Below are positions 1 through 64,000 of a stretch of DNA of 64,000 nt, in pieces. Source of the DNA: Streptomyces sp. JB150 (GTDB lineage Bacteria > Actinomycetota > Actinomycetes > Streptomycetales > Streptomycetaceae); the NCBI RefSeq assembly GCF_011193355.1, contig NZ_CP049780.1:755686-819685 (forward strand), written 5' to 3'. Position numbers and translations under genes: made by a program. Each line of letters starts with the position of its first letter. The stretch's first letter is position 1. Under the pieces are notes generated by a model. The model worked only from the letters and a program-made list of their open reading frames with translations. It searched no databases and was not told the origin of the DNA.

Positions 1-3000
1 TGCGCGGTCTCCTCGGCGTGCTCGGGCAGACCACGGCAGGCCGGCAGCACGGTCTCCGGAGCGCCCTTGACCTCGAAGACCCGCACACCGTCCGCGGCGT
101 ACCCCACCGCGCCCGCGTAGCCGCGCCCCGCCTCGAAGGGCCGGGCCTCGGTCTGCGTCCACTCGGGGTCGCGGCCGGCCGCGTCCAGCACGGCCTCGTC
201 GGTGGCGTGCACGACCTTCTCGCCGCCGTTGGGCTGCGGGCAGGCCCGTACGGCGATCCGCAGCACCTCGGAGTCGCGCGCCTCGCCGAGTCCGCGGACC
301 GTGCCGTCGGCCTCGGCGACCCGGACCAGGCGCAGCTTGTTCTCCGTGAGCGTGCCGGTCTTGTCGAAGCAGATGGTGTCCATCCGGCCCAGCGCCTCCA
401 GGGTGCGCGGGGCGCGCACCAGGACGCCGCGCCGGCTCAGCCGCCGGGCCGCAGCGAGCTGGCCCACCGTCGCCACCAGGGGCAGGCCCTCGGGGACGGC
501 GGCCACCGCGACGGCCACGCCGCCGCTGACCGCCTCGCGGATGGGGGTGCCGCGCAGCAGCGACAGCCCGGTCACGGCGGCGCCGCCCGCCATCGTCCAC
601 GGCAGCGCCTGGCTGGTGAGTTCCTGCAGCCGGGCCTGCACGCCGCCGGCCGCGGGGGTGCGCGCGGCGAGGTGGACGGCGCGGGCGGCCTCGGTGCGCT
701 CGCCGGTCTCCACGACGACGGCCCGCGCGTGTCCGGCCACCACGGTGGTGCCCTCGAAGACCATGCAGCGGCGGTCGGCGACGGCAGCGCTGGGGGTGGG
801 TTCCACCTGCTTGTCGACCGGCAGCGACTCGCCGGTCAGCGCGGACTCGTCGACCTCCAGGCCGTCCTCCCACAGCAGGCGGGCGTCGGCGGGCACGACG
901 TCGTCGGCGTTCAGCTCGATCACGTCGCCGGGCACCAGGCGGGAGGCGTCGACGGTGCGCGGGCCCGGCCGCCGCCGGTCACGCCGCCGTCCGGGGGGAC
1001 CGGCCCAGCCGTCGTCGCTGATCCGCGCCTTCTGCTTCTGTTCGGCGACCAGTCCGGACAGCGCCCGCTCGGCCCGCAGCCGCTGCAGGCCGCCGACCAG
1101 GGCGTTGAGGTCGAGCGCGCCGACGACGAGCAAGGCGTCCGCGACGGAGCCGAGGATCGCCGACGCCGCCGACCCGACCGCGAGCACCGGAGTGAGCGGG
1201 TCGTCCAGCTCGTTGCGCACGGCGCGGGCGAGCTGGAACGTCCAGCGCGCCGGGGCCATGGCCGGCTTGCGGCCGACGGTGGTGACCGTCGCGCGCACCC
1301 GGTCCACGGTCTGCTCCAGAACGCTCTCCTCAACCTCCAGCCGGTCGGCCAGCCGGGCCCGCACGGAGCGGGAGTCCAGGGCGTGCCAGGCCACCCGGGG
1401 CTGGGGGTGCGGGGAGCGGGTCAGCGCCACAGCGAGGCCCGCGCGCACCCCGCCGAGCAGGGCCGTGGCGGCGGCCGCGTCGACAGGGACGTGACGCAGT
1501 CCGGGCAGCCACGGGTTGGTCTGCCGCCGGGCCTCGCCGACGGCCACGAGCAGCCCGGACAGGGCGGCGCCCGACCGGGCGAGGATCTGCGACCGGCGCC
1601 CGACCCCGCGGGCGGCGGGCACGGCGACGAGCAGCCGCCACACGTCGGACAGCCCGTCCGGGGTGAGGACGTCGGCGCCCCACGCGACGGCCGCGTCGCG
1701 GTCGGCGAGCCCGACGGCCAGGTCACCGGCGAACAAGGCCTCCAGGACCTCGGTGTCGTCGGCGGAGGCGGGCCGGGCCACGGTGATCACACAGCCGTCG
1801 TCCTGGCGCAGCCGCTCCACCGACTCGGCGGGCGGCCGCCCGGCGGGCACGATGTGGTCGGCGAGGCCGACGAAGTCGGTGAGGGCGGGGTCGTCACCGA
1901 CGACGACGCGCAGTTTCGCGCGGCGGGCCGCGTCGAGGACGGGCTCGGCCCACGGGTCGGCCTCGCCGTCGGCAGTGCGCAGCGCGCTGGGGTGCAGGAA
2001 AATCGTCCCGGCCGTCTCCAGGCGGCGCAGCCGCTGCTGGTCGCGGACCAGGACGCCGGTGCGGGCGAGGGCGCAGCTGAGGGCGGCGTGGAAGGCGGCG
2101 GGGCCGTAGCGGGCGGCCTTGGGGGAACCGGCGAGCACCGCCTCGGCGGCCTCGGACGCGGAGTGTTTGACCAGCAGGGTCGCGAGGGCGCCCACCAGGC
2201 TGCCGGACTCGGCGTGTACGGCGTACTCCTGGGCCGGGGTCCGGCGCAGCGGCGGACGGGGGAACCGGTCCATGGCCACGCCGGTGCGGTGGGGTACGCA
2301 CAGCCGGTCGTGGACGGCGTCGAAGGCGGCCGCGCGGGCCAGTGTCTCGGCCAGTCCGCAGGTGCGCAGCGAGCCGTCGAGCACCAGGGCGACGGGGTTC
2401 TGGCCGGCGCCGTGGACGGCCGCGTTGACGGCGGCCAGCACGAGGTCGGCGCGGGAGTCGCCCAGCCGTCCGCGCAGCCAGGAGCGGAACCGGGGGTGCT
2501 CACGCAGCAGGGTGTTGCCCGCCGAGACGAACTTGGGCGAGGGCGGCAGGCGCAGCGCGGAGGCGGCGAGCGCGGCGCCGATGCCGAGCGCGTCCACGCC
2601 CAGCGCGGCCACCGCGGTGCGCACCCCGATCGGGTCGCCGGGGTGGGCGAACTCCTCCACGGACTCGTCGTCGGGGGCGAGTCCGTGCCGTTCGGCGAGT
2701 TCGCTCGCCTTCTCGAGCACCGAGTCGGCGACGGCGGCCTCGGTCGCGGCCACGACGAGGCGGGACAGGCCGCCGTCCCAGTACGCGTAGGCGACGTCGG
2801 GCCGCTCCATCAGGGCGGCCGCGACCCGCCGGGCGGCGTGGGCCGCCTCGCCGGCCTCGCGCTTCCCGTCCGTCGTGACGGCCCGCAGCGCGAGGTGGGC
2901 GCGCCGTCCGGAGCGCCAGTCACGCCTCTGTCCGGGCAGTGCCGCGGTCCGCGCCACCCGCGCGACCCGCACGGCGGAGTCCGCGCCGCGCACTCCCGCG

Positions 3001-3125
3001 CGCGCCGTTCCGGCCGCCGCCGCGGCGGCCAGACCGACGGCGGGCGCGGTTCCGCGCGTCAGCAGCCGGGGCCCCGCCAGCAGGGCTCCGGAGACAGCCG
3101 ACACCGGCCCCGTCAGCAACCCCAT
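1..3125 (-). CDS. Cation-translocating P-type ATPase, partial (C-terminus outside window)
   Basis: An integral membrane pump that would move a cation using ATP through a phospho-aspartate intermediate. About 1041 residues are present and the gene runs off the left edge. The phosphorylation motif DKTGT is read on the minus strand at 351-365 (Asp about residue 921). The actuator TGES lies near 826-840, and a PEGLP segment precedes DKTGT, as in transport helix 4. The roughly 650 residues before the catalytic core are unusually long and poorly conserved, which resembles the large CtpI-type actinobacterial pumps. The ATG at 3123-3125 begins MGLLTGP. The ion cannot be deduced from what is visible. 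The long plus-strand frame opposite it is a shadow. Confidence 0.9.
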   Translation of the reverse strand, partial: MGLLTGPVSAVSGALLAGPRLLTRGTAPAVGLAAAAAAGTARAGVRGADSAVRVARVARTAALPGQRRDWRSGRRAHLALRAVTTDGKREAGEAAHAARRVAAALMERPDVAYAYWDGGLSRLVVAATEAAVADSVLEKASELAERHGLAPDDESVEEFAHPGDPIGVRTAVAALGVDALGIGAALAASALRLPPSPKFVSAGNTLLREHPRFRSWLRGRLGDSRADLVLAAVNAAVHGAGQNPVALVLDGSLRTCGLAETLARAAAFDAVHDRLCVPHRTGVAMDRFPRPPLRRTPAQEYAVHAESGSLVGALATLLVKHSASEAAEAVLAGSPKAARYGPAAFHAALSCALARTGVLVRDQQRLRRLETAGTIFLHPSALRTADGEADPWAEPVLDAARRAKLRVVVGDDPALTDFVGLADHIVPAGRPPAESVERLRQDDGCVITVARPASADDTEVLEALFAGDLAVGLADRDAAVAWGADVLTPDGLSDVWRLLVAVPAARGVGRRSQILARSGAALSGLLVAVGEARRQTNPWLPGLRHVPVDAAAATALLGGVRAGLAVALTRSPHPQPRVAWHALDSRSVRARLADRLEVEESVLEQTVDRVRATVTTVGRKPAMAPARWTFQLARAVRNELDDPLTPVLAVGSAASAILGSVADALLVVGALDLNALVGGLQRLRAERALSGLVAEQKQKARISDDGWAGPPGRRRDRRRPGPRTVDASRLVPGDVIELNADDVVPADARLLWEDGLEVDESALTGESLPVDKQVEPTPSAAVADRRCMVFEGTTVVAGHARAVVVETGERTEAARAVHLAARTPAAGGVQARLQELTSQALPWTMAGGAAVTGLSLLRGTPIREAVSGGVAVAVAAVPEGLPLVATVGQLAAARRLSRRGVLVRAPRTLEALGRMDTICFDKTGTLTENKLRLVRVAEADGTVRGLGEARDSEVLRIAVRACPQPNGGEKVVHATDEAVLDAAGRDPEWTQTEARPFEAGRGYAGAVGYAADGVRVFEVKGAPETVLPACRGLPEHAEETA

Positions 3126-3276
3126 CGCACATCCTCGGTTCGCGTTCGACTGTTCTCGGTTCTCGGCTCTTGCGGGTCTCTACTCGTTTTGCGGTCTTTT
3201 ACGACTTTATGCCGATTGCGGCCCGTTGATAACTCCTCACGCCCATTACCGGGGTTCGACTTGCCGGTGGTGGGGC
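3126..3276. promoter_or_regulatory. AT-richer leader upstream of the P-type ATPase
   Basis: This 151-base gap between two minus-strand genes contains the most AT-rich stretch locally (about 3165-3240, with tcttttacgactttatg). That contrasts with the surrounding DNA and suggests a promoter for the ATPase. I cannot assign -10/-35 boxes with confidence. Confidence 0.35.
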
Positions 3277-3870
3277 TCAGCCGGAGGTCCCGGTGTGCCG
3301 CCGGGCCGCCGTGCGCCGGTGGGCGGTCGCCGCCTTGATGGTCGTCGTGCCGGTCCCGTGCACCGTCCTGGTCCGCGTCCCGGAGACCGTCGTACGGCCC
3401 GGGGAGGCCGTCGTACGAGCACCGGACGCCGCTGCGGGCATGCGGGACGCCGCGGCGGACATGCCGGATTCCGTGGCGGGATCGCCGGAGGACGCGTCGC
3501 TCCGGCCCGGCCCCATGGACATGGACGCCGCGTCGCCTTCGGACGCCGCGCCGCCTCCGGGCGACGTCGCCCGGGAGGCGTCATCGGGGCCCTGTTCCCG
3601 TTCCCGCTCCTGGCCGGGCCTGGGCTGCGTCAGCCAGGCCACGGCCGCGCCCGCGATCGCCACGGGCCATTCCACGACGCCCGCGGCGCCGAGCACCCCG
3701 GCTCCCGTGTAGACCGCGATCCGGCGCCCGCGCGGGGACACGATCCCGACCGCGTCCAGGGTGCCCTCGGCCGCCTTGCTCACCTTGTCCATGCCGGGCA
3801 TCCGGCGCAACGCGGAACCGGTGAACCGCACCGGCCGCGTGATGACGGACGACGGCTTCAGCCGTGTCAT
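3277..3870 (-). CDS. Hypothetical membrane-anchored protein next to P-type ATPase
   Basis: A 197-residue protein I do not recognise. It has a basic N-terminus, then a hydrophobic stretch at about residues 51-80 that could form a membrane hairpin, and then a long Ala/Ser/Thr/Gly-rich, low-complexity tail from about residue 85 that is probably disordered. The ATG at 3868-3870 was chosen because it is preceded by a strong GGAGG at good spacing; the open frame extends further upstream without a ribosome site. It lies upstream of the ATPase on the same strand, so the two may be cotranscribed and the protein may accompany the pump, but nothing in the sequence proves this. Confidence 0.7.
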   Translation of the reverse strand: MTRLKPSSVITRPVRFTGSALRRMPGMDKVSKAAEGTLDAVGIVSPRGRRIAVYTGAGVLGAAGVVEWPVAIAGAAVAWLTQPRPGQEREREQGPDDASRATSPGGGAASEGDAASMSMGPGRSDASSGDPATESGMSAAASRMPAAASGARTTASPGRTTVSGTRTRTVHGTGTTTIKAATAHRRTAARRHTGTSG

Positions 3871-4014
3871 GACGCTCCCCGCCTCCCTGCAGATGGCCTC
3901 TGTGCACGGGCCCGAGTTCCCAGAAAACCACCTCGTCACCCGCGGGAGGCGGGGGAAACACGAGTGGCCGGGGGACGCTGCCCCCGGCCACCGCGCGGCT
4001 TGCGCCGGCCGCAC

Positions 4015-5346
4015 TCAGCCGGTCGCGCAGGCCGTCCCGTTGAGCGTGAAGGCGCCCGGGGACGCGCTGTTGCCGGTGTGGCTCGCCTGGTAGCCGATGC
4101 TCACGCTCGCGCCGGGCGCAAGAGTGGCGTTGTACGCGGCGTTCGTCGCGGTCACCGCGCCGGAGGCCGGTGCGTACGTGGCGCCCCAGCCTCCCGTGAT
4201 GGTCTGGCCGCCCGGCAGGGTGAAGCCCAGCTTCCAGCCGTTGATCGCCGTGCTGCCGGTGTTGGTGATCGTCACGGAGGCGGTGAGACCGGTGTTCCAG
4301 GCGCTGGTGGTCGCCTTCACCTTGCAGCCGGACGGCTGGGGCTGCGGCGCGGGGCCCTGGCCGTCGAGGCCGAAGAAGGTGAGCACGCGGGCGCCCATGG
4401 TGCCGTAGGCGTAGAGGTTGTGGCCGACGCCCTGGAGGCTGATCGCCTCCACGGGGGCCCGGTCACCGGCGGCGCCGTAGCGGGTGCGGGTCCAGCCGGT
4501 GGCGGGGGTGTCGGTGGACGCCGGCGTCTGGCTCACACCCAGGACGTTCGTCCACTGCTTGATCTCCTCGCCGAAGTTCGGGTAGCGGAGCACGTCGTCC
4601 TCGGTGCCGTGCCACAGCTGCATCCGGGGGCGCGGGCCGGTGTAGCCGGGGTAGGCGCCGCGGACCAGGTCGCCCCACTGCTGCGGGGTGCGTGTCACCG
4701 TGCCGTTCGCGCAGGCGCTGTTCCACTCGGAGCCGTCGGTGGTGGCGAAGCAGCCGAAGGGGACCCCGGCGAAGGCGGCGCCGGCGGCGAACACGTCGGG
4801 GTACACGCCCAGCAGGACGTTGGTCATCATCGCGCCGGAGGAGATGCCGGTGGCGAAGACCCGCTTCGGGTCGGCGTCGTAGGTGGCGAGCACCCAGTCG
4901 ACCATCGACTTGATGCCGACCGGGTCGCTGCCGCCGCCGCGGCGCAGGGCCTGCGGCGAGGAGACGTCGAAGCACTTGCTGGACCGGGTGACCGACGGGT
5001 AGACGACGATGAAGCCGTAGCGGTCGGCGAGCGAGGCGTACTCGGTGCCGCTGTACATGGCCGGCCCCGAGCCGGTGCAGTAGTGGACGGCCACGAGGAC
5101 CGCCGGGTTCGGGGTGACGCTCTCGGGGACGTACAGGTACATCTGCAGGTTGCTGGGGTTCGCGCCGAAGCCGGTGACCTCGGTCAGGGTGGCGGTCGGC
5201 GCGGCATGCTCGCGCGCGGCTCCCTCGCGGGCGGCGGCCGGGGGCGCGGCGAACAGCAGCGCGGCCAGCAGCGGCACCAGCGCGCAGAGCGCGACGAGTA
5301 CCGGGGGCAGGGGTCTCCTCGCGGTGTTGCCGGGGGTGGCGGACAC
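4015..5346 (-). CDS. Secreted CE1/PHB-depolymerase-type esterase with C-terminal CBM2
   Basis: A 443-residue secreted hydrolase. The GTG start at 5344-5346 follows a GAAGGGA ribosome site. A signal peptide (basic Arg-Arg, then a long Leu/Ala stretch ending near AAPPAAA) occupies about residues 1-42. The alpha/beta-hydrolase core has the nucleophile elbow GISSG with Ser169, and a later GVGHN supplies the likely catalytic His. A proline-rich linker leads to a family 2 carbohydrate-binding module at about 345-443 with the usual W-N-T-G and N-G-W-K signatures. The family includes acetylxylan and feruloyl esterases, so a role in hemicellulose de-esterification is likely; the exact substrate is inferred. 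A CebR-like palindrome lies 52 bases upstream. Confidence 0.9.
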   Translation of the reverse strand: MSATPGNTARRPLPPVLVALCALVPLLAALLFAAPPAAAREGAAREHAAPTATLTEVTGFGANPSNLQMYLYVPESVTPNPAVLVAVHYCTGSGPAMYSGTEYASLADRYGFIVVYPSVTRSSKCFDVSSPQALRRGGGSDPVGIKSMVDWVLATYDADPKRVFATGISSGAMMTNVLLGVYPDVFAAGAAFAGVPFGCFATTDGSEWNSACANGTVTRTPQQWGDLVRGAYPGYTGPRPRMQLWHGTEDDVLRYPNFGEEIKQWTNVLGVSQTPASTDTPATGWTRTRYGAAGDRAPVEAISLQGVGHNLYAYGTMGARVLTFFGLDGQGPAPQPQPSGCKVKATTSAWNTGLTASVTITNTGSTAINGWKLGFTLPGGQTITGGWGATYAPASGAVTATNAAYNATLAPGASVSIGYQASHTGNSASPGAFTLNGTACATG

Positions 5347-5397
5347 GTGGTCGTCCCTTCGTGATCGCGGCTCGGGTGATCGTGAACGGTAAGTGGG

Positions 5398-5411
5398 TGG
5401 AAGCGCTCCCA
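5398..5411. promoter_or_regulatory. CebR-like operator upstream of esterase
   Basis: TGGAAGCGCTCCCA matches 13 of 14 bases of the palindrome TGGGAGCGCTCCCA, known as the binding site of the cellobiose-sensing LacI-family repressor CebR in Streptomyces. Its place just upstream of a CBM2 esterase fits cellulose or hemicellulose induction. Confidence 0.65.
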
Positions 5412-5491
5412 CACCGTCAACACGGACGCCGCCGCACGGGAGTTCACCCCGAGCGGGAGTGGCGGAATATGTTCTGCGCGAGGCGTTGACC

Positions 5492-5505
5492 AGAAAGCGC
5501 TTGCC
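5492..5505. promoter_or_regulatory. LacI/GalR-type operator candidate upstream of pectate lyase
   Basis: AGAAAGCGCTTGCC carries the central AAGCGCTT palindrome typical of LacI/GalR-family operators. It differs in its flanks from the CebR-like box 90 bases away, so a different regulator may act on the pectate lyase promoter. Confidence 0.4.
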
Positions 5506-5655
5506 CTTTACGGTCCGTTCAAGAGCGTGACCGATCGGCGCCTGAAGGAGCCGAAAAAGTCACGTGGAACCACGCATTGCGTTTACATGGGCAGCCATCG
5601 TTCATGTAGGCGAACGGGCTACGACCATTCCGCCCCCCACAGAAGGAATCGGGAC

Positions 5656-6447
5656 ATGGCATCTGTGACACCCCCGCGCACCCGCCGTCGGCGCGCGCTG
5701 ACCGGCGCGCTGGCCACCCTCGGCGTCTCGGTTGGCATGATCATGACTACCGGGACTCCGTCGGCGAGCGCCGCCACTTGGCCCACCCCCACCAGCAGCC
5801 AGGCGGTGAGCGCCACCATCACCCTGAACGCCTCGAAGGACTACGGGATGCAGCGCCTGTACGGCAGCGGCGCCCTGGGCGGAGGCGACCAGTCGGAGGA
5901 CCAGCAGCCGATCCTGAAGCTGGCCGACGGGGTCACGCTGAAGAACGTCATCATCGGCGCCCCCGGCGCCGACGGCATCCACTGTATGGGCAGCTGCACG
6001 CTGCAGAACGTGTGGTGGGAGGACGTCGGCGAGGACGCCGCCACCTTCCGCGGCGGCACCGGCGCGACGTACCACGTCATCGGCGGCGGCGCGAAGAAGG
6101 CGGCCGACAAGGTCTTCCAGCACAACGGCGGCGGCACGGTGAACATCTCCAACTTCGCCGTGCAGGAGTTCAAGACGCTCTACCGGTCCTGCGGCGACTG
6201 CTCCACGCAGTACACCCGCAAGGTCAACCTCAACACCATCGAGGTGACCGGGACGGGCAGCACCGCGCGGCTCGTCGGCATCAACGTCAACCGCAACGAC
6301 GTGGCGACGCTGCGGAACATCACGATCCTGAACGACGCGAGCCGCAAGGTCGTCCCGTGCCAGAAGTACAACAACAACACGGCGGTGGGCGTCGGCCCCG
6401 ACAGCACCAACTGCCTGTACTCCGCCTCGGACATCGTCTACCGCTAG
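5656..6447 (+). CDS. Secreted pectate lyase, polysaccharide lyase family 3
   Basis: A 263-residue extracellular enzyme that cleaves polygalacturonate by beta-elimination, with calcium as the family's usual cofactor. The signal peptide (residues about 1-35) has an Arg-rich start, a hydrophobic core and a SASA cleavage region. The mature part shows the PL3 parallel beta-helix pattern: an initial D-G-V-T-L-K-N-V-I-I-G rung, GADGIHC, WWEDVGEDAATF and the Cys-rich RSCGDC segment. Length is normal for PL3. ATG at 5656 follows GAAGGAATC. It is divergent from the CE1-type esterase, so the two look like a small plant-cell-wall degradation locus. A perfect terminator follows. Confidence 0.93.
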   Translation: MASVTPPRTRRRRALTGALATLGVSVGMIMTTGTPSASAATWPTPTSSQAVSATITLNASKDYGMQRLYGSGALGGGDQSEDQQPILKLADGVTLKNVIIGAPGADGIHCMGSCTLQNVWWEDVGEDAATFRGGTGATYHVIGGGAKKAADKVFQHNGGGTVNISNFAVQEFKTLYRSCGDCSTQYTRKVNLNTIEVTGTGSTARLVGINVNRNDVATLRNITILNDASRKVVPCQKYNNNTAVGVGPDSTNCLYSASDIVYR

Positions 6448-6490
6448 GTGTGACGTCCACGGTCACCTCACGGTGATCCCGCGATGACCC

Positions 6491-6529
6491 GGCCGTACGA
6501 GGCGTCCCCGCACGACGCCTCGTACGGCC
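6491..6529 (+). terminator. Strong hairpin terminator after pectate lyase
   Basis: Perfect 15-base stem: 6491-6505 pairs with 6515-6529 around a 9-base loop. It closes the pectate lyase transcript. Confidence 0.8.
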
Positions 6530-6559
6530 GTCACGCGGTCCGGGGCGGGTACCGTCCGG

Positions 6560-6790
6560 TCAGCGGGGCTCCACGCGCGCGTGCACCTGCTCCGCCAGCT
6601 CCCGCCGGTAGTCCGCGTAGGCGGCGCGCAGTTCGGCGCCCGGCCAGTCGTCGGGGAGCAGCGGGCCGGGCAGCACGGGGTCGGCCACCAGATGCCGTAC
6701 GACGGCGGCGAAGGCGGTGAGCCGGCCGGCCGGTCCGGGGGCGTCGGCGACCCGGTCGAGGATCGCGTCGGCCGATGTCGACGCGATCCT
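6560..6790 (-). pseudogene. Remnant of a PaaX-family regulator (C-terminal part only)
   Basis: The minus strand encodes a segment with ADPVLPGPLLPDDWPG followed by LRAAYADYRRELAEQV and a stop at 6560. This is the hallmark C-terminal end of PaaX-like repressors (DP-x-LP-x-x-LLP-x-DWPG). The winged-helix N-terminus and middle domain are absent. Homology stops at a perfect fold-back palindrome at 6751-6798, so the gene was probably cut by a rearrangement. It is not expected to make a working regulator. Confidence 0.6.
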
Positions 6791-6798
6791 CGACCGGG
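6751..6798. repeat. Perfect 20-bp inverted repeat with 8-base spacer
   Basis: Left arm 6751-6770 (CCCGGTCGAGGATCGCGTCG) is repeated as its exact reverse complement at 6779-6798; the spacer is 6771-6778. The left arm is part of the PaaX remnant's coding sequence and the right arm begins the next broken gene, so it marks a junction rather than a normal terminator. Confidence 0.85.
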
Positions 6799-8014
6799 CG
6801 CTTCCTGAGGGCTGCTGACCGCTGCGCACCCTGCACAGTGCGCGCCACGGCCGCGCGGAGGACCGGATCGTCCTGCTCGCCGGGCAGTCGACCAGCCCGG
6901 ACGCGGTCGACCGGTGCAACGCGGTGTGGATGTCCCTGGGTCTGTTCCGCTTCCGGCCGGCCGACTACTCCCGCCCGGCGGCGCTCATCGGGGAGCGACT
7001 GGCCGGGGCGACGACCGGTTGCGCGACGCGGCGGTGGCCGGCTGGAGGAGCTGTTCGGCCTGGCCGTCCCGGCCGCGGACGCGCTCGCCGCGCTGGTGTC
7101 CTCGCGCCCCGAGCTGTGCGTACAGCGCTGGGAGCACGGGCCGCCGACCCTGGGCGATCCGCTCAGGGTCGGCGGCCAGGACAGGGGATGCGCGGGCCGT
7201 TCCGCTGCTCGCCGGGGCCGGTGTGCGTACGGCACCCCGTCGGCCGTCGTCCCCCTGGGTCCGGCCGGCGCCCCGCTCGCGCCGGTGCTGCGGCGCCGGC
7301 TCGCCGAGTCCCCGCTCGACGTGCCGGAGCCGGTGAGCCGCATCGCGTGGCCGCTCACAGCGCTGCGCGCACCGGCCGGCGCGGACGAAGTGCCCGTGGT
7401 GTCGCGGCGGCTGAGGCGACCGCACGACGGCTCGTACCCGGCCGCCGGCACGCTCGTCCCGCACGCGGTGCGGCCCCTCGGCGCGTTCGGACCGGCCGTC
7501 CGTGAGGCCGCCCCGCTGATCCGGCGGCTGCTGGACCTCGACGAGGACGCGGTGGCCACCGCCGAGGCGTGCCGGGAGGTGGAGCGGGAGCCGGAGAGGT
7601 GCTGCCGGGGCTGCTGCGCGAGCTGGAGCGGGGCGGCCGCGCGGCGGCCGAGGCCCTGGGGCGGCTGGGGCCGAGCGCCTCCCTCGGTGTCCGCGCTGCG
7701 GGGCCTGACGGACTTCGGGGGGTTCGGGGAGCGCACGGCCGCCCGTGTGCGCGCTCGCCCGGATCACCGGGGACGTCATCCCCGTCGCACCCGTCCTGCG
7801 CGCCGCCTGGGAAGAGAACCCGCACACTCGCCCGCCGACCGCCGACTGTCTCGCCGCGCCGGACGGCGCCGCCGCCGCGCCGCTGCGGGACCTGGCGGTG
7901 ACGGAACTGGCCACGCGCCACCGGTACACGGCGCGGACGGGCGGCTACGGCAGCCATGACGTGCCCGGCGACGAGGAGCTGCTGCGGGTGTGCCGCGAGG
8001 TGGCGGCCCGGTAG
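6799..8014 (+). pseudogene. Decayed gene for a HEAT-like repeat protein
   Basis: Recognisable protein segments appear in order but in different plus-strand frames, so several frameshifts are needed. They include RIVLLAGQSTSPDAVDRCN near 6866, LEELFGLAVPAADALAALV near 7040, ISR/IAWPLTALRAPAGADE near 7340, AVREAAPLIRRLLDLDEDA near 7498, LPGLLRELERGGRAAAEALG near 7600, and a last intact stretch from 7745 ending with YTARTGGYGSHDVPGDEEL at the TAG at 8012-8014. The helical Leu/Ala repeats and the G-G-Y-G-S-H-D tail resemble large Streptomyces HEAT-repeat proteins. No single frame covers it, so I call it a pseudogene; sequencing error could explain some but hardly all shifts. Confidence 0.6.
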
Positions 8015-8176
8015 CCGCCCGGCCCGGCCGACTGAGCCAAGCCCAGCCCAATAGTGCCCGACCCGGTCCGGAGACACCGCCGTGACCTGCGGCGACGGCG
8101 TTCCGAGGGGTGACTGTCAGTGGTGGGGTGCAGACTGGCCGGTGTCTGGGACAAAGACGTCGCGGAGGTGATCGGC

Positions 8177-9265
8177 ATGACCGAGGTACTGCTGGCCGTG
8201 GGCACGCGCAAGGGCCTGTTCATCGGGCGCCGGCGGGGTGGTGGCGCGTGGGAGTTCGACGAGAGCCCCTACTTCAACGCGCAGGCCGTGTACTCGGTCG
8301 CCATCGACACCCGCGGCTCCGCCCCGCGCCTGCTGGCCGGCGGGGACAGCGCGCACTGGGGTCCGTCCGTCTTCCACTCCGACGACCTCGGCCGCACCTG
8401 GACCGAGCCCGCCCGGCCGGCCGTGAAGTTCCCGCAGGACACAAAGGCTTCGCTGGAGCGGGTGTGGCAGCTGCACCCGGCGGCGGCGGAGCCGGACGTG
8501 GTGTACGCGGGCACGGAACCGGCCGCGCTGTACCGCTCGGAGGACCGCGGCGAGAGCTTCGCCCTCGTCCGTCCCCTGTGGGAGCACCCGACGCGCTCGC
8601 GGTGGATGCCGGGCGGCGGCGGGGAGGGCCTGCACACCGTCCTCACCGACCACCGCGACCCGCGGTCGGTGACGGTGGCCGTGTCGGCGGCCGGCGTGTT
8701 CCGCACCGGCGACGGCGGCGCGAGCTGGGCCCCGTCCAACTCCGGTGTCTCCGCGGTGTTCCTGCCCGATCCGGACCCGGAGTTCGGCCAGTGCGTGCAC
8801 AAGATCGCGCGGGACGCGGTCACCCCGGACCGGCTGTATCTCCAGAACCACTGGGGGGTGTACAGAAGCGACGACGCGGGCGCGCACTGGACCGACATCG
8901 GCGAGGGTCTGCCGTCCACGTTCGGCTTCGCCGTCGCGACCCATCCGCGCCGCGGGGACACGGCGTACGTCTTCCCGATCGCCGCGGACTCCGACCGCGT
9001 GCCCGCCGGCCGCCGCTGCCGGGTGTTCCGCACGGCCGACGCGGGCAAGACCTGGGAGCCGCTGACGGCGGGTCTGCCGCAGGGTGACCACTACGGCACG
9101 GTGCTGCGCGACGCGATGTGCACGGACGACGCCGACCCGGCGGGCGTCTACTTCGGCAACCGCAACGGCGAGGTGTACGCGTCGGCCGACGACGGCGACA
9201 GCTGGCGGCAGTTGGCCGCGCACCTGCCGGACGTGCTGTGCGTGCGGGCCGCGGTGGTCGGATGA
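8177..9265 (+). CDS. BNR/Asp-box beta-propeller protein (sialidase-fold, exo-alpha-sialidase-like)
   Basis: A 362-residue soluble beta-propeller. At least six Asp-box motifs (S-x-D-x-G-x-x-W/F) are visible: [40 protein letters not shown] and SADDGDSW, spaced roughly one per blade. There is no signal peptide, so it is likely cytoplasmic; the catalytic Arg triad of true sialidases cannot be confirmed. Start ATG 8177 follows GGAGGTGATC. Its function is unknown. It stands alone ahead of the glycosylase gene. Confidence 0.8.
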
Positions 9266-9368
9266 GGCGGGGCGGACCGTCCCGGGGGTGCCGCGGGCTG
9301 CGGTCCATGGCGCCGGGCGTCGGCCACCGGTTGATCGCCGTGTGGCGTACGGCAGTAGGGTGACGCCC

Positions 9369-10046
9369 GTGGCACCACGACCGTTGCATGAAATCGTCGA
9401 ACCGGGCTGGGCGAAGGCCCTCGAACCCGTCGCCGGGAAGATCGCCGAGATGGGTGACTTCCTGCGCGCGGAGATCGCCGCGGGACGCACCTACCTCCCG
9501 GCCGGACAGAACGTCCTGCGCGCCTTCCAGCAGCCCTTCGACGAGGTGAGGGTCCTGATCGTCGGACAGGACCCTTACCCGACCCCGGGGCACGCGGTGG
9601 GCCTGTCGTTCTCCGTCGCCCCGGACGTGCGGCCACTGCCCGGCAGTCTGATCAACATCTTCCGCGAGCTGCAGGCCGACCTGGGCCTGCCGCAGCCCTC
9701 GAACGGCGACCTGACGCCCTGGACGCGGCAGGGCGTGCTCCTGCTCAACAGGGCGCTCACCACCGCACCGCGCAAACCGGCGGCGCACCGCGGCAAGGGC
9801 TGGGAGGAGGTCACCGAGCAGGCCATCCGCGCGCTGGCCGCCCGGGGCAAGCCCCTGGTGTCCATCCTCTGGGGCCGCGACGCCCGCAACCTCCGCCCGC
9901 TCCTCGGCGACCTGCCCTCCATCGAGTCCGCCCACCCCTCCCCCATGTCGGCGGACCGCGGCTTCTTCGGCTCCCGGCCCTTCAGCCGCGCCAACGACCT
10001 GCTGATCCGTCAGGGCGGCCAACCGGTGGACTGGCGCCTGCCGTGA
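9369..10046 (+). CDS. ung: Uracil-DNA glycosylase, family 1
   Basis: Removes uracil from DNA as the first step of base excision repair; cytoplasmic, about 225 residues. The water-activating motif is GQDPYPTPG with Asp68, the uracil-binding LLLNRALT segment follows, and the DNA-intercalation loop is [17 protein letters not shown]. The residue after GQDPY is Pro where Escherichia coli has His; that is the normal actinobacterial form, including Mycobacterium tuberculosis Ung. The GTG at 9369 is chosen because GTAGGG sits upstream; an in-frame GTG at 9360 is possible. The stop overlaps the next start (GTGA), indicating translational coupling to the kinase-like gene. Confidence 0.95.
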
Positions 10047-11014
10047 CCTCCACCGGGTTCCTCGCCGTGGACTCGGGCGGCTCCGGCCTGCGGGTGGTCG
10101 TGGGCACGGTGGACGGCGGCCCGCTCGGGCAGCGGGAGTCCCGGGTGCCGGTGCGGACGGGACCGGGCGGGATCGACGCCGGACACCTGATGGAGCAACT
10201 GGTGCCGATGGTGCGGGACCTGGCCTCCGGGACGGGAGTGGCGGAGCCGGATTGTGCCGTGGTCGGCGCCGCCGGGTTCGGCACGCTCGGTGACGCGCTG
10301 CGCGCCGAACTGCCGGGCGCCCTGCGGCGGGAGTTCGGCATCCGGCGGGTCGCGCTCGCCGCGGACGCCGTCACGGCGTACGTCGGCGCGCTCGGTGTCC
10401 GGCCCGGCGCCGTGATCGCCGCGGGCACCGGTCTGATCGCAATCGGCACGGACCTGACCGGCTGGCGGCGGGCGGACGGCTGGGGCCATCTGCTCGGCGA
10501 CTGCGGCGGCGGAGCGTGGATCGGGCGCGCCGGTCTGGAGGCCGCGCTGCGGGCGTACGACGGACGGGCGGGCGGCTCCACCCGGCTGCTGGCCAGCGCC
10601 GAGGAGCAGTTCGGCCCGCTGCCGGACCTCCCCGGCGCGCTGTACCCCCGTAGCGACCGCCCGGCCGTCCTCGCCTCGTTCGCGCCGCGGGTGGCGGCCT
10701 GCGCCGCCGACGACCCGGTCGCCGCGGACATCCTCCGCGCGGCGGCCCGGCACATGGCCGACGCGGCGGCCGCCGTCTGCCCCGCCGAGGGCACGCCGGA
10801 AGTGAGCCTGACCGGGGGCCTGTTCAGGATGGGCGAGCCGCTGCTCGCGCCCGTGCGGGAGGAACTGGCGGAGCGCCTGCCGCACGCCCGGTGCGTGCCC
10901 GCGGCGGGCGATCCGCTGCACGGCGCGGTGCGGATCGCCACCGCTCTCGCGACCGGCACCCTCACCCTTCCGGGGGACGCGAGACTGTTCTGCGCGGCCC
11001 CTGCGGAGGAATGA
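10043..11014 (+). CDS. BadF/BadG-type ATPase, N-acetylglucosamine kinase-like
   Basis: A 323-residue member of the ASKHA sugar-kinase/ATPase fold. The N-terminal phosphate-1 loop is [10 protein letters not shown], the connecting region has [10 protein letters not shown], and [19 protein letters not shown] resembles the sugar/phosphate-2 region of GlcNAc kinases. It would phosphorylate an amino sugar such as N-acetylglucosamine, inferred from family only. The GTG start overlaps the TGA of ung by four bases, so the two form an operon even though their jobs look unrelated. Confidence 0.8.
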
Positions 11015-11141
11015 TCCGGCCGCCGCATTCCGGCCACTCCGGGCGGCGTCGCACGTCCCGCCCGGACGAAAACCCGCTGATCAGTTCCGATGCCGCCGTA
11101 ACTCATCAGACAAAACCGGACGGATACCGCTCACCTGCACC

Positions 11142-11158
11142 CTCCCCGAACAGGGGAG
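11142..11158. promoter_or_regulatory. Short hairpin in the leader of the CbiX-like gene
   Basis: CTCCCC (11142-11147) pairs with GGGGAG (11153-11158) around GAACA, 28 bases before the start codon. It could mask the weak ribosome site; no known riboswitch is recognised. Confidence 0.25.
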
Positions 11159-11185
11159 CCACGGAAGCCACTAACATGCGGCACC

Positions 11186-12109
11186 ATGAGCTCCTCCACT
11201 GGGCCCGCGTCCGGCCTGCCAGTACGAATGCCGCGCCCCCGCCAGCCCGGGCGGCACCGCCGACCCGAGCCCCTGGCGGCTCCCGAGGGCGCGCCCGCGC
11301 TCGTCCTCGCGGTGCCCGGCGCGCCCAGCGCCGCCACGCGCGGTCTCGCCGAGGAGATCGTGAGCATCGCCCGCTCCGAGCTGCCCGGCCTCGACGCCCG
11401 AATCGGGTACGTCGACGGGGACGACACCGAGTTCCCCACGCTCCAGGCCGTGCTCGCGCACGCCGCCGACGAGCGCACCGCCCGTTACGAGCAGGCCCTG
11501 GCCGCGGGCACGGACGCCAAGGAGCCCGAGGGCCCCGTCGCCGTCGTCGTTCCCCTGCTGGCCGGCCCGGACGCCGCGCTGCTGCGCCAGGTCCGCCAGG
11601 CCGTCATGGACAGCCGGGTCGCGGCCGAGCTGACCGATGTGCTGGGCCCGCACCCGCTGCTCGCCGAGGCGCTGCACGTGCGGCTCTCGGAGGCCGGTCT
11701 GGCCCGCGCCGACCGGGCCCGGCTGTTCACCGTGGCGACCGCCGCGGACGGCATCATCCTGGCGGCCGTCGGCGGCGAGGAGGCCGTGCAGGCGGCCGGG
11801 ATCACCGGCATGCTGCTCGCCGCGCGCCTGGCCGTGCCGGTGATGGCCGCGGCGCTCGACCAGGAGGGCTCGATCGCCTCCGTCGCCGAGCAGCTGCGCT
11901 CCTCCGGCTCCCAGCAGCTGGCGCTCGCGCCGTACCTGATCGGCCCGGAGATCGACACCTCGCTGGTCGAGGCGGCCGCCGCCGAGGCCGACTGCCCCGC
12001 CTCCGAGGCGCTGGGCCCGTACCCGGCGATCGGCAAGCTCGCCCTGGCCAAGTACACGACGGCCCTGGGCATCGCCCCGCAGCAGCCCCAGGGCGCGCCG
12101 GTCCGCTGA
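11186..12109 (+). CDS. CbiX/sirohydrochlorin chelatase-like protein lacking the usual catalytic His
   Basis: A 307-residue, two-lobe protein with the CbiX fold pattern: each lobe has a beta-strand start (ALVLAVPGAP and the later LFTVATAADG), and the first half ends with VAVVVPLLAGPDAALLRQV, as in chelatases that read V-P-L-L-x-x-G-x-H. The metal-binding His of the HGS start motif is replaced by PGAP, and the second His after the VPLL strand is Asp/Ala. Chelation of Co, Ni or Fe by the standard mechanism therefore looks unlikely, although annotation pipelines would probably name it sirohydrochlorin chelatase. No sirohaem or cobalamin genes are nearby. A strong terminator follows. Confidence 0.7.
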   Translation: MSSSTGPASGLPVRMPRPRQPGRHRRPEPLAAPEGAPALVLAVPGAPSAATRGLAEEIVSIARSELPGLDARIGYVDGDDTEFPTLQAVLAHAADERTARYEQALAAGTDAKEPEGPVAVVVPLLAGPDAALLRQVRQAVMDSRVAAELTDVLGPHPLLAEALHVRLSEAGLARADRARLFTVATAADGIILAAVGGEEAVQAAGITGMLLAARLAVPVMAAALDQEGSIASVAEQLRSSGSQQLALAPYLIGPEIDTSLVEAAAAEADCPASEALGPYPAIGKLALAKYTTALGIAPQQPQGAPVR

Positions 12110-12140
12110 CCCGGCACCGCCGTACGACGAACGACACGTG

Positions 12141-12173
12141 AAGGGCCCGCTCCGCACGCCGGAGCGGGCCCTT
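12141..12173. terminator. Bidirectional terminator between CbiX-like gene and lactonase
   Basis: AAGGGCCCGCTCC (12141-12153) pairs perfectly with GGAGCGGGCCCTT (12161-12173) around a 7-base loop, between two convergent genes. Confidence 0.85.
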
Positions 12174-12188
12174 CCCGCATGCCCCGGC

Positions 12189-13217
12189 TCAGCCGAGGAC
12201 CACGCACGACGCCGCCGTCACCCGCACCGCTCCCGCGCGCCGCGGCCACCCCGTCGCCGGGTCGACGGCGAACCAGGTCACATCGCCGGAGCGCTCGTTC
12301 GCGACGTACAGGAGCCCTTCCGACGCGGTGAGCGCGCGGGGCCAGTGGCCGCCGCAGGGCACGGTACCGGTCAGCCGCAGGGTGTCCTTCTCGACGGCGA
12401 ACACGGACAGCACGTCCTCGCCGCGGGTGGCGGTCCACACGAAGCGGCCGTCGGGCGAGACGGCGATGCCCGACGGGTAGGCGTCACCGGCGGGGGCGCC
12501 GGGCAGCACCGGTGTCTCGGCGAGCGGGCGCAGGACCCCGTCCCCGGCGTCCCAGTGGCAGACGGTGACGGTGGGGCTCAGTTCGTTGACGACGTAGGCG
12601 TGCGTGCCGCCGGGGTGGAAGGCCAGGTGGCGCGGTCCGGAGCCGGGCCGCAGGGCGGTCTCCCGATGCGGTGCCAGAGCGCCCTCGGCGAGGGTGGAGA
12701 CGCGGACGGAGTCGGTGCCGAGGTCCACGCCGAGGATCCATCGTCCGCTCGGGTCCGGCAGTACCTGGTGGGCGTGCGGGCCCCGCTGGCGGGGGGTGCG
12801 GGGCCCCGACCCGGTGTGCCGGAGCGTCGCGGACGCGGCGGCGGCGAGGGTGCCGTCGGCGCGCAGCGGCACGACGGTGACGCTGCCGGTGCCGTAGTCG
12901 GCGGTGAGGACGTGCCCGGCGTGCACGCTGAGGTGGGTGGGTCCGCCGCCGACGCGCACCGGCGCCCCGGCGGGTTCGGGGAGCGCGCCGTCCACGCGGT
13001 AGGCGCCCACCGCGCCGTCGGCCGTCTCGCTGACCGCGTAGAGCGTGCGCCCGTCGGGTGCCAGGGCGAGGCAGGAGGGGTCGGGGAGGTCGTCGACGGC
13101 GTTGAGCAGCGTGAGCGCGCCGCTGTCCGGGTCGACGGCGGCCGTCACCACTCCGGGGCCGCCGGCCGCCGTGAACGATCCGATGTACGCCCGCCGCCAC
13201 TGTCCGCCGTCCGTCAC
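12189..13217 (-). CDS. Lactonase-family seven-bladed beta-propeller protein (YbhE-like)
   Basis: A 342-residue propeller of the 6-phosphogluconolactonase/YbhE (3-carboxymuconate cyclase) family. Repeated blade signatures include YIGSF, LALAPDGRTLYAV, HLAFHPGGTHAYVVNEL and IAVSPDGRFVWTATRG, and the last blade has LLYVANERSGDV. In the family it hydrolyses sugar lactones, possibly 6-phosphogluconolactone, but many homologues are uncharacterised. No signal peptide. GTG at 13215-13217 is preferred since GAGGGG precedes it; the open frame upstream lacks a ribosome site. Transcribed alone, convergent with the CbiX-like gene. Confidence 0.85.
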   Translation of the reverse strand: MTDGGQWRRAYIGSFTAAGGPGVVTAAVDPDSGALTLLNAVDDLPDPSCLALAPDGRTLYAVSETADGAVGAYRVDGALPEPAGAPVRVGGGPTHLSVHAGHVLTADYGTGSVTVVPLRADGTLAAAASATLRHTGSGPRTPRQRGPHAHQVLPDPSGRWILGVDLGTDSVRVSTLAEGALAPHRETALRPGSGPRHLAFHPGGTHAYVVNELSPTVTVCHWDAGDGVLRPLAETPVLPGAPAGDAYPSGIAVSPDGRFVWTATRGEDVLSVFAVEKDTLRLTGTVPCGGHWPRALTASEGLLYVANERSGDVTWFAVDPATGWPRRAGAVRVTAASCVVLG

Positions 13218-13374
13218 CGCTGTCCCCTCTCGGTCCTGGGCCTGTGCGGTGACGGTAGCAGCGGACCAGGGAAGGTCTAGACCAAACGGGTGCGGGTCTC
13301 GTGAAGGGCCGTCCCTGCCTCTCACCGGCCGGGGTCCGCCGCCGCCTCGGACGCCAGGGCGGCGGCGTCCGCGC

Positions 13375-14874
13375 CTACGCCTCGACGAGCGGGGACTTCG
13401 GCGGCGTGCGCAGGGGTGTGGCCAGTTCGGCGAGCGCGCGCTCCAGGCCGTGCAGGTGGGCGAGCGCCGGCTCGGCGGCCGGAGGCTGCGGGGCGAGGCC
13501 GGCGATCTCGCGTTCCGCGGGTCCGCCGGTCAGCGCCTCGACCGCGGCCTGCACCCGCCAGCAGGCGGTGGCCAGCCGGGCGTCGTGGGAGGCCTCCGGG
13601 TCGGCGGCGACGGCGACCAGACCGCGGACCTCGCGGGCGCAGTCGTCGAGCAGGGCGAGCACCCGGCGGGCGCGCCGCTTGCGGCCGCGCATCGGGTTGA
13701 GCGGATGGACCAGCGGGGCGACCGCGAGCCGGACCCGGGCGAGCTGCTGCTCCAGCTCGGCGACGCGCGGGGCGGGGTCGGCGGCCGGGTCGCCGGCGAG
13801 CCGGGCGGCGGCCTCGGCGGTGCAGGCGTGCACCGAGCGCAGGGCGCGCTGGATCCAGGCGTCGGTGACCCGGTGGGTGGTGACGGGCAGGACGAAGAGG
13901 ACCGCCAGGACGGCACCCAGCGCGCCGATGCCCGTCTCGGCGAGACGCAGCGCGAGCAGCGCGGGTTCGAGCATGCCGAGGAGGCCGTACAGCAGCTCGG
14001 CCAGCACGGTGACGCAGAGCATCATCCAGGTGTACGAGACCGCGGCCGTGTAGAAGATGCCGAAGACGCAGACGGCGATCAGGGCGGCGGAGGGTACGGC
14101 GGCGCCCTCCAGCGGGACGGCGACCAGCAGGCCGAGGCCGATGCCGAGCACCGTGCCGAGGACGCGCCGGAAGCCGCGGACCAGGGTCTCGCCGCGCGAC
14201 GTGGTGTTCACGAAGATCCACCAGGTGGCGCCGACGGCCCAGTACCACCGCTCGTCGGACACCAGCTGGCCCACGACCAGCGCGAACGCCGCGCCGACGG
14301 TCGCCTGGACCGCCTGGCGGGTGGTGATCCGGCCGAGTCCGGTGCCGTCCGGCGGGGCGACGGCGGGGACGGGGGGCATGCGCCGCTCGTAGCACCACAG
14401 GCCGAACCGCACGGCCGCCGCGGCCGGCACGGACAGCAGGACGGCGGCGTACAGCTCGGGCAGGTGGCGCGGGGTGGCCTGGAGGAACTGCGCGATGAAG
14501 TACGTCATGAAGGCGAACACGCCGAGGCTGTGTCCGCGCGGGCCCCAGCGGCGGGCGTAGACGCCCGCGCCGACCACGGCGAGGAAGAACAGGTCGCGCA
14601 GCACGCGCTGGTCGTGCACCTCGGCCGCGACGGCGAGCACCGGCAGGCCGACGACCGGCAGCAGCGCGGTGGTGACCGCCTGGCCGCGCACGGTGGCGTC
14701 GGTGACGGTGAACAGGGCGAGCAGTGCCGCGAGGCCACCGATGACGGCACCGACGAGGGAGTGGCCGGCGAGCCCGCAGACGACGACCGCGAGACCGACG
14801 CCGAGGACCGCGCGGGTCGCGAAACGCAGCCGCGTCCGCCCCGGATCCGGAGCCACGAACACCCTCTTCAGCAC
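13375..14874 (-). CDS. FUSC-family inner-membrane protein
   Basis: A 499-residue membrane protein of the fusaric acid resistance (FUSC) type. Two hydrophobic bundles are visible, about residues 15-160 and 195-335, separated by a cytosolic linker that starts with CYERRMPPVP; each bundle holds five or six predicted helices. The C-terminal 150 residues are helical and soluble (Ala/Leu/Arg-rich, HPLNPMRGRKRRARRVL). Relatives are linked to efflux of aromatic acids, but the substrate here is unknown. GTG at 14872-14874 follows AAGGGGGCGG. It is divergent from an Lrp/AsnC regulator with repeated motifs between them, so local control is plausible. Confidence 0.85.
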   Translation of the reverse strand: MLKRVFVAPDPGRTRLRFATRAVLGVGLAVVVCGLAGHSLVGAVIGGLAALLALFTVTDATVRGQAVTTALLPVVGLPVLAVAAEVHDQRVLRDLFFLAVVGAGVYARRWGPRGHSLGVFAFMTYFIAQFLQATPRHLPELYAAVLLSVPAAAAVRFGLWCYERRMPPVPAVAPPDGTGLGRITTRQAVQATVGAAFALVVGQLVSDERWYWAVGATWWIFVNTTSRGETLVRGFRRVLGTVLGIGLGLLVAVPLEGAAVPSAALIAVCVFGIFYTAAVSYTWMMLCVTVLAELLYGLLGMLEPALLALRLAETGIGALGAVLAVLFVLPVTTHRVTDAWIQRALRSVHACTAEAAARLAGDPAADPAPRVAELEQQLARVRLAVAPLVHPLNPMRGRKRRARRVLALLDDCAREVRGLVAVAADPEASHDARLATACWRVQAAVEALTGGPAEREIAGLAPQPPAAEPALAHLHGLERALAELATPLRTPPKSPLVEA

Positions 14875-14992
14875 TGCTTACCGCCCCCTTGAGCTGATCG
14901 GCACGAAAAAGGCGCCGCGGGATCCGCAGCGCCATCGACCTCACCATGACAGCATCCCTGCCACCAGTGGCTCAAGTCGCCCCGCCTCGACT

Positions 14993-15091
14993 GGGCCATT
15001 GGCTCATGCGGAAGTCGGAGGATGCGGCCGGCACCGGGCCATCGGACCATGGCGAGTGGTTCAGCCGACGGAGGGCGGGCTGGGCCATTGG
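14993..15091. promoter_or_regulatory. Three GGGCCATYGG repeats in the FUSC-Lrp divergent promoter
   Basis: GGGCCATTGG occurs at 14993-15002 and 15082-15091, and GGGCCATCGG at 15036-15045, spaced 43 and 46 bases apart, about four helical turns. This suits an Lrp/AsnC oligomer wrapping the shared promoter region. Confidence 0.5.
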
Positions 15092-15130
15092 TACAGTCAG
15101 CCAAGATCATCGAGGAGGAGGCCGCGCACC

Positions 15131-15607
15131 ATGGCCGTGGACGAGCTGGACACCCGCATCCTGCGGCTGCTGCTGGAGCAGCCGCGCACGAGCGTGCGGG
15201 AGTACGCCCGCATCCTCGGGGTCGCGCGCGGCACCCTCCAGGCCCGGCTGGACCGGCTGGAGCGGGAGGGCGTGATCACCGGCACGGGCCCGACCCTCTC
15301 CCCCGCCGCCCTCGGCCATCCGGTGCTCGCCTTCGTCCACATCGAGGTCACCCAGGGCCACCTCGACGACGTGGGCGACGCGCTGGCCGGCGTGCCGGAG
15401 ATCGTGGAGGCGTTCTCCATCACGGGCGGCGGCGATCTGCTCACCCGCGTCGTGGCGCGCGACAACGCCCACCTGGAGGACGTCATCCAGAAGCTGATCA
15501 GCCTCCCCGGTGTCGTCCGCACCCGCACGGAGGTGGCCCTGCGCGAACGCGTGCCGCACCGGCTGCTGCCGCTGGTGGAGTCGATCGGGCGGGCGACGAG
15601 GACGTGA
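15131..15607 (+). CDS. Lrp/AsnC family transcriptional regulator
   Basis: A 158-residue DNA-binding protein. The N-terminal HTH spans about residues 5-60 (LDTRILRLLLEQPRTSVREY then GVARGTLQARLDRLE), and the C-terminal RAM effector domain runs from about 65 to 145 (VLAFVHIEV, VEAFSITGGGDLLTRVVA, LPGVVRTRTEVAL). In this family the RAM domain binds an amino acid or similar small ligand and drives octamer assembly. The ATG at 15131 is preceded by GAGGAGG. Divergent from the FUSC gene, which is its probable target, and likely autoregulated through the repeats between them. Confidence 0.92.
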   Translation: MAVDELDTRILRLLLEQPRTSVREYARILGVARGTLQARLDRLEREGVITGTGPTLSPAALGHPVLAFVHIEVTQGHLDDVGDALAGVPEIVEAFSITGGGDLLTRVVARDNAHLEDVIQKLISLPGVVRTRTEVALRERVPHRLLPLVESIGRATRT

Positions 15608-15687
15608 GCCGGGGCGCGCGTGAGCCGGGGCGCACCGCGCCGCTCCCGCCCGACGGGCCGCCGATCCCCGCTTGGCATCCTGATCCC

Positions 15688-16383
15688 ATGAACAGTCTCG
15701 GCGGAATCTCGGTCATCTTCGATCTCGACGGAACGCTCGTGGACAGCGAGCCGAACTACTACGAGGCGGGCCGGCAAATCCTCGCCGAGCACGGCGTACC
15801 GGGCTACACCTGGCAGGACCACGAGCGGTACGTCGGCATCAGCACGCTGGACACCATCGCGGACTGGAAGCGACGGTACGGTCTGAGCGCTCCCACCGAG
15901 GAGCTGTTCACCGCCAAGAACCGCCGTTACCTGGAGCTGGCCCGCGCGGCGACGCCCGTCTACCCGGAGATGCGCACGTTCGTGGAGCTGCTCGCCTCCG
16001 AGCAGGTCCCGATGGCCGTGGCGTCCGGCTCCTCGCCCGAGGCCATCGCGGCGATCCTGGCCGCCACCGGCCTGGACGCCCTGCTGCGCACGGTCGTCTC
16101 CGCCGACGAGGTGCGGCGCGGCAAGCCCGCCCCCGACGTCTTCCTGGAGGCGGCCCGTCGTCTCGGCGCGGCCCCGGCCGGCTGCGTGGTCGTGGAGGAC
16201 GCCGCCCCGGGTGCCGCGGCCGCGCACGCGGCCAGCATGCGCTGCGTCGCCGTCCCGTACGTCGCCGACCAGGCCGGCGACCCGGAGTTCGCCACGGCGG
16301 ACCTGGTCTTCCGCGGCGGCCAGCGGGAGTTCACGGCGCGCGCCGCCCTCGACTGGCTCCGCGGCACCGCCCCGGCGTCCTGA
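15688..16383 (+). CDS. HAD-superfamily phosphatase
   Basis: A 231-residue soluble phosphohydrolase of the beta-phosphoglucomutase/sugar-phosphatase branch. Motif I is FDLDGTLVDSE (nucleophile and acid/base Asp), motif II is the VASGSS strand, motif III Lys is in RRGKPAPDVF and motif IV is VVEDAAPG. The alpha-helical cap lies between residues about 18 and 90. The physiological substrate is a small phosphomonoester that the sequence does not reveal. No strong ribosome site precedes the ATG at 15688, so expression may depend on the upstream Lrp transcript 80 bases away. Confidence 0.9.
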   Translation: MNSLGGISVIFDLDGTLVDSEPNYYEAGRQILAEHGVPGYTWQDHERYVGISTLDTIADWKRRYGLSAPTEELFTAKNRRYLELARAATPVYPEMRTFVELLASEQVPMAVASGSSPEAIAAILAATGLDALLRTVVSADEVRRGKPAPDVFLEAARRLGAAPAGCVVVEDAAPGAAAAHAASMRCVAVPYVADQAGDPEFATADLVFRGGQREFTARAALDWLRGTAPAS

Positions 16384-16412
16384 CCTCTCCGGCCGGACAC
16401 CCACCGCCCCCC

Positions 16413-16437
16413 GGTCCCGGCCGAATCGGTCGGGACC
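16413..16437. terminator. Palindrome after HAD phosphatase, likely terminator
   Basis: GGTCCCGGCCGA at 16413-16424 mirrors TCGGTCGGGACC at 16426-16437, with one G-T wobble and a central A. It separates the phosphatase from the secreted GH127 gene. The very small loop also allows an operator reading. Confidence 0.45.
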
Positions 16438-16490
16438 CGTTGACGCACTCAGACCTCACCTCTACCTTCTGGTCGACTACTCGTACAGCA

Positions 16491-16504
16491 TTCGACATAC
16501 CGAA
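16491..16504. promoter_or_regulatory. TTCG-N6-CGAA palindrome upstream of GH127 gene
   Basis: TTCGACATACCGAA lies in a locally AT-rich stretch about 31 bases before the GH127 start codon, where a sugar-responsive repressor would be expected to bind. Only four bases pair per arm, so support is weak. Confidence 0.3.
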
Positions 16505-16534
16505 CATGCCGAGTCGATCAGAGGAGCAGCACCC

Positions 16535-19387
16535 ATGGCCCCGCCCCTCTCCCGCCGCGCCCTTCTCCAGTCGGCGATCCTCGCCGCGGCCACCCCCGGC
16601 CTCGCCGCCACCTCCACGCCGGCCACCGCGTCCGCCGGGGGCGCCACCACCGCCACCACCGCCACCACCACGACCCCCGCAACCACCCTCCCCGCACCGG
16701 CCGCCTGGAAGCTGCGCCCCTTCGCCCTCAAGGACGTGACCCTCGGACCGGGCCTCTTCGCCGGCAAGCGGCAGCTGATGCTCGACCACGCCCGCGGCTA
16801 CGACGCGAACCGGCTGCTCCAGGTCTTCCGCGCCAACGCCGGCCTCCCGACCGGCGGCGCGGTCGCCCCCGGCGGCTGGGAGGGCCTGGACGGGGAGGCC
16901 AACGGCAACCTCCGCGGCCACTACACCGGCCACTTCCTCACCATGCTGTCCCAGGCGTTCGCGAGCACCGGCGACCAGGTGTACGCGGACCGGATCCGCA
17001 CCATGGTGGGCGCCCTGGCCGAGGTCCGCGAGGCACTGCGCCGGGACCCGGTGGTGCTGCCCGCGGCGGGCCGCTTCGGCCGGGCGGTGGAGTACGTCCG
17101 CGGCTCGTACCAGTACGTCGACCTGCCCCGCAACGTCCTCGCCGGAAGCCCGGCGATCACCCTCGCCGCCTGGGTCAAGCCCACCCACGCGAGCACGTGG
17201 GCCCGCGTCCTCGACTGCGGCGACGACACCGCCCGCTACCTGTACCTGGCCGCGCGCAGCGGCGGTGGCGCCCCGCGCTTCGCCCTCACCACCGACGGAC
17301 CCGGCGCCGAGCAGGGCATCGACGGCACCGCGCCGCTCCCCCTCGACCGGTGGAGCCACCTCGCGGTGACCCTCGCCGACGGCACCGGCACGCTGTACGT
17401 CAACGGCACCGCCGTGGCCCGCAACGCCGCCATGACCCTCACCCCGGCGAGCCTCGGCACCCCCGCCCACGCCTGGCTGGGCCGTTCCGCCTTCCCCGCC
17501 GACCCCGTCTTCGCGGGCGCCTTCGGCGGCTTCGACGTCTGGTCGCGCGCCCTGACCCCCGCCGAGATCGCCGGCCTGCAGGACAGCCGCCCCGCCGACG
17601 CCCCGGCCGGACGCGGCGACCTGGCCTCGTACGCCTTCGACGAGACCGACGGGTCCACCTTCGCCGACGCCTCCGGCCGCGGCCTGACCGCCACCCTGCG
17701 CCGCACCTGGGGCGGACCGAGCCATCCCGGCTTCCTCGCGGCGTACCCCGAGACCCAGTTCATCGAGCTGGAGTCGATGACCCGCGGCGACTACACCCGC
17801 GTCTGGGCGCCCTACTACACCGCGCACAAGATCCTGCGCGGCCTCTTGGACGCCCACCTCGCCACCGGCGACGAGCGGGCCCTCGACCTCGCGTCCGGCC
17901 TGTGCGACTGGATGCACTCCCGGCTCTCCCGGCTGCCCGGCGCGACCCTCCAGCGCATGTGGGGCATCTTCTCCAGCGGCGAGTTCGGCGGCATCGTCGA
18001 GGCGGTCGTCGACCTGCACGCCCTCACCGGCAAGCCCGAACACCTCGCCCTGGCAAGGCTGTTCGACCTCGACCGGCTCATCGACGCGTGTGCCGCGAAC
18101 ACCGACGTCCTCGACGGACTGCACGCCAACCAGCACATCCCCATCTTCACCGGATACGTCCGGCTGTACGACGCGACGGGCGAGGAGCGCTACCTCACCG
18201 CCGCGAAGAACTTCTGGCGCATGGTCGTACCGCACCGCATGTACGGCATCGGCGGCACCAGCACCGGCGAGTTCTGGAAGGCGCGGGACGCCATCGCGGG
18301 CACGCTCGGCGCCACCACGGCGGAGACCTGCTGCGCCTACAACCTGCTCAAGCTGAGCCGGACCCTGTTCTTCCACGAGCAGGACCCGGCGTACATGGAC
18401 TACTACGAGCGGGCCCTGTACAACCAGGTCCTCGGCTCCAAGCAGGACAAGCCGGACGCGGAGAAGCCCCTCGTCACGTACTTCATCGGCCTCTCGCCCG
18501 GCCACGTCCGCGACTACACGCCCAAGCAGGGCACGACCTGCTGCGAGGGCACCGGCATGGAGAGCGCCACCAAGTACCAGGACTCGGTGTACTTCGCCCA
18601 GGCCGACGGCACCGCCCTCTACGTCAACCTCTTCAGCCCTTCCACCCTCACCTGGGCCGAACAGGGCGTCACCGTCACGCAGAACACCGACTACCCGCGC
18701 GAACAGGGCACCACGCTCACCGTGCGCGGCCGCACCACCGCGTTCGCGCTGAGGCTGCGCGTGCCGTCCTGGGCGACCGCCGGGTTCCGGGTGACCGTGA
18801 ACGGCCGCGCCGTCGACGGAACTCCGCGCCCCGGCAGCTATTTCACCGTGCGCCGCACCTGGCGCAGCGGCGACACCGTGCGGGTGAGCGTCCCCTTCCG
18901 GCTGCGGGTCGAGAAGGCCCCGGACGACCCGACGCTCCAGACCCTCTTCCACGGCCCCGTCAACCTGGTCGCCCGCAGCGCCTCGACGGACTACCTGACG
19001 TTCGGGCTGTACCGCAACGCCGCCCTCTCCGGCGACCTGCTGCCCACCTTCACCGCCGTGACCGGCAAGCCCCTCCACCTCACGCTGGACGGCACGGAGT
19101 TCGCCCCGTTCTTCGAGGGCACCGAGGACCCCACCCACGCGTACATCCGCCGCTCCGAACCCCGCGTGGTCTTCGGGGGCACCGACTCGGGCGTGGCCAA
19201 CCCGGCGAAGGCGGACCGCACGACACTGCTCGACGAGATCTGGGCGGGCGCGCCGTTCGCGAACAAGGGCGCGCTGGTGTCCCGGGTGCGGGCCACCGTG
19301 GACGCGTGGACGGCGGCGGGGCTGCTGAGCGCGGCGGACGGCGAGCGGATCGTGGCCACGGCGGGGAGGGCGACGTACGTCGCGTAG
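16535..19387 (+). CDS. Tat-exported glycoside hydrolase family 127 protein with inserted LamG domain
   Basis: A 950-residue extracellular enzyme. The signal has SRRALLQS and an Ala-rich core ending near TASA, which fits Tat export. After a Thr-rich linker the GH127 catalytic part begins (LKDVTLGPGLFAGK), is interrupted at about residues 175-385 by a concanavalin/LamG-like module (FGRAVEYVRGSYQYVDLP to ASGRGLTATL), and then resumes. The zinc site of the family is intact: Glu597 and Cys599 in AETCCAYNLL and Cys669-Cys670 in TTCCEGTGMES, matching the Glu-Cys...Cys-Cys set of the Bifidobacterium beta-L-arabinofuranosidase HypBA1. It probably releases L-arabinofuranose from plant glycans. ATG 16535 follows GAGGAG. 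Confidence 0.9.
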   Translation: MAPPLSRRALLQSAILAAATPGLAATSTPATASAGGATTATTATTTTPATTLPAPAAWKLRPFALKDVTLGPGLFAGKRQLMLDHARGYDANRLLQVFRANAGLPTGGAVAPGGWEGLDGEANGNLRGHYTGHFLTMLSQAFASTGDQVYADRIRTMVGALAEVREALRRDPVVLPAAGRFGRAVEYVRGSYQYVDLPRNVLAGSPAITLAAWVKPTHASTWARVLDCGDDTARYLYLAARSGGGAPRFALTTDGPGAEQGIDGTAPLPLDRWSHLAVTLADGTGTLYVNGTAVARNAAMTLTPASLGTPAHAWLGRSAFPADPVFAGAFGGFDVWSRALTPAEIAGLQDSRPADAPAGRGDLASYAFDETDGSTFADASGRGLTATLRRTWGGPSHPGFLAAYPETQFIELESMTRGDYTRVWAPYYTAHKILRGLLDAHLATGDERALDLASGLCDWMHSRLSRLPGATLQRMWGIFSSGEFGGIVEAVVDLHALTGKPEHLALARLFDLDRLIDACAANTDVLDGLHANQHIPIFTGYVRLYDATGEERYLTAAKNFWRMVVPHRMYGIGGTSTGEFWKARDAIAGTLGATTAETCCAYNLLKLSRTLFFHEQDPAYMDYYERALYNQVLGSKQDKPDAEKPLVTYFIGLSPGHVRDYTPKQGTTCCEGTGMESATKYQDSVYFAQADGTALYVNLFSPSTLTWAEQGVTVTQNTDYPREQGTTLTVRGRTTAFALRLRVPSWATAGFRVTVNGRAVDGTPRPGSYFTVRRTWRSGDTVRVSVPFRLRVEKAPDDPTLQTLFHGPVNLVARSASTDYLTFGLYRNAALSGDLLPTFTAVTGKPLHLTLDGTEFAPFFEGTEDPTHAYIRRSEPRVVFGGTDSGVANPAKADRTTLLDEIWAGAPFANKGALVSRVRATVDAWTAAGLLSAADGERIVATAGRATYVA

Positions 19388-19451
19388 GGCCGCCGGACCC
19401 GCCTGACGGGCACTAGGAAGGCGGTGACCGGCGGGCGGGCCGTGCCGGTGG

Positions 19452-20243
19452 TCAGGACCTGCGGCGCGGCTTGCCCCGCTTGGCGCTCTTGGCGGCACCG
19501 GCGGAGCGGGCGCGCGAGTTCTTGCCCGCCGTACGGGCGCCGGCCGCGGGCTTCCGCGCCCTTCCGCCCGTCCCGGCCTTCTCCGGCTTACCCGCCTTCT
19601 CGGTCTTCCCTGTCTTCTCCGGCTGCGGGCGGGTGCGGCCGCGGGTGCTGTTGACCGTGCGGCCGCGGACGATGCCGATGAAGTCCTCGACCAGGTCGGT
19701 CGTGGCCTCCTCCGGCCAGGACAGGGCGACGCTGGACTGGGGGGCGTCCGCGACCGGCCGGTAAGTGAGATCGCGGCGGTGGTGCAGGCGGGCCAGGGAC
19801 TGCGGCACGACCAGGACGCCGATGTTCGCCGCCACCAGCTCGATCGCGTCCGCCGTGGTGGCGGGGCGCTCGAAGGCGGGCTCGCCCGGCGGACGGTCCC
19901 AGCCGAGGACGTCGTCGAGGGGGTGCAGGACCACCTCGTCGGCGAGGTCGTCGAGGGTGACCTCGTCCGCCGCGGTGATCACGTGGTCCTTGGGGACCAC
20001 GACGACGGTGGTCTCGGTGTAGAGGGGGATCGCGCTGAGGACCGTACGGTCGACGGGAAGGCGGACCAGGCCCGCGTCCGCGCGACCGTCCCGCAGGACG
20101 TCGCCGGCCTCGGCGGGCTCCACCTGAAGAAGCGTGAGGGGGACGTCGGGCGAGCGCTGCTCCCAGACCCGCACCCACTTGGCGGGCGTCACTCCGGGGA
20201 CGTACGCGAGCCGGAACGAGGGGGAATCCGCCGAGTCGGTCAT
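19452..20243 (-). CDS. LysR-type substrate-binding domain protein without HTH, with histone-like basic tail
   Basis: A 263-residue protein starting directly with the LysR effector-binding fold (FRLAYVPGVTPAKWVRVWEQ, then LVRLPVDR, VVVPKDHVI and ANIGVLVVPQSLARL); the usual N-terminal winged helix is absent and there is no room for it upstream. From about residue 195 the sequence becomes a Lys/Arg/Ala/Gly/Pro tail (repeated GK and EKAGKPEKAG, ending RRRS) like a histone H1 or HU tail, which could bind DNA non-specifically. A ligand-sensing role with altered DNA contact is an inference. ATG at 20241-20243. Divergent from the DUF5997 gene with only 58 bases between. Confidence 0.75.
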   Translation of the reverse strand: MTDSADSPSFRLAYVPGVTPAKWVRVWEQRSPDVPLTLLQVEPAEAGDVLRDGRADAGLVRLPVDRTVLSAIPLYTETTVVVVPKDHVITAADEVTLDDLADEVVLHPLDDVLGWDRPPGEPAFERPATTADAIELVAANIGVLVVPQSLARLHHRRDLTYRPVADAPQSSVALSWPEEATTDLVEDFIGIVRGRTVNSTRGRTRPQPEKTGKTEKAGKPEKAGTGGRARKPAAGARTAGKNSRARSAGAAKSAKRGKPRRRS

Positions 20244-20301
20244 TCCGCCAGGTTACCGGCTGTGGTCAGAGGCCCCGTCGGCGGCCGATAGTCTGGACTG
20301 C

Positions 20302-20703
20302 ATGACGTCGCACCAGAGCACCCAGACGATGAAGCCCGCGACCGCGGCGAAGAAGCTGGGTGTGTACCTCCCCGCCACCCCCGCCGAGTTCCAGGAGGGT
20401 GTCGTCTCGCGCGCCGAGCTGAACGAGCTCCAGGCGAACCCGCCGGAGTGGCTGCGGGAACTGCGACGCAACGGTCCGCACCCCCGTCCGGTGGTCGCGG
20501 CGAAGCTGGGCGTCTCCATCGCCGGTCTCGCCCGCGCCGGGGTCACGGAAGCGCTGACCACCGAGCAGATCGAGGCGCTGAAGCAGGAGCGGCCCGAGTG
20601 GCTGGAGAAGGAGCGCGCCACGCAGGCCGAGGTCCGCAAGGAGGCGGCCCGGCTGAAGCAGCGCGCCGCCGAACGCGCGCAGCAGGGCGACGCGGGCGCC
20701 TGA
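20302..20703 (+). CDS. DUF5997 family protein
   Basis: A 133-residue protein of an actinobacterial family with no assigned role. The core (TAAKKLGVYLPATPAEFQEG, then LNELQANPPEWLRELRRNGP and RPVVAAKLGVSIAGLARAG) is conserved; it contains a short segment that could be a degenerate helix-turn-helix. The C-terminus is a charged helix (Glu/Lys/Arg/Gln). It is divergent from the LysR-like ligand-binding gene, so shared regulation is possible. ATG at 20302 has no clear ribosome site and may be translated from a short leader. Confidence 0.8.
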   Translation: MTSHQSTQTMKPATAAKKLGVYLPATPAEFQEGVVSRAELNELQANPPEWLRELRRNGPHPRPVVAAKLGVSIAGLARAGVTEALTTEQIEALKQERPEWLEKERATQAEVRKEAARLKQRAAERAQQGDAGA

Positions 20704-20754
20704 CGTCGCCCACCAGGCCGTGCCGGCGCCCCGGAGTCAGGCCGCCCGTCGCTG

Positions 20755-21240
20755 CTAGGGGCACCCGGTGCAGGGTGCGGAGGGCCGCGCCGCCGCGAGG
20801 GTGAGCACACCGTCCACCGTACGAGCCGGCCGCGCGCGCCCCTCGAGTTCGTCGAGCCGCTTCAGCAGGTCGTAGCCCTCGCACAGCACGGTCTCATGGC
20901 CGCCGTAGGACTCCAGGTTGATCACCGCGGCCTCCACATGCCGGAATTCGGACAAGAGCACCGGCACGATGGGAACGCCCCAGGCGAGCGCGGCACCGGC
21001 CCGGGGGTAGAGCGAGGGCAGCAGCTCGGCGCCGCTCGCGTTGCGGATCGTTTCGGCGTCACCGGCGCTGTGCGTCGTGAGGCATAAGCGGGCGTGCTCG
21101 ATCACCCGGGCGAGCACCCGGAAGTCCTCAAGGGGCAGCTCGACCGCCAGAAGCTCACCGGGCGACGGGACGTCGGCAAAGTGCCCGCCTCCGGACGCTT
21201 CCTGCCCCTCTTGACGACGTCTGCGTCTCCACGGCGCCAC
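20755..21240 (-). CDS. Hypothetical protein
   Basis: A 161-residue protein I cannot place. It starts with a basic patch (VAPWRRRRRQ), and the middle is a compact alpha/beta sequence with LPLEDFRVLARVIEHARLC and AWGVPIVPVLLSEF. It ends in a Cys-containing APCTGCP. The GTG at 21238-21240 is chosen because GGGGGGAG stands before it; the frame remains open 43 codons upstream but that part looks like Pro/Gly-rich non-coding sequence. It is divergent from the first MarR gene and shares a promoter region with GACAAC repeats, so it may belong to the same regulon. Confidence 0.6.
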   Translation of the reverse strand: MAPWRRRRRQEGQEASGGGHFADVPSPGELLAVELPLEDFRVLARVIEHARLCLTTHSAGDAETIRNASGAELLPSLYPRAGAALAWGVPIVPVLLSEFRHVEAAVINLESYGGHETVLCEGYDLLKRLDELEGRARPARTVDGVLTLAAARPSAPCTGCP

Positions 21241-21563
21241 ACCGCTCCCCCCTGAGCACCCGGCCGGATCACCCGACGCACCGGCCGGACCACCCGGCCC
21301 CGACGGCCTTCGTGTGATGTCTCCTGCGCCGAGCGTAGCCGGTACACGACAACTATTGCCACCGGACAACTGTCACCCCGGTCGCGCCGGCCGCAGCCCG
21401 CCCCGCCGGACGCACGGCACAACCCTCAGGAAAGCGGCGTTCCCACTCGCGCGTGGCCCTACGATGGCCCGGCTGGCGGTGCTTGCTCGGCGGCTCCTCG
21501 GGTACCGCGTTGGAATGTGGGTGTTGTCCTGATGGGCAGGCGTATACGGAAAGTGATGCGTTC
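21241..21563. promoter_or_regulatory. Divergent promoter region with GACAACT direct repeats
   Basis: This 323-base gap holds no gene. GACAACTATTGCC (21348-21360) and GACAACTGTC (21365-21374) repeat the GACAACT core 17 bases apart; the first resembles the 13-base palindrome upstream of rsbR (27977-27989; nine of twelve aligned bases agree). They are candidate binding sites for one of the three MarR proteins of the island. Confidence 0.4.
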
Positions 21564-22070
21564 GTGACTGGTCTCGACGGTTCCGGGGACGACCCGGCAG
21601 GCGGGCCGGGCGACGATGCCATGGCCCTCGCCCTGCAGATCGCCGATGCCGTGGACGGTCTCACGACCCTGTGGTCGATTGCCGCGCAGGAAGCGCGGAT
21701 GCGACTGTCGCCGCACCAGTTACGGGCCCTGCAGATCCTGAGAGCCGCGCCGGGGCTCAACCTGACCACTCTGGCGGAGAGCATGGACATAGGGATGCCC
21801 ACCGCCAGCCGCCTGTGCGACCGGCTGGAGGCGGCCGGTCTGCTGGAACGCGTACTGCACCCGTTGAAGCGCCGGGAGGTACAGCTGAACCTCACGGGCC
21901 ACGGTCAGCAGGTCCTCGACGAGGTGGCCTCCCGCAGGACACGGGCCCTCGCCGAGGCCCTCGCCGGCATGGAGACGGACGAGCGGGAAGCACTGGCCCG
22001 CGGTATGCGCGGGTTCCTGCAGGCGCAGGACGGCCTTCTGCCGGGCGCCGACCGGCCCTACGCCCCGTGA
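21564..22070 (+). CDS. MarR-family regulator (island copy 1)
   Basis: A 168-residue winged-helix protein. The DNA-binding part spans about residues 50-115, with LRALQILRAAPGLNLTTLAE, a recognition helix around MPTASRLCDRLEAAGLLER, and a wing at LKRREVQLNLTGHG; helices at both ends would form the dimer. GTG at 21564 was chosen since GGAAAG lies upstream. The recognition helix S/T-RLCDRL is shared with two other MarR genes within 9 kb, which are clearly paralogues. Its stop overlaps the stop of the convergent GAF/PP2C gene by 13 bases. A role in controlling the phosphatase or stressosome genes is inferred from position. Confidence 0.9.
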   Translation: MTGLDGSGDDPAGGPGDDAMALALQIADAVDGLTTLWSIAAQEARMRLSPHQLRALQILRAAPGLNLTTLAESMDIGMPTASRLCDRLEAAGLLERVLHPLKRREVQLNLTGHGQQVLDEVASRRTRALAEALAGMETDEREALARGMRGFLQAQDGLLPGADRPYAP

Positions 22071-23275
22071 TCCGGCCGGTCCGCCCCACCGGCCGGCCGG
22101 CCGGTCCAGTCCAGGCACACCACGGCGGCGTCGGACATCAGTTCGCTGCTGCCGAAGTGCTCGATCATCCCGGCGACCACCGCACGCGCCGTCTCGTGCG
22201 GGGGTGAGGGGCGAGTGGCGCTGAGCACCTGGCGCAGCGCCTGTTCACCGAACGCGTCCCCGGCAGCGGAGCGGGTGTCGTGCACGCCGGTGCTCACCAC
22301 GATCAGCCGGTCGCCGGGCTCGACCTGGAAGGTCTGCTCCTCGTACAGCGTCTCCTCGAACATGCCGAGCGGGAGCTGCGCCTCCAACGCGATGCGCTCC
22401 GTGTGACCATCCCGCTGACGGAACAGTTGCGGCGACCCGGCGTCGACCGCGGCCACCCTGCCGGTGGCCAGGTCGAATCTCAGCAGCAGTGTGGAGGCGT
22501 ACGCCTTGCCGCCGTACTGGGCGAAGACCGCCTGGTCGGCGAGCGAGGCCTGGTCGGCCAGGCCTATGCCTGCCCGGCGGGCGTTGCGCAGGGCACCGAC
22601 GGTGAGGCTGGTCAGCAGCGAGGCCTCGATGCCCTGGCCCATGCCGTCGGTGACCGTGAGGACGAGGTGGTCGGCGCTCGTGGACCAGTCGAAGTTGTCG
22701 CCGCCGATGGCGTAGGCCGGTTCCAGGTGGGCACCGATCGTGTATTCCGCGCGGGCGCAGCCGCGTCCCGGCAGCAGCTGCCACTGCATCTCGGCGGCGA
22801 GGGTGAGGCGCCGGGTGCGCCGGGCCTGGAGGTAGAGGTCGGTGTCCCGGCCCGCGGTGGCGACCTCGTGGCCGAGTGCGGTGGCGAACTCCGACAGCTG
22901 GAGCACGGTGTCCGGATCCGCCGCCCCTGCGGGCAGCCGCACGCTGAGGATGCCGAGGCGGTCGCCGCGCACCGTGATGGGCAGGTGCACCAGGTGGCCG
23001 GCGCGCTCGCGCAGCACCTCGACCACCGGGCTCTGGGCGACGAAGGCGCTGCCCGCCGGGCCGTCCTGAGCGGGCACCGGGGAGCCGGTGTGCGGCAGAT
23101 GGGAGACCGGTTGCAGCACCGACAGGCCGTAGTCGGCCAGCAGCAGCTTCACCTCTTGGGCGCCGGCCCGGTCGGCGAGCAGGCGGCGCGCGGTGGCGAC
23201 CAGAGCGTGGGGTGGGGCTGCGCGCAGCTGCGCCTCCGCCGAGGGAAGCGGATCAGAGATATTCACGGCATCCAC
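22058..23275 (-). CDS. GAF-like/SpoIIE-type PP2C protein (copy A) with altered metal site
   Basis: A 405-residue cytosolic protein. Residues about 1-145 form a GAF-like sensor (LLLADYGLSVLQPVSHLPHT, then VHLPITVRGDRLGILSVRLP); about 165-395 form a SpoIIE/RsbU-type phosphatase. The first metal motif reads GGDNFD and the second DGMGQG, both with Asp, but the third, normally TDG, is STGV, and the C-terminal DD is SD. The family dephosphorylates STAS antagonists; loss of an Asp ligand makes activity uncertain. Paired and convergent with a MarR gene. A paralogue sits at 28038-29228. The ATG at 23273-23275 starts MDAVNISD. Confidence 0.85.
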   Translation of the reverse strand: MDAVNISDPLPSAEAQLRAAPPHALVATARRLLADRAGAQEVKLLLADYGLSVLQPVSHLPHTGSPVPAQDGPAGSAFVAQSPVVEVLRERAGHLVHLPITVRGDRLGILSVRLPAGAADPDTVLQLSEFATALGHEVATAGRDTDLYLQARRTRRLTLAAEMQWQLLPGRGCARAEYTIGAHLEPAYAIGGDNFDWSTSADHLVLTVTDGMGQGIEASLLTSLTVGALRNARRAGIGLADQASLADQAVFAQYGGKAYASTLLLRFDLATGRVAAVDAGSPQLFRQRDGHTERIALEAQLPLGMFEETLYEEQTFQVEPGDRLIVVSTGVHDTRSAAGDAFGEQALRQVLSATRPSPPHETARAVVAGMIEHFGSSELMSDAAVVCLDWTGRPAGGADRPDHGA

Positions 23276-23318
23276 TCTCTCGCGGGGTGAGCTCCACGCT
23301 ACCGCGCCGGAGACCGGT

Positions 23319-25106
23319 TCAAGCGGGTTCGCTTCTTCCTGCCGGATCGGTGTGCGTTTCGTCCTCCTGCCGTCGCGCCGGAACGTGGCACAGGAGCAGG
23401 CACACGTCGTCGTCGCGCGCGGAGTCGTGCAGGAGTCGCGTGACCACGGTGTCGGCGGCCGCGTCGAGGTCCTGTTCCGTCTCCGGGGCAGGCAGTGCGC
23501 CCAGCGCGTCCGCCAGGCGTTCGATGCCGGGGTCGATGCCGAGCGCCCGCCGTTCGACCAGCCCGTCCGTGTACAGCATCAGGGTGCCGCCGGGTGGCAG
23601 GGCGGTGGTGTGATCGGCGTAGACGCAGTCGAGGGGGATGCCGAGCATGGGGCCGGGTCTGTCCCGCAGGACGCTCACGCCGCCGTCGTCGGAGCACACG
23701 ATGGCGGGCGGGTGGCCGGCCGACGCCCAGACCGCTTCCCGCTTCCCCGGGGAGACGCGGGCGATGAGCGCGGTGGCGTACAGCTCCGGTTGCAGGTGGC
23801 GCAGCATGCGGTGGAGCAGTGTCAGGATTGCGCCGGGGGTGGCGTTGTCGATGGCGTAGGCGCGCAGGGCCGTGCGCAGTTGCCCCATCACGATGGCGGC
23901 GTGCAGCCCGTGGCCGGTGACGTCCCCGATGACGGTCAGCAGGCTTCCGTCGGGCTGCAGGAAGGCGTCGTACCAGTCGCCGCCGATGTTCATCCCCCGG
24001 GTGGCGGGCAGGTAGCGCGCGGCCAGCTGCAGACCGGGTACGGCGGGCAGGTCGGTGAGCTGGGCGCGTTGCAGGCTCTCGGCGGTGTCGCGGTACTGCT
24101 CGTAGCGGCGGGCGTGGTCGAGGGCGATGCCCGCCCTGCGGGCGAGTTCGATCAGCATGATGCAGGTGTCGGCGTCGAAGCGCGGTCCGGGCGCGGTGAG
24201 CGTGAGGACGCCCAGCAGACGGTGCGGCCCGAACGGGATGGCCAGCAGGGGCCGGTCGGGCGACAGCGCCGAGGGAGGAAGGTCGTCCACGCCGGGCAGA
24301 CGGCCGGGATGCGGGCCCGCGTGCTGGGGGCGGTCCGTGCGGGCGGCGGTCACGGCGGCCGCCGCATGCTCGCGTCTGCGGTGCCCTGGCTCGTCGTCCT
24401 CGTCGAAGAGCCAGACGTCGATGTGTTCGGCGTAGTCCGGTACCAGCAGGTCGGAGACGCGGCGGACGATGGCCTCGGGGCTGAGGGAGACGGCGATGGT
24501 GGCGCTGGCGTCGGCGAGGAAGGTCAGCAGGCGGCGCGCCCGCTCGGTCTCGTCGCGCGCGGCACGCTCGGCCTCCAGCAGATCCCGCTGGGCCCGGGCG
24601 GTGGCTTCCAGCTCGGAGTGCAGCGCCAGGACGCCCTGGTTGGTGTGGTGCAGCTCTTCGCGGTGAAGCCGGACCAGGCACTGCTGTTCCTCGAGGAGGT
24701 CCAGGGCTGTCGCGGTGTGTGCGTCGGCGCGCAGGAGGGCCTCGGGCAGCAGCGGGCCGGCCACGTCACGGTCGAGGGGCGGCAGGGGCGTCGGGTGCCG
24801 CAGGTGCGGCAAGGGGCAGACGAGGGCCGGCTCGCCCTCCGGGTCCGCCGCAGACGCGTCGATGGGCCGGAGGGAGACCTCCAGTCGGCTCCCTTGGGCC
24901 GCGGTGTCGTTCCGGAGGCAGCGTACGAGTTCCCACTCGCCGCCCTGGCTCAGGCAGTGGCGCAGGCGCGCGCTGAGATCCGAGAGGAAGCGTGCCCGCT
25001 CCAGGGTGGGGGGCTGGCCGTCGGTGACGGTCCGGTCGAGGGCGGCGCGGGCCAGGGCCGCGTCGGTGACCGTCGTGATCTTCCAGACGTCGTGCGTCGC
25101 GGTCAC
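23319..25106 (-). CDS. RsbU-like phosphatase: coiled coil, GAF and PP2C/SpoIIE domains
   Basis: A 595-residue protein and the last gene of the stressosome operon. An N-terminal region of unclear fold (about 1-130) is followed by a long coiled coil (ALDLLEEQQCLVRLHREELH to about residue 200), a GAF domain (about 200-345) and a complete PP2C/SpoIIE phosphatase (about 370-570) with intact motifs GGDWYD, GDVTGHG, YTDGL and ARDDD. It should remove phosphate from a Ser/Thr-phosphorylated STAS protein, as RsbU does in Bacillus when bound by RsbT. The GTG start at 25104-25106 overlaps the upstream TGA by four bases. Confidence 0.88.
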   Translation of the reverse strand: MTATHDVWKITTVTDAALARAALDRTVTDGQPPTLERARFLSDLSARLRHCLSQGGEWELVRCLRNDTAAQGSRLEVSLRPIDASAADPEGEPALVCPLPHLRHPTPLPPLDRDVAGPLLPEALLRADAHTATALDLLEEQQCLVRLHREELHHTNQGVLALHSELEATARAQRDLLEAERAARDETERARRLLTFLADASATIAVSLSPEAIVRRVSDLLVPDYAEHIDVWLFDEDDEPGHRRREHAAAAVTAARTDRPQHAGPHPGRLPGVDDLPPSALSPDRPLLAIPFGPHRLLGVLTLTAPGPRFDADTCIMLIELARRAGIALDHARRYEQYRDTAESLQRAQLTDLPAVPGLQLAARYLPATRGMNIGGDWYDAFLQPDGSLLTVIGDVTGHGLHAAIVMGQLRTALRAYAIDNATPGAILTLLHRMLRHLQPELYATALIARVSPGKREAVWASAGHPPAIVCSDDGGVSVLRDRPGPMLGIPLDCVYADHTTALPPGGTLMLYTDGLVERRALGIDPGIERLADALGALPAPETEQDLDAAADTVVTRLLHDSARDDDVCLLLCHVPARRQEDETHTDPAGRSEPA

Positions 25107-26188
25107 GGGTGCCCGCTCGCGCGGGCGGGCACCAGGACGGCCACGCTCGTGTCGTCGCGCAGGGGACTCGCCGCGCTGCCGGCGTCCCGCAGGACCATCG
25201 CGGCGGTCACGGCCGGGTCGTGGTCGAGGAGGCCGCGGTCCTGTGGCGGCGACCAGCGTCCGGGCAGCCCGTCGCTGTGCAGGATGAGCAGACTGTCCGG
25301 CCGCCAGGACGACTGCTGCACGGGCACGGTGGCCGGGAAGTGGGCTCCCACGATGCCGGGACGGGAGATGAGCGGTTGCCAGCCCTCGTCGGTGCGCAGC
25401 CTGGCGCCGATGTTGCCGACTCCGGCGTAGGAGAGCCGGTGCGTGGCCTCGTCGAGCTGCGCCACGCCGACCGCAGCACCGCGGGTGCCGCCCAGCGCGG
25501 AGTGCAGGAGGCGCAGCAGGCCGGCCGCGGGAAGGCCGGCGTTCCTGCGCAGTTCCCTCACGGCGGTGGCGGACGCCTCCGCCGCCTTCCGGCCGTGCCC
25601 GAGTCCGTCGGTCAGCATCAGGGTGACCAGTGATCCGGAGCGCACCCACGCGAAAGCGTCACCGGAGTACTCGGCGTGCGCGAGCGCGGTGGTGATCCCC
25701 CCGGCGCGAGCGCTCCCGTACGCCGGGGCCTGGCGGGCGGACGCGGCGACAGGCGGTCGCGCCGGGCTGATGCGCGCCACGGCGACCGTGCCCGTTCCGG
25801 GCCGGCTGTGCAGGCCGAAGTCACGGGTTATCCGCAGGCAGGTGCCCAGGCCGGCGCCGAGCGAGGAGGGCGCGGTGGTGAATCCGTCCCGCAGCGCCTC
25901 GAGGACGTCACGGATGCCCGGCCCGTGGTCGAGCGAGGTGATCTGCACGCAGCGCGCGGTCTCTGCCCGCGGGTCCGCCCGGGTGTCGGAGGGGCCGGTC
26001 AGGTTGATGACGATGCGGCCCTCGCTCGCGTGCTTGACGAGGTTGGTCGCCAGTTCGGTGGCGACGAGGGCCGCGACCGCGGTGCAGTGCGCGTCCAGAC
26101 CGATGTGGCCGCAGGCGTCCTCAGCGGCCACGCGGACGTCCCGGACCCGGGTCGAGTCCTGCACCGGGATCTCCCAGACCCTGCTCAT
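25103..26188 (-). CDS. RsbT-like kinase fused to RsbX-like PP2C phosphatase
   Basis: A 361-residue fusion. Residues about 1-140 are a HATPase domain (N-box VATELATNLVKHA, G1 SLDHGPGIRDV, G2 SSLGAGLGTCLRI) as in RsbT anti-sigma-type kinases; residues about 160-355 are a small PP2C domain of RsbX type with SGDAFAW, LTDGLGHG, HSDGLPG and LRDDTS all present. One chain could thus both phosphorylate and dephosphorylate stressosome STAS proteins. In Bacillus subtilis these are separate proteins. ATG at 26186-26188 overlaps the upstream rsbT stop (ATGA), and the end overlaps the next gene. Confidence 0.88.
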   Translation of the reverse strand: MSRVWEIPVQDSTRVRDVRVAAEDACGHIGLDAHCTAVAALVATELATNLVKHASEGRIVINLTGPSDTRADPRAETARCVQITSLDHGPGIRDVLEALRDGFTTAPSSLGAGLGTCLRITRDFGLHSRPGTGTVAVARISPARPPVAASARQAPAYGSARAGGITTALAHAEYSGDAFAWVRSGSLVTLMLTDGLGHGRKAAEASATAVRELRRNAGLPAAGLLRLLHSALGGTRGAAVGVAQLDEATHRLSYAGVGNIGARLRTDEGWQPLISRPGIVGAHFPATVPVQQSSWRPDSLLILHSDGLPGRWSPPQDRGLLDHDPAVTAAMVLRDAGSAASPLRDDTSVAVLVPARASGHP

Positions 26189-26631
26189 GAGGCGCCCGTG
26201 CGCGGGGCGGGCAGGCCGGGTGGCCAGTCCGTGACGGTGACGGTGGTGCCGTGGCCGGGACGGCTTTCGACGACCAGCTCCTGCACCAGCCGCTTGGCTC
26301 CGCTCAGTCCGAGCCCCAGGCCGCCGCCGGTGCTGTAGCCGTCGGTCATGGCCAGCTCGATGTCCCTGATACCGGGACCGGAGTCGACGAAGCTCAGCCG
26401 CAGGCCGCGGGTGCGGCCGTCCTGCATGAGCCACATCTCCATGTACCCGCCGCCGCCGTGCACGAGTGTGTTGCGGGCCAGTTCACTGGCCGCGGTGACC
26501 AGTTTCGTCTGCTGGACCAGACCGAAACCGATGGCGGCAGCGGCCTGGCGCACCTCCTGGCGCACCCAGGCGAGATCGGCGTCCGAGCCGATGGGAAGAC
26601 GGGTGGTCGGCGCGAGCGAGGCATCCATCAC
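26185..26631 (-). CDS. rsbT: RsbT-type serine/threonine kinase (switch kinase)
   Basis: A 148-residue HATPase-fold switch kinase. The N-box ASELARNTLVHGGGG, the G1 box FVDSGPGIRD and the Gly-rich lid GGGLGLGLSGAKRLV are intact. In the stressosome it is held by RsbR/RsbS, phosphorylates both on stress, and then leaves to activate an RsbU-type phosphatase. The start is GTG at 26629-26631, overlapping the rsbS stop; an ATG directly follows. Order R-S-T with four-base overlaps matches classical stressosome modules. Confidence 0.93.
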   Translation of the reverse strand: MMDASLAPTTRLPIGSDADLAWVRQEVRQAAAAIGFGLVQQTKLVTAASELARNTLVHGGGGYMEMWLMQDGRTRGLRLSFVDSGPGIRDIELAMTDGYSTGGGLGLGLSGAKRLVQELVVESRPGHGTTVTVTDWPPGLPAPRTGAS

Positions 26632-27047
26632 GCACCCTCTTCCGCATGAGCGGGGGACGACCCCGAGGGAGCCCGGCCGAGCAGCGCCAGTGCCCGCCCG
26701 ACGTCCAGCGCGGTGTCCAGGCCGGGCAGGGTGAGCCCCAGTTCGACCAGGGTCATGGCCACTGCCGGACGCATGCCGGCCAGTACGGTCCCGGTGGCCA
26801 GCAGCCGGGCGCTCGCGGCGATCTCGGACAGGACCCGTCCGAGGAAGGAGTCGACGATCTCGACACCGGAGATGTCGATCACGACACCGCCCACCGGCAC
26901 CGGGTTGTGCGCGATGCGATGGGTGATGTCGTACTGGAGCCGTTCGGCCTCCCCGTCGTGCAGTTCCCCCCGGAGGGTGATCAGCAGGACGTCCCCCAGC
27001 GCCAGGACCGGCACCGAGTCGCCTTGGCCCGCGGAGGCCGCGGTCAC
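26628..27047 (-). CDS. rsbS: RsbS-type STAS stressosome scaffold protein
   Basis: A 139-residue single STAS domain. The phosphorylation loop reads DISGVEIVDSFLG, placing the conserved serine at about residue 67, equivalent to Ser59 of Bacillus RsbS. With RsbR it should form the large stressosome shell that sequesters RsbT. An Ala/Pro-rich tail of about 20 residues ends the protein. GTG at 27045-27047 overlaps the rsbR TGA by four bases; the open frame continuing upstream overlaps rsbR and is not used. Confidence 0.93.
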   Translation of the reverse strand: MTAASAGQGDSVPVLALGDVLLITLRGELHDGEAERLQYDITHRIAHNPVPVGGVVIDISGVEIVDSFLGRVLSEIAASARLLATGTVLAGMRPAVAMTLVELGLTLPGLDTALDVGRALALLGRAPSGSSPAHAEEGA

Positions 27048-27922
27048 CGCGAACTCGCTCCTGCGACCGGGCGTGGGGAGACCGCGATGCCCTGCTCGGC
27101 GAGCGCGTACGCCAGGGCGTCCGCCAGACCGGCCCGCGTGACGATCGTCCCGAGGTCGATGCCGAGGTGGACGATGGTTTGCGCGATCGCCGGCCGGATC
27201 CCCGAGACGACGCATTCCGCGCCCATCAGCCGGGCCGCGGCGACCGTCTTCATCAGGTGCTGCGCCACGAGCGAGTCGACCGTCGGCACACCGGTGATGT
27301 CGAGGATGGCGTAGCGGGCCCGCTCGTGCACGATCGCCTCCAGGAGGCTCTCCATCACGATCTGGCTGCGGGCGCTGTCCAGGGTGCCGATCAGCGGGAC
27401 GGCGACGATGTTCTCCCACAGTTTGATGACCGGGGTGGCCACCTCCAGCAGCTGCTGGCGCTGCCGGGCGATCAGCTCTTCACCCGAGCTGACCGTGGTC
27501 TCCATGACCACCAGGCGCAGCGTGCCGAGCAGGACGGTGAGGGAGAGCGTCACGTCGTGCGCGTGCGCGCTGTCGGTGCCCTCGTACGCGGAGCGCAGCA
27601 GCGCGGCCACGGGCTCGCGCAGACCGGCGACCTCGCCGGCGATCTGGGCCGGGGTGAATCCGGACTTGGCGCGGGAGGCCGCCATCCGGCCGAGCTGGTC
27701 TCTCACCGTGTCGAAGCCCGGCGCCCGGAGGTCTTCCAGCCGTCCTGAGCGGGCCACGTCCGCCAGGGCGTCGACCACGGCCTTGCACGCGTCCACCGCC
27801 TCGTCGCGGGACACGGTGAAGACGGTGCGGAAGAGCGCGGTGTCCGCCCAACGCTGGGCGATCTGCTCTCGGCGCCGTTCCAGGAAGCTTCCCAGCTCCT
27901 GTGCCACATCCGGATCCTGCAC
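27044..27922 (-). CDS. rsbR: RsbR-type stressosome sensor protein
   Basis: About 292 residues. The N-terminal half is an all-helical globin-like sensor of RsbR type (LGSFLERRREQIAQRWADTA...), and the C-terminal half is a STAS domain beginning VPLIGTLDSARSQIVMESLL. The Thr in GTLD corresponds to Thr171 of Bacillus RsbRA, and GVPTVDSLVAQHL carries Ser at the Thr205 position. It would sense a signal through its N-domain and co-assemble with RsbS. Two GTG codons compete, 27928 and 27922; the second has better spacing from AGGGAG. First gene of a five-gene operon with a perfect 13-base palindrome upstream. Confidence 0.92.
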   Translation of the reverse strand: MQDPDVAQELGSFLERRREQIAQRWADTALFRTVFTVSRDEAVDACKAVVDALADVARSGRLEDLRAPGFDTVRDQLGRMAASRAKSGFTPAQIAGEVAGLREPVAALLRSAYEGTDSAHAHDVTLSLTVLLGTLRLVVMETTVSSGEELIARQRQQLLEVATPVIKLWENIVAVPLIGTLDSARSQIVMESLLEAIVHERARYAILDITGVPTVDSLVAQHLMKTVAAARLMGAECVVSGIRPAIAQTIVHLGIDLGTIVTRAGLADALAYALAEQGIAVSPRPVAGASSR

Positions 27923-27976
27923 CTGCACCGTCTCCCTGTTGCGAGCCTCACGGCCTGCCGAGACAGCAAACCATCG

Positions 27977-27989
27977 AGCAATTATTGCT
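27977..27989. promoter_or_regulatory. Perfect palindrome upstream of the stressosome operon
   Basis: AGCAATTATTGCT is a perfect inverted repeat (6-base arms, central T), 55 bases before rsbR, in an AT-rich pocket. Size and symmetry suit a MarR dimer; three MarR genes are nearby. Confidence 0.55.
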
Positions 27990-28037
27990 TCATGACAAAC
28001 GTTAGCGCGCGGCAGTACGCGGAACAACACGCGATCG

Positions 28038-29228
28038 TCACAATCCCCCCGAACCGCGGTCATCGGTCCGCGGCCTGCCGCGCCAGTCCAGGCACACGAC
28101 CAGGGCGTCGTCCTCGGGCATCGCCTCGCCGCGGTGACCCGTCAGCTCCCGCAGGACGGCCCGCGGGACCTCGGCCGCGGGCAGCAGCCGGGTCGCCTGG
28201 ATGGCCCGGGCGAGCGCCGCCTCACCATAGGCTTCTCCCTTGGGTGACGCGACGGCGTGAACTCCGTCACTGACGAAGATCAGCCGGTCCCCCGGCTCCA
28301 CCCGGAAGTCCTGTGCGACGTAGTCGGTCTCCTCGAACATACCCAAGGGCAGCTGTGCGTCGAAGGCGATCCGCTCCACGACGCCGTCCCGCAGCCGCAG
28401 CAACTGGGGCGAGCCGGCGTCCACGACCTTCGCCCGGCCGGTCTCCAGGTCGAAGTCGAGCATCAGGATGGACAGATAGCGGCGTCCCCGGTAGTGGGCG
28501 TAGACGGCCTGGTCTGCCAGGGCCGCCTGGTCCGCGATGGAGATGCCGGCCCTGCGGGCGTTGCGCAGCGCGTTGATGGCCAGGTTCGTGAGCAGGGAGG
28601 CCTCTATGCCCTCGCCCATGCCGTTGGTGACGTACAGCATCAGCCGGTCGGCGGTCGCGGACCAGTCGAAGTTGTCGCCGAAGATCGCGTACGCCGGCTC
28701 CAGCTGGGCGCCGAGGTCGTACTCGGGCCGCGAGCTAGACCGGCCGGGCAGCAGCTGCCACTGCATCTCGGCGGCCAGGGTGAGCCGGTCCTTGCGCCGC
28801 GCCTGGAGATAGATGTCGGTGTCCCGCTCGGCGACGACCACCTCGTGACCGAGCACCTCGGCCACGTCGGCGAGTTCAGCCTCACAGCCGGGAACGGTGT
28901 TTTCGGGCAGGGTCACGGACAGCACGCCCAGCCGGTCGCCCCGCACGCTGACCGGCAGGTGCAGCCGGACCCGTCCGCCCGGCAGATCCTCACGGTGGGG
29001 CCGCTGCGCCCCGAAGGCCCGGCCGGCCGGGCTGGTGTGCACCGACACCGGCTCCAGGGTGTGCGGCAGCACGGACACGGGCTGGAGGACCGTCAGCCCG
29101 TAGTCGGCCAGGAACAGCTCGACGTCTTCCGCGGCGTACTGCTCCGTCAGTACGGCGCGGACGACTTCGAGCAACTCGTGGGGTGCCGCCCCGCGCAGAG
29201 CGCGTTCAGCGACCTCGAATCTGTTCAC
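28038..29228 (-). CDS. GAF-like/SpoIIE-type PP2C protein (copy B) with Asn in the DG motif
   Basis: A 396-residue paralogue of the protein at 22058-23275, colinear along its length (shared LFLADYGLTVLQPVSVLPHT, LTLAAEMQWQLLPGR, DAGSPQLL). The N-terminal half is GAF-like and the C-terminal half PP2C/SpoIIE. Here GDNFD is present and the third motif SDG and the final EDD are intact, but the second motif reads NGMGEG, with Asn replacing a metal-binding Asp. Activity is doubtful; it may bind rather than cleave phospho-STAS proteins. Divergent from the second MarR gene. ATG at 29226-29228. The end lies just downstream of, and converges on, the rsbR promoter region. Confidence 0.85.
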   Translation of the reverse strand: MNRFEVAERALRGAAPHELLEVVRAVLTEQYAAEDVELFLADYGLTVLQPVSVLPHTLEPVSVHTSPAGRAFGAQRPHREDLPGGRVRLHLPVSVRGDRLGVLSVTLPENTVPGCEAELADVAEVLGHEVVVAERDTDIYLQARRKDRLTLAAEMQWQLLPGRSSSRPEYDLGAQLEPAYAIFGDNFDWSATADRLMLYVTNGMGEGIEASLLTNLAINALRNARRAGISIADQAALADQAVYAHYRGRRYLSILMLDFDLETGRAKVVDAGSPQLLRLRDGVVERIAFDAQLPLGMFEETDYVAQDFRVEPGDRLIFVSDGVHAVASPKGEAYGEAALARAIQATRLLPAAEVPRAVLRELTGHRGEAMPEDDALVVCLDWRGRPRTDDRGSGGL

Positions 29229-29313
29229 TATGGGAGATACACCAATCTTTCGCGCAGCCGTGGCCGACCTGTGCGCCTAGTACGCTGACAGCCACCCCAG
29301 TGCCTGCGAGAGT

Positions 29314-29799
29314 GTGACAGTGACTGCCTTCCGCCGCCGCCCTGAGCCCGAAGAGGTCGCACGTGTGACCACCACGGCAGTCGAGCTGCTGGAGGTCGTA
29401 TGGGGCCGGACCTCCACCGCTCCCACTTCCGCGTCCCAGTTGCGCGTTCTGCACATCCTGGAACACCACGACGGCGTCAACCTGCGTACGCTCACCGAGC
29501 TGCTCGCCTCCACGCCCCCGTCCACCAGCCGGCTGTGCGACCGGCTGCAGGCGGCCGGCTTCGTCGAGCGAGAGGCGAGCCCGCAGGACCGGCGTGAGGT
29601 ACGGCTGCGTCTGAGCAGCCGCGGCCGGGCGTTCCTCGCGGACCTGCGCACCCGCAGGGAACGGGAACTGCGGAGGGTTCTGGCGGACATGCCCGCCGCC
29701 GAGCGGACCGCGCTGCTGGAGGGCCTGGAATCGTTCTGCGCCGCGGCGGCGGCACAGATACACGGCGAGACACCGGACTCCGGAAGCCGGACCGCCTGA
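29314..29799 (+). CDS. MarR-family regulator (island copy 2)
   Basis: A 161-residue winged-helix regulator, paralogous to copy 1. HTH and wing span about residues 40-105: LRVLHILEHHDGVNLRTLTE, TPPSTSRLCDRLQAAGFVER, DRREVRLRLSSRG. GTG at 29314; an in-frame GTG lies at 29320. Divergent from PP2C copy B with 85 bases between, the mirror image of the copy 1/PP2C A pair. No obvious palindrome lies in that gap, so its operator may be elsewhere. Confidence 0.9.
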   Translation: MTVTAFRRRPEPEEVARVTTTAVELLEVVWGRTSTAPTSASQLRVLHILEHHDGVNLRTLTELLASTPPSTSRLCDRLQAAGFVEREASPQDRREVRLRLSSRGRAFLADLRTRRERELRRVLADMPAAERTALLEGLESFCAAAAAQIHGETPDSGSRTA

Positions 29800-30086
29800 G
29801 CCCGCCTTCGCGGCTCCCGCCCCGCCGTCGCGCCATGCCGGACACGACCAGCACACGGAGCGACCTCCGCCCACCGGAGCATTCCAGGTCCTTCCCCGCG
29901 CACATCCGACACCGCTCACTTTGTTGCCTCACGACCATTGTTGTCAATCAACAACAGTTGCCTTGGGGTTTCCCTCTGAGGTCGGTTTACCCGCTTTCTG
30001 GCAGTTCGGCAGTTCGAAGGCGGTTGTCCGGCGCGTCCTGTCCGCGCCTGCGGGCCGGTGGCCGGGCCGGGGCCGGGGCCGGGCGG
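29800..30086. other. Gene-free gap between convergent MarR genes with an AT-rich palindrome
   Basis: No gene is seen. TTGTTG (29938-29943) and CAACAA (29949-29954) form an inverted repeat around TCAAT, and on the minus strand GACAACAATGG overlaps it, resembling the GACAACT repeats at 21348. Such a site between two gene ends is unexpected; it may drive an unseen small RNA or be a relic. Confidence 0.4.
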
Positions 30087-30590
30087 TCACCGCGGCGGGC
30101 GCTCCGGCGCCTCGGGGACAGCCGGGGACGCCGGGTCCGGCGCAGGGAGGTCCGACGCAGGGAGGTCCGGCGCCGTGAAGAGATCGCACAGCTGCCCCAG
30201 GGCGTCGTGGAGGACGGCCTGGTCGGTGCCGGTGGCGGCAAGAGCCCGTCGCAGCAACAGACGGCGGTGCCTGCGGGTCGCCTCCAGCAGCCGCTCGCCG
30301 GTCCGGCTGAGCCGGATCGACACCTGCCGGCCGGCGCTGACGCGTTCGATGAGTCCCCGCTGGCCCAGCCGGTCGCACAAGCGGGTGGCCGACGACGGGC
30401 CGACTCCCATCTCCCTGGCCAGACCGGTCAGATTGCGCGCCCCCGCCTCCAGGACGAGCAGCGTACGCATCTGCTGGTCCGACACATCCGGTGCGATCTC
30501 CAGGTGCGCCTGCCGCCAGAGCTGGATCATGGCCTCCACCACCCGCTCAGCGGCGTCCACGGCGTCCACCGGCTCGGGCGTGCGGACCAT
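30087..30590 (-). CDS. MarR-family regulator (island copy 3)
   Basis: A 167-residue regulator related to copies 1 and 2, with the shared recognition helix SSATRLCDRLGQRGLIER and preceding MRTLLVLEAGARNLTGLARE. The wing is shorter (AGRQVSIRLSRTG), and a Pro/Asp-rich tail with repeated LPASDLPAPD elements ends the protein. The ATG at 30588-30590 has an excellent AAGGGGG site; the frame is open ten codons further upstream. It faces copy 2 tail to tail and lies upstream of a STAS gene on the same strand, though a 170-base gap separates them. Confidence 0.88.
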   Translation of the reverse strand: MVRTPEPVDAVDAAERVVEAMIQLWRQAHLEIAPDVSDQQMRTLLVLEAGARNLTGLAREMGVGPSSATRLCDRLGQRGLIERVSAGRQVSIRLSRTGERLLEATRRHRRLLLRRALAATGTDQAVLHDALGQLCDLFTAPDLPASDLPAPDPASPAVPEAPERPPR

Positions 30591-30763
30591 TCTGCCCCCT
30601 TCCCCAACGCCTGCGGCCATTCGCCTACCCTGCCGGAGGGCCGCTATCCGGAAGCGCCCGCCGCGGCGGTGCCGTCTCGCACAGCTGATCCCATGACCGG
30701 ACAGCCGCCGGACACGGAGCGCCGTCCGACGGCCGACGGCCCGGGCCGTGAAGGTGCGGCTGT

Positions 30764-31126
30764 TCAGTCGTCGAGGGCGTGGCTGAGGGATTCGCGGCAG
30801 TCGATGAAGGCGTCGACGCCGACGATGTTCAGGGTGCGCTTCACGGTTCCCGTCGGCGCCGCGAGACGCAGCCAGCCACCGGCCTCGCCGAGGGCCCCGT
30901 GCGCGGTGATGAGGACGTTGATGCCGCTGGAGTCCATGAAGGTGACCTGACCCATGTCGGCCACGACACGGGGGCGGGGCTCGCCGGCGGCGTCCAGGGC
31001 CTCGCGGAGGGTGTCCGCGGTGTGGTGGTCGATCTCGCCGGCCAGGGCCACCACGCGGATGCCGTCGGTTTCGGTGACCACCGCCGACAGCCTTCCGTGC
31101 TGCGCGGCGTGTTCGGCGTCCGCCAT
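30764..31126 (-). CDS. STAS-domain anti-sigma factor antagonist (RsbV/SpoIIAA type)
   Basis: A 120-residue single STAS domain. The phospho-acceptor loop reads [12 protein letters not shown], with the likely phosphoserine at residue 66, matching SpoIIAA and RsbV. When dephosphorylated by a PP2C enzyme it should bind an anti-sigma kinase and free its sigma factor. The ATG at 31124-31126 is preferred because GGTGAG lies ahead; another ATG five codons upstream has no ribosome site. It is divergent from the HATPase gene at 31338, its plausible partner. Confidence 0.9.
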
Positions 31127-31337
31127 TCGGTTCTCACCCATGGCGGTGATAGTGGCATACAACGGTCCCGTCCCGGAATCACCGCCCCGATGCCGTTCCC
31201 CTGCCGCCGTCCCGGTGTCTCGATGCCGTCCCGGTGTCTCGATGCCTCCGCTGAGGCGCCCGGTCGCCGGCCGGCCGAGGATTACGAGGCGTTGTCCACC
31301 TTCGCAGGGGTACGCGCCAGGGGTGGAGGCGACTGTG

Positions 31338-31853
31338 ATGGGATCAGTGACCGTGAGCCAGGGCGACACCACGCCGTACGGGCGCCCGCTGCGGGTGGCG
31401 CTGGACGGGGACGGCACCGTGATCGCCAAGGCCCGTCGGCTGGCCGCCGGCTTCCTCACGCAGATGCAGGCCGATCACGGCCTGCCCGTCTCGCAACGCG
31501 CCCTCGACGTCACCCGGCTCGTGGTCAGCGAGCTGGTCACCAACGCGCACAAGTACGCCCCCGGACCGATCCTGCTGAGCCTGTGCGTCATCGGCGCGGC
31601 CGTCGAGGTGCAGGTGTGGGACTCCGGCCCCGCCCTGCCCGTCGCCCGGGCCGCCGACGCCGACCGCGTCGGCCAGCACGGCCTGGAGATCGTCATGGCC
31701 GTCGCCCAGAGCGTCGAAACGCGTCGCGACCCGGTGGGCAAGCGCGTCACCGCCCGCATCGCCCTTTCCGACCTCCCCGGCGGTCCCGCGACACCGAAGA
31801 CCCGCGCAGGTGGACGACCGACCGGTTCATCTGGCGTGTCGTCGATCGGATAA
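31338..31853 (+). CDS. HATPase-domain anti-sigma-type regulatory protein
   Basis: A 171-residue ATP-binding protein of the RsbW/SpoIIAB-like HATPase_c_2 group common in Streptomyces. The N-box is [14 protein letters not shown], the G1 box VWDSGPALP, and [12 protein letters not shown] the G2 region. It would bind a sigma factor or phosphorylate a STAS antagonist. Residues after about 145 are a Pro/Thr/Gly-rich tail. ATG at 31338 follows GGAGG with 8-base spacing. Encoded head to head with the STAS antagonist gene. Confidence 0.88.
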
Positions 31854-31957
31854 ACGGGGCGATCAGGGGTACAACGGCTGATGGCTCGTGCGGTCGCGCG
31901 AGCCGGAGCAACCCCGGCAATGGGGATGTTCCCGGCATGAACGAAAGATCGATCAGT

Positions 31958-32161
31958 ATGGCCAGCGGCACCGTGAAGTGGTTCAACTCCGAAAAAGGCT
32001 TCGGCTTCATCGCCCAGGACGGCGGAGGCCCGGACATCTTCGCCCACTACTCCCAGATCAACGGCAACGGCTACCGGGAACTGACCGAAGGTGAACACGT
32101 CACCTTCGACATCGGGCAGGGCCAGAAGGGCCCGCAGGCGCAGAACATCACCCGCGCCTGA
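31958..32161 (+). CDS. CspA-family cold-shock protein
   Basis: A 67-residue OB-fold nucleic-acid chaperone with the RNP1 motif KGFGFI and an RNP2 of DIFAHY (usual VFVHF/Y). Begins [14 protein letters not shown], standard for the family. An in-frame ATG seven codons upstream (31937) exists, but the family length supports 31958. It binds single-stranded RNA and DNA and can prevent RNA secondary structure. A clear terminator follows. Confidence 0.95.
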
Positions 32162-32182
32162 GCGGGCGGGAGTGACCACGGA

Positions 32183-32217
32183 GTGAGGCGGCTGTCCGGC
32201 ATCGGCAGCCGCCTCAC
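32183..32217 (+). terminator. Terminator after cold-shock gene
   Basis: GTGAGGCGGCTG (32183-32194) pairs perfectly with CAGCCGCCTCAC (32206-32217) around an 11-base loop. Confidence 0.8.
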
Positions 32218-32737
32218 CCATGGGGACGTACCGGCGTGGCGACAGGTGTTCGAGGAGGTCGAGAACCGCGTCGGCGACGGCGGTCGGCGGTCGGGGCGTG
32301 AGACGGCAGGGCAGGCGGATGCCAATGCGAGCGGTGTGCCGACGAGCACGGGCAGGACGGCACTGACGTGCACGCCGTGCGGGCGGGCCTCACGACCCAG
32401 GGCTTCGGACAGGGCGAGGACGCCGGCCTTGGTGGCGCTGTAGGCGGCGTTGTTCACCCGTACGTCGACGCGTCCGTGGTGGTGCGTGGCCTCGGTGACC
32501 AGACGCCCGGGGGTCTGGGCGTCGGTGACGTCCGCGGTGACGTAGCGGTGGCGGGGGCCGAGGGTGTCGGCCACGCGGCGGAGGGCCTGCCGTCGATGTC
32601 GCAGAGCACCAAGCGGTGGCCGCAGGCGGCCAGTTCGCGTGCGATCGCCTGTCTGATGCCCACCGGGCGGCGCCGGTCACCACCGCGACGAGGCCATGCG
32701 ACGGCCGGCTGTCGCTGATGCGGTCGTCGGCGCTCAT
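32215..32737 (-). pseudogene. Remnant of a short-chain dehydrogenase/reductase with internal deletion
   Basis: Read on the minus strand through three or more frames: HGLVAVVTGAA (nucleotide-binding start), then MGIRQAIARELAACGHRLVL in another frame, then VTADVTDAQTPGRLVTEA and a fused VNNAAYSATKAGVLALSEAL. Normally about 60 residues separate the N-N-A-G strand from the catalytic Y-x-x-x-K; here they touch, so the central third, including the catalytic Ser, is deleted. C-terminal fragments continue in yet another frame. It cannot make a working enzyme. Confidence 0.7.
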
Positions 32738-33101
32738 GTCGGCTGCGAAGTCTTCTCCGTACGGGGCTGCGGGAGCCTCGGCCTCGGCACCCGATGGGCG
32801 CGGTGGATGGCCTGGGCGATGGCGCGGGCGTCGAGTCGACTGGCGCAGGGCGCCGCTGAGGGGGTTGGTGTATCCGGCGAAGTGGAGACCTTGGCGCCTG
32901 CGGGTGAGTCAGGGGGCCGGCGCCTCGACATCAGCGCCCGTACGGCCGTCACACGGAGATCACCGTCGCCCTCAGCCGAGCCGGCGCGGCCCGCGTCCGG
33001 CTGTCCGTGCGGACGCCGCCCACGATCGTGCCCCGGTCCGCTTCCCGGTGGCAGACCGCCGGAATCGGGGCGCACCGGCTGCCTCCGGCATTCGGCGACC
33101 G
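32738..33101. other. Gene-free stretch
   Basis: No frame here gives a recognisable protein. Codon pattern and neighbours suggest decayed DNA between two pseudogene remnants. Confidence 0.4.
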
Positions 33102-33266
33102 CGCGAGGTGGTGAGCGGCGTAGCGCTGGAGGTAGCCGGCCCAGTCGTCCCGGCCGACCCAGCGGCCCGCCTGGCGCGGCACCCGCAGCCCCGGCAGCGC
33201 CGACAGCCTGCCGCGTGGTGTGCAGCGCCAGATGCTCGTACCGGCCTCGCCGGTGCTCAGCGTCGC
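33102..33266 (-). pseudogene. Fragment of a flavin-containing monooxygenase-like gene
   Basis: About 55 codons read LSALPGLRVPRQAGRWVGRD followed by DWAGYLQRYAAHHLA. This is typical of the segment after the FAD-binding motif in flavin monooxygenases (L-P-G-x-P-x-P...G-R-W-V-x-R-D...Y-L-x-x-Y-A). The FAD and NADPH GxGxxG motifs are not found in the flanks, so only a fragment survives. Confidence 0.5.
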
Positions 33267-33397
33267 CCTCGGGAGAAGGGTGGTCCGGTCACCTCTCCTG
33301 TGGCCGCCGAGGGTGGGCCGCCGGGTGCGCGAACCTCGCATGGGGCCGGGCCGGACCGGGTACACGGGGGGACCGACCGGACGTCGGGAGGCACAGG

Positions 33398-33820
33398 ATG
33401 AGCATGAGTGAGCAGACACCGTCCCAGGCCGAGGGTGAACGCGACGACGTCACCGGTACCTCCTACGACCCGCCGCGTACGACGCCCTCCCAGGCGGAGG
33501 GCGAGCGGGAGGACGACGTCGAGGACGTGACGCAGGCACCGCCCGGCGAGGACACGGAACGGCAGCGGGGAGACCAGCGCACGGAACGGCAGTCGGAAGC
33601 CGCCGGCTCGGAGGCCGAGGGCGCCGAGTGGCAGCGCGGATACGCGCGCGCCGGGGACGAGGAGGAGCCGGGGGCCCACTCCGGCCAGGAGAGCCAGGCC
33701 CGTGAGCGGGTGGTGCCGGGCACGGCGAGCGCGGCCGAGGGCTACGGCCCGGCCGGCGGGACGGCGAGCGGTGAGCCGCTGACCGGCGTCGAGCAGCCGG
33801 CGGACGAGCGGGAGCGCTGA
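33398..33820 (+). CDS. Acidic, intrinsically disordered hypothetical protein
   Basis: A 140-residue protein rich in Glu, Gln, Gly, Arg and Asp, with no hydrophobic core. The motif PSQAEGER-(D/E)DDV occurs twice near the N-terminus (about residues 8 and 30), and ERQRGDQRTERQSEAAGSEA follows. Likely soluble and unfolded; it may be a stress-protective or scaffold protein, but I do not recognise a family. ATG at 33398 has GGGAGG seven bases ahead, and the codon third positions are GC-rich, so I consider it real. The next gene starts 34 bases later, possibly cotranscribed. Confidence 0.6.
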   Translation: MSMSEQTPSQAEGERDDVTGTSYDPPRTTPSQAEGEREDDVEDVTQAPPGEDTERQRGDQRTERQSEAAGSEAEGAEWQRGYARAGDEEEPGAHSGQESQARERVVPGTASAAEGYGPAGGTASGEPLTGVEQPADERER

Positions 33821-33854
33821 CGGACGGCGAGGAGCGGAGCCGGAGGTGAGACGG

Positions 33855-34517
33855 ATGACCTCCGAGCCGGTGTCGGTGCCGGCGCACGGGGTGGCACTGG
33901 CGGGGGACCTGACGATGCCCTCCGCCGCTTCGGGGGTGGTGCTGTTCGCGCACGGCAGCGGCAGTTCCCGGCACAGTCCGCGCAACCGCGCGGTGGCCGC
34001 CGAACTGAACCGCGTGGGCCTGGGCACGCTGCTGCTGGACCTGCTGAGCGAGCGCGAGGAGCTTGACGACGCCGTCTCCGGGCGGCACCGCTTCGACATC
34101 GGTCTGCTGGCCCGGCGGCTGGTGGACACGGTGGACTGGCTGGAGCGGCAGCCGGGGACGGGGACCCTGCCGGTGGGCCTGTTCGGTGCGAGCACCGGTG
34201 CCGCCGCCGCGCTGGTGGCCGCGGCGGAGCGGCCGGGGCGGGTGTACGCGGTGGTCTCCAGGGGTGGGCGGCCGGATCTGGCCGGTGACCGGCTGCCGGA
34301 GGTGGCGGCGCCGGTGCTGCTGATCGTGGGGGGCGCGGACGAGCTGGTGCTGGGGCTGAACGAGGAGGCCGCGGAGCGTCTGCCGGCGCCGCACCGGATC
34401 CATGTCGTGCCGGGGGCCACGCACCTGTTCCCGGAGCCGGGCGCGCTGGAGGAGGTGGCCGGGGCCGCCGGCGACTGGTTCCGGGAATGGCTCCGTACCG
34501 GCGCGGATGAGGCCTGA
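33855..34517 (+). CDS. Alpha/beta hydrolase, dienelactone hydrolase-like
   Basis: A 220-residue soluble hydrolase. The oxyanion region is LFAHGSGSSRHSPRN, the nucleophile elbow is GASTG (Ser), and the late Asp and His are in GGADELV and PGATHLFPEPGAL, completing a Ser-Asp-His triad. It is close to the hydrolase domain often fused to or encoded beside phosphoribosyltransferases in actinobacteria; here no transferase is present. Its substrate is unknown. ATG at 33855 follows GGAGGTGAG. Confidence 0.85.
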   Translation: MTSEPVSVPAHGVALAGDLTMPSAASGVVLFAHGSGSSRHSPRNRAVAAELNRVGLGTLLLDLLSEREELDDAVSGRHRFDIGLLARRLVDTVDWLERQPGTGTLPVGLFGASTGAAAALVAAAERPGRVYAVVSRGGRPDLAGDRLPEVAAPVLLIVGGADELVLGLNEEAAERLPAPHRIHVVPGATHLFPEPGALEEVAGAAGDWFREWLRTGADEA

Positions 34518-34557
34518 TCCACCGGTATGTGCGGCCTGGGTATCCCTGACACCCGCG

Positions 34558-34590
34558 CATATGCCGGACATATGCCGCGCATATGCCCGG
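34558..34590. repeat. Three 11-bp direct repeats (CATATGCC) upstream of the P450 gene
   Basis: CATATGCC begins at 34558, 34569 and 34580, exactly 11 bases apart (units CATATGCCGGA, CATATGCCGCG, CATATGCCCGG). Each core also contains the palindrome CATATG. One-turn spacing is what SARP/OmpR-type winged helices recognise. It lies about 150 bases ahead of the P450-terpene synthase operon. Confidence 0.7.
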
Positions 34591-34734
34591 CGTGCTTCAC
34601 CGTGCTCCCGTGCGCCCCCGCAGAAAAAGGATGTCGCAATCCGCCATCAGATTGAACTGGGCAGTACATGATTCAAGTGCCCGTTCGGTGAGTGATCACC
34701 GATTTCCGTGTTTCGACTGAGACGGGGGTAACCG

Positions 34735-36180
34735 ATGAGCGGTTCCGTCAAGGAACCTGAACAGGCATGGACAGTGGAATGTGCCCCCGGCGCATTCCCT
34801 CTGCTCGGCCACGGTATCGCCTTGTTCCGCCGGCCGCTGGCGTTTTTGAATTCTTTGCCGGCGCGCGGGGATCTGGTGGAGGTGCGGCTGGGCCCGCAGC
34901 GCGCCTGGGTCGTGTGTCATCCGGAGCTGGTGCACCGGATGCTGTTGGACGCGCAGACGTTCGACAAGGGCGGCACGCTGTACGACAGGCTCCGCTCTCT
35001 GATGGGCGACGGCGTCGTGACCTGCCCGCACGACCGGCACCGCCGGCAGCGCCGGCTCCTCCAGCCCGCCTTCCGCCCCTCCCGCGTGGCCGGCCACGCG
35101 GACCTGATGGGCGAGGAGGCCGCGTCGGTGGCCGCCACCTGGCGGGCCGGGCAGGAGGTCGACGTCAGCGCGGCCATGATGACGGTGACGGCGCGCGTGA
35201 TGAGCCGGGTGCTGTTCTCCGACTCCCTGGACGCGGCGACCCACACGGAGGTGCGGCGCTGCCTGGCCGATGTCGTGCGCGGCCTGTTCCTCCGTACGAT
35301 CGTGCCGGTCGACGCGGTCTTCGCGTTCCCGACCCCCGCGAACCGCCGCTACCGGCGCGCGGTCGACCGGCTGCACGCGATCGTGGCCGCGGCCGTCGCC
35401 GAGCGGCGGCGGGGCGCCCACCGTGACGATCTCCTGGGGACGCTGCTGGCCGCCGCCGCGAGCGACGAGGACGGCGCCGTCACCGACCGGGAGGTCCACG
35501 ACCAGCTGATCACCCTGCTGCTCACCGGCGTGGAGACCACCGCCCTGTGCCTGGCCTCGGCGTTCAGCCTGCTGGGCCGCGACCCGGAGGCCGAGGGGCG
35601 GCTGCACGCCGAGCTCGACACGGTGCTCGCCGACGGGCGCCGGCCCGGACCGGGCGATCTGCCCCGGCTCGACTACACCCGCGCGGTCGTCACCGAGACG
35701 CTGCGCCACTCCCCGCCCGGCTGGCTCTTCACCCGGATCACCACCCGCGACACGGAGCTGGCGGGCCGCCGCATCCCACGTGGGACCACGGTGCTGTACA
35801 GCCCGTACCTGCTGCACCACGACCCCGCGTCCTTCCCGGATCCCGAGCGCTTCCTCCCCGACCGCTGGCTGCCGGGCGGGACCGCCGCCGCGCGGGAGCA
35901 CGCCCTGGTGCCCTTCGCGGCGGGCAGCCGCAAGTGCCTGGGCGACGGCTTCGCCATGACGGAGGCGACGCTGGCGCTGGCGACCATCGCCGCCCGCTGG
36001 CGGCTGGCCCACCGCCCCGGCGCCTCCCGGGACACCCGGCCCGCGGTCACCCTGGGGCCGCGGACCCTCCGCATGACCTGCGCACCGCGAACGCGCGAGC
36101 GGGCCGGCACCACGCACCGTACGACGATCCGCGTACCGCATTCCCGAACGGCAGGTGAGACCGGTGTCGACGACGCATGA
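34735..36180 (+). CDS. Cytochrome P450 paired with terpene synthase
   Basis: A 481-residue soluble monooxygenase. The heme loop is FAAGSRKCLG with ligand Cys401; the I-helix reads LLTGVETTA (acid and Thr for oxygen activation) and the K-helix ExxR is ETLRHSPP. The start HGIALFRRPLAFLNSLPARG and the C-helix HRRQRRLLQPAF resemble the CYP170-type P450s that oxidise sesquiterpenes made by a neighbouring synthase. An Arg/Thr-rich tail of about 30 residues extends beyond the usual C-terminus. The ATG at 34735 follows an AT-richer leader. Its end overlaps the terpene synthase start by 17 bases, so the two are translationally coupled and likely act in one pathway. Confidence 0.92.
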   Translation: MSGSVKEPEQAWTVECAPGAFPLLGHGIALFRRPLAFLNSLPARGDLVEVRLGPQRAWVVCHPELVHRMLLDAQTFDKGGTLYDRLRSLMGDGVVTCPHDRHRRQRRLLQPAFRPSRVAGHADLMGEEAASVAATWRAGQEVDVSAAMMTVTARVMSRVLFSDSLDAATHTEVRRCLADVVRGLFLRTIVPVDAVFAFPTPANRRYRRAVDRLHAIVAAAVAERRRGAHRDDLLGTLLAAAASDEDGAVTDREVHDQLITLLLTGVETTALCLASAFSLLGRDPEAEGRLHAELDTVLADGRRPGPGDLPRLDYTRAVVTETLRHSPPGWLFTRITTRDTELAGRRIPRGTTVLYSPYLLHHDPASFPDPERFLPDRWLPGGTAAAREHALVPFAAGSRKCLGDGFAMTEATLALATIAARWRLAHRPGASRDTRPAVTLGPRTLRMTCAPRTRERAGTTHRTTIRVPHSRTAGETGVDDA

Positions 36181-37171
36181 GGAAATCACGGTTCCCCGGC
36201 AGGACGGAATTCGGCGTTCCAGCCTGAAGGAGCTGATCGACGCGCAGCTGTACATGCCGTTTCCGTTTCAGCGGAACCGACATGAGGCGGAGGCGTCGGC
36301 GGGGGTGGAGAAATGGCTGCGGGAGGTCGGCCTGCTGGATGAACCGGGCGTTCCGGAGATGATCGCGTACACCCGCCCCGCCGAACTCGCCTCGTACAAC
36401 AGCCCTGCCGTGGATCCCGGCATACTCCAGATCATCGCCAATCAAATCGCCTATCAATTCGTCTTCGACGACAAGGCGGAGGATGTGGGTCACCGGTGGC
36501 CGGAAAACCTGCTGCCCATGCTGTGCGAGAGCGTCGCGATCCTCAGGGACGGCGCGGCGCCGACCACGCCCCTCGGAGCGGCGCTGGCCGACCTGTACCG
36601 CCAGGTGCAGGAGCGGTGCACGCCCGACCAGGCGGCCCGGTGGGCATGGAAGAGCCGTGAGTACGTCCATGGCCTGCTGTACGAGGCGGTCACCCAGACC
36701 GGCACTTCCCCCGTGCGGATCGACCTGTGCGCCTCGGTACGCTCGCTCACCGCGGGAATCGAACCGTTCTACCCCCTGTACGAGGCGGCGCAGCCGTGCG
36801 AGCTCGCACCCGAGGAGCTTCACCATCCGGTCATGCGACGTATGACGCGCCTGTCGGTGGACGCGGCCGTGTGGACGGCCGACCTGTTCTCCGCGGTGAA
36901 GGAACAACGGACAGGCGGAGTGATCAATCTGGCTCTCGCCCACCAGAACCAGCACCGCTGCCCGTTGCCCACGGCCGTCGCCCTTGCCATCCGGCAGATC
37001 AACAGCGCCATCAGCGAGTTCGAAGAGCTCTGGACCGGGATCAGGGCGGAGCTGAGCCCGGCGGGCCGCGGTTACGTGGACGGCATGATCGGCTGGATCA
37101 GCGGCTGCTATCACTGGTCCCGCACCGTCCCGAGGTACGCGGACACGGCGGTGACGCCGGCACTGCTCTGA
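36164..37171 (+). CDS. Class I terpene synthase with a non-canonical NSE triad
   Basis: A 335-residue cyclase-fold enzyme. The first metal motif is DDKAED (Asp102, Asp103, Glu106). The second, normally N/D-D-x-x-S-x-x-x-E, reads ADLFSAVKE at about 239-247, so Ala replaces the metal-binding Asn while Ser243 and Glu247 remain. The pyrophosphate-sensor Arg (SVRSLTAGIEPFY) and the C-terminal RY pair (SRTVPRY) are present. It would ionise a prenyl diphosphate, probably farnesyl diphosphate, to a cyclic terpene; the product is unknown. GTG at 36164 has AGGTGAG ahead; GTG 36155 is an alternative. A hairpin terminator follows. Confidence 0.88.
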   Translation: MSTTHEEITVPRQDGIRRSSLKELIDAQLYMPFPFQRNRHEAEASAGVEKWLREVGLLDEPGVPEMIAYTRPAELASYNSPAVDPGILQIIANQIAYQFVFDDKAEDVGHRWPENLLPMLCESVAILRDGAAPTTPLGAALADLYRQVQERCTPDQAARWAWKSREYVHGLLYEAVTQTGTSPVRIDLCASVRSLTAGIEPFYPLYEAAQPCELAPEELHHPVMRRMTRLSVDAAVWTADLFSAVKEQRTGGVINLALAHQNQHRCPLPTAVALAIRQINSAISEFEELWTGIRAELSPAGRGYVDGMIGWISGCYHWSRTVPRYADTAVTPALL

Positions 37172-37180
37172 CGCTCACCC

Positions 37181-37208
37181 GACTGGCCCTCCGAAAAGAG
37201 GGCCAGTC
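37181..37208 (+). terminator. Terminator of the P450-terpene synthase operon
   Basis: GACTGGCCCTC (37181-37191) pairs perfectly with GAGGGCCAGTC (37198-37208) around CGAAAA. Confidence 0.85.
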
Positions 37209-37364
37209 ATATCTCCTTACCAGACTGATGGGACATCAAACCGCCCAGACTCTGGATTCACCCGAACCTGTCGTCTTCCCGCCCCAACACGGCCTACCAC
37301 CTGGAACGAGCGGCGTACGCTCGGCGCTGCCCGCGACGACCAGCGACAGGAAGCAGTGGGGCAC

Positions 37365-40274
37365 ATGGCGTCTGTGTCACGGCAAACGACCACTCCAGCC
37401 AGGCCGTTGTTCGAGCGCCATCGAGAACTCAAGGCGCTCGATGCCGCGTTGTCGGACCTGCGCTCTGCCGCTCGTGGAGCACGTGCCCGGCACACCGGCC
37501 TGCTCACCTTCACGGCGCCGGCCGGCATGGGGAAGTCCGCGCTGCTGTCCGAAGCGCGGATCCGCGCCGCCTCTCAGGGCTTCACCGTGCTGTCGGGCGG
37601 AGGCAGCGAGACGGAGCAGGAGGTGGCGTTCCGGCTCATCCGGCAGTTCGTCCAGCCCGCACTGGCGACGATGAACAACACCGAACTCCGCTCCTTCCTG
37701 GGGAGTTGGTACGACATCGTCGCCACCGCTCTCGGCCTGGAGGCGACAAACGTCTCGTCCGTGCCGGACCCGACCGGGGTGCGCGACGGCCTCGACTGGG
37801 TGATGACTCGGCTCACCGTGCTGAAGAAGCCCGTCGTGCTGCTCCTGGACGATCTGCACTGGGCCGATCTGGAGTCGCTGAGCTGGCTGACCTCGTTCGC
37901 CCCACGGGCCGCGGACCTTCCGCTCCTGATCATCCTCGCCTACCGACCCGACGACCTGCCGGACGAGGCCGCCCCTTTCCGCACCCTGGTGGAGCGGCAC
38001 ACGAGCCGCCCCTACACACTGGCTCCGCTCACCGTCTCCGCCGTGGCACGGATCGTGCGAGAGGAAGTGGGCGAGAGCGCCGAGGACCAGTTCTGCGAGG
38101 AGTGCTGGACGGTCACCAGCGGCAACCCCTTCGAGACCGTCGAACTCGCCATCAGGCTCGGCGAGCGGAACCTGCGGGGCACCGAGGCCGACCTGCCCGC
38201 CATGCGGAACCTCGCCGCCGCCGTCAAGGGACCGGGCATCGTCGAGCGCCTGCGGGCTCTCGGCACATCAACCCGCCGTTTCGCACACGCGGCGGCCATC
38301 CTGGGCGCCCCGTTCTCCCCGCGGCTGGCCGCCGACCTCGCCGTGGTCGGGGAGACCCAGGCCACCCATTCGATCGAGAAGCTGCGCGCGGCGCGCTTCG
38401 TGGCGGAGGGCGAGAACCCTGACGGCAGCCTGGATTTCGTCCACCCGATCATCGCCACGGCGATCTACCGGGACGTCCCCGACGGCCTGCGGGGCGGCAT
38501 GCACAACGCCGCCGCGGTGGCCATCCGGACGGCGGGGTACGGCATCACCGCCGCCGCCCGCCACCTGCTGGAGGTGCCTTGCGAGGGCAAGCCCGAAGCG
38601 GTCGAATGGCTGCGGGAGGCGGCCCGCGAGTACCTGCGGTCCGGCGCCCCGGAGGCCGCCCGCCGTCTGCTCACCCGAGCCCTGCAGGAGCCGCCCCTTC
38701 CGGAGGACCGGGCGCCGCTGCTGCACGAACTCGCCTGCGCCACCTTCCTCATCGACCCGAGGGCCACCGTCCAGCACCTCCGTGAGGCACTGGCGGAACC
38801 CGGGATCGAACCGGAGTTGCGCGCCGCCATCGTCTTCAAGCTCAGCCAGGCCCTCGCCCACACCGACCGGATGGAGGAGGCGGCCACCCTCGCCTCCGAG
38901 GAGGCGCGACGCAGCCAGTACCACCCCCGTGTCCGGCTGCGGATGCTGGCCGACCACTTCGTGTGGAGCATGTTCCGCACCGACGAGCCCGACTCGGCAG
39001 ACCGCTCCCGCAGGCTGAACAAGCTGGCCGGCAAGCTGACCGGCCGGGGTCCGGAGGAACGCTGGATCCTGGGGCTGCGGGCGTGGGACGCCCTGCTGCG
39101 CGCCGAGCGCAGGCAGTCCGTGCTGCGCTACGCCGAGGACGCGCTGCAGGGCGGCATGAGCTGGGCCGACGAGAACCGGGGTTTCGAGATCCCCGTTTCC
39201 GTCGCCCTCGTGTTCATGTACTGCGACCAGCCGCGCCGGGCCGAGGAGTTGTTCATCGACGGCATGGCCGAGTGCGAGACCAAAGGCTGGCGCGGCTCTC
39301 ATCTGGCCGTCGGCCAGACTCTGTTCGGCTACATCCGCTACCGCCGGGGGAACCTGCCCGAGGCAGAACACTGGGTCCGCCAGGGGCTCCAGACCGCGGA
39401 ACGCGTCGAAGGTGCCGTCCCCGCGCAGTGGTTCGCCATCGGCATCCTCATCCAGACGCTGCTGGCCCGCGGCCGGATCGCCGCCGCCCGCCGGGTCGCC
39501 GACGAGCACCAATACGGCAAGGTGGTACCGAACGCCGTGATCTACCCGGACCCACGGACCGTGTACGCCGAACTGCTGCTGGCCGAAGGCCGGCACGCCG
39601 AGGCCGCCCAGCTTCTGACCCGCGTCGGAGACTGGCTCGACGGTCGTGACTGGCGCAACCCCTCCTGGTGTCCGTGGCGGCTGGATCTGTCCGCCGCGCT
39701 CGCGCGGACCGCGCCGGAGCGGGCCGTGCGGGTCGCCCGGGAGGCCGTGGCGCACGCGCGGGACTTCGGTGCGGCGTCGGTGATCGGGCAGGCGCTGCGC
39801 GCCGAGGCGGAGGTGACCGGCGGGCGTGCGGCGCTAAAGCAGTACGAGGAGGCCGTGGAGCACCTGGAGCAGTCGCCGTCGGCGTACGAGCTGGCCCGCG
39901 CGCTCGTCGGGCACGGCGCCGCGTTGTCCCGTGAAGGCCGGCTGCACGACGCCGCCGACCGGCTGTACCAGGGCCTGGAGGTCGCCGTGCACTGCGGCGC
40001 GGAGGCGCTGGCCGCGCGGGCGAGGGAGGAGTTGTCGACGGCCGGGCTGCGTCCGCTGCCGCTGCGGTACGCGCAGACGGACACCCTCACCGCGCACGAG
40101 CGCCGGGCCGCGGAGCTGACCTCGCAGGGGCACGCCACCGCGGTGGTCGCCAAGGAGCTGCACCTCACCGAGCAGGGGGTGCGCCAGCTTCTCTCCGCCG
40201 TCTACCGCAAGCTGGGCACCGACCCGGCGGGCCTGACCGAGGCGCTGGAGGCGCTGCCGCGGCCACAGGTGTGA
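37365..40274 (+). CDS. LAL-type LuxR-family transcriptional regulator
   Basis: A 969-residue large ATP-binding regulator. The N-terminal AAA/ATPase domain has Walker A APAGMGKS (Lys57) and Walker B VVLLLDDLHWAD; a long TPR-like helical region fills about residues 330-880; the C-terminal LuxR HTH lies at about 905-960 (LTAHERRAAELTSQGHATAV then LHLTEQGVRQLLSAVYRKLG). Such proteins act as pathway-specific activators of secondary metabolism or sugar use. It follows the terpene operon in the same direction after a terminator, so it may activate it. ATG 37365 is chosen over GTG 37356 on spacing from AGGAAG. Confidence 0.92.
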   Translation: MASVSRQTTTPARPLFERHRELKALDAALSDLRSAARGARARHTGLLTFTAPAGMGKSALLSEARIRAASQGFTVLSGGGSETEQEVAFRLIRQFVQPALATMNNTELRSFLGSWYDIVATALGLEATNVSSVPDPTGVRDGLDWVMTRLTVLKKPVVLLLDDLHWADLESLSWLTSFAPRAADLPLLIILAYRPDDLPDEAAPFRTLVERHTSRPYTLAPLTVSAVARIVREEVGESAEDQFCEECWTVTSGNPFETVELAIRLGERNLRGTEADLPAMRNLAAAVKGPGIVERLRALGTSTRRFAHAAAILGAPFSPRLAADLAVVGETQATHSIEKLRAARFVAEGENPDGSLDFVHPIIATAIYRDVPDGLRGGMHNAAAVAIRTAGYGITAAARHLLEVPCEGKPEAVEWLREAAREYLRSGAPEAARRLLTRALQEPPLPEDRAPLLHELACATFLIDPRATVQHLREALAEPGIEPELRAAIVFKLSQALAHTDRMEEAATLASEEARRSQYHPRVRLRMLADHFVWSMFRTDEPDSADRSRRLNKLAGKLTGRGPEERWILGLRAWDALLRAERRQSVLRYAEDALQGGMSWADENRGFEIPVSVALVFMYCDQPRRAEELFIDGMAECETKGWRGSHLAVGQTLFGYIRYRRGNLPEAEHWVRQGLQTAERVEGAVPAQWFAIGILIQTLLARGRIAAARRVADEHQYGKVVPNAVIYPDPRTVYAELLLAEGRHAEAAQLLTRVGDWLDGRDWRNPSWCPWRLDLSAALARTAPERAVRVAREAVAHARDFGAASVIGQALRAEAEVTGGRAALKQYEEAVEHLEQSPSAYELARALVGHGAALSREGRLHDAADRLYQGLEVAVHCGAEALAARAREELSTAGLRPLPLRYAQTDTLTAHERRAAELTSQGHATAVVAKELHLTEQGVRQLLSAVYRKLGTDPAGLTEALEALPRPQV

Positions 40275-40300
40275 CGCCGGGCCGCGGGCGTACGGCTGTC

Positions 40301-40426
40301 ATGCGTCCGGTTTCACGAGTCCGGTCTCATGATCCGCATGTCATGAGCCGAATCCCATGAGCCGGATCCCATGAGCCGGATCCCATGACCGGGATCTCAT
40401 GACCGGGGACTCATGAGCCGGCGAGG
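40301..40426. repeat. 14-bp tandem repeat array
   Basis: Nine consecutive 14-base units start at 40301, 40315, 40329, 40343, 40357, 40371, 40385, 40399 and 40413, with consensus ATGAGCCGGATCCC. Units 5 and 6 are identical; the outer ones diverge. The last unit is the 3' end of the yjbQ-like gene and contains its stop codon, so the array seems to have grown outward from that gene's end. Confidence 0.9.
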
Positions 40427-40839
40427 AAGCTGAGGCGCACCTGGCGGTTCGGGTTGTCCCGGTTGGTGTCGACCAGGCACACCGACTGCCAGGTACCCAG
40501 CTCCAGTCGCCCGTTGAGCACGGGCAGGGTGGCGTGCGGCGGCACGATGGCGGGCAGGACGTGGTCGCGGCCGTGGCCGGGGCTGCCGTGGCGGTGCTGC
40601 CAGCGGTCGTCGGCGGGCAGGAGGGTGTGCAGGGCGGTGAGCAGGTCGTCGTCGCTGCCCGCGCCGGTCTCGATGATGGCGATGCCGGCGGTGGCGTGCG
40701 GGACGAAGACGTTGAGGAGACCGTCGCGTCCGGCGGCCGCCTCGCCGAGGAAGGCCTCGCAGTCGCGGGTGAGGTCGACGACGGTCTCCTCGGAGCCGGA
40801 GGTGATGTGCAGCACTCGGGTGGTGAACGCGTCTGACAT
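40411..40839 (-). CDS. YjbQ-family protein (UPF0047)
   Basis: A 142-residue protein of the YjbQ family, small beta-rich trimers with a metal-binding site and weak thiamine-phosphate synthase activity reported for some members. Signatures: LLNVFVPHATAGIAIIE, DDDLLTALHTLLP, WQHRHGSPGHGRDHVLPAIV and LGTWQSVCLVDTNRD. The His residues in PHATAG and HRHG...GRDH are the expected metal ligands. ATG at 40837-40839 has AGGATGGGG ahead. The stop codon lies inside the 14-bp repeat array. Divergent from the flavoprotein gene. Confidence 0.88.
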   Translation of the reverse strand: MSDAFTTRVLHITSGSEETVVDLTRDCEAFLGEAAAGRDGLLNVFVPHATAGIAIIETGAGSDDDLLTALHTLLPADDRWQHRHGSPGHGRDHVLPAIVPPHATLPVLNGRLELGTWQSVCLVDTNRDNPNRQVRLSFLAGS

Positions 40840-41000
40840 GGTCCCCATCCTGTCCCATCGGGCCCGCGGCCGGGCGCACCGGGCGTTCGCGCCGGGCAGC
40901 GGCGCGGGAGAGCCTGCGGAGAGACCGGCGGGAAGAGGCGCGGGAGACCAGCGGGCGCAGCTGCGGGAAGATCCGTGTCCTCGGTGCTGTTGACAGCGGC

Positions 41001-42080
41001 GTGGACAGCACGCGCGAGGTCGAGGTAGTCGTCATAGGCGCCGGTCAGGCCGGTCTGGCCGGCGCCTTCCATCTGCGCCGGTCCGGGTTGGTGCCGGACC
41101 GCGACTTCGTGGTGCTGGACCACTCCCCCGGTCCGGGCGGGGCGTGGCAGTTCCGGTGGCCCTCACTGACGTACGGCAAGGTGCACGGGATGCACGCGCT
41201 GCCGGGCATGGAGCTGACGGGGGCGGACGGCGGGCGGCCGTCGGCCGAGGTGATCGCCGAGTACTTCGCGACGTACGAGCGGACGTTCGATCTGCGGGTG
41301 CGGCGGCCCGTGGACGTGCGCGCCGTGCGGGAGGGGCCTGGCGGGCGGCTGCTGGTGGAGTCCTCGGCGGGGACCTGGGCGGCCCGGGCCCTGATCAACG
41401 CGACCGGTACCTGGGACCGCCCCTTCTGGCCGCGCTACCCGGGCCAGGAGACGTTCCGCGGGCGGCAGTTGCACACCGCGCAGTATCCGGGGCCGGAGGA
41501 GTTCGCGGGGCTGCGGGTGATCGTGGTGGGCGGCGGTGCGTCGGGGACGCAGCATCTGCTGGAGATCGCGCCGTACGCGGCGTCCACCACGTGGGTGACG
41601 CGCCGGCCGCCGGTCTACCGGGAGGGGCCGTTCGACGAGAACGCGGGCCGCGCGGCGGTCGCGCTGGTGGAGGAGCGGGTGCGGCGAGGGCTGCCGCCGC
41701 GGAGCGTGGTGTCGGTCACCGGGCTGCCGCTGACCGACGCGATCCGGCAGGGGCTGGCGGACGGGGTCCTGGACCGGCAGCCGATGTTCGAGCGGATCAC
41801 CCCCGACGGGGTGGCCTGGGCGGACGGGCGGCAGGTGGAGGCGGACGTCATCCTGTGGGCGACCGGGTTCCGGCCCGCGATCGACCATCTCGCGCCGCTG
41901 CGGCTGCGTGAGCCGGGCGGTGGCATCCGGCTGGAGGGCACGCGCGCGGTCGCCGATCCTCGGATCCATCTGGTGGGGTACGGGCCGTCGGCGAGCACCA
42001 TCGGCGCCAACCGGGCGGGGCGTGCGGCCGTGCGGGACATCAGGCGGCTGCTGGCCGGGGAGCCGGTCGCCGCGGCGTGA
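41001..42080 (+). CDS. Flavin-dependent NAD(P)H monooxygenase/oxidoreductase
   Basis: A 359-residue flavoprotein. FAD-binding motif VVVIGAGQAGLAGAFHLRRS is at the N-terminus, the NAD(P) motif VIVVGGGASGTQHLLEIA near residue 175, and the linker ATG-containing LWATGFRPAIDHL near 290, as in YUCCA/CzcO-type flavin monooxygenases. It would oxidise a small organic substrate with NAD(P)H and oxygen; the substrate is unknown. GTG at 41001 with a weak ribosome site. It is intact, unlike the fragment of a similar gene at 33102-33266. Confidence 0.88.
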   Translation: MDSTREVEVVVIGAGQAGLAGAFHLRRSGLVPDRDFVVLDHSPGPGGAWQFRWPSLTYGKVHGMHALPGMELTGADGGRPSAEVIAEYFATYERTFDLRVRRPVDVRAVREGPGGRLLVESSAGTWAARALINATGTWDRPFWPRYPGQETFRGRQLHTAQYPGPEEFAGLRVIVVGGGASGTQHLLEIAPYAASTTWVTRRPPVYREGPFDENAGRAAVALVEERVRRGLPPRSVVSVTGLPLTDAIRQGLADGVLDRQPMFERITPDGVAWADGRQVEADVILWATGFRPAIDHLAPLRLREPGGGIRLEGTRAVADPRIHLVGYGPSASTIGANRAGRAAVRDIRRLLAGEPVAAA

Positions 42081-42092
42081 TGTCCCGTCGCG

Positions 42093-42938
42093 TCAGCGCA
42101 CCGGGCTCTGGCTCTGGCTCTTCTGCTGGGCGTTGAACTCGGCGACGTTGCGCTGGTGCTCGGCGTAGTCGGCGGTGAAGCGGGTGTCGCCCGGCTTGAC
42201 CGTGACGAAGTACAGCCAGTCGCCCGGCGTCGGGCTGATCGCGGCACGCACCGCCTCCTCGCCCGGGTTGTCGATCGGCGTGGGCGGCAGGCCCATCCGC
42301 TGGTAGGAGTTGTAGGGGCTGTCGATGCGGGTGTCGTCCAGGGTGGTCTTGAGGGTGGCCCGGTTCAGCGCGTAGTTGATGGTGGAGTCCATCTGCAGCG
42401 GCATACCGCGCTCCAGCCGGTTGAAGATCACCCGGGCCACCTTGCCCATGTCCTCCTTGGTGGCGGCCTCGGCCTGGACGATGCTGGCGATGGTGACGGC
42501 CTGGTAGACGTTCATGGCGTTGCGCTGGGCGCCGGCGGCGAACGGTGCGCCGTTGAACTTCTTGTTCGCGGTGTCGACCATCGCCGTCAGCAGCGCCTCG
42601 GGGGTGGTGCCCTCGGCCAGGGGGTACGTCGCCGGGAAGAGGTAGCCCTCCGGGTTGCCCTCGGCGTCGAGCGGCAGCTTGAGGCTGGCCTTGGCCAGCG
42701 ACTTCTTGGTGGTGCCCGCGGGCAGTTCGAGGGCCTTGTCGACGGCCTCGTAGACCTGGGCGGCGCGCCAGCCCTCGGGGATGACCAGAGCGGCGGGCTT
42801 CTTCTCCTCCTCGTCCTGGAGGGTCAGCAGCGGCACCGCCACGGCGGTGCCGGCCACGACGGCTCCGGTCGCGATGAGGGCCATGCGGCCTCGGCGCGTC
42901 AGTCGGATCGTGCTCCGTGACGGAGTGTTCGTCTGCAT
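42093..42938 (-). CDS. Short MltG/YceG-like endolytic transglycosylase
   Basis: A 281-residue membrane-anchored protein. One TM helix (about residues 18-40) follows a basic N-terminus; the YceG domain covers about 100-265 with the catalytic-region motif ASIVQAEA, followed by VIFNRLERGMPLQMDSTINY and SPYNSY and ISPTPGDWLYFV, all typical of MltG. The family cleaves nascent glycan strands near the membrane. It is far shorter than the main Streptomyces MltG, with no long cytosolic region, so it looks like a second paralogue. Ends in a Gln/Ser-rich tail. ATG at 42936-42938. Confidence 0.9.
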   Translation of the reverse strand: MQTNTPSRSTIRLTRRGRMALIATGAVVAGTAVAVPLLTLQDEEEKKPAALVIPEGWRAAQVYEAVDKALELPAGTTKKSLAKASLKLPLDAEGNPEGYLFPATYPLAEGTTPEALLTAMVDTANKKFNGAPFAAGAQRNAMNVYQAVTIASIVQAEAATKEDMGKVARVIFNRLERGMPLQMDSTINYALNRATLKTTLDDTRIDSPYNSYQRMGLPPTPIDNPGEEAVRAAISPTPGDWLYFVTVKPGDTRFTADYAEHQRNVAEFNAQQKSQSQSPVR

Positions 42939-43006
42939 GCGGGCACGGTAACCCGCATACCGTCACAAACCCGGCATATTCTCAGCTTGTCGGCTCTCAT
43001 CGCCCG

Positions 43007-44815
43007 TCATCGCGCCCGGGACGGTTCCAGTTGCGCGTCCCGGCGGACCAGTGCGGCGTAGCGGCCCCGAAGCGCCAGCAGTTCCTCGTGCGTACCCCGT
43101 TCGACCGCGCGGCCGGAGTCGAGGACCACGATCTGGTCGGCGCCCCGGACGGTCGACAGCCGGTGGGCGATGGTGAGGGTGGTGCGGCCCGCCGAGAGCG
43201 CGTCGATCGCCTGCTGCACCGCGTGCTCGGTGCCGGTGTCCAGGGCGCTGGTCGCCTCGTCGAGGATCAGCACCGGCGGGTCGCGCAGGATGGTCCGGGC
43301 GATGGCCAGGCGCTGCTTCTCGCCGCCGGAGAAGCGGTGGCCGCGCTCGCCGACCACGGTGTCGTACCCGTCGGGCAGGGCGGCGATGTGATCGTGGATC
43401 TGGGCGGCGCGGGCCGCCGCGTGCAGTTCCTCGTCGGTGGCGTCGGGCTTGGCGAAGCGCAGGTTCTCGGCGACGGTCGCGTGGAAGAGGTACGTCTCCT
43501 GGGAGACGACGCCGACCGCGCGGGCGAGGGTGTCGAAGTCCAGGTCGCGCACGTCGACGCCGTCCAGGGTGACCCGGCCGCCCGTGACGTCGTACAGCCG
43601 CGGCACGAGATAGCCCAGGGTGGACTTGCCGGCGCCGGTCGGCCCGACGATGGCGAGGCTGCCGCCCGCCGGGACGATGAGGTCGATGCCGTCGAGCACG
43701 GGCGCACCCTCGTCGTCGTAGCGGAACTCGACGTTCTCGAAGCGGACCTCGCCCTTGACCTTGTCGAGGCGGATCGGGCGGTCCCGCTCGGTGATGTCTA
43801 TCGGGAGGTCGAGGTATTCGAAGATGCGCTGGAAGAGCGCGAGCGAGGTCTGGATCTGGACGCCGGTGCCGAGCAAACTTACCGTCGGGCGGAACAGGCC
43901 CTGCTGGAGCGAGACGAAGGCGACGATCGTGCCGAGCGAGACGTCCGGGCCGCCGAGGGCGAGGGCGAGGCCGGCCGTCCAGTAGATGACGGCGGGCAGC
44001 GCGGCCATGACGATGGTGATGACCGCCATCCGCCAGCGGCCCGCCATGTTGGAGCGCACCTCCAGCTCGACCAGGCGCTCGGACTCGTCGGCGAACGTCT
44101 TCGTCAGTGACTCGGCGCGGCCCATGGTGCGGCCGAGCAGGATGCCGCTGACCGAGAGGGACTCGGTGACCGTGGCGGCCATGGTCGCCATCTGTTTCTG
44201 GCGCTGGGTGGTGATCCTGCGGCGTTCGTTGCCTACCCGGCGGCTGATCCAGACGAAGACCGGCAGCAGGAGCAGTGAGACGACCGTCAGCCGCCAGTCC
44301 AGGGCGAGCATGGCGACGATCGTCGCCGTGACGCCCGTGAGGTTGGAGACCAGCGAGGTCGCGGTGGAGGTGACGGTGGCCTGCATCCCGCCGATGTCGT
44401 TGGCGATGCGCGACTGGACCTCGCCGGTGCGGGTGCGCGTGAAGAACGCCAGCGACATGCGCTGCAGGCGGCCGTAGACCGCGGTGCGCAGATCGTGCAT
44501 GACGCGCTGGCCGACGGTCGTGGAGATCAGCGTCTGGAGCACACCGAAGACGCTGGTGAGGACGGCGCTGAGGATCATGCCGAGGGCGAGCAGGGTGAGC
44601 AGGCCGGTGCGCCGCTCGGGGATCGCGACGTCGAGGATCGCCTTCAGCAGGAAGGGCGTGGCCACCGAGACCACGGAGGAGGCCGCGACGAGCAGGCCGA
44701 CGACGGTCAGCCGGCCGCGGTAGGGGCGGAACAGCGCGAGGATGCGGCGCACCTGCCGGGGCTGTTCCTTGGCGTCGGCGGGCGGGCTCCAGTGGGGTTC
44801 GTTGTCGGGATGCAT
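43007..44815 (-). CDS. ABC exporter, fused permease-ATPase
   Basis: A 602-residue half-transporter of the MsbA/LmrA-like type, expected to work as a homodimer. Six TM helices occupy about residues 30-315; the ATPase has Walker A GPTGAGKS, signature FSGGEKQRLAIAR and Walker B VLILDEATSALD, all consensus. Likely exports drugs or lipids. The gene is divergent from a MarR regulator with 128 AT-richer bases between, the usual design of an inducible efflux system. ATG at 44813-44815. MltG lies downstream on the same strand after 68 bases, possibly cotranscribed. Confidence 0.93.
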   Translation of the reverse strand: MHPDNEPHWSPPADAKEQPRQVRRILALFRPYRGRLTVVGLLVAASSVVSVATPFLLKAILDVAIPERRTGLLTLLALGMILSAVLTSVFGVLQTLISTTVGQRVMHDLRTAVYGRLQRMSLAFFTRTRTGEVQSRIANDIGGMQATVTSTATSLVSNLTGVTATIVAMLALDWRLTVVSLLLLPVFVWISRRVGNERRRITTQRQKQMATMAATVTESLSVSGILLGRTMGRAESLTKTFADESERLVELEVRSNMAGRWRMAVITIVMAALPAVIYWTAGLALALGGPDVSLGTIVAFVSLQQGLFRPTVSLLGTGVQIQTSLALFQRIFEYLDLPIDITERDRPIRLDKVKGEVRFENVEFRYDDEGAPVLDGIDLIVPAGGSLAIVGPTGAGKSTLGYLVPRLYDVTGGRVTLDGVDVRDLDFDTLARAVGVVSQETYLFHATVAENLRFAKPDATDEELHAAARAAQIHDHIAALPDGYDTVVGERGHRFSGGEKQRLAIARTILRDPPVLILDEATSALDTGTEHAVQQAIDALSAGRTTLTIAHRLSTVRGADQIVVLDSGRAVERGTHEELLALRGRYAALVRRDAQLEPSRAR

Positions 44816-44943
44816 GGCTCCTACGGGAGGTGGGCGGCGGGTGGTGGGTGATGGGCGGTGCGGCCCGCCGGGGCGAGCGATTGAGGATCGTAGCTCATTG
44901 TTACCTATACTCAGAATGAACGGTGTCCTGATATTGTTCCCGT
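44816..44943. promoter_or_regulatory. Divergent promoter region of ABC exporter and MarR gene
   Basis: Low-GC stretch 44895-44942 contains CATTGTTACC (44907-44916) and ATATTGTTCCC (44931-44941), a TTGTT-(A/C)CC direct repeat that may be the MarR operator region. Confidence 0.4.
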
Positions 44944-45393
44944 ATGACCACCCCAGATTCCGAGGGCCTGCTCGCCGAGCAGCTGCTGCGGCTCACCCGC
45001 CGGGTGCACCGCATCCAGAAGCGCCATCTGGAGCAGCGCGGCCTGGGCATCACTCCTGCCCAGTCGCGCCTGCTGCGCACCCTCGCGCACTACGGCTCGC
45101 CGCCCCGCATGGCCGACCTCGCCGAGCGCCTGGAGGTCGTGCCGCGCGCCGTGACCACGCTGGTCGACGGGCTGGAGGCGAGCGGGAAGGTGCGCCGGGT
45201 GCCGGATCCGGCGAACCGCCGGGTGATCCGCATAGAGCTCACGGACGACGGCCGCGAGGCACTGCGCGAGCTGCACGGGGCGCGGCACTCGGCGGCGCAG
45301 GAGATTCTGGCGCCGCTGACGGGCGATCAGCGGTCGGTGCTGGAGGGGTTGCTGGACACGCTGGTGGACGGGGCCGGCGAGCGCGGTTGCTGA
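44944..45393 (+). CDS. MarR-family regulator of the adjacent ABC exporter
   Basis: A 149-residue winged-helix repressor. HTH/wing at about residues 45-100: LGITPAQSRLLRTLAHYG, MADLAERLEVVPRAVTTLVD, PDPANRRVIRIELTDDGRE. Dimerisation helices flank it. It is not close to the three island MarR proteins (no SRLCDRL helix). Its head-to-head position with the exporter suggests ligand-relieved repression of that gene and itself. ATG at 44944 lies next to the AT-rich promoter, with little leader. Confidence 0.92.
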   Translation: MTTPDSEGLLAEQLLRLTRRVHRIQKRHLEQRGLGITPAQSRLLRTLAHYGSPPRMADLAERLEVVPRAVTTLVDGLEASGKVRRVPDPANRRVIRIELTDDGREALRELHGARHSAAQEILAPLTGDQRSVLEGLLDTLVDGAGERGC

Positions 45394-45877
45394 AATTTCG
45401 CGGAGCGGATGCGAGGAGCGGAGAACGGGGAGCGGAGAGCAGGGAGCGGGGGCGGCTAACGGGGGGGGGAGAACGGGGAGCGGGGAGCGGGAAGGCCGCT
45501 GACGCGCCCGCCCCACCGGACGCTCCCGACCGTGCCCTCACCCCGACCGCGTCCTCGCGCTCATCGAGGCCCCGACCGTGCACCGACGGATCGACGCCCG
45601 CTGAAGGCTGGCCCCTCACCGGAAGGCCGGCCGTTGAGGTGCGGAGGATCTTGACGCCGCCGAAGCGGAGGCAGCCGGGACGGTCGTACTGACGGCCCTT
45701 CACCGTGCCGTCGAGGCGCACGACGAGGCACCCAGGGTCGTGCGCCGGCGTTCATCCGGCCGGATTCGCGCGTTCTGTGCGGTCCCGTGGAAAACCGTTT
45801 GCTCTTGACCATGTCCCGCGGCGAACCTGTCACGGCTTGCTGCCGCCGTTCATCCCTGACCGAGCCCCTGGGACGTC
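45394..45877. other. Gene-free gap with polypurine, G-rich repeat
   Basis: No gene is recognised. 45415-45491 is a purine-rich tract with two near copies of GAACGGGGAGCGG and a run of nine G at 45461-45469, able to form G-quadruplex or triplex structures. The minus strand near 45620-45720 has an open stretch reading GRQYDRPGCLRFGGVKILRT that may be a gene fragment, not identified. Confidence 0.5.
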
Positions 45878-47737
45878 ATGCAGATCCAAGACCTTCCGTA
45901 TCCCGACCCGGGTGTGCCGGACGCGCGCTCGGGCCCCCGCTTCCTGTGGTGGCTCTTCCGCAACCAGCTGGGCGGTCAGCTGAAGTCGCTGGCCTGGGGC
46001 CTGCTGCACTTCGCGTCCGTGGCCTCGCTGCCGTTCTGCGTCGGGTTCGCCGTGCAGGCCGTCGTCGAACGCTCCGGCTCCCGGCTCGCCCTGGCGGGCG
46101 GGCTGCTGGCTCTCTGCGGGATCGGCGTCGCGGTCGGCGACACCTTCCTGCACCGCGCCGCCGTCACCAACTGGATCACCGCGGCCGCCCGCGTCCAGCA
46201 GCTGCTGGCCCGCAAGGCCGCGCAGTTGGGCTCGGCACTGACCCGGCGGGTCGCGGCCGGTGAGGTGGTGGCCGTGTCCACCGGCGACGTGGAGAAGATC
46301 GGCTGGTTCGTCGAGGCCGTCTCCCGGTTTACCGCCGCCGCTCTCACCGTCGTCCTGGTCGCCGTCGGCCTGGTCGTCTACCAGCCCGCACTCGGGGTGG
46401 TCGTCGCCGTCGGCCTGCCGGTGCTCGCGTTCGCGGTGCTGCCGCTGCTGCCCCGCGCGACGCGGCGTGCCGACATCCAGCGCGAGAAGGCGGGCCGGGC
46501 CACCGAGCTGGCCTCCGACACGGTGGCCGGTCTGCGGGTGCTGCGCGGCATCGGCGGCGAGGAGCTGTTCCTCGACCGCTACCGCCGTGCCTCCCAGGAG
46601 GTCCGCCACGCGGCCGTGCGCAGTGCCCGGATGTGGTCGCTGATCTCGGCGATCCAGGTCCTGCTGCCCGGACTGCTGCTGATCTCGGTGGTCTGGTACG
46701 GCGTCCACCTGGCCGGCCAGGGCCGGATCACCATCGGCGAGCTGGTCACCGTCTACAGCTCCGTCATGATCATGACCTACCCGCTCCGCCACTTCGAGGA
46801 GATCGCCATGGCGTACTCCTTCTCGCGCCCCTCGGCCCGCCGGGCCGCGCGGGTGCTGTCGCTGGAGCGGGCCACGGACACCGACGGGACGCGCGCCGCC
46901 GACCTGCCCTCCGGCGATCTGTACGACCCGGCCACCGGCCTGCTCGCGCCCGCGGGCCGGCTGACCGCCGTGGTGTGCGGCGACCCGGACGCGGCGGGGC
47001 GGCTGGCGGAACGCCTCGGCGGACACGCCTCCGAGGAGGGCACACCGGTGCTGCTCGGCGGGGTGCCGCTGGACGAACTGCCGCTCGACACCGCGCGTAC
47101 GGCCGTCCTCGTCCAGGACAAGGACCCCGTCCTGCTCTCCGGCACACTGCGGGAACTGCTGGACGTGCCGTCCTCGGGCGCCGTACGCACCGAGGACGCG
47201 CTGGCCGCGGCGCAGTGCGAGGACGTCCTGGCGGCGCTCGCCCAGAGCTCGCTCGGCGTCGAGGACCCGCTGGACGCCCGGATCACCGAACGCGGCCGGT
47301 CCCTGTCGGGCGGCCAGCGGCAGCGGCTCGCCCTGGCCCGGTCGCTGCTGACGGACCCGCAGGTGCTGGTGCTGGACGAGCCGACCTCCGCCGTCGACTC
47401 CCACACCGAGGCCCGTATCGCGGAAGGGCTGCGCATGCTGCGAGACGGCCGCACCACGGTCGTCTTCACCTCCTCCCCGCTGCTGCTGGACCGCGCGGAC
47501 CGGGTGGTGCTGATCCACGAGGGCGCGGTCGCGGCCGTCGGGCCGCACCGGGAGCTGGTGCGCGACGAGCCGCGGTACCGCGCGGTGGTGACCCGCGAGA
47601 CCGAGGACGAGGCGGCTGGGTCCGCCGGTGCCCCGGCCACCGAGTCCGCCGGCGGGCTCCACGAACTCGGTGGGCTGGGTGGACTCGGCGAACTGAACGA
47701 ACTGGAAGAGCTGGAAGAGATCGAGGAGACCGCATGA
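45878..47737 (+). CDS. Heterodimeric ABC exporter subunit with degenerate Walker A
   Basis: A 619-residue fused permease-ATPase. Six TM helices span about 25-310. In the ATPase the Walker A position reads VVCGDPDAAGRLAE, without the Lys and Gly-rich loop, while the signature LSGGQRQRLALAR and Walker B VLVLDEPTSAVD are consensus. It cannot bind ATP normally at its own P-loop but supplies a good signature to its partner. The C-terminus ends in a Gly/Leu/Glu repeat (GGLGGLGELNELEELEEIEE). ATGA overlap joins it to the next gene, so the two are made together. Substrate unknown. Confidence 0.9.
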   Translation: MQIQDLPYPDPGVPDARSGPRFLWWLFRNQLGGQLKSLAWGLLHFASVASLPFCVGFAVQAVVERSGSRLALAGGLLALCGIGVAVGDTFLHRAAVTNWITAAARVQQLLARKAAQLGSALTRRVAAGEVVAVSTGDVEKIGWFVEAVSRFTAAALTVVLVAVGLVVYQPALGVVVAVGLPVLAFAVLPLLPRATRRADIQREKAGRATELASDTVAGLRVLRGIGGEELFLDRYRRASQEVRHAAVRSARMWSLISAIQVLLPGLLLISVVWYGVHLAGQGRITIGELVTVYSSVMIMTYPLRHFEEIAMAYSFSRPSARRAARVLSLERATDTDGTRAADLPSGDLYDPATGLLAPAGRLTAVVCGDPDAAGRLAERLGGHASEEGTPVLLGGVPLDELPLDTARTAVLVQDKDPVLLSGTLRELLDVPSSGAVRTEDALAAAQCEDVLAALAQSSLGVEDPLDARITERGRSLSGGQRQRLALARSLLTDPQVLVLDEPTSAVDSHTEARIAEGLRMLRDGRTTVVFTSSPLLLDRADRVVLIHEGAVAAVGPHRELVRDEPRYRAVVTRETEDEAAGSAGAPATESAGGLHELGGLGGLGELNELEELEEIEETA

Positions 47738-49515
47738 TCGGCGTGGCGCCACCGGAGTACGACCCGGCGGCCCCGACCACGGCGAGCACCCTGCCCGTCG
47801 GCGCCCCGGCGACCGTACGCGCCTACGTGGCCGAGCTGTTCCGCCGGCACCGCCGTGCCTTCCTGCTCCTCATCGGCGTGAACACCGTCGCGGTGGTCGC
47901 CTCCATGGCGGGCCCCTACCTGCTGGGCGGGCTCGTCGAGCGGGTGTCGGACGGCGAGCGGGAGCTGCGTCTGGGCCTCACGGCGACGCTGTTCGTCGTG
48001 GTGCTGGTCGTCCAGGCGGGGTTCGTCCACCAGGTGCGGCTGCGCGGGGCGATGCTCGGCGAGCGGATGCTGGCCGATCTGCGCGAGGACTTCCTCGTCC
48101 GCTCGGTCGGGCTGCCGCCGGGCGTGCTGGAGCGCGCCGGCACCGGCGATCTGCTCTCCCGGATCACCACCGACATCGACCGGCTGGCCAACGCGATGCG
48201 TGAGGCCGTGCCCCAGCTGGCGATCGGCGTCGTGTGGGTGGGGCTGCTGCTGGGCGGCCTCGTGGTGACGGCGCCACCGCTGGCCGCCGCGGTGCTGCTC
48301 GCCCTGCCGTTGCTGGTGGCCGGCTGCCGCTGGTACTTCCGCCGGGCGCCCTCCGCCTACCGGTCCGAGTCCGCCGGATACGCCGCCGTGGCCGCCGCGC
48401 TCGCCGAGACGGTGGACGCCGGGCACACCATCGAGGCCCACCGGCTGCGCCGCCGGCGGGTGGAACTGTCGGAGCGGCGGATCCGGGAATGGACCGCCTG
48501 GGAGCGGTACACCCTCTGGCTGCGGTCGGTGCTCTTCCCGGTCATCAACCTCACCCATGTGACGGTCCTCGGATCGGTGCTCATGATCGGCGGGGTGTTC
48601 GTGCTCCAGGGATGGCTCGACGTCGGGCAGCTCACCACGGGCGCGCTGATCGCCCAGATGCTGGTCGACCCGGTGGGGCTGATCCTGCGCTGGTACGACG
48701 AGCTCCAGATCGCCCAGGTGTCGCTGGCGCGGCTCGTCGGGGTGCGGGACATCGAGCCGGACGCCGGGGACGCCTCGGTCCTGCCGGACGGCCGTGACGT
48801 GCACGCCGACCGGGTGCGCTTCGGCTACCTCCAGGGCGTGGACGTGCTGCGCGAGGTGTCCCTGAAGGTGGCGCCGGGCACCCGGCTGGCGCTCGTCGGC
48901 CCCTCCGGCGCGGGCAAGTCCACGCTGGGCCGGCTGCTCGCCGGGATCTACGCGCCCCGGGACGGCCGGATCACCCTCGGCGGTGCGGAACTGTCCCGGA
49001 TGCCGGCCGAGCGCGTCCGCTCCCACGTGGCTCTCGTCAACCAGGAGCACCACGTCTTCGTGGGCTCCCTGCGCGACAACCTGCTGCTCGCCCGGACCGA
49101 CGCGACGGACGCCGAGCTGTGGGCGGCGCTCGGCGCGGTCGACGCGGACGGGTGGGCGCGGGCCCTGGACGACGGCCTGGACACCGAGGTCGGCTCTGGC
49201 GGGCTCGCGCTGACCCCGGCGCAGGCCCAGCAGATCGCCCTGGCCCGGCTGGTCCTCGCCGACCCGCACACGCTCGTGCTGGACGAGGCCACGTCCCTGC
49301 TCGACCCGCGCGCCGCCCGCCACCTGGAACGCTCCCTCGCGCGCGTCCTCGACGGCCGTACGGTCGTCGCCATCGCGCACCGCCTGCACACCGCCCACGA
49401 CGCCGACGTCATCGCCGTCGTCGAGAACGGCCGCATCAGCGAACTGGGCAGCCACGCGGAACTGGTCGCCGCGGACGGGGCGTACGCGGCGTTGTGGAGG
49501 TCCTGGCACGGGTGA
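47734..49515 (+). CDS. Heterodimeric ABC exporter subunit with degenerate signature motif
   Basis: A 593-residue partner of the preceding protein. Six TM helices (about 40-325) and an ATPase with consensus Walker A GPSGAGKS and Walker B TLVLDEATSLLD, but the signature LSGGQ is LTPAQ. Together the pair forms one consensus site (this Walker A with the partner's LSGGQ) and one degenerate site. Start ATG 47734 lies in the four-base overlap. The reading frame stays open for 114 codons after the TGA, with repeats (see 49516-49860). Confidence 0.92.
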   Translation: MIGVAPPEYDPAAPTTASTLPVGAPATVRAYVAELFRRHRRAFLLLIGVNTVAVVASMAGPYLLGGLVERVSDGERELRLGLTATLFVVVLVVQAGFVHQVRLRGAMLGERMLADLREDFLVRSVGLPPGVLERAGTGDLLSRITTDIDRLANAMREAVPQLAIGVVWVGLLLGGLVVTAPPLAAAVLLALPLLVAGCRWYFRRAPSAYRSESAGYAAVAAALAETVDAGHTIEAHRLRRRRVELSERRIREWTAWERYTLWLRSVLFPVINLTHVTVLGSVLMIGGVFVLQGWLDVGQLTTGALIAQMLVDPVGLILRWYDELQIAQVSLARLVGVRDIEPDAGDASVLPDGRDVHADRVRFGYLQGVDVLREVSLKVAPGTRLALVGPSGAGKSTLGRLLAGIYAPRDGRITLGGAELSRMPAERVRSHVALVNQEHHVFVGSLRDNLLLARTDATDAELWAALGAVDADGWARALDDGLDTEVGSGGLALTPAQAQQIALARLVLADPHTLVLDEATSLLDPRAARHLERSLARVLDGRTVVAIAHRLHTAHDADVIAVVENGRISELGSHAELVAADGAYAALWRSWHG

Positions 49516-49860
49516 GCCGGGCGGCAGGAGCGGGCGATTGCGCCGGCGGCCGAGGGCGAGCGGGACCGGCTGTCGGCTGCCGAAGGCGAGCGGGAACGGC
49601 TGTCGGCTGCCGAAAGCGAGCGCGCGGCGCCGTCCGGCCGAGGCGAGCGGGCGGGGCCGTCCGGGGCTGACGGCGAGGGCGCGGCGCCGTCCGGCCGAGG
49701 CGAGCAGGCGGCGCTCCCGGCGGTCGGTGCCGCGGCGGAGGTCCTGCCGGGGGCGTCGCCCGCCCAGCCCGCCCAAGGCGCCCTCGCGTGCGAGGTGGGG
49801 CGCCCCGCCCTCGGGCCCTTGCCGTTGCGCGGTTCCGAACAGGGGTGGAAGGCTGGATAG
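49516..49860 (+). other. In-frame repeat-coding extension after the ABC subunit stop
   Basis: From the TGA at 49513-49515 the same frame runs 114 codons to a TAG at 49858 with nearly all-G/C third positions, as in real genes. It would encode ten-residue repeats: RDRLSAAEGE, RERLSAAESE, then RAAPSGRGE, RAGPSGADGE, GAAPSGRGE. At DNA level 49561-49590 and 49591-49620 are 30-base direct repeats. No start codon opens it independently, so it looks like a lost tail of the transporter, or a readthrough extension. Confidence 0.5.
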
Positions 49861-49988
49861 CGGCGGCGCCGTTTCGGGGGCGCACCCGCGGTCCGTGGCG
49901 GGTGGAGTCCGTGTCCACGGCGCGGACGGTCGCGGTCCGCCGCCCGCCGCGGTGAGAACGGTCCCGTCCCCACCCCCTGGAGGTACCC

Positions 49989-50459
49989 GTGAACAGCGCC
50001 GACGGATGGGGAGACGACGTCTACCAGCCCGACGCGTCCGACCAACGCGAGGACACGGGCTTGCTCGACGCCGAAGACACCCTGGAGTACGACGGTGTCG
50101 ACAATCCCCTCGACCGGGGCTGGTCCCCTCCGGAGCGACCGTGGGCGGTGGAGCACATCGGTGTGACGGCGGCCGAGCGCCGGGCCGGGGAGACGCTGGA
50201 CCAGCGGCTGGCCGAAGAGCAGCCCGACCTCGCCGAGCCGGACGGTGACGGTATCGGCGACACGGCGGACACGGACGGCGAGCTGCTGGACAACGAGGTC
50301 GGCGCCGCCCGTTCGGGCCGTCTCGTCGCCCCCGACGAAGGCGCGCACGAGGACGAGGAGGCCGCGCTGGTCGCCACGGACGTCGGCATCGACGGCGCCG
50401 CCGCCTCCGCGGAGGAGGCCGCCGTGCACATCGTCGACGAGGAGTCCCTTCCCGGCTGA
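49989..50459 (+). CDS. DUF5709 family protein
   Basis: A 156-residue acidic protein of an actinobacterial family of unknown function. The conserved core is VYQPDASDQREDTGLLDAED, then DNPLDRGWSPPERPWAVEH and GVTAAERRAGETLDQRLAEE. The second half is Asp/Glu/Ala-rich and ends HIVDEESLPG. No signal or membrane segment. GTG at 49989 follows GGAGG at ideal spacing. The next gene, an alternative ribosomal protein, starts 51 bases later on the same strand. Confidence 0.88.
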   Translation: MNSADGWGDDVYQPDASDQREDTGLLDAEDTLEYDGVDNPLDRGWSPPERPWAVEHIGVTAAERRAGETLDQRLAEEQPDLAEPDGDGIGDTADTDGELLDNEVGAARSGRLVAPDEGAHEDEEAALVATDVGIDGAAASAEEAAVHIVDEESLPG

Positions 50460-50510
50460 GCGCGCCGGCCGCGAACCCCGCCCCCTGTCCCCGCCCCACC
50501 TGGAGCAGCC

Positions 50511-50771
50511 ATGCAGCAGGACAAGCACCCCGACTACCACCCCGTCGTCTTCCGTGACCGGGCCGCCGGCTACGCCTTCCTGACCCGGTCCACCGCGACC
50601 AGCGACCAGACCATCGAATGGGACGACGGCGAGACCTACCCGGTGGTGGACGTGGAGATCTCCTCCGAGAGCCACCCCTTCTACACCGGCAAGGCCCGCA
50701 CGGTGGACACCGAGGGCCGCATAGCCCGCTTCGAGCGGCGCTACGGCGAGGGCACTCGCCCGCAGGGCTGA
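50511..50771 (+). CDS. rpmE2: 50S ribosomal protein L31 type B (zinc-independent)
   Basis: An 86-residue alternative L31. It begins [20 protein letters not shown] and has the type B pattern [22 protein letters not shown] and SHPFYTG, ending ARFERRYG. It contains no Cys, so it is a C-minus form that can replace zinc-binding L31 on the ribosome when zinc is scarce. In Streptomyces such genes are known Zur targets, but I see no Zur-type palindrome in the 51-base gap upstream; regulation may lie ahead of the DUF5709 gene. Confidence 0.93.
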
Positions 50772-50814
50772 TCCCGCCGGCCGGCATCGGTGCGCCGAAC
50801 GGCAACGGCCCTGC

Positions 50815-50833
50815 GGGCGGCAACGGGCCGCCC
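50815..50833. terminator. Hairpin between convergent rpmE2 and hydrolase genes
   Basis: GGGCGGC (50815-50821) pairs with GCCGCCC (50827-50833) around AACGG in the 74-base convergent gap. Short, GC-only stem. Confidence 0.45.
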
Positions 50834-50845
50834 GTGGCGCGGCGC

Positions 50846-51640
50846 TCAGATCACATTGAGCGCGGCCGCCCCGCCCACTCCCCCGAGCAGCATGAACGCC
50901 GGCATCAGCACCTTCAGCTCCACCCAGCCGCCCGCCCGGAACCGCATGGCCCTCGGCGGGCCGACCGGGTACCAGCGCTTGCGTCCCACCGGGATCGGCC
51001 ACAGGATCGGGCAGCCCGACACCGTCAGCGCGTCCCCGATGTCGTGCACCAGCGCGCCCAGCACCACCGGCAGTCCGAGCCACAGGTACTCCTGCCCCGG
51101 CGCCGAGAACAGCCAGTCCGCCCCGTTGCCCGGTTTGTCCAGGATCCCGGCGATGATCCACGCGCTGGTCGCGGCCAGCAGCCACACCAGGACGTCGCTG
51201 CTGGAGCCGCGCGTCGCCCGCCACAGCAGGCCCTCGATCGCCAGCACCATGTGCACGAAGAGGATCGCGAGCACCGCCCAGCGCTCCCCCGTGATCGCCA
51301 GCACCGAGGTGCCGCCACCGATCAGCACCGCCCACAGCCAGGTGTGCGTCAAGGTGCGGTGCCCGCCGGAGCGCCGCGGGTCGCCCTGCTTCCTGGTGGC
51401 CTTGTAGACGGCGTACGAGAGCTTGTCCACGATCTCGCACAGGCCCCGCGAGAGGGGGCCGAAGGCCCGCGAGATGGTCGCGGCCTTGTGGTCGAGGTCG
51501 GGGGCGAGCGCGGCACCCGCGCAGATCAGGGCGCCCGCCAGCAGCACCGGCCACGGCATGGCGTGCCCCGCCGCCGCGGCGGCCGCTCCGACGCCGAGCC
51601 AGGCGGCGGCTCCGGAGAGTGAGTGTGCTGGTCCCATCAT
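50846..51640 (-). CDS. YdjM-like membrane metal-dependent hydrolase
   Basis: A 264-residue integral membrane protein. It starts MGPAHSLSGAAAWLG with the conserved H, then APDLDHKAAT and the family hallmark GGHRTLTHTWL (H-R-x-x-T-H), and later LGALVHDIGDALTVSG. The His/Asp set is a probable metal site among six to seven TM helices. The E. coli relative YdjM is LexA-controlled and of unknown function. ATG at 51638-51640 with an adjacent second ATG. Divergent from the helicase gene. Confidence 0.85.
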   Translation of the reverse strand: MMGPAHSLSGAAAWLGVGAAAAAAGHAMPWPVLLAGALICAGAALAPDLDHKAATISRAFGPLSRGLCEIVDKLSYAVYKATRKQGDPRRSGGHRTLTHTWLWAVLIGGGTSVLAITGERWAVLAILFVHMVLAIEGLLWRATRGSSSDVLVWLLAATSAWIIAGILDKPGNGADWLFSAPGQEYLWLGLPVVLGALVHDIGDALTVSGCPILWPIPVGRKRWYPVGPPRAMRFRAGGWVELKVLMPAFMLLGGVGGAAALNVI

Positions 51641-51785
51641 CGCCGCTGTCCGCCCCGTTCCTCGTCCGCCGCTGTCCAGTTGACCGCGTGTGCTGATGCC
51701 ACGTCGGCGACACAGCGTAGCGTTCGCGATCTTCGTACGGGCATCCGATTGCCGCATCGGGCGGGAGGCCAGGCAAGATGGGGGC

Positions 51786-54299
51786 GTGACCCTCATCGAT
51801 CAGCTGCCGCCGACCGCCGACCCCGACGCCCTGTACGAAGCCTTCGAGTCGTGGACTCAGGAGCGCGGCCTCACCCTCTATCCCCACCAGGAGGAGGCGC
51901 TGATCGAGGTGGTCTCCGGGGCGAACGTGATCGTCTCGACGCCGACCGGCTCCGGCAAGAGCATGATCGCCGCCGGCGCGCACTTCGCCGCGCTCGCCCG
52001 CGACGAGGTCACCTTCTACACCGCTCCGATCAAGGCGCTGGTCTCGGAGAAGTTCTTCGAGCTGTGCAAGCTCTTCGGCACCGAGAACGTCGGCATGCTG
52101 ACCGGCGACGCCTCGGTCAACGCGGACGCCCCGGTCATCTGCTGCACCGCCGAGGTGCTCGCCTCCATCGCGCTGCGCGACGGCAAGGACGCGGACGTCG
52201 GCCAGGTCGTCATGGACGAGTTCCACTTCTACGCCGAGCCGGACCGCGGCTGGGCCTGGCAGATCCCGATCCTCGAGCTGCCGCAGGCGCAGTTCATCCT
52301 GATGTCGGCCACGCTCGGCGACGTTTCCATGTTCGAGAAGGACCTGACCCGGCGCACCGGCCGCCCGACCTCGGTGGTCCGCTCGGCGACCCGACCGGTC
52401 CCGCTCTCCTACGAGTACCGGCGCACCCCGCTCACCGAGACGCTGACCGAGCTGCTTCAGACCCAGCAGGCGCCGGTTTACATCGTGCACTTCACCCAGG
52501 CGCAGGCGGTGGAGCGGGCGCAGGCGCTGATGAGCATCAACATGTGCTCGAAGGAGGAGAAGGAGCGGATCGCCGAGCTGATCGGCAACTTCCGCTTCAC
52601 CACCAAGTTCGGCCGCAACCTCTCCCGTTACGTACGGCACGGCATCGGTGTGCACCACGCCGGCATGCTGCCCAAGTACCGGCGTCTGGTGGAGAAACTG
52701 GCCCAGGCCGGCCTGCTGAAGGTGATCTGCGGTACCGACACGCTCGGCGTGGGCGTCAACGTGCCCATCCGCACCGTGCTGTTCACGGCGCTGACCAAGT
52801 ACGACGGCAGCCGCGTGCGCACTCTGCGGGCGCGCGAGTTCCACCAGATCGCGGGCCGCGCGGGACGCGCCGGTTTCGACACGGCCGGTTTCGTCGTCGC
52901 CCAGGCTCCCGAGCACGTCATCGAGAACGAGAAGGCGCTCGCCAAGGCGGGCGACGACCCGAAGAAGCGCCGCAAGGTGGTCCGCAAGAAGGCGCCCGAG
53001 GGTTTTGTGGCGTGGTCGGAGGACACTTTCGAGAAGCTGATCGCCTCGGAGCCGGAGCCGCTGACGTCGCGCTTCCGGGTGACCCACACCATGCTGCTGT
53101 CGGTGATCGCGCGCCCCGGCAACGCCTTCGAGGCGATGCGCCGGCTGCTGGAGGACAATCACGAGCCGCGCAAGCAGCAGCTGCGGCACATCCGGCGGGC
53201 CATCGCGATCTACCGCTCGCTGCTGGACGGCGGCATCATCGAGAAGCTGGACAAGCCGGACGCGGAGGGCCGGATCGTCCGGCTCACCGTCGACCTCCAG
53301 CAGGACTTCGCGCTCAACCAGCCGCTGTCCACCTTCGCGCTCGCCGCGTTCGAGCTGCTGGACCCGGAGTCGCCGTCGTACGCGCTGGACATGGTGTCCG
53401 TCGTGGAGTCCACGCTGGACGACCCCCGGCAGATCCTCGCCGCGCAGCAGAACAAGGCGCGCGGTGAGGCCGTGGCCGCGATGAAGGCGGACGGGGTCGA
53501 GTACGAGGAGCGCATGGAGCGTCTCCAGGACATCACCTACCCGAAGCCGCTGGAGGAACTGCTCTCCCACGCGTACAACACGTACCGCAAGAGCCACCCC
53601 TGGGTCGGTGACCATCCGCTGTCGCCGAAGTCGGTCGTCCGCGACATGTACGAGCGGGCGATGTCCTTCACGGAGCTGGTGTCCTACTACGAACTGGCCC
53701 GCACCGAGGGCATCGTGCTGCGCTACCTGGCCAGCGCGTACAAGGCGCTCGACCACACCGTGCCCGACGATCTGAAGTCCGAGGATCTGCAGGACCTGAT
53801 CGAGTGGCTCGGCGAGATGGTCCGCCAGGTCGACTCCAGCCTCCTCGACGAGTGGGAGCAGCTGGCCAACCCCGAGGAGATGACCGCCGAGGAGGCCCAG
53901 GAGAAGGCCGACCAGGTCAAGCCGGTCACCACCAACGCGCGAGCCTTCCGCGTCCTGGTGCGCAACGCGATGTTCCGCCGGGTCGAGCTGGCCGCCCTCG
54001 ACCAGGTCGAGGAGCTGGGCGAGCTGGACGCGGAGTCCGGCTGGGACGCCGAGGCCTGGGGCGAGGCGATGGACAAGTACTGGGACGAGTACGAGGAGCT
54101 GGGCACCGGCCCGGACGCGCGCGGCCCCAAGCTGCTGATCATCGAGGAGGAGCCGCAGAACGGCCTGTGGCGCGTCCGGCAGATCTTCGACGACCCGAAC
54201 GGCGATCACGACTGGGGCATCAGCGCGGAGGTCGACCTCGCCGCCTCCGACGCGGAAGGCCGCGCCGTGATCCGTGTGACCGACGTCGGCCAGCTGTGA
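51786..54299 (+). CDS. Large DExH-box RNA/DNA helicase
   Basis: An 837-residue Ski2-like superfamily 2 helicase. Motif I is STPTGSGKS (Lys58), motif II DEFH (Asp144), motif III MSATLG and motif VI QIAGRAGRAG. The region after about residue 430 is helical and acidic with KKRRKVVRKK, and ends in an SnoaL/NTF2-like or DUF3516-type segment (PKLLIIEEEPQNGLWRVRQI). A role in RNA turnover or ribosome quality control is likely from family. GTG at 51786 with GATGGGGG ahead. TesB follows after 19 bases, so they share a transcript. Confidence 0.92.
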   Translation: MTLIDQLPPTADPDALYEAFESWTQERGLTLYPHQEEALIEVVSGANVIVSTPTGSGKSMIAAGAHFAALARDEVTFYTAPIKALVSEKFFELCKLFGTENVGMLTGDASVNADAPVICCTAEVLASIALRDGKDADVGQVVMDEFHFYAEPDRGWAWQIPILELPQAQFILMSATLGDVSMFEKDLTRRTGRPTSVVRSATRPVPLSYEYRRTPLTETLTELLQTQQAPVYIVHFTQAQAVERAQALMSINMCSKEEKERIAELIGNFRFTTKFGRNLSRYVRHGIGVHHAGMLPKYRRLVEKLAQAGLLKVICGTDTLGVGVNVPIRTVLFTALTKYDGSRVRTLRAREFHQIAGRAGRAGFDTAGFVVAQAPEHVIENEKALAKAGDDPKKRRKVVRKKAPEGFVAWSEDTFEKLIASEPEPLTSRFRVTHTMLLSVIARPGNAFEAMRRLLEDNHEPRKQQLRHIRRAIAIYRSLLDGGIIEKLDKPDAEGRIVRLTVDLQQDFALNQPLSTFALAAFELLDPESPSYALDMVSVVESTLDDPRQILAAQQNKARGEAVAAMKADGVEYEERMERLQDITYPKPLEELLSHAYNTYRKSHPWVGDHPLSPKSVVRDMYERAMSFTELVSYYELARTEGIVLRYLASAYKALDHTVPDDLKSEDLQDLIEWLGEMVRQVDSSLLDEWEQLANPEEMTAEEAQEKADQVKPVTTNARAFRVLVRNAMFRRVELAALDQVEELGELDAESGWDAEAWGEAMDKYWDEYEELGTGPDARGPKLLIIEEEPQNGLWRVRQIFDDPNGDHDWGISAEVDLAASDAEGRAVIRVTDVGQL

Positions 54300-54318
54300 G
54301 CACAGGAGAAAGACACCC

Positions 54319-55185
54319 ATGACGAACCCGGCCGAGAGACTGGTCGACCTGCTCGACCTGGAGCAGATCGAGGTCAACATCTTCCGTGGCCGCAGCCCCG
54401 ACGAGTCCCTGCAGCGGGTCTTCGGCGGCCAGGTGGCCGGCCAGGCCCTGGTCGCCGCCGGGCGCACCACGGAGGGCGACCGCCCGGTGCACTCGCTGCA
54501 CGCGTACTTCCTGCGCCCGGGTCGGCCCGGTGTGCCGATCGTGTACCAGGTGGAACGGGTCCGCGACGGGCGGTCCTTCACGACCCGCCGGGTCACGGCC
54601 GTGCAGCAGGGCCGCACGATCTTCAATCTCACCGCCTCCTTTCACCAGCCTGAGCAGGGGAGCTTCGAGCACCAGCTGCCGCCGGCCCGGAAGGTCCCGG
54701 ACCCCGAGTCGCTGCCGACGGTCACCGACGAGATCCGCGAGCATCTGGGCGCGCTGCCCGAGCAGTTGGAGCGGATGGCGCGCCGTCAGCCCTTCGACAT
54801 CCGCTATGTGGACCGGCTGCGCTGGAAGCCCGAGGAGATCGAGGGCGCGGAGCCGCGCAGCGCGGTGTGGATGCGGGCGGTCGGGCCGCTCGGCGACGAC
54901 CCGCTGGTTCACACCTGTGCCCTGACGTACGCCAGCGACATGACCCTCCTGGACGCCGTGCGCATTCCGGTGGAGCCCTTGTGGGGCCCGCGCGGCTTCG
55001 ACATGGCGTCGCTGGACCACGCGATGTGGTTCCACCGGCCGTTCCGCGCGGACGAGTGGTTCCTGTACGACCAGGAGTCGCCGATCGCGACGGGCGGCCG
55101 GGGTCTGGCGCGTGGACGGATCTACGACGTGGAGGGGCGCCTGCTGGTGTCCGTCGTCCAGGAAGGGCTCTTCCGCGCGCTGTAG
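54319..55185 (+). CDS. tesB: Acyl-CoA thioesterase II
   Basis: A 288-residue double-hotdog thioesterase that hydrolyses acyl-CoA to free acid and CoA. N-terminal hotdog: RVFGGQVAGQALVAAGRT and HSLHAYFLRPG; C-terminal hotdog: ALTYASDMTLLD with the catalytic Asp and Thr, and the late Gln in VVQEGLF, as in E. coli TesB (Asp-Gln-Thr). Length matches the family. ATG at 54319 follows AGGAGA. Converges on the DUF6397 gene with a single base between stops. Confidence 0.95.
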   Translation: MTNPAERLVDLLDLEQIEVNIFRGRSPDESLQRVFGGQVAGQALVAAGRTTEGDRPVHSLHAYFLRPGRPGVPIVYQVERVRDGRSFTTRRVTAVQQGRTIFNLTASFHQPEQGSFEHQLPPARKVPDPESLPTVTDEIREHLGALPEQLERMARRQPFDIRYVDRLRWKPEEIEGAEPRSAVWMRAVGPLGDDPLVHTCALTYASDMTLLDAVRIPVEPLWGPRGFDMASLDHAMWFHRPFRADEWFLYDQESPIATGGRGLARGRIYDVEGRLLVSVVQEGLFRAL

Positions 55186-55186
55186 C

Positions 55187-56416
55187 TCACGAGCTTCTGC
55201 CGCGCAGCCACCCCAGCAGGCCTCGTGAGCGTCGCTCCGACCGGAGCTGCCGCGTCGTCTCCCGCTGCCGCCCCGGCCCGCACCGCCGGCCCGGGTCGGA
55301 CTGCCGACTGGGCTGTCGGCCCGGATCGGACTGCCGGCTGGGGTGGGGCTGCCGTTCCGCGCCGAGTGGACGACGCTGCGGTGCCCGTCCCGGTGGCGCC
55401 TCCTCGGTGTCGGTCGGGTGCGGGCGGGCCCAGTGCGGTGCCGGCCGGTCGGCGCGCCCTGGCTGCCCAGGTGCGGGGTGTGAAGGCAGCCAGGCGTGCG
55501 GGACGGCCGCGCCTGGTGCGGAGAGGGTGGAAGGAGACGCGGGCTCGGGCGCAGGCGTGACGAGCCGCAACGCGGGGCCCGGGGCCGACGGGGGCGCAGC
55601 GTCTGAGGCGGACGGTGACCGTCGTAGCGCCGGGCGTGGTGCCGGACGGTGGGCGCGGGCCTCCTCCAGGGACCGGGTCAGCTCGGCCCGCAGCCAGGCG
55701 ACCTCGTCCGCATCGTCCGCCGTCGCGATCGTCGCGGCGAGCCGGGCTGCCGACGACCCCGGGGCGCTCTGGGCGGGGGGACCGGGCCGGAAGCGGTTCA
55801 CGTGGGCGCGCTCATAGGGGTCCTTGACCAGTTCCGCGATCCGGACGGGGTCGAGGAGCGCGGCAACCGCACCGGCCCGCTCCCAGGGATCCTTGGCCCG
55901 CCGCAGCAGGAACCCCAGGTGACGGACCCTCCAGTTGCGGGGGCGCAGATCGAGCCCGGCGTCCAGCTGCTCGCGCAGTCCTGCGGGCATACGGCCCTTC
56001 ATCAGCGGCGCGTGCTTCTCGTCCGCGGCGAACTGCTGCAGCTCGTCGGCGAGGTAGAGCCAGACGACGGCTCGGTAGCGGTTGACGAAAAAGCGGACCG
56101 GCGTGACGAGCCCCAGGCGGGCGAGGCGGGTGAACCGGGTGTCCGTCACGCCCACGAGGGCCGCCGCGTCCCGGGTCCCGACCGTGCGCAGGCTGTCGAG
56201 GAGCGCTTCCGGGAAGCCCTCCGCCGAGCGGATCCGGTCGACTTCCGCGCGAGGGACCATCCTGCGTCCTCCGCCTCCCTCGTGGGGCACGGTGCGGATG
56301 CGGCCGAGGTTCACCGCGAGATCGAACTCCGTGCGCTTCAAACCGAGTTCGCGGGCGGCCCGGCCCGGCGTCATGGTGAGGTGGTGGTCCGGTGACGTGA
56401 TGGTGCTGCCTGACAT
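55187..56416 (-). CDS. DUF6397 family protein with HTH-like start
   Basis: A 409-residue protein. The conserved N-terminal 200 residues begin with a MerR/excisionase-like element (MTPGRAARELGLKRTEFDLA then GRIRTVP) and a second one (GTRDAAALVGVTDTRFTRLA), then DPWERAGAVAALLDPVRIAE. This suggests DNA or RNA binding. The C-terminal half is Pro/Ala/Arg-rich and disordered, with repeated RQSDPGRQ units, and ends RRSRGLLGWLRGRSS. The start ATG at 56414-56416 follows GGGGGAG. Function unknown; the family is restricted to Streptomyces relatives. Confidence 0.75.
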   Translation of the reverse strand: MSGSTITSPDHHLTMTPGRAARELGLKRTEFDLAVNLGRIRTVPHEGGGGRRMVPRAEVDRIRSAEGFPEALLDSLRTVGTRDAAALVGVTDTRFTRLARLGLVTPVRFFVNRYRAVVWLYLADELQQFAADEKHAPLMKGRMPAGLREQLDAGLDLRPRNWRVRHLGFLLRRAKDPWERAGAVAALLDPVRIAELVKDPYERAHVNRFRPGPPAQSAPGSSAARLAATIATADDADEVAWLRAELTRSLEEARAHRPAPRPALRRSPSASDAAPPSAPGPALRLVTPAPEPASPSTLSAPGAAVPHAWLPSHPAPGQPGRADRPAPHWARPHPTDTEEAPPGRAPQRRPLGAERQPHPSRQSDPGRQPSRQSDPGRRCGPGRQRETTRQLRSERRSRGLLGWLRGRSS

Positions 56417-56542
56417 GTCGGTCTCCCCCCGTGGAGTCGTGCGCTCACGCTCCGTGCGTTCGCGGTGACACCAACGTAACCGGTCCCGCCGACAGCGCGC
56501 TGAGCCTGTGGATAACTCCACGGGGGATGACGAACGTACAGG

Positions 56543-56956
56543 TCAGAGGTCGGCGGAAGAGGTGTGCTCCGGGCGGCGGGCGTCCACGCCGAGGTGTTCG
56601 CCCACCCGGTTGACCAGCAGGGTCATCTCGTAGCCGATCTGGCCGATGTCGGCCTCGGCGCCGCTGAGCACGCACAGACAGCTGCCGCTGCCCGCCGCGG
56701 TCACGAACAGCACCGCGTCGTCGAACTCGACCATCGTCTGCCGGACACTGCCCGCGCCGAAGTGCCGCCCCGAGCCCTTGGCCAGGCTGTGCAACCCGGA
56801 GGCGACGGCGGCCAGATGCTCGGCGTCCTCGCGTCGCAGTCCCGTGCTGGCTCCCGTCACCAGCCCGTCGTTGGACAGGACGAGTGCGTGCCGCACATGT
56901 TCGACACGCTCGGTCAGGTCGTCCAGCAGCCAGCCAAGTCCCTGGTTGTGCGCCAT
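56543..56956 (-). CDS. Roadblock/LC7 domain protein (CvnB-like)
   Basis: A 137-residue roadblock domain protein like the second gene of Streptomyces conservons. It starts GLGWLLDDLTERVEHVRHAL and has VLSNDGLVTGASTGL, HLAAVASGLHSLAKGSGRHF and the closing MTLLVNRVGEHLG. In full conservons it sits between a sensor kinase (CvnA) and DUF742 plus GTPase genes (CvnC, CvnD) and would regulate the GTPase. Here it stands alone: DUF6397 lies downstream, and only a broken GTPase fragment survives about 0.5 kb away on the same strand. ATG at 56954-56956. Confidence 0.88.
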   Translation of the reverse strand: MAHNQGLGWLLDDLTERVEHVRHALVLSNDGLVTGASTGLRREDAEHLAAVASGLHSLAKGSGRHFGAGSVRQTMVEFDDAVLFVTAAGSGSCLCVLSGAEADIGQIGYEMTLLVNRVGEHLGVDARRPEHTSSADL

Positions 56957-57052
56957 GTTCCGGTCTCCCCGTGTGACGTCTCCCCCGGTCCGGAGGAGAT
57001 CTCTCCGTCAGCCTTCCCCAGGACCGGCGTGCGGGCAAGGAGGATGGGCGGC

Positions 57053-57481
57053 ATGGCAGAGAAGATGACCGACGCGGAATGGCGGGAGTTCGTCTCGTAC
57101 GGCACCCGCACCGGAAAGCTGTCGACCGTCCGGCGGGACGGCAGTCCGCACGTGGCCCCCGTCTGGTTCCTGCTGGACGGGGACGAGGTGGTGTTCACGA
57201 CCGGCAAGGACAGCGTGAAGGGACGCAACCTGGCCCGCGACGGCCGGGTGGCGCTCTGTGTGGACGACGACCGTCCGCCCTACGACTACGTGGTCCTGCG
57301 GGGCCGCGCCCGGCTTTCGGAGGACCTGGACGAACTGCGGCACTGGGCCGCCCGGGTCGGGGCGCGGTACATGGGCGAGGACCGCGCCGAGGAGTTCGGG
57401 GCGCGCAACGGCGTACCCGGCGAGCTCCTGGTCCGGGTCACCATCGGCAAGGTCCTGGCGGAGAAGGGCGTGGCCGACTGA
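57053..57481 (+). CDS. PPOX-class F420-dependent oxidoreductase (FMN-binding split barrel)
   Basis: A 142-residue split-barrel protein of the pyridoxamine-oxidase-like superfamily, actinobacterial F420-binding branch. Signatures: REFVSYGTRTGKLSTVRRDG, SPHVAPVWFLLDGDEVVFTT, KGRNLARDGRVALCVDDD and PYDYVVLRGRA. It probably reduces a small molecule using F420H2. ATG 57053 was selected because AAGGAGG is nine bases upstream; an ATG at 57044 touches the ribosome site. The stop abuts a GTPase pseudogene on the other strand. Confidence 0.9.
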   Translation: MAEKMTDAEWREFVSYGTRTGKLSTVRRDGSPHVAPVWFLLDGDEVVFTTGKDSVKGRNLARDGRVALCVDDDRPPYDYVVLRGRARLSEDLDELRHWAARVGARYMGEDRAEEFGARNGVPGELLVRVTIGKVLAEKGVAD

Positions 57482-57484
57482 ATC

Positions 57485-57713
57485 GAGGGCGCGGGAGACG
57501 TCGTGGGCGCCGTACGTGCGGGCGCCGGCGAAGCAGTTGACGGCGACCCACGCACGGGATGCGCCGGCGCTCGAAGTAGTCCACCGCGGGGAAACAGTCC
57601 TCCAGGCGGCGGGTGCCGGCGAGGACGACGGCACCGAGGGCCCCCTGCGCGAGCTCGTCCCACAGGAACCACAAGCGGTCCTGCCCGGGGGTGCCGAACA
57701 GGTAGAGGGACAA
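57485..57713 (-). pseudogene. Remnant of a CvnD-type GTPase
   Basis: The minus strand reads LSLYLFGTPGQDRLWFLWDE and LGAVVLAGTRRLEDCFPAVD, then needs a frameshift to continue as AVNCFAGARTYGAHDVSRAL. This is the middle of conservon ATP/GTP-binding proteins (switch II F-G-T-P-G-Q-D-R). The P-loop N-terminus and the end are missing. Its 5' side is joined directly to an MHYT fragment. It may be the lost partner of the roadblock protein at 56543-56956. Confidence 0.75.
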
Positions 57714-57920
57714 CCCCGACCGGAGCGGTGAACACGCCGGCGCAGACGATGATCATGGCCACGAGCAGGCTGAGCACGGTCAGCGGTACGTCGTAGCGGA
57801 TCTCGGTGCCGCCGAGGGCGCGCAGCCCAGCCCGAGCGCGGCGCCGGTGCGGCCATCGCGTACGACAGCACGGGGGTCAGCCGGCCGAAGGCGGCGTGGT
57901 CGAGGTGTCCATGGCCTCGG
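57714..57920 (-). pseudogene. Remnant of an MHYT-domain sensor protein
   Basis: Minus strand: GHLDHAAFGRLTPVLSYAMA, a frameshift, then CALRALGGTEIRYDVPLTVL and SLLVAMIIVCAGVF. These are the first and a later membrane segment of MHYT sensor domains; the M-H-Y-T/M-H-F helices that should lie between are deleted. No start codon is left. It is fused to the GTPase remnant, so the locus has lost at least two deletions' worth of DNA. Confidence 0.65.
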
Positions 57921-58054
57921 GACGCTAGGGGTGCACGGGCGCACAGAGGGGGCGCACTTCGAAAGCTGTCGGGGCATGACGCACAGATGTACCTGGGCTA
58001 TCGCGTCGCGCTCGAACATGTGCACCGAGGCGTCATGCGTGCCGGTGAGAGATC
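57921..58054. promoter_or_regulatory. Upstream region of methyltransferase gene
   Basis: Non-coding; a locally less GC-rich stretch at 57955-58050 probably carries the methyltransferase promoter. Confidence 0.3.
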
Positions 58055-58663
58055 ATGCGGAACATGAGCGACGACCGCACGCACGTCCAGGAGTTCTTCA
58101 CCGCCCGCGCGGCCGACTGGGACAGCCGGTTCCCCGACGACGGTCCGGCCTACGCCGCCGCGGTCGCCGAACTGGGGCTCCGCGCGGGCGACCGCGTGCT
58201 CGACGCGGGCTGCGGCACCGGACGCGCTCTGCCGCCGCTGCGCGCGGCGGTGGGCCCGTCTGGCGTGGTGCTCGGGCTGGATCTGACACCCGCGATGCTG
58301 GAGGCCGCCGTGCGGGCCGGGAGGGACCGGCACGGCCGGCTGCTCCTCGCCGACGTGGCCGCGCTCCCCCTGCGGACGGGGTCACTGGACGCGGTCTTCG
58401 GCGCCGGTCTCATCTCCCACCTGCCCGAGCCGGACGCGAATCTGCGGGAGCTGGCGCGCGTGGTGCGCCCCGGCGGGCTGCTCGCTCTGTTCCATCCGAT
58501 CGGCCGTGCGGCGCTGGCCGCCCGGCACGGACGGCAACTCAGCGCGGACGACCTCCGCGCGGAGCCCCGTCTGCGCCCGCTGCTCGCCGCCTCGGGCTGG
58601 CGTATGACCTCGTACGTCGACGAGGACGCGCGGTTCCTGGCGCTCGCCGTACGGGAGGGTTGA
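58055..58663 (+). CDS. SAM-dependent class I methyltransferase
   Basis: A 202-residue Rossmann-fold methyltransferase. Motif I is VLDAGCGTGRALPPL, motif II VVLGLDLTPAMLEAA, the Asp-containing strand LLLADVAALPL, and motif IV-V FGAGLISHLPEPDANLRELA followed by RVVRPGGLLALF. It is close to the UbiE/Methyltransf_11 group; the substrate is not indicated. ATG at 58055 follows GGTGAGAG; a second ATG three codons later is possible. It converges on the MpaB-like gene with 21 bases between. Confidence 0.92.
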   Translation: MRNMSDDRTHVQEFFTARAADWDSRFPDDGPAYAAAVAELGLRAGDRVLDAGCGTGRALPPLRAAVGPSGVVLGLDLTPAMLEAAVRAGRDRHGRLLLADVAALPLRTGSLDAVFGAGLISHLPEPDANLRELARVVRPGGLLALFHPIGRAALAARHGRQLSADDLRAEPRLRPLLAASGWRMTSYVDEDARFLALAVREG

Positions 58664-58684
58664 GCCGCTGCGGGTCACCCGGGG

Positions 58685-59569
58685 TCATTCGGCGGGCGGA
58701 CCGCCGAGGTGCCGTACGGGGCAGCCGCGCACGCCGGGGGTCGGCCAGGTGCCGAGGTCCGCGAGCCGGTAGCCGTCGGGGTAGCCCTTGATCTCCCAGT
58801 TCTGCCGGGCGAAGTGCGGGGCGCGGCGCGGAGGGAGCAACCGGACGGTCCGGCCCCGCAGCCGCACCGCGCGGCGGACCAGGGCGCGGGTGGCGGGACT
58901 CGGCGCCGGATAGCGGAAGGCCCGCAGCAGGGAGTCGTCCAGCAGGGCGAGCGTGGCGGTGCGCAGCAGCGGGGCGAGCGGGCGCGGGTACCAGGAGCCC
59001 ATTAGGTCGAGCGTGGCGTCCGAGACCCGGCGCGCGTCGGGGTCCCAGTCGAAGTGCGCGGCCTCGTAGTCGTCGAGGAAGGTCTCGAACTCCTCGTACG
59101 TCTCGGGAATGTCCTTGATGCCCATGTACCGTCCCAGCGTGCCGTAGTGCACGCTGGAGGCGACGATCTCGTGGCGCGAGAGCCGGCGCCACGCGTAGGC
59201 GTCGATCCACCGGCGGGGCATGACGACGAAGGTGCACAGCACGTACCGCATGTCGTCGTCGGAGATGTCGTAGGAGCGGTGCATCTGGTTGATGCGGCGC
59301 ACCGCCGTACGGCCCTCGGCGCTGTCGAAGCCGTGCTCCACGAGGGCGTCGAGGAGGAGCGCCGTGTCGTCGTAGCGCTTCTGCGGGCGGTCCGTCAGCT
59401 CGGCGGTCTCGGCGAGCAGGCGCCCGATGCGGGGGACGGCGTAGGTGCGGTAGAGGGCCAGCTCCAGTGCGCGGGTGTAGTCCCAGGGGAACTCGTACGC
59501 GGAACTGAGCCGGTGGATCGCGGTCGCCTCCTTGTACGGGTCCATCCGCCGGATCTGTTCCAGCCGCAC
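58685..59569 (-). CDS. DUF2236 / MpaB-type oxygenase
   Basis: A 294-residue helical protein of the DUF2236 family, which includes heme-dependent latex-cleaving and mycophenolic-acid-pathway (MpaB) oxygenases. Conserved: R-R-I-N-Q-M-H-R (usual x-x-x-x-x-x-H-x-x-V/I), DMRYVLCTFVVMPRRWIDAY, and the late LLPPRRAPHF. The His of INQMHR may bind heme; this is inferred from the family. GTG at 59567-59569 is used since GGGGGAGGG precedes it; a TTG 11 codons upstream also opens the frame. Divergent from a small hypothetical gene. Confidence 0.82.
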   Translation of the reverse strand: MRLEQIRRMDPYKEATAIHRLSSAYEFPWDYTRALELALYRTYAVPRIGRLLAETAELTDRPQKRYDDTALLLDALVEHGFDSAEGRTAVRRINQMHRSYDISDDDMRYVLCTFVVMPRRWIDAYAWRRLSRHEIVASSVHYGTLGRYMGIKDIPETYEEFETFLDDYEAAHFDWDPDARRVSDATLDLMGSWYPRPLAPLLRTATLALLDDSLLRAFRYPAPSPATRALVRRAVRLRGRTVRLLPPRRAPHFARQNWEIKGYPDGYRLADLGTWPTPGVRGCPVRHLGGPPAE

Positions 59570-59669
59570 TGCGCCCTCCCCCTTCTGCAGCGGAAGCTCC
59601 AACTCTACGTTGAGGGAAAGCGATGGAAACGATCAGCGACGTGAACCTCGCAGGGGGAAGGTGGTCGGC

Positions 59670-59966
59670 GTGTTCGGCAGGGTGCGGGAGACATGGGGGA
59701 AGTTCCGGAGTGCCGCGCGGGAGGAGCGGGCGGCCGGCCGTGGCACCCGGACGCACAACCTCTTCGAAGCGGCCGCCGTCTACGTGTCGGCGTGCGCGGA
59801 GGACGACCAGGAGCGCAGTGACGAGGCGGCGGGCTGGGTGTCGCCGGAGGCCCTGTCGTTCGGAGTGAACGAGCTCGCGTGCCGGGCCGTCATCGCGCTC
59901 GCGCGGGAGCGCGGCGAGTCGCCGCAGACCGTGGCGCGGGATCTGCTGGGGCTGCCGGCGGCCTGA
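59670..59966 (+). CDS. Small hypothetical protein
   Basis: A 98-residue, helix-rich soluble protein: FGRVRETWGKFRSAAREERA then HNLFEAAAVYVSACAEDDQE and LSFGVNELACRAVIALARER, ending LLGLPAA. I do not recognise it; codon bias and the GGGGGAAG ribosome site before GTG 59670 support it as real. GTG 59661 is an alternative. It is divergent from the MpaB-like gene. Confidence 0.65.
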   Translation: MFGRVRETWGKFRSAAREERAAGRGTRTHNLFEAAAVYVSACAEDDQERSDEAAGWVSPEALSFGVNELACRAVIALARERGESPQTVARDLLGLPAA

Positions 59967-60121
59967 GGCCCGCGGTTCACGGTCCGCGGTTCACGGTCCG
60001 CCGCGGTCGTTGCCCGGTCCGGCTCGAGTCACCGCAGCTCCGCGCGGCTGTCGGGGTCGTGACAAGCGGCTCCCGGGCGCACTAGGGTGCGCGCCGTTGG
60101 AGAAACCCTGGGGAGGCTGTG

Positions 60122-60934
60122 ATGGCTGGTACGGACGAGGAAGCCGTCACCGCCGCGGACGATGCGCTCTACGTGCTGACGGCGGTGCTGCTGACACCGG
60201 CGAAGTTCCCGAGCGTGCTGGGCGACGACTACCCGGAGGCCTGTGCGGCCCTCGGCCTGGCGCCGCTCGCCGACGGGTACGGCCTGGTGCTCGGTCAGGA
60301 CGGCGACGGCGCGCGGTGGACCGTGGTCACCGACGACGTGTCGCTGGTGGCCGTCGCCATCGCCTCCTGGGACTGCGGGATGGAGTACGACCTGTCGCCG
60401 GGCGAGCGCAGCGTGGTCGCCGCGCTGCCCGGCTGGCCGCTCGCGGTCGCCGTGGCCGCGCCCGGGGTGCCCGCGCCGCACGACCCCGGGCTCGAGGTTG
60501 CCGGGCGGCTCCCGCTTTCGCCGCCCGACACCAGTGCCTGGGGCTCCGCCCAGCGGCGGCTCGGGGCGGACGAGATCGCTCTCCAGTGGGCGCAGTGGCG
60601 GGAGCAGATCGACGACGCCGAGTTCGCCACCCCCGACGGCGGCGGTACGGGCGGACAGGGGCCCGGGCACAGCGGGGTGCGGCGGGTGCTGGCGGAGGCG
60701 CGCGCATACGTGGACAGTCCGCCGCCGCTGGGGCGGGTCCGGTCGTCGTTCGCTCCCGGCGACGCGCGGACTCTGCGCGCCGACGGTCCGGGCTGGTCCT
60801 TGGTGGCGAGGACCGACGACATCGCGTTCGTGCTGCTCGACGAGGTGCCGGGCGAGGTGCTGCCGGTGGGGCGGGGGCCGGAGCTGCCGGGGTTGCTGGA
60901 GGCGCTGGACAAGTTGGCCGTGCGGCCGAGCTGA
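60122..60934 (+). CDS. Hypothetical protein
   Basis: A 270-residue soluble protein without a known domain that I can name. The first half is alpha/beta (DDALYVLTAVLLTPAKFPSV, ARWTVVTDDVSLVAVAIASW, GMEYDLSPGERSVVAALPGW), then a Gly-rich linker at about 175-185 (GGGTGGQGPG), and the second half repeats a similar pattern (PGWSLVARTDDIAFVLLDEV), suggesting an internal duplication. The ATG at 60122 is preceded by GGGGAGGCTGTG. Standalone gene. Confidence 0.75.
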   Translation: MAGTDEEAVTAADDALYVLTAVLLTPAKFPSVLGDDYPEACAALGLAPLADGYGLVLGQDGDGARWTVVTDDVSLVAVAIASWDCGMEYDLSPGERSVVAALPGWPLAVAVAAPGVPAPHDPGLEVAGRLPLSPPDTSAWGSAQRRLGADEIALQWAQWREQIDDAEFATPDGGGTGGQGPGHSGVRRVLAEARAYVDSPPPLGRVRSSFAPGDARTLRADGPGWSLVARTDDIAFVLLDEVPGEVLPVGRGPELPGLLEALDKLAVRPS

Positions 60935-61326
60935 GTGGTCGAGCTGAGCGCCGAGCGGAGTGGCCAAGCTGAGTGGTCCGGGCTGAGTGGTCGGGCGGTG
61001 GCGGCGCGCCGTTGCGGCCGAGGGCGGCGGACGGGCGACGCGCCGGCGGGCGCTGGGGCTGCTGAGGGCTGGTGAGCGCTGCTTCTCGGTGGACGCTGTG
61101 TCTCCCGGACCGCTGGGAGCGTTGAGGCGGTGTCGGTGCAGTGGCAGTGGGTGGGCGGTGGGTCACCGGCGGCCCACTCGGACGGTCGGCGAGCTGCGCG
61201 GGACGGCGGCGGGTGCGCGGCGGACTGGGACTCCGCCGAGGCGGCGAGGTACCCTCGCCCCTCCCGCCCGCTCTCCCTCCTGCGCGGCACCCGCCGCCGT
61301 CCTCATCCGCGCCGCCGGATCCGGGG
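60935..61326. other. Gene-free gap with GCTGAGTGGTC repeats
   Basis: No gene is seen. GCTGAGTGGTC occurs three times, at 60930-60940 (overlapping the stop codon of the upstream gene), 60968-60978 and 60982-60992. The rest is G/T-rich sequence with no coding signature on either strand. Confidence 0.5.
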
Positions 61327-61509
61327 CTAGCGGCCCAGCTCCTTGCGGGTGACGCGGCGCAGCCTGCGCCGCTGTCCGGGGTCCAGGGCGAGATACGCGG
61401 CGGCCGGGACGCCGAGCACGATCAGCAGTGCGGCCCACCACGGCAGCCAGATCCAGAGGATCAGTCCGACCGCCACACCTCCCGCGGCGATCTTCGCGTT
61501 CTTCGACAT
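61327..61509 (-). CDS. Small membrane protein
   Basis: A 60-residue protein: short basic start MSKNAKIAA, one long or two short TM segments (VGLILWIWLPWWAALLIVLG), then LDPGQRRRLRRVTRKELGR, a positively charged cytosolic tail. An excellent AAGGAGG eight bases before the ATG at 61507-61509 supports it. Similar tiny membrane proteins are common in Streptomyces; its function is unknown. Confidence 0.75.
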   Translation of the reverse strand: MSKNAKIAAGGVAVGLILWIWLPWWAALLIVLGVPAAAYLALDPGQRRRLRRVTRKELGR

Positions 61510-61730
61510 GTGCGTCGCCTCCTTCGCGGCCACTGCCGCTCTCTGCTGGGGAAAACGGCCCCGTGCCGCAGGCAGTTCCGAGCCGCGCCCCTGAGACATC
61601 CCTGATGCTCACCCCTGAAGGGCCTCAGGGCTACCCGAACCGTTCCTCCTCCAGTGACTCAGCTCACAGCCTCAGCATGACGGGCCCATCGATCCCGTGC
61701 TGTACCCTCGGCGATTCCGACCGCAGGTAG

Positions 61731-61740
61731 TCAAATTTGA
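61731..61740. promoter_or_regulatory. TCAAATTTGA palindrome at the SNF2 helicase start
   Basis: A perfect 10-base AT-rich palindrome immediately before the GAGGA-ATG of the helicase, striking in this GC background. It could be an operator or part of a -10 region for a very short leader. Confidence 0.35.
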
Positions 61741-61743
61741 GGA

Positions 61744-64000
61744 ATGCGACGCGCTGTGCAGTGGACTTCCCCGGCACCCTCCTCCGACATCCCCGAACTG
61801 GCCCGCTGCTGCGCGGTGTTCGTGCCCGGTGATCCGGCCCGTACCGGCGGCGTCGCCTTCTGGCGGCCCGACGGCGAGGCACCACCACCGGGCGCCGCCG
61901 CCGGGAGGCTCACCGACCTGACCGTCGCGCTGCCCGGTGACGACGGGATCGAGCCGGTCACCGTGCCCGCTCTCCTGCTGCCGGTGCGCGCGGCCCTGCC
62001 CCTCCTCGCACGCGCGCGTGTCGCCGCCCAGGGGCACCGGGCGAGCGTGTTCTGGGGCGCCGCGGCCCTCCTGGCCCTTCGCTTCACGGCGCGCGGCCTG
62101 CTGCTGCCCGGCCTGTCTCCCAGCGACCACGACGCGTGGCGCGCGGGCCCCTTGCGCGCGGAGGAGACCGAGGAGGTGCGCCGGCTCGCCGCCGCGATGC
62201 CGCCCGAGGCGCACGCCGTCCCGGTGACGGCTGTCGAGCCGTTGCGCCTGCCCGAGCCCGAGGAACTGCTGCGGTCCTTCCTGGACGCGGTCGCCGACAC
62301 CCTGCCCCGCTCCCCCGCCGCACCGCTCGTCACCGGCGGACCGGCCTACGCGGCACCGGAGCCGCAGCACCTGCCCGCCCAGCGGGCCTGGGCCGCCGAC
62401 GTCGCCGCCGGCCACGACGCGGGCGTACGGATCTCGCTGCGGATCGAGGTGAGCGGCCTGGCGGAGTCACTGCGGGACGTATCGGAGGAGGTACATCGGG
62501 ACGTACCGGGGGACACGGGGGACGCGTCCCGCGCGGCAGGGCCCGTCTTCCGGGCCGTTCCGCAGGTGCACCTGGTCAGCGATCCGTCGCTGGTCGCGGA
62601 CGCGGCCGACGTGTGGGCCGCGACGGACGCCACGAGCCGCGCCTTCGGTCCGCGCGCGCGGATGGACGCCCTGGTGGCGCTGCGGCGCGCGGCGCGGGCG
62701 TGGCCGGCGCTGAGCCCGCTGCTTTCGGCCGCCGCGCCGGACACCGTGGAACTGGCCGACGACGAGGTCACCGAGCTGCTGGGCGAGGGCACGGCGGCGC
62801 TCGCCGCCGCCGGGGTCGACGTGCACTGGCCGAGGGAGCTGGCCCGCGATCTGACCACCCGCGCGGTCGTCGGACCGGCGGACGACGAGCCGGGCGGCGG
62901 CAGGCTCTCCGCGGACACGCCGTCGTTCCTGTCCGCCGACGCGCTGCTCGCCTTCAGCTGGTCGTTCGCGCTCGGCGACCAGCGGCTGTCCCGCGAGGAG
63001 CTGGACCGGCTCGCCGAGGCCACCCGTCCCCTCGTCCGGCTGCGCGACCAGTGGGTCCTGGTCGACCCGCGGGAGGTGCGCCGGGCACGTGACCAGCGGG
63101 ACCGCAAGGTCACCCCCATCGACGCGCTGGGCGCCGCGCTGACGGGCTCCACGGAGGTCGACGGCGCCCGGGTCGAGGTCCGGGCCACGGGGTGGCTGGC
63201 CGGGCTGCGCGAACGGCTCGCCGACCCCGAGGGCCAGGAGCCGGTCCCCCAGCCCGCCGGCCTCGCCGCCGAACTGCGCGACTACCAGCGGCGCGGCCTG
63301 AGCTGGCTGGCCCGGATGACGTCCCTGGGACTGGGCTGCTGCCTCGCCGACGACATGGGCCTCGGCAAGACCGTCACGCTGATCGCGCTGCATCTGCACC
63401 GGCAGACCGACCCTGCGGCCGCGGGGCCGACCCTGGTGGTCTGCCCCACGTCCCTGATGGGCAACTGGCAGCGCGAGATCGAGAAGTTCGCGCCCGGCAC
63501 ACCGGTGCGCCGCTTCCACGGTGCCCGGCGTGATCTCGAAGGCCTGGCGGACGGAGAGTTCGTGCTCACCACCTACGGCACGATGCGCCTGGACGCGCAG
63601 CGGCTGGCCGAGGTGCCGTGGGGACTCGTGGTGGCCGACGAGGCCCAGCACGTGAAGAACCCGTACGCGGCGACCGCGCGGGCCCTGCGTTCCATCGGCG
63701 CCCGCGCGCGCGTGGCGCTCACCGGCACCCCGGTGGAGAACAACCTCTCCGAACTGTGGGCGATCCTCGACTGGACGACCCCGGGGCTGCTGGGCCGGCT
63801 GGGCGCCTTCCGCGCGCGGTACGCGCAGGCGGTCGAGAGCGGACGGGACGCCGCCGCGGCGGACCGGCTGTCCAGACTGGTACGCCCGTTCCTGCTGCGC
63901 CGCCGCAAGTCCGATCCCGGGATCGCTCCGGAGCTGCCGCCGAAGACGGAGACGGACCACGCGGTGTCGCTCACGCCGGAGCAGACGGCCCTGTACGAGG
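61744..64000 (+). CDS. SNF2-family DEAD/DEAQ helicase, partial (C-terminus outside window)
   Basis: At least 752 residues are visible, running off the right edge. The N-terminal half (about 1-510) is the bacterial SNF2-associated region (SLRIEVSGLAESLRDVSEEV, FLSADALLAFSWSFALGDQRL, ARVEVRATGWLAGL). The Swi2/Snf2 ATPase begins with LRDYQRRGLSWLARM, motif I DDMGLGKT (Lys542), Ia VVCPTSLMGNW, motif II DEAQ (Asp632), III LTGTPVENNLSELW, then FLLRRRKSDP. The protein would move along double-stranded DNA, possibly in repair. The ATG at 61744 abuts GAGGA; GTG 61756 is an alternative. The second RecA-like lobe is not in view. Confidence 0.92.
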   Translation, partial: MRRAVQWTSPAPSSDIPELARCCAVFVPGDPARTGGVAFWRPDGEAPPPGAAAGRLTDLTVALPGDDGIEPVTVPALLLPVRAALPLLARARVAAQGHRASVFWGAAALLALRFTARGLLLPGLSPSDHDAWRAGPLRAEETEEVRRLAAAMPPEAHAVPVTAVEPLRLPEPEELLRSFLDAVADTLPRSPAAPLVTGGPAYAAPEPQHLPAQRAWAADVAAGHDAGVRISLRIEVSGLAESLRDVSEEVHRDVPGDTGDASRAAGPVFRAVPQVHLVSDPSLVADAADVWAATDATSRAFGPRARMDALVALRRAARAWPALSPLLSAAAPDTVELADDEVTELLGEGTAALAAAGVDVHWPRELARDLTTRAVVGPADDEPGGGRLSADTPSFLSADALLAFSWSFALGDQRLSREELDRLAEATRPLVRLRDQWVLVDPREVRRARDQRDRKVTPIDALGAALTGSTEVDGARVEVRATGWLAGLRERLADPEGQEPVPQPAGLAAELRDYQRRGLSWLARMTSLGLGCCLADDMGLGKTVTLIALHLHRQTDPAAAGPTLVVCPTSLMGNWQREIEKFAPGTPVRRFHGARRDLEGLADGEFVLTTYGTMRLDAQRLAEVPWGLVVADEAQHVKNPYAATARALRSIGARARVALTGTPVENNLSELWAILDWTTPGLLGRLGAFRARYAQAVESGRDAAAADRLSRLVRPFLLRRRKSDPGIAPELPPKTETDHAVSLTPEQTALYE

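Follow-up and report, generated by a model that had tools for sequence, protein, structure and literature searches.

A Streptomyces stressosome locus with MarR genes and candidate pseudophosphatases as satellites

The island and its core

In Streptomyces sp. JB150 the genes of a stressosome are accompanied by two genes for SpoIIE-type PP2C proteins, each short of one metal ligand, and by MarR genes, one of which is preceded by a conserved SigB-type promoter sequence. The best explanation of this arrangement, which we rate at somewhat less than even odds, is a known stressosome core joined to a pseudophosphatase buffer that would be controlled by MarR proteins and fed back on by the output sigma factor. 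The stretch analysed, here called the window, comprises 64,000 nucleotides of contig NZ_CP049780.1 (positions 755,686-819,685 of the forward strand; assembly GCF_011193355.1). The genes rsbR-rsbS-rsbT-rsbTX-rsbU, two PP2C satellites, three MarR genes, one STAS gene and one HATPase gene occupy positions 21564-31853:

21564..22070, + strand: MarR-A (Pfam MarR); reading frame extendable to 21453; convergent with PP2C-A
22058..23275, - strand: PP2C-A, SpoIIE-type satellite (Pfam SpoIIE; alignment to solved PP2Cs); Thr329 at the position of SpoIIE Asp746
23319..25106, - strand: RsbU-like phosphatase (Pfam)
25103..26188, - strand: RsbTX, an RsbT-like HATPase fused to an RsbX-like PP2C domain (Pfam)
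26185..26631, - strand: RsbT, switch kinase (Pfam HATPase_c)
26628..27047, - strand: RsbS, single STAS domain (Pfam STAS; VDSFLGR motif)
27044..28063, - strand: RsbR (Pfam RsbRD_N, 3.6e-21, and STAS)
28038..29228, - strand: PP2C-B, SpoIIE-type satellite (Pfam SpoIIE); Asn202 at the position of SpoIIE Asp628
29314..29799, + strand: MarR-B (Pfam MarR); start at GTG 29314 or 29320; divergent from PP2C-B
30087..30620, - strand: MarR-C (Pfam MarR_2)
30764..31126, - strand: RsbV-like STAS anti-anti-sigma factor (Pfam STAS, 2e-21, searched from 31132; TIGR00377 above cut-off; DSSG motif)
31338..31853, + strand: RsbW-like HATPase (Pfam HATPase_c_2, 1.2e-10)

An earlier note on this DNA had claimed a complete stressosome with these flanking genes, and Pfam matches and reading frames bear it out: all are present, and four junctions overlap by four bases (RsbR/S 27044-27047, S/T 26628-26631, T/TX 26185-26188 and TX/U 25103-25106). 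PP2C-B overlaps RsbR, taken from its ATG start, by 26 bases, and the true start of RsbR may lie further downstream than annotated; a gap of 43 bases separates RsbU from PP2C-A. The RsbRST module has the expected make-up, with an RsbRD-type N-domain and a STAS domain in RsbR, a single STAS domain in RsbS and a HATPase in RsbT, encoded by adjacent genes. RsbTX, whose RsbX-like PP2C domain carries its metal ligands, keeps both of its sites, with N49, D87, D177, D194, D306, D345 and D346 invariant among 33 sequences. The PP2C domain of RsbU likewise retains every metal ligand (D377, D395, D514, D566 and D567 are invariant in 42 sequences), and fold comparison agrees with a PP2C domain.

RsbU of the Bacillus type has an all-helical N-domain that binds RsbT, and no Pfam match to such a domain was obtained for the window's RsbU. 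Its parts are, in order, an N-terminus with a weak likeness to half a HATPase, a 93-residue helix, a GAF-like part and the PP2C domain; in the predicted structure the N-terminus runs strand-helix-helix-strand-strand-strand before the 93-residue helix. By profile comparison this N-terminus gave a weak match to RsbT (77%) and 18% to the N-terminus of RsbTX, against 99.8% for the positive control, RsbTX with RsbT. Among the fold-comparison matches, which cover residues 344-578, a HATPase fold for it was absent, and the hhalign alignment of full-length RsbU with RsbTX was confined to the PP2C parts.

A SigBFG search of the genome gave 25 matches, 10 of them above the cut-off. None is in the window (755686-819685), so the output of the island must act in trans, as the earlier note had concluded.

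Satellite phosphatase-like proteins

The putative metal ligands of SpoIIE are D628, D746 and D795, according to passages of PMC5468089. In the window PP2C-B has no Asp at the position of D628, and PP2C-A has none at that of D746. The PP2C-B replacement is Asn in 64 of 69 aligned rows (Asp in 4, Gly in 1) and in all 120 entries among the database matches listed, the window's own protein included; the fold and the other metal ligands are retained. The rows that keep Asp include L043 and L045, in type-1 islands (those with a core of the window's type), and L114_PP2CB_69, whose remaining site is degenerate and which, at 48% identity, was counted among the 69 rows and excluded from the tree. PP2C-A has Ser or Thr at its altered position in 11 of 12 rows, and the first Asp of its DD pair is replaced by Ala, Ser or His. 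In a PP2C tree built with the ligand columns retained and rooted on an outgroup (L013) with a very long branch, PP2C-A falls among PP2C-B-like rows. Both satellites look like conserved pseudophosphatases, with a different metal ligand lost in each.

The two had been described as GAF/PP2C paralogues. The PP2C part of that description stands on the Pfam SpoIIE matches; the GAF part gained no Pfam match at E <= 0.01, and a GAF fold for the satellite N-termini was not listed by a fold comparison with rows spanning residues 158-386. An AlphaFold model predicts, at about residues 1-134, an N-terminal alpha/beta domain, which would be compatible with GAF. RssB of E. coli and TAB1 appear among the fold matches.

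Asn is able to coordinate a metal through its carbonyl oxygen. The satellites could be phosphatases that remain active because their metal site has changed, such a carbonyl coordinating M2 or another metal being used, and MarR would then set the levels of competing phosphatases, as the earlier note had proposed. The retained fold and other ligands of PP2C-B, the few rows with Asp at the Asp628 position and the good conservation of the proteins speak for this reading; yet both classes are without a ligand while their neighbours RsbU and RsbTX are complete, and PP2C-A has a second substitution in its DD pair. Competing phosphatases are thus doubtful, and we regard active satellites as unlikely, if the most serious of the alternatives.

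Conservation of the neighbourhood

A contig scan with a single query sequence gave three loci, and genomes of the genus were used instead. Among 55 mapped loci with full rsbRST and rsbTX, the window included, PP2C-B is present at 27, MarR-B at 29, MarR-A at 24 and PP2C-A at 5, so that the co-occurrence of MarR, PP2C and rsbRST extends well beyond this strain; for MarR-A, MarR-B and both PP2Cs this disposes of the objection, foreseen in the earlier note, that they might adjoin rsbRST in JB150 alone. MarR-C is the best label at only 1 of 106 mapped loci and is not a conserved part of the island; that the three satellites first described are of equal standing is not supported. In 199 genomes MarR-A was found at 43 places, and at 39 of these a satellite PP2C or RsbTX lies no more than 5 kb away. 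The same arrangement was not found in a search of the open-access literature, with subscription journals mostly outside its scope.

Linkage of this kind leaves room for a second alternative, that the MarR/PP2C pairs form a regulatory unit of their own, whose rsbRST neighbourhood reflects genome history, with no functional contact. Satellites occur with no match to RsbR, S, T or TX at L080-L085, related PP2C-B proteins (63-68%) are found where the surroundings give no rsb match, and 21 of the 53 genomes with the core lack PP2C-B, from which it follows that the satellites are dispensable. Against this, of the 199 genomes 36 have PP2C-B at 71% identity or more, and 32 of these have the type-1 core (a count made without removing relatedness), and a second type of RsbTX (36-43%) is also adjoined by PP2C-B/MarR pairs (L088-L093, L104, L112 and L113). 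A separate unit seems to us rather improbable, a shade more so than active satellites.

MarR genes and SigB-type promoter sequences

All three MarR proteins have a winged helix above the Pfam cut-off, and RLCDRL, reported as common to them, has three occurrences in a six-frame translation of the window, one per MarR. The closest relatives of MarR-B in its own genome are a 77% copy in a second island, then MarR-A (41%) and MarR-C (35%), with other MarR genes close behind MarR-C (E 6.0e-10 vs 2.2e-9). Of the MarR genes, MarR-B alone is transcribed away from its PP2C gene. Of 52 PP2C-B/MarR-B intergenic regions extracted, 36 were aligned, 16 with PP2C-B below 70% identity being left out, and these share a first block with a single exact match in the window, at its own place, which is perhaps the MarR-B promoter. 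A second block is not distinctive (25 window matches at up to 3 mismatches, 14.7 expected), and neither the 36 aligned regions nor a pattern search of the two blocks in the window revealed a clear dyad as MarR operator in this intergenic region.

SigB-type promoter sequences were sought as GNNT at -35 and GGGTA(C/T/G) at -10, 14-16 bases apart as counted in the pattern, the consensus for comparison being that of Table 2 of PMC8346170. These sites, the block before MarR-B and the gene that follows the last site are:

21481..21505, + strand: SigB-type promoter sequence GCTTGC-N13-GGGTAC, upstream of MarR-A
29276..29289, + strand: conserved block CCTAGTACGCTGAC, PP2C-B/MarR-B intergenic, about 30 bases before MarR-B (alignment of 36 regions)
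31289..31313, + strand: SigB-type promoter sequence upstream of the HATPase gene
31848..31872, + strand: SigB-type promoter sequence ahead of a small gene (window scan)
31958-32161: the small gene, a reading frame that by its motif may encode a cold-shock protein

Regions upstream of MarR-A carry a SigB-type sequence in 35 of 37 cases in the broad form and 21 of 37 in the strict, where dinucleotide shuffles lead one to expect 1.20 and 0.78; those upstream of the HATPase gene do so in 6 of 9 (broad, window included) and 2 of 9 (strict). The loci behind this conservation are related to one another. A nine-gene control gave 0 of 402, in a set drawn partly from operon-internal genes and from a shared intergenic region, and the shuffles outweigh it as evidence. 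The exact form is not enriched in the genome (5, against 9 for the reversed control), and the promoter case therefore rests on conservation. No SigB-type sequence was found in the scan for the rsb operon or PP2C-B/MarR-B; MarR-C rows with such sites turned out to be other MarR genes and were not counted. Judged from the site at 21481-21505, MarR-A probably starts at GTG 21564. Because MarR-A and the HATPase gene carry these sequences, one coupling may run from the sigma output to MarR, feeding back on the island.

That such SigB-driven transcription of MarR-A affects PP2C-A chiefly by being convergent and antisense, with MarR-A protein working elsewhere, would suit the convergent 13-base overlap of the two genes in the window and the orientation of MarR-A opposite to the island at every locus where maps show it, but is very improbable, given that the protein is conserved (41-76% identity, in a further 40 of the 199 genomes) and that most islands have no PP2C-A next to MarR-A.

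Proposed mechanism

In the preferred reading, a pseudophosphatase buffer on a canonical core, stress would release RsbT from the core of RsbR, RsbS and RsbT, and RsbT would activate RsbU, the sole conventional phosphatase. RsbU would then dephosphorylate RsbV-like STAS proteins, whether that of the island or others, freeing a SigB-type sigma factor encoded elsewhere, and the RsbX-like domain of RsbTX would reset the core. PP2C-A and PP2C-B, retaining the PP2C fold and the greater part of its site, would engage these phospho-STAS proteins, or else RsbT, without turning them over, and the switching threshold would depend on them. MarR-B and MarR-A, as putative repressors encoded next to PP2C-B and PP2C-A, respectively, would set their levels, and transcription of MarR-A by the SigB-type sigma factor would close a feedback loop.

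A more specific form, possible though we would put it below the general one, is that a dedicated, MarR-controlled pair of pseudophosphatases, inactive through different metal ligands, titrates the phospho-STAS substrates of active RsbU, that one repressor is itself a member of the output sigma factor's regulon, and that feedback and MarR ligands together tune the threshold. If so, a conserved RsbU-like group without catalysis, controlled by MarR and by sigma feedback beside an active phosphatase, would offer a direct test of how partner-switching thresholds come about, and the domain alone would be poor ground for calling such proteins phosphatases. Streptomyces genomes are rich in RsbU-like proteins, S. 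coelicolor having 44 RsbU homologues according to PMC8346170.

Comparison with known systems

The stressosome of Bacillus subtilis, as described in passages of PMC8346170, resembles the window in that a single operon encodes RsbR, RsbS and RsbT together with an RsbU-type phosphatase and an RsbX-type domain, and a SigB-type sigma factor is the presumed output in both. In the window, by contrast, the RsbX-like domain is joined in one protein to a second RsbT-like HATPase, the N-terminus of RsbU is of another kind, the sigma gene lies outside the operon and MarR/PP2C satellites are added. The SCO7324-SCO7325 region of Streptomyces coelicolor is, by description, a five-gene operon with RsbR- and RsbS-like products, as in the window, and SCO7325 acts on SigB; the satellites are a feature of the window, absent from the descriptions of that region in the passages of PMC7244524, PMC8346170 and PMC9739823 that bear on it.

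Relative to the phosphatases SpoIIE, RsbU and Rv1364c, PP2C-A and PP2C-B are each one metal ligand short. RssB of E. coli, whose target is a sigma factor, and TAB1 are pseudophosphatases of the PP2C fold. In both the fold serves binding, as is proposed for the satellites; the window differs in having two paralogous candidates beside an RsbU predicted to be active, at a stressosome locus.

Organization of the island

The island lies in a single-contig genome of 7.32 Mb (window 755686-819685). Its stressosome core and SpoIIE-type satellites are read from the minus strand in the order PP2C-B, RsbR, RsbS, RsbT, RsbTX, RsbU, PP2C-A; domains are Pfam matches.

28038-29228, minus strand: PP2C-B (SpoIIE)
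minus strand: RsbR (RsbRD_N and STAS)
minus strand: RsbS (STAS)
minus strand: RsbT (HATPase)
minus strand: RsbTX, the RsbT-like/RsbX-like fusion (HATPase and SpoIIE)
minus strand: RsbU phosphatase (SpoIIE; GAF match under its cut-off)
22058-23275, minus strand: PP2C-A (SpoIIE)
21481-21505: SigB-type promoter sequence GCTTGC-N13-GGGTAC, upstream of MarR-A
31848: third SigB-type site of the window, followed by a small gene (31958-32161)

The four-base overlaps that the earlier note had described from rsbR to rsbU are present at all four internal junctions. MarR-A (plus strand) is convergent with PP2C-A and MarR-B (plus strand) divergent from PP2C-B, and beyond MarR-B follow MarR-C, an RsbV-like STAS gene and an RsbW-like HATPase gene. 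The PP2C-B/MarR-B intergenic region (29228-29320) holds two conserved blocks, CTGTTCACGATGG at the PP2C-B end and CCTAGTACGCTGAC ahead of MarR-B; no clear dyad was seen there in an alignment of intergenic regions. The same note's statement that a sigma factor gene is absent was confirmed for the SigB/F/G type, a genome-wide search placing none within the window and ten over the cut-off elsewhere. Neighbours of the island include a beta-L-arabinofuranosidase of family GH127 that carries a lectin-like domain (16211-19387) and a cytochrome P450 (34735-36180).

Conservation of the neighborhood

A search of 199 genus genomes with RsbTX (E <= 1e-30) matched 89, which split into 53 of a close type (at least 55% identity; 2 of the 53 in pieces) and 36 of a second type (36-43%). 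Island proteins were placed by tblastn on 106 loci (L009-L114), comprising 100 genus-genome regions, three own-genome regions and three from a named scan. The window and 68 of these loci, being type-1 islands (those with the close RsbTX) and close satellite loci, make up the linkage table; the other 38 (L010, L011, L013, L014, L067-L074, L088-L093, L095-L114) are of the second type or more distant. The co-occurrence of MarR and PP2C genes with rsbRST was thereby checked, and the neighborhood is kept: among the 55 rows with complete RsbRST and RsbTX, PP2C-B is present in 27, MarR-B in 29, MarR-A in 24, PP2C-A in 5 and RsbU in 51. The Streptomyces antibioticus locus L009 carries the core with RsbU, both PP2Cs, MarR-A, MarR-B, and HATPase and STAS genes. 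The island is thus real and conserved.

Dependence between satellite and core is lopsided. PP2C-B (at least 71% identity) occurs in 36 of the 199 genomes, 32 of which have a type-1 core, and 21 of the 53 genomes with a type-1 core lack PP2C-B (18 if three islands with a 67% copy are counted as having it), kinship not being removed from these counts. MarR-A is nearly island-specific: it has 43 places in 41 of the 199 genomes, 39 of them no more than 5 kb from a satellite PP2C or an RsbTX, and the contigs of the remaining four carry no match to either. Among the matches listed, PP2C-B relatives with an organism name are from Streptomyces or Streptomycetaceae, the rest being named by function only. 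At L088-L093, L104, L112 and L113, rsbRST modules of the second RsbTX type (36-43%) adjoin PP2C-B-like and MarR genes, and most of these PP2C-B-like proteins have Asn at the position of SpoIIE D628.

The genome itself has a second stressosome island (L012, 200000-218000) with MarR-B (78% identity to the window's), PP2C-B (83%), RsbR, RsbS, RsbT, RsbTX (67%) and RsbU; tblastn found neither MarR-A nor PP2C-A there. Twelve of the 14 genomes with at least two loci in the linkage table, partly picked for unlinked PP2C-B, pair a core and RsbU locus lacking complete satellites with a separate satellite locus, G000 and G107 being the exceptions. The core is absent or reduced at satellite loci L075-L079, L081, L082, L084 and L087, and RsbU is missing at L033, L039, L041 and L042 and retained at L079. 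L080-L085 bear the bracket MarR-B, PP2C-B, (PP2C-A), MarR-A, with no tblastn match to RsbR, RsbS, RsbT or RsbTX. That core and satellites both persist when separated agrees with a link in trans, short of proof. At L061-L066, core loci that have no satellites, the RsbTX match falls into two pieces, its HATPase and PP2C parts being separated by an inserted stretch or domain of a few hundred bases; the open frames there are 585-652 amino acids long.

Metal sites of the satellite PP2C proteins

The putative metal-coordinating side chains of SpoIIE are D628, D746 and D795, joined by the carbonyl of G629 (available text of PMC5468089). In the alignment, Asn202 of PP2C-B lies opposite the Asp of the SpoIIE DGMG motif. 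Across 69 PP2C-B rows the D628 position is Asn in 64, Asp in four (one otherwise degenerate in the site) and Gly in one, and the best 120 of 3844 database matches, the window's own protein included, carry Asn there throughout, with the other three ligands retained. PP2C-A rows group together in a quick tree (SH-aLRT 100); of 12 such rows, 11 carry Ser or Thr in place of D746 and one, a distant row (35% identity), carries Asp. In 42 RsbU sequences and 33 RsbTX sequences the ligands are retained. As modelled by AlphaFold (pLDDT 83.7, pTM 0.73), PP2C-B has a PP2C fold whose nearest structural matches are Rv1364c, a Sphaerobacter phosphatase and SpoIIE. From their sequences both satellites look inactive, and the proposal that they are competing phosphatases was not upheld; because ligand loss is conserved in a conserved protein, it argues for a binding role.

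SigB-type promoter sequences

Streptomyces SigB-family promoters have GNNT or GTTT at -35 and such -10 sequences as GGGTAT, GGGTAC and GGGTAG, an example being SCO1566p, GCTTGG-N13-GGGTAG (available text and Table 2 of PMC8346170). The broad form, G-N2-T-N14-16-GGGTA[CTG], occurs in 35 of 37 MarR-A upstream regions vs 1.20 in dinucleotide shuffles, and the strict form (C or T last) in 21 vs 0.78. Of the 35 sites, 27 sit 76-90 bases ahead of the start place; L044 (11 bases inside it) and L034 (-209) are outlying, and of the 37 regions only those of L052 and L099 gave none. Nine other island genes gave no match in 402 upstream regions. Upstream of the HATPase gene (31338-31853), the window's included, a site occurs in six of nine regions, two being strict. 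The small gene at 31958-32161 resembles a cold-shock protein gene, judging by its motif. Since the exact form GSTTG-N12-14-CGGGTAC is no commoner in the genome than its reversed control (5 vs 9), a single match is weak and conservation is the evidence.

Proposed working of the switch

Stress would set RsbT free to activate RsbU, RsbTX providing the reset. RsbU begins with a half-HATPase-like domain (a weak match, 77% profile probability), followed in the model by a 93-residue helix, which together are a plausible landing place for RsbT. RsbV-like STAS proteins, local or others, would then release a SigB-type sigma whose gene lies elsewhere. As putative pseudophosphatases, PP2C-A and PP2C-B may bind phospho-STAS or RsbT and so set the threshold of the switch, their level being set by MarR-B and MarR-A, and the sigma would in turn transcribe MarR-A and the RsbW-like HATPase gene. 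The established part of this proposed switch is its sequence features.

Relation to known systems

Neither the MarR/PP2C bracket nor the ligand losses nor the MarR-A promoter turned up in the open-access literature searched. The core passes every RsbRST-family sequence test applied. An RsbR/RsbS-like operon that starts at SCO7324 has been described in S. coelicolor, where SCO7325 has been linked to SigB (available text of PMC7244524, PMC9739823 and PMC8346170). In S. ansochromogenes, disruption of two RsbR genes affected antibiotics (available text of PMC8465540).
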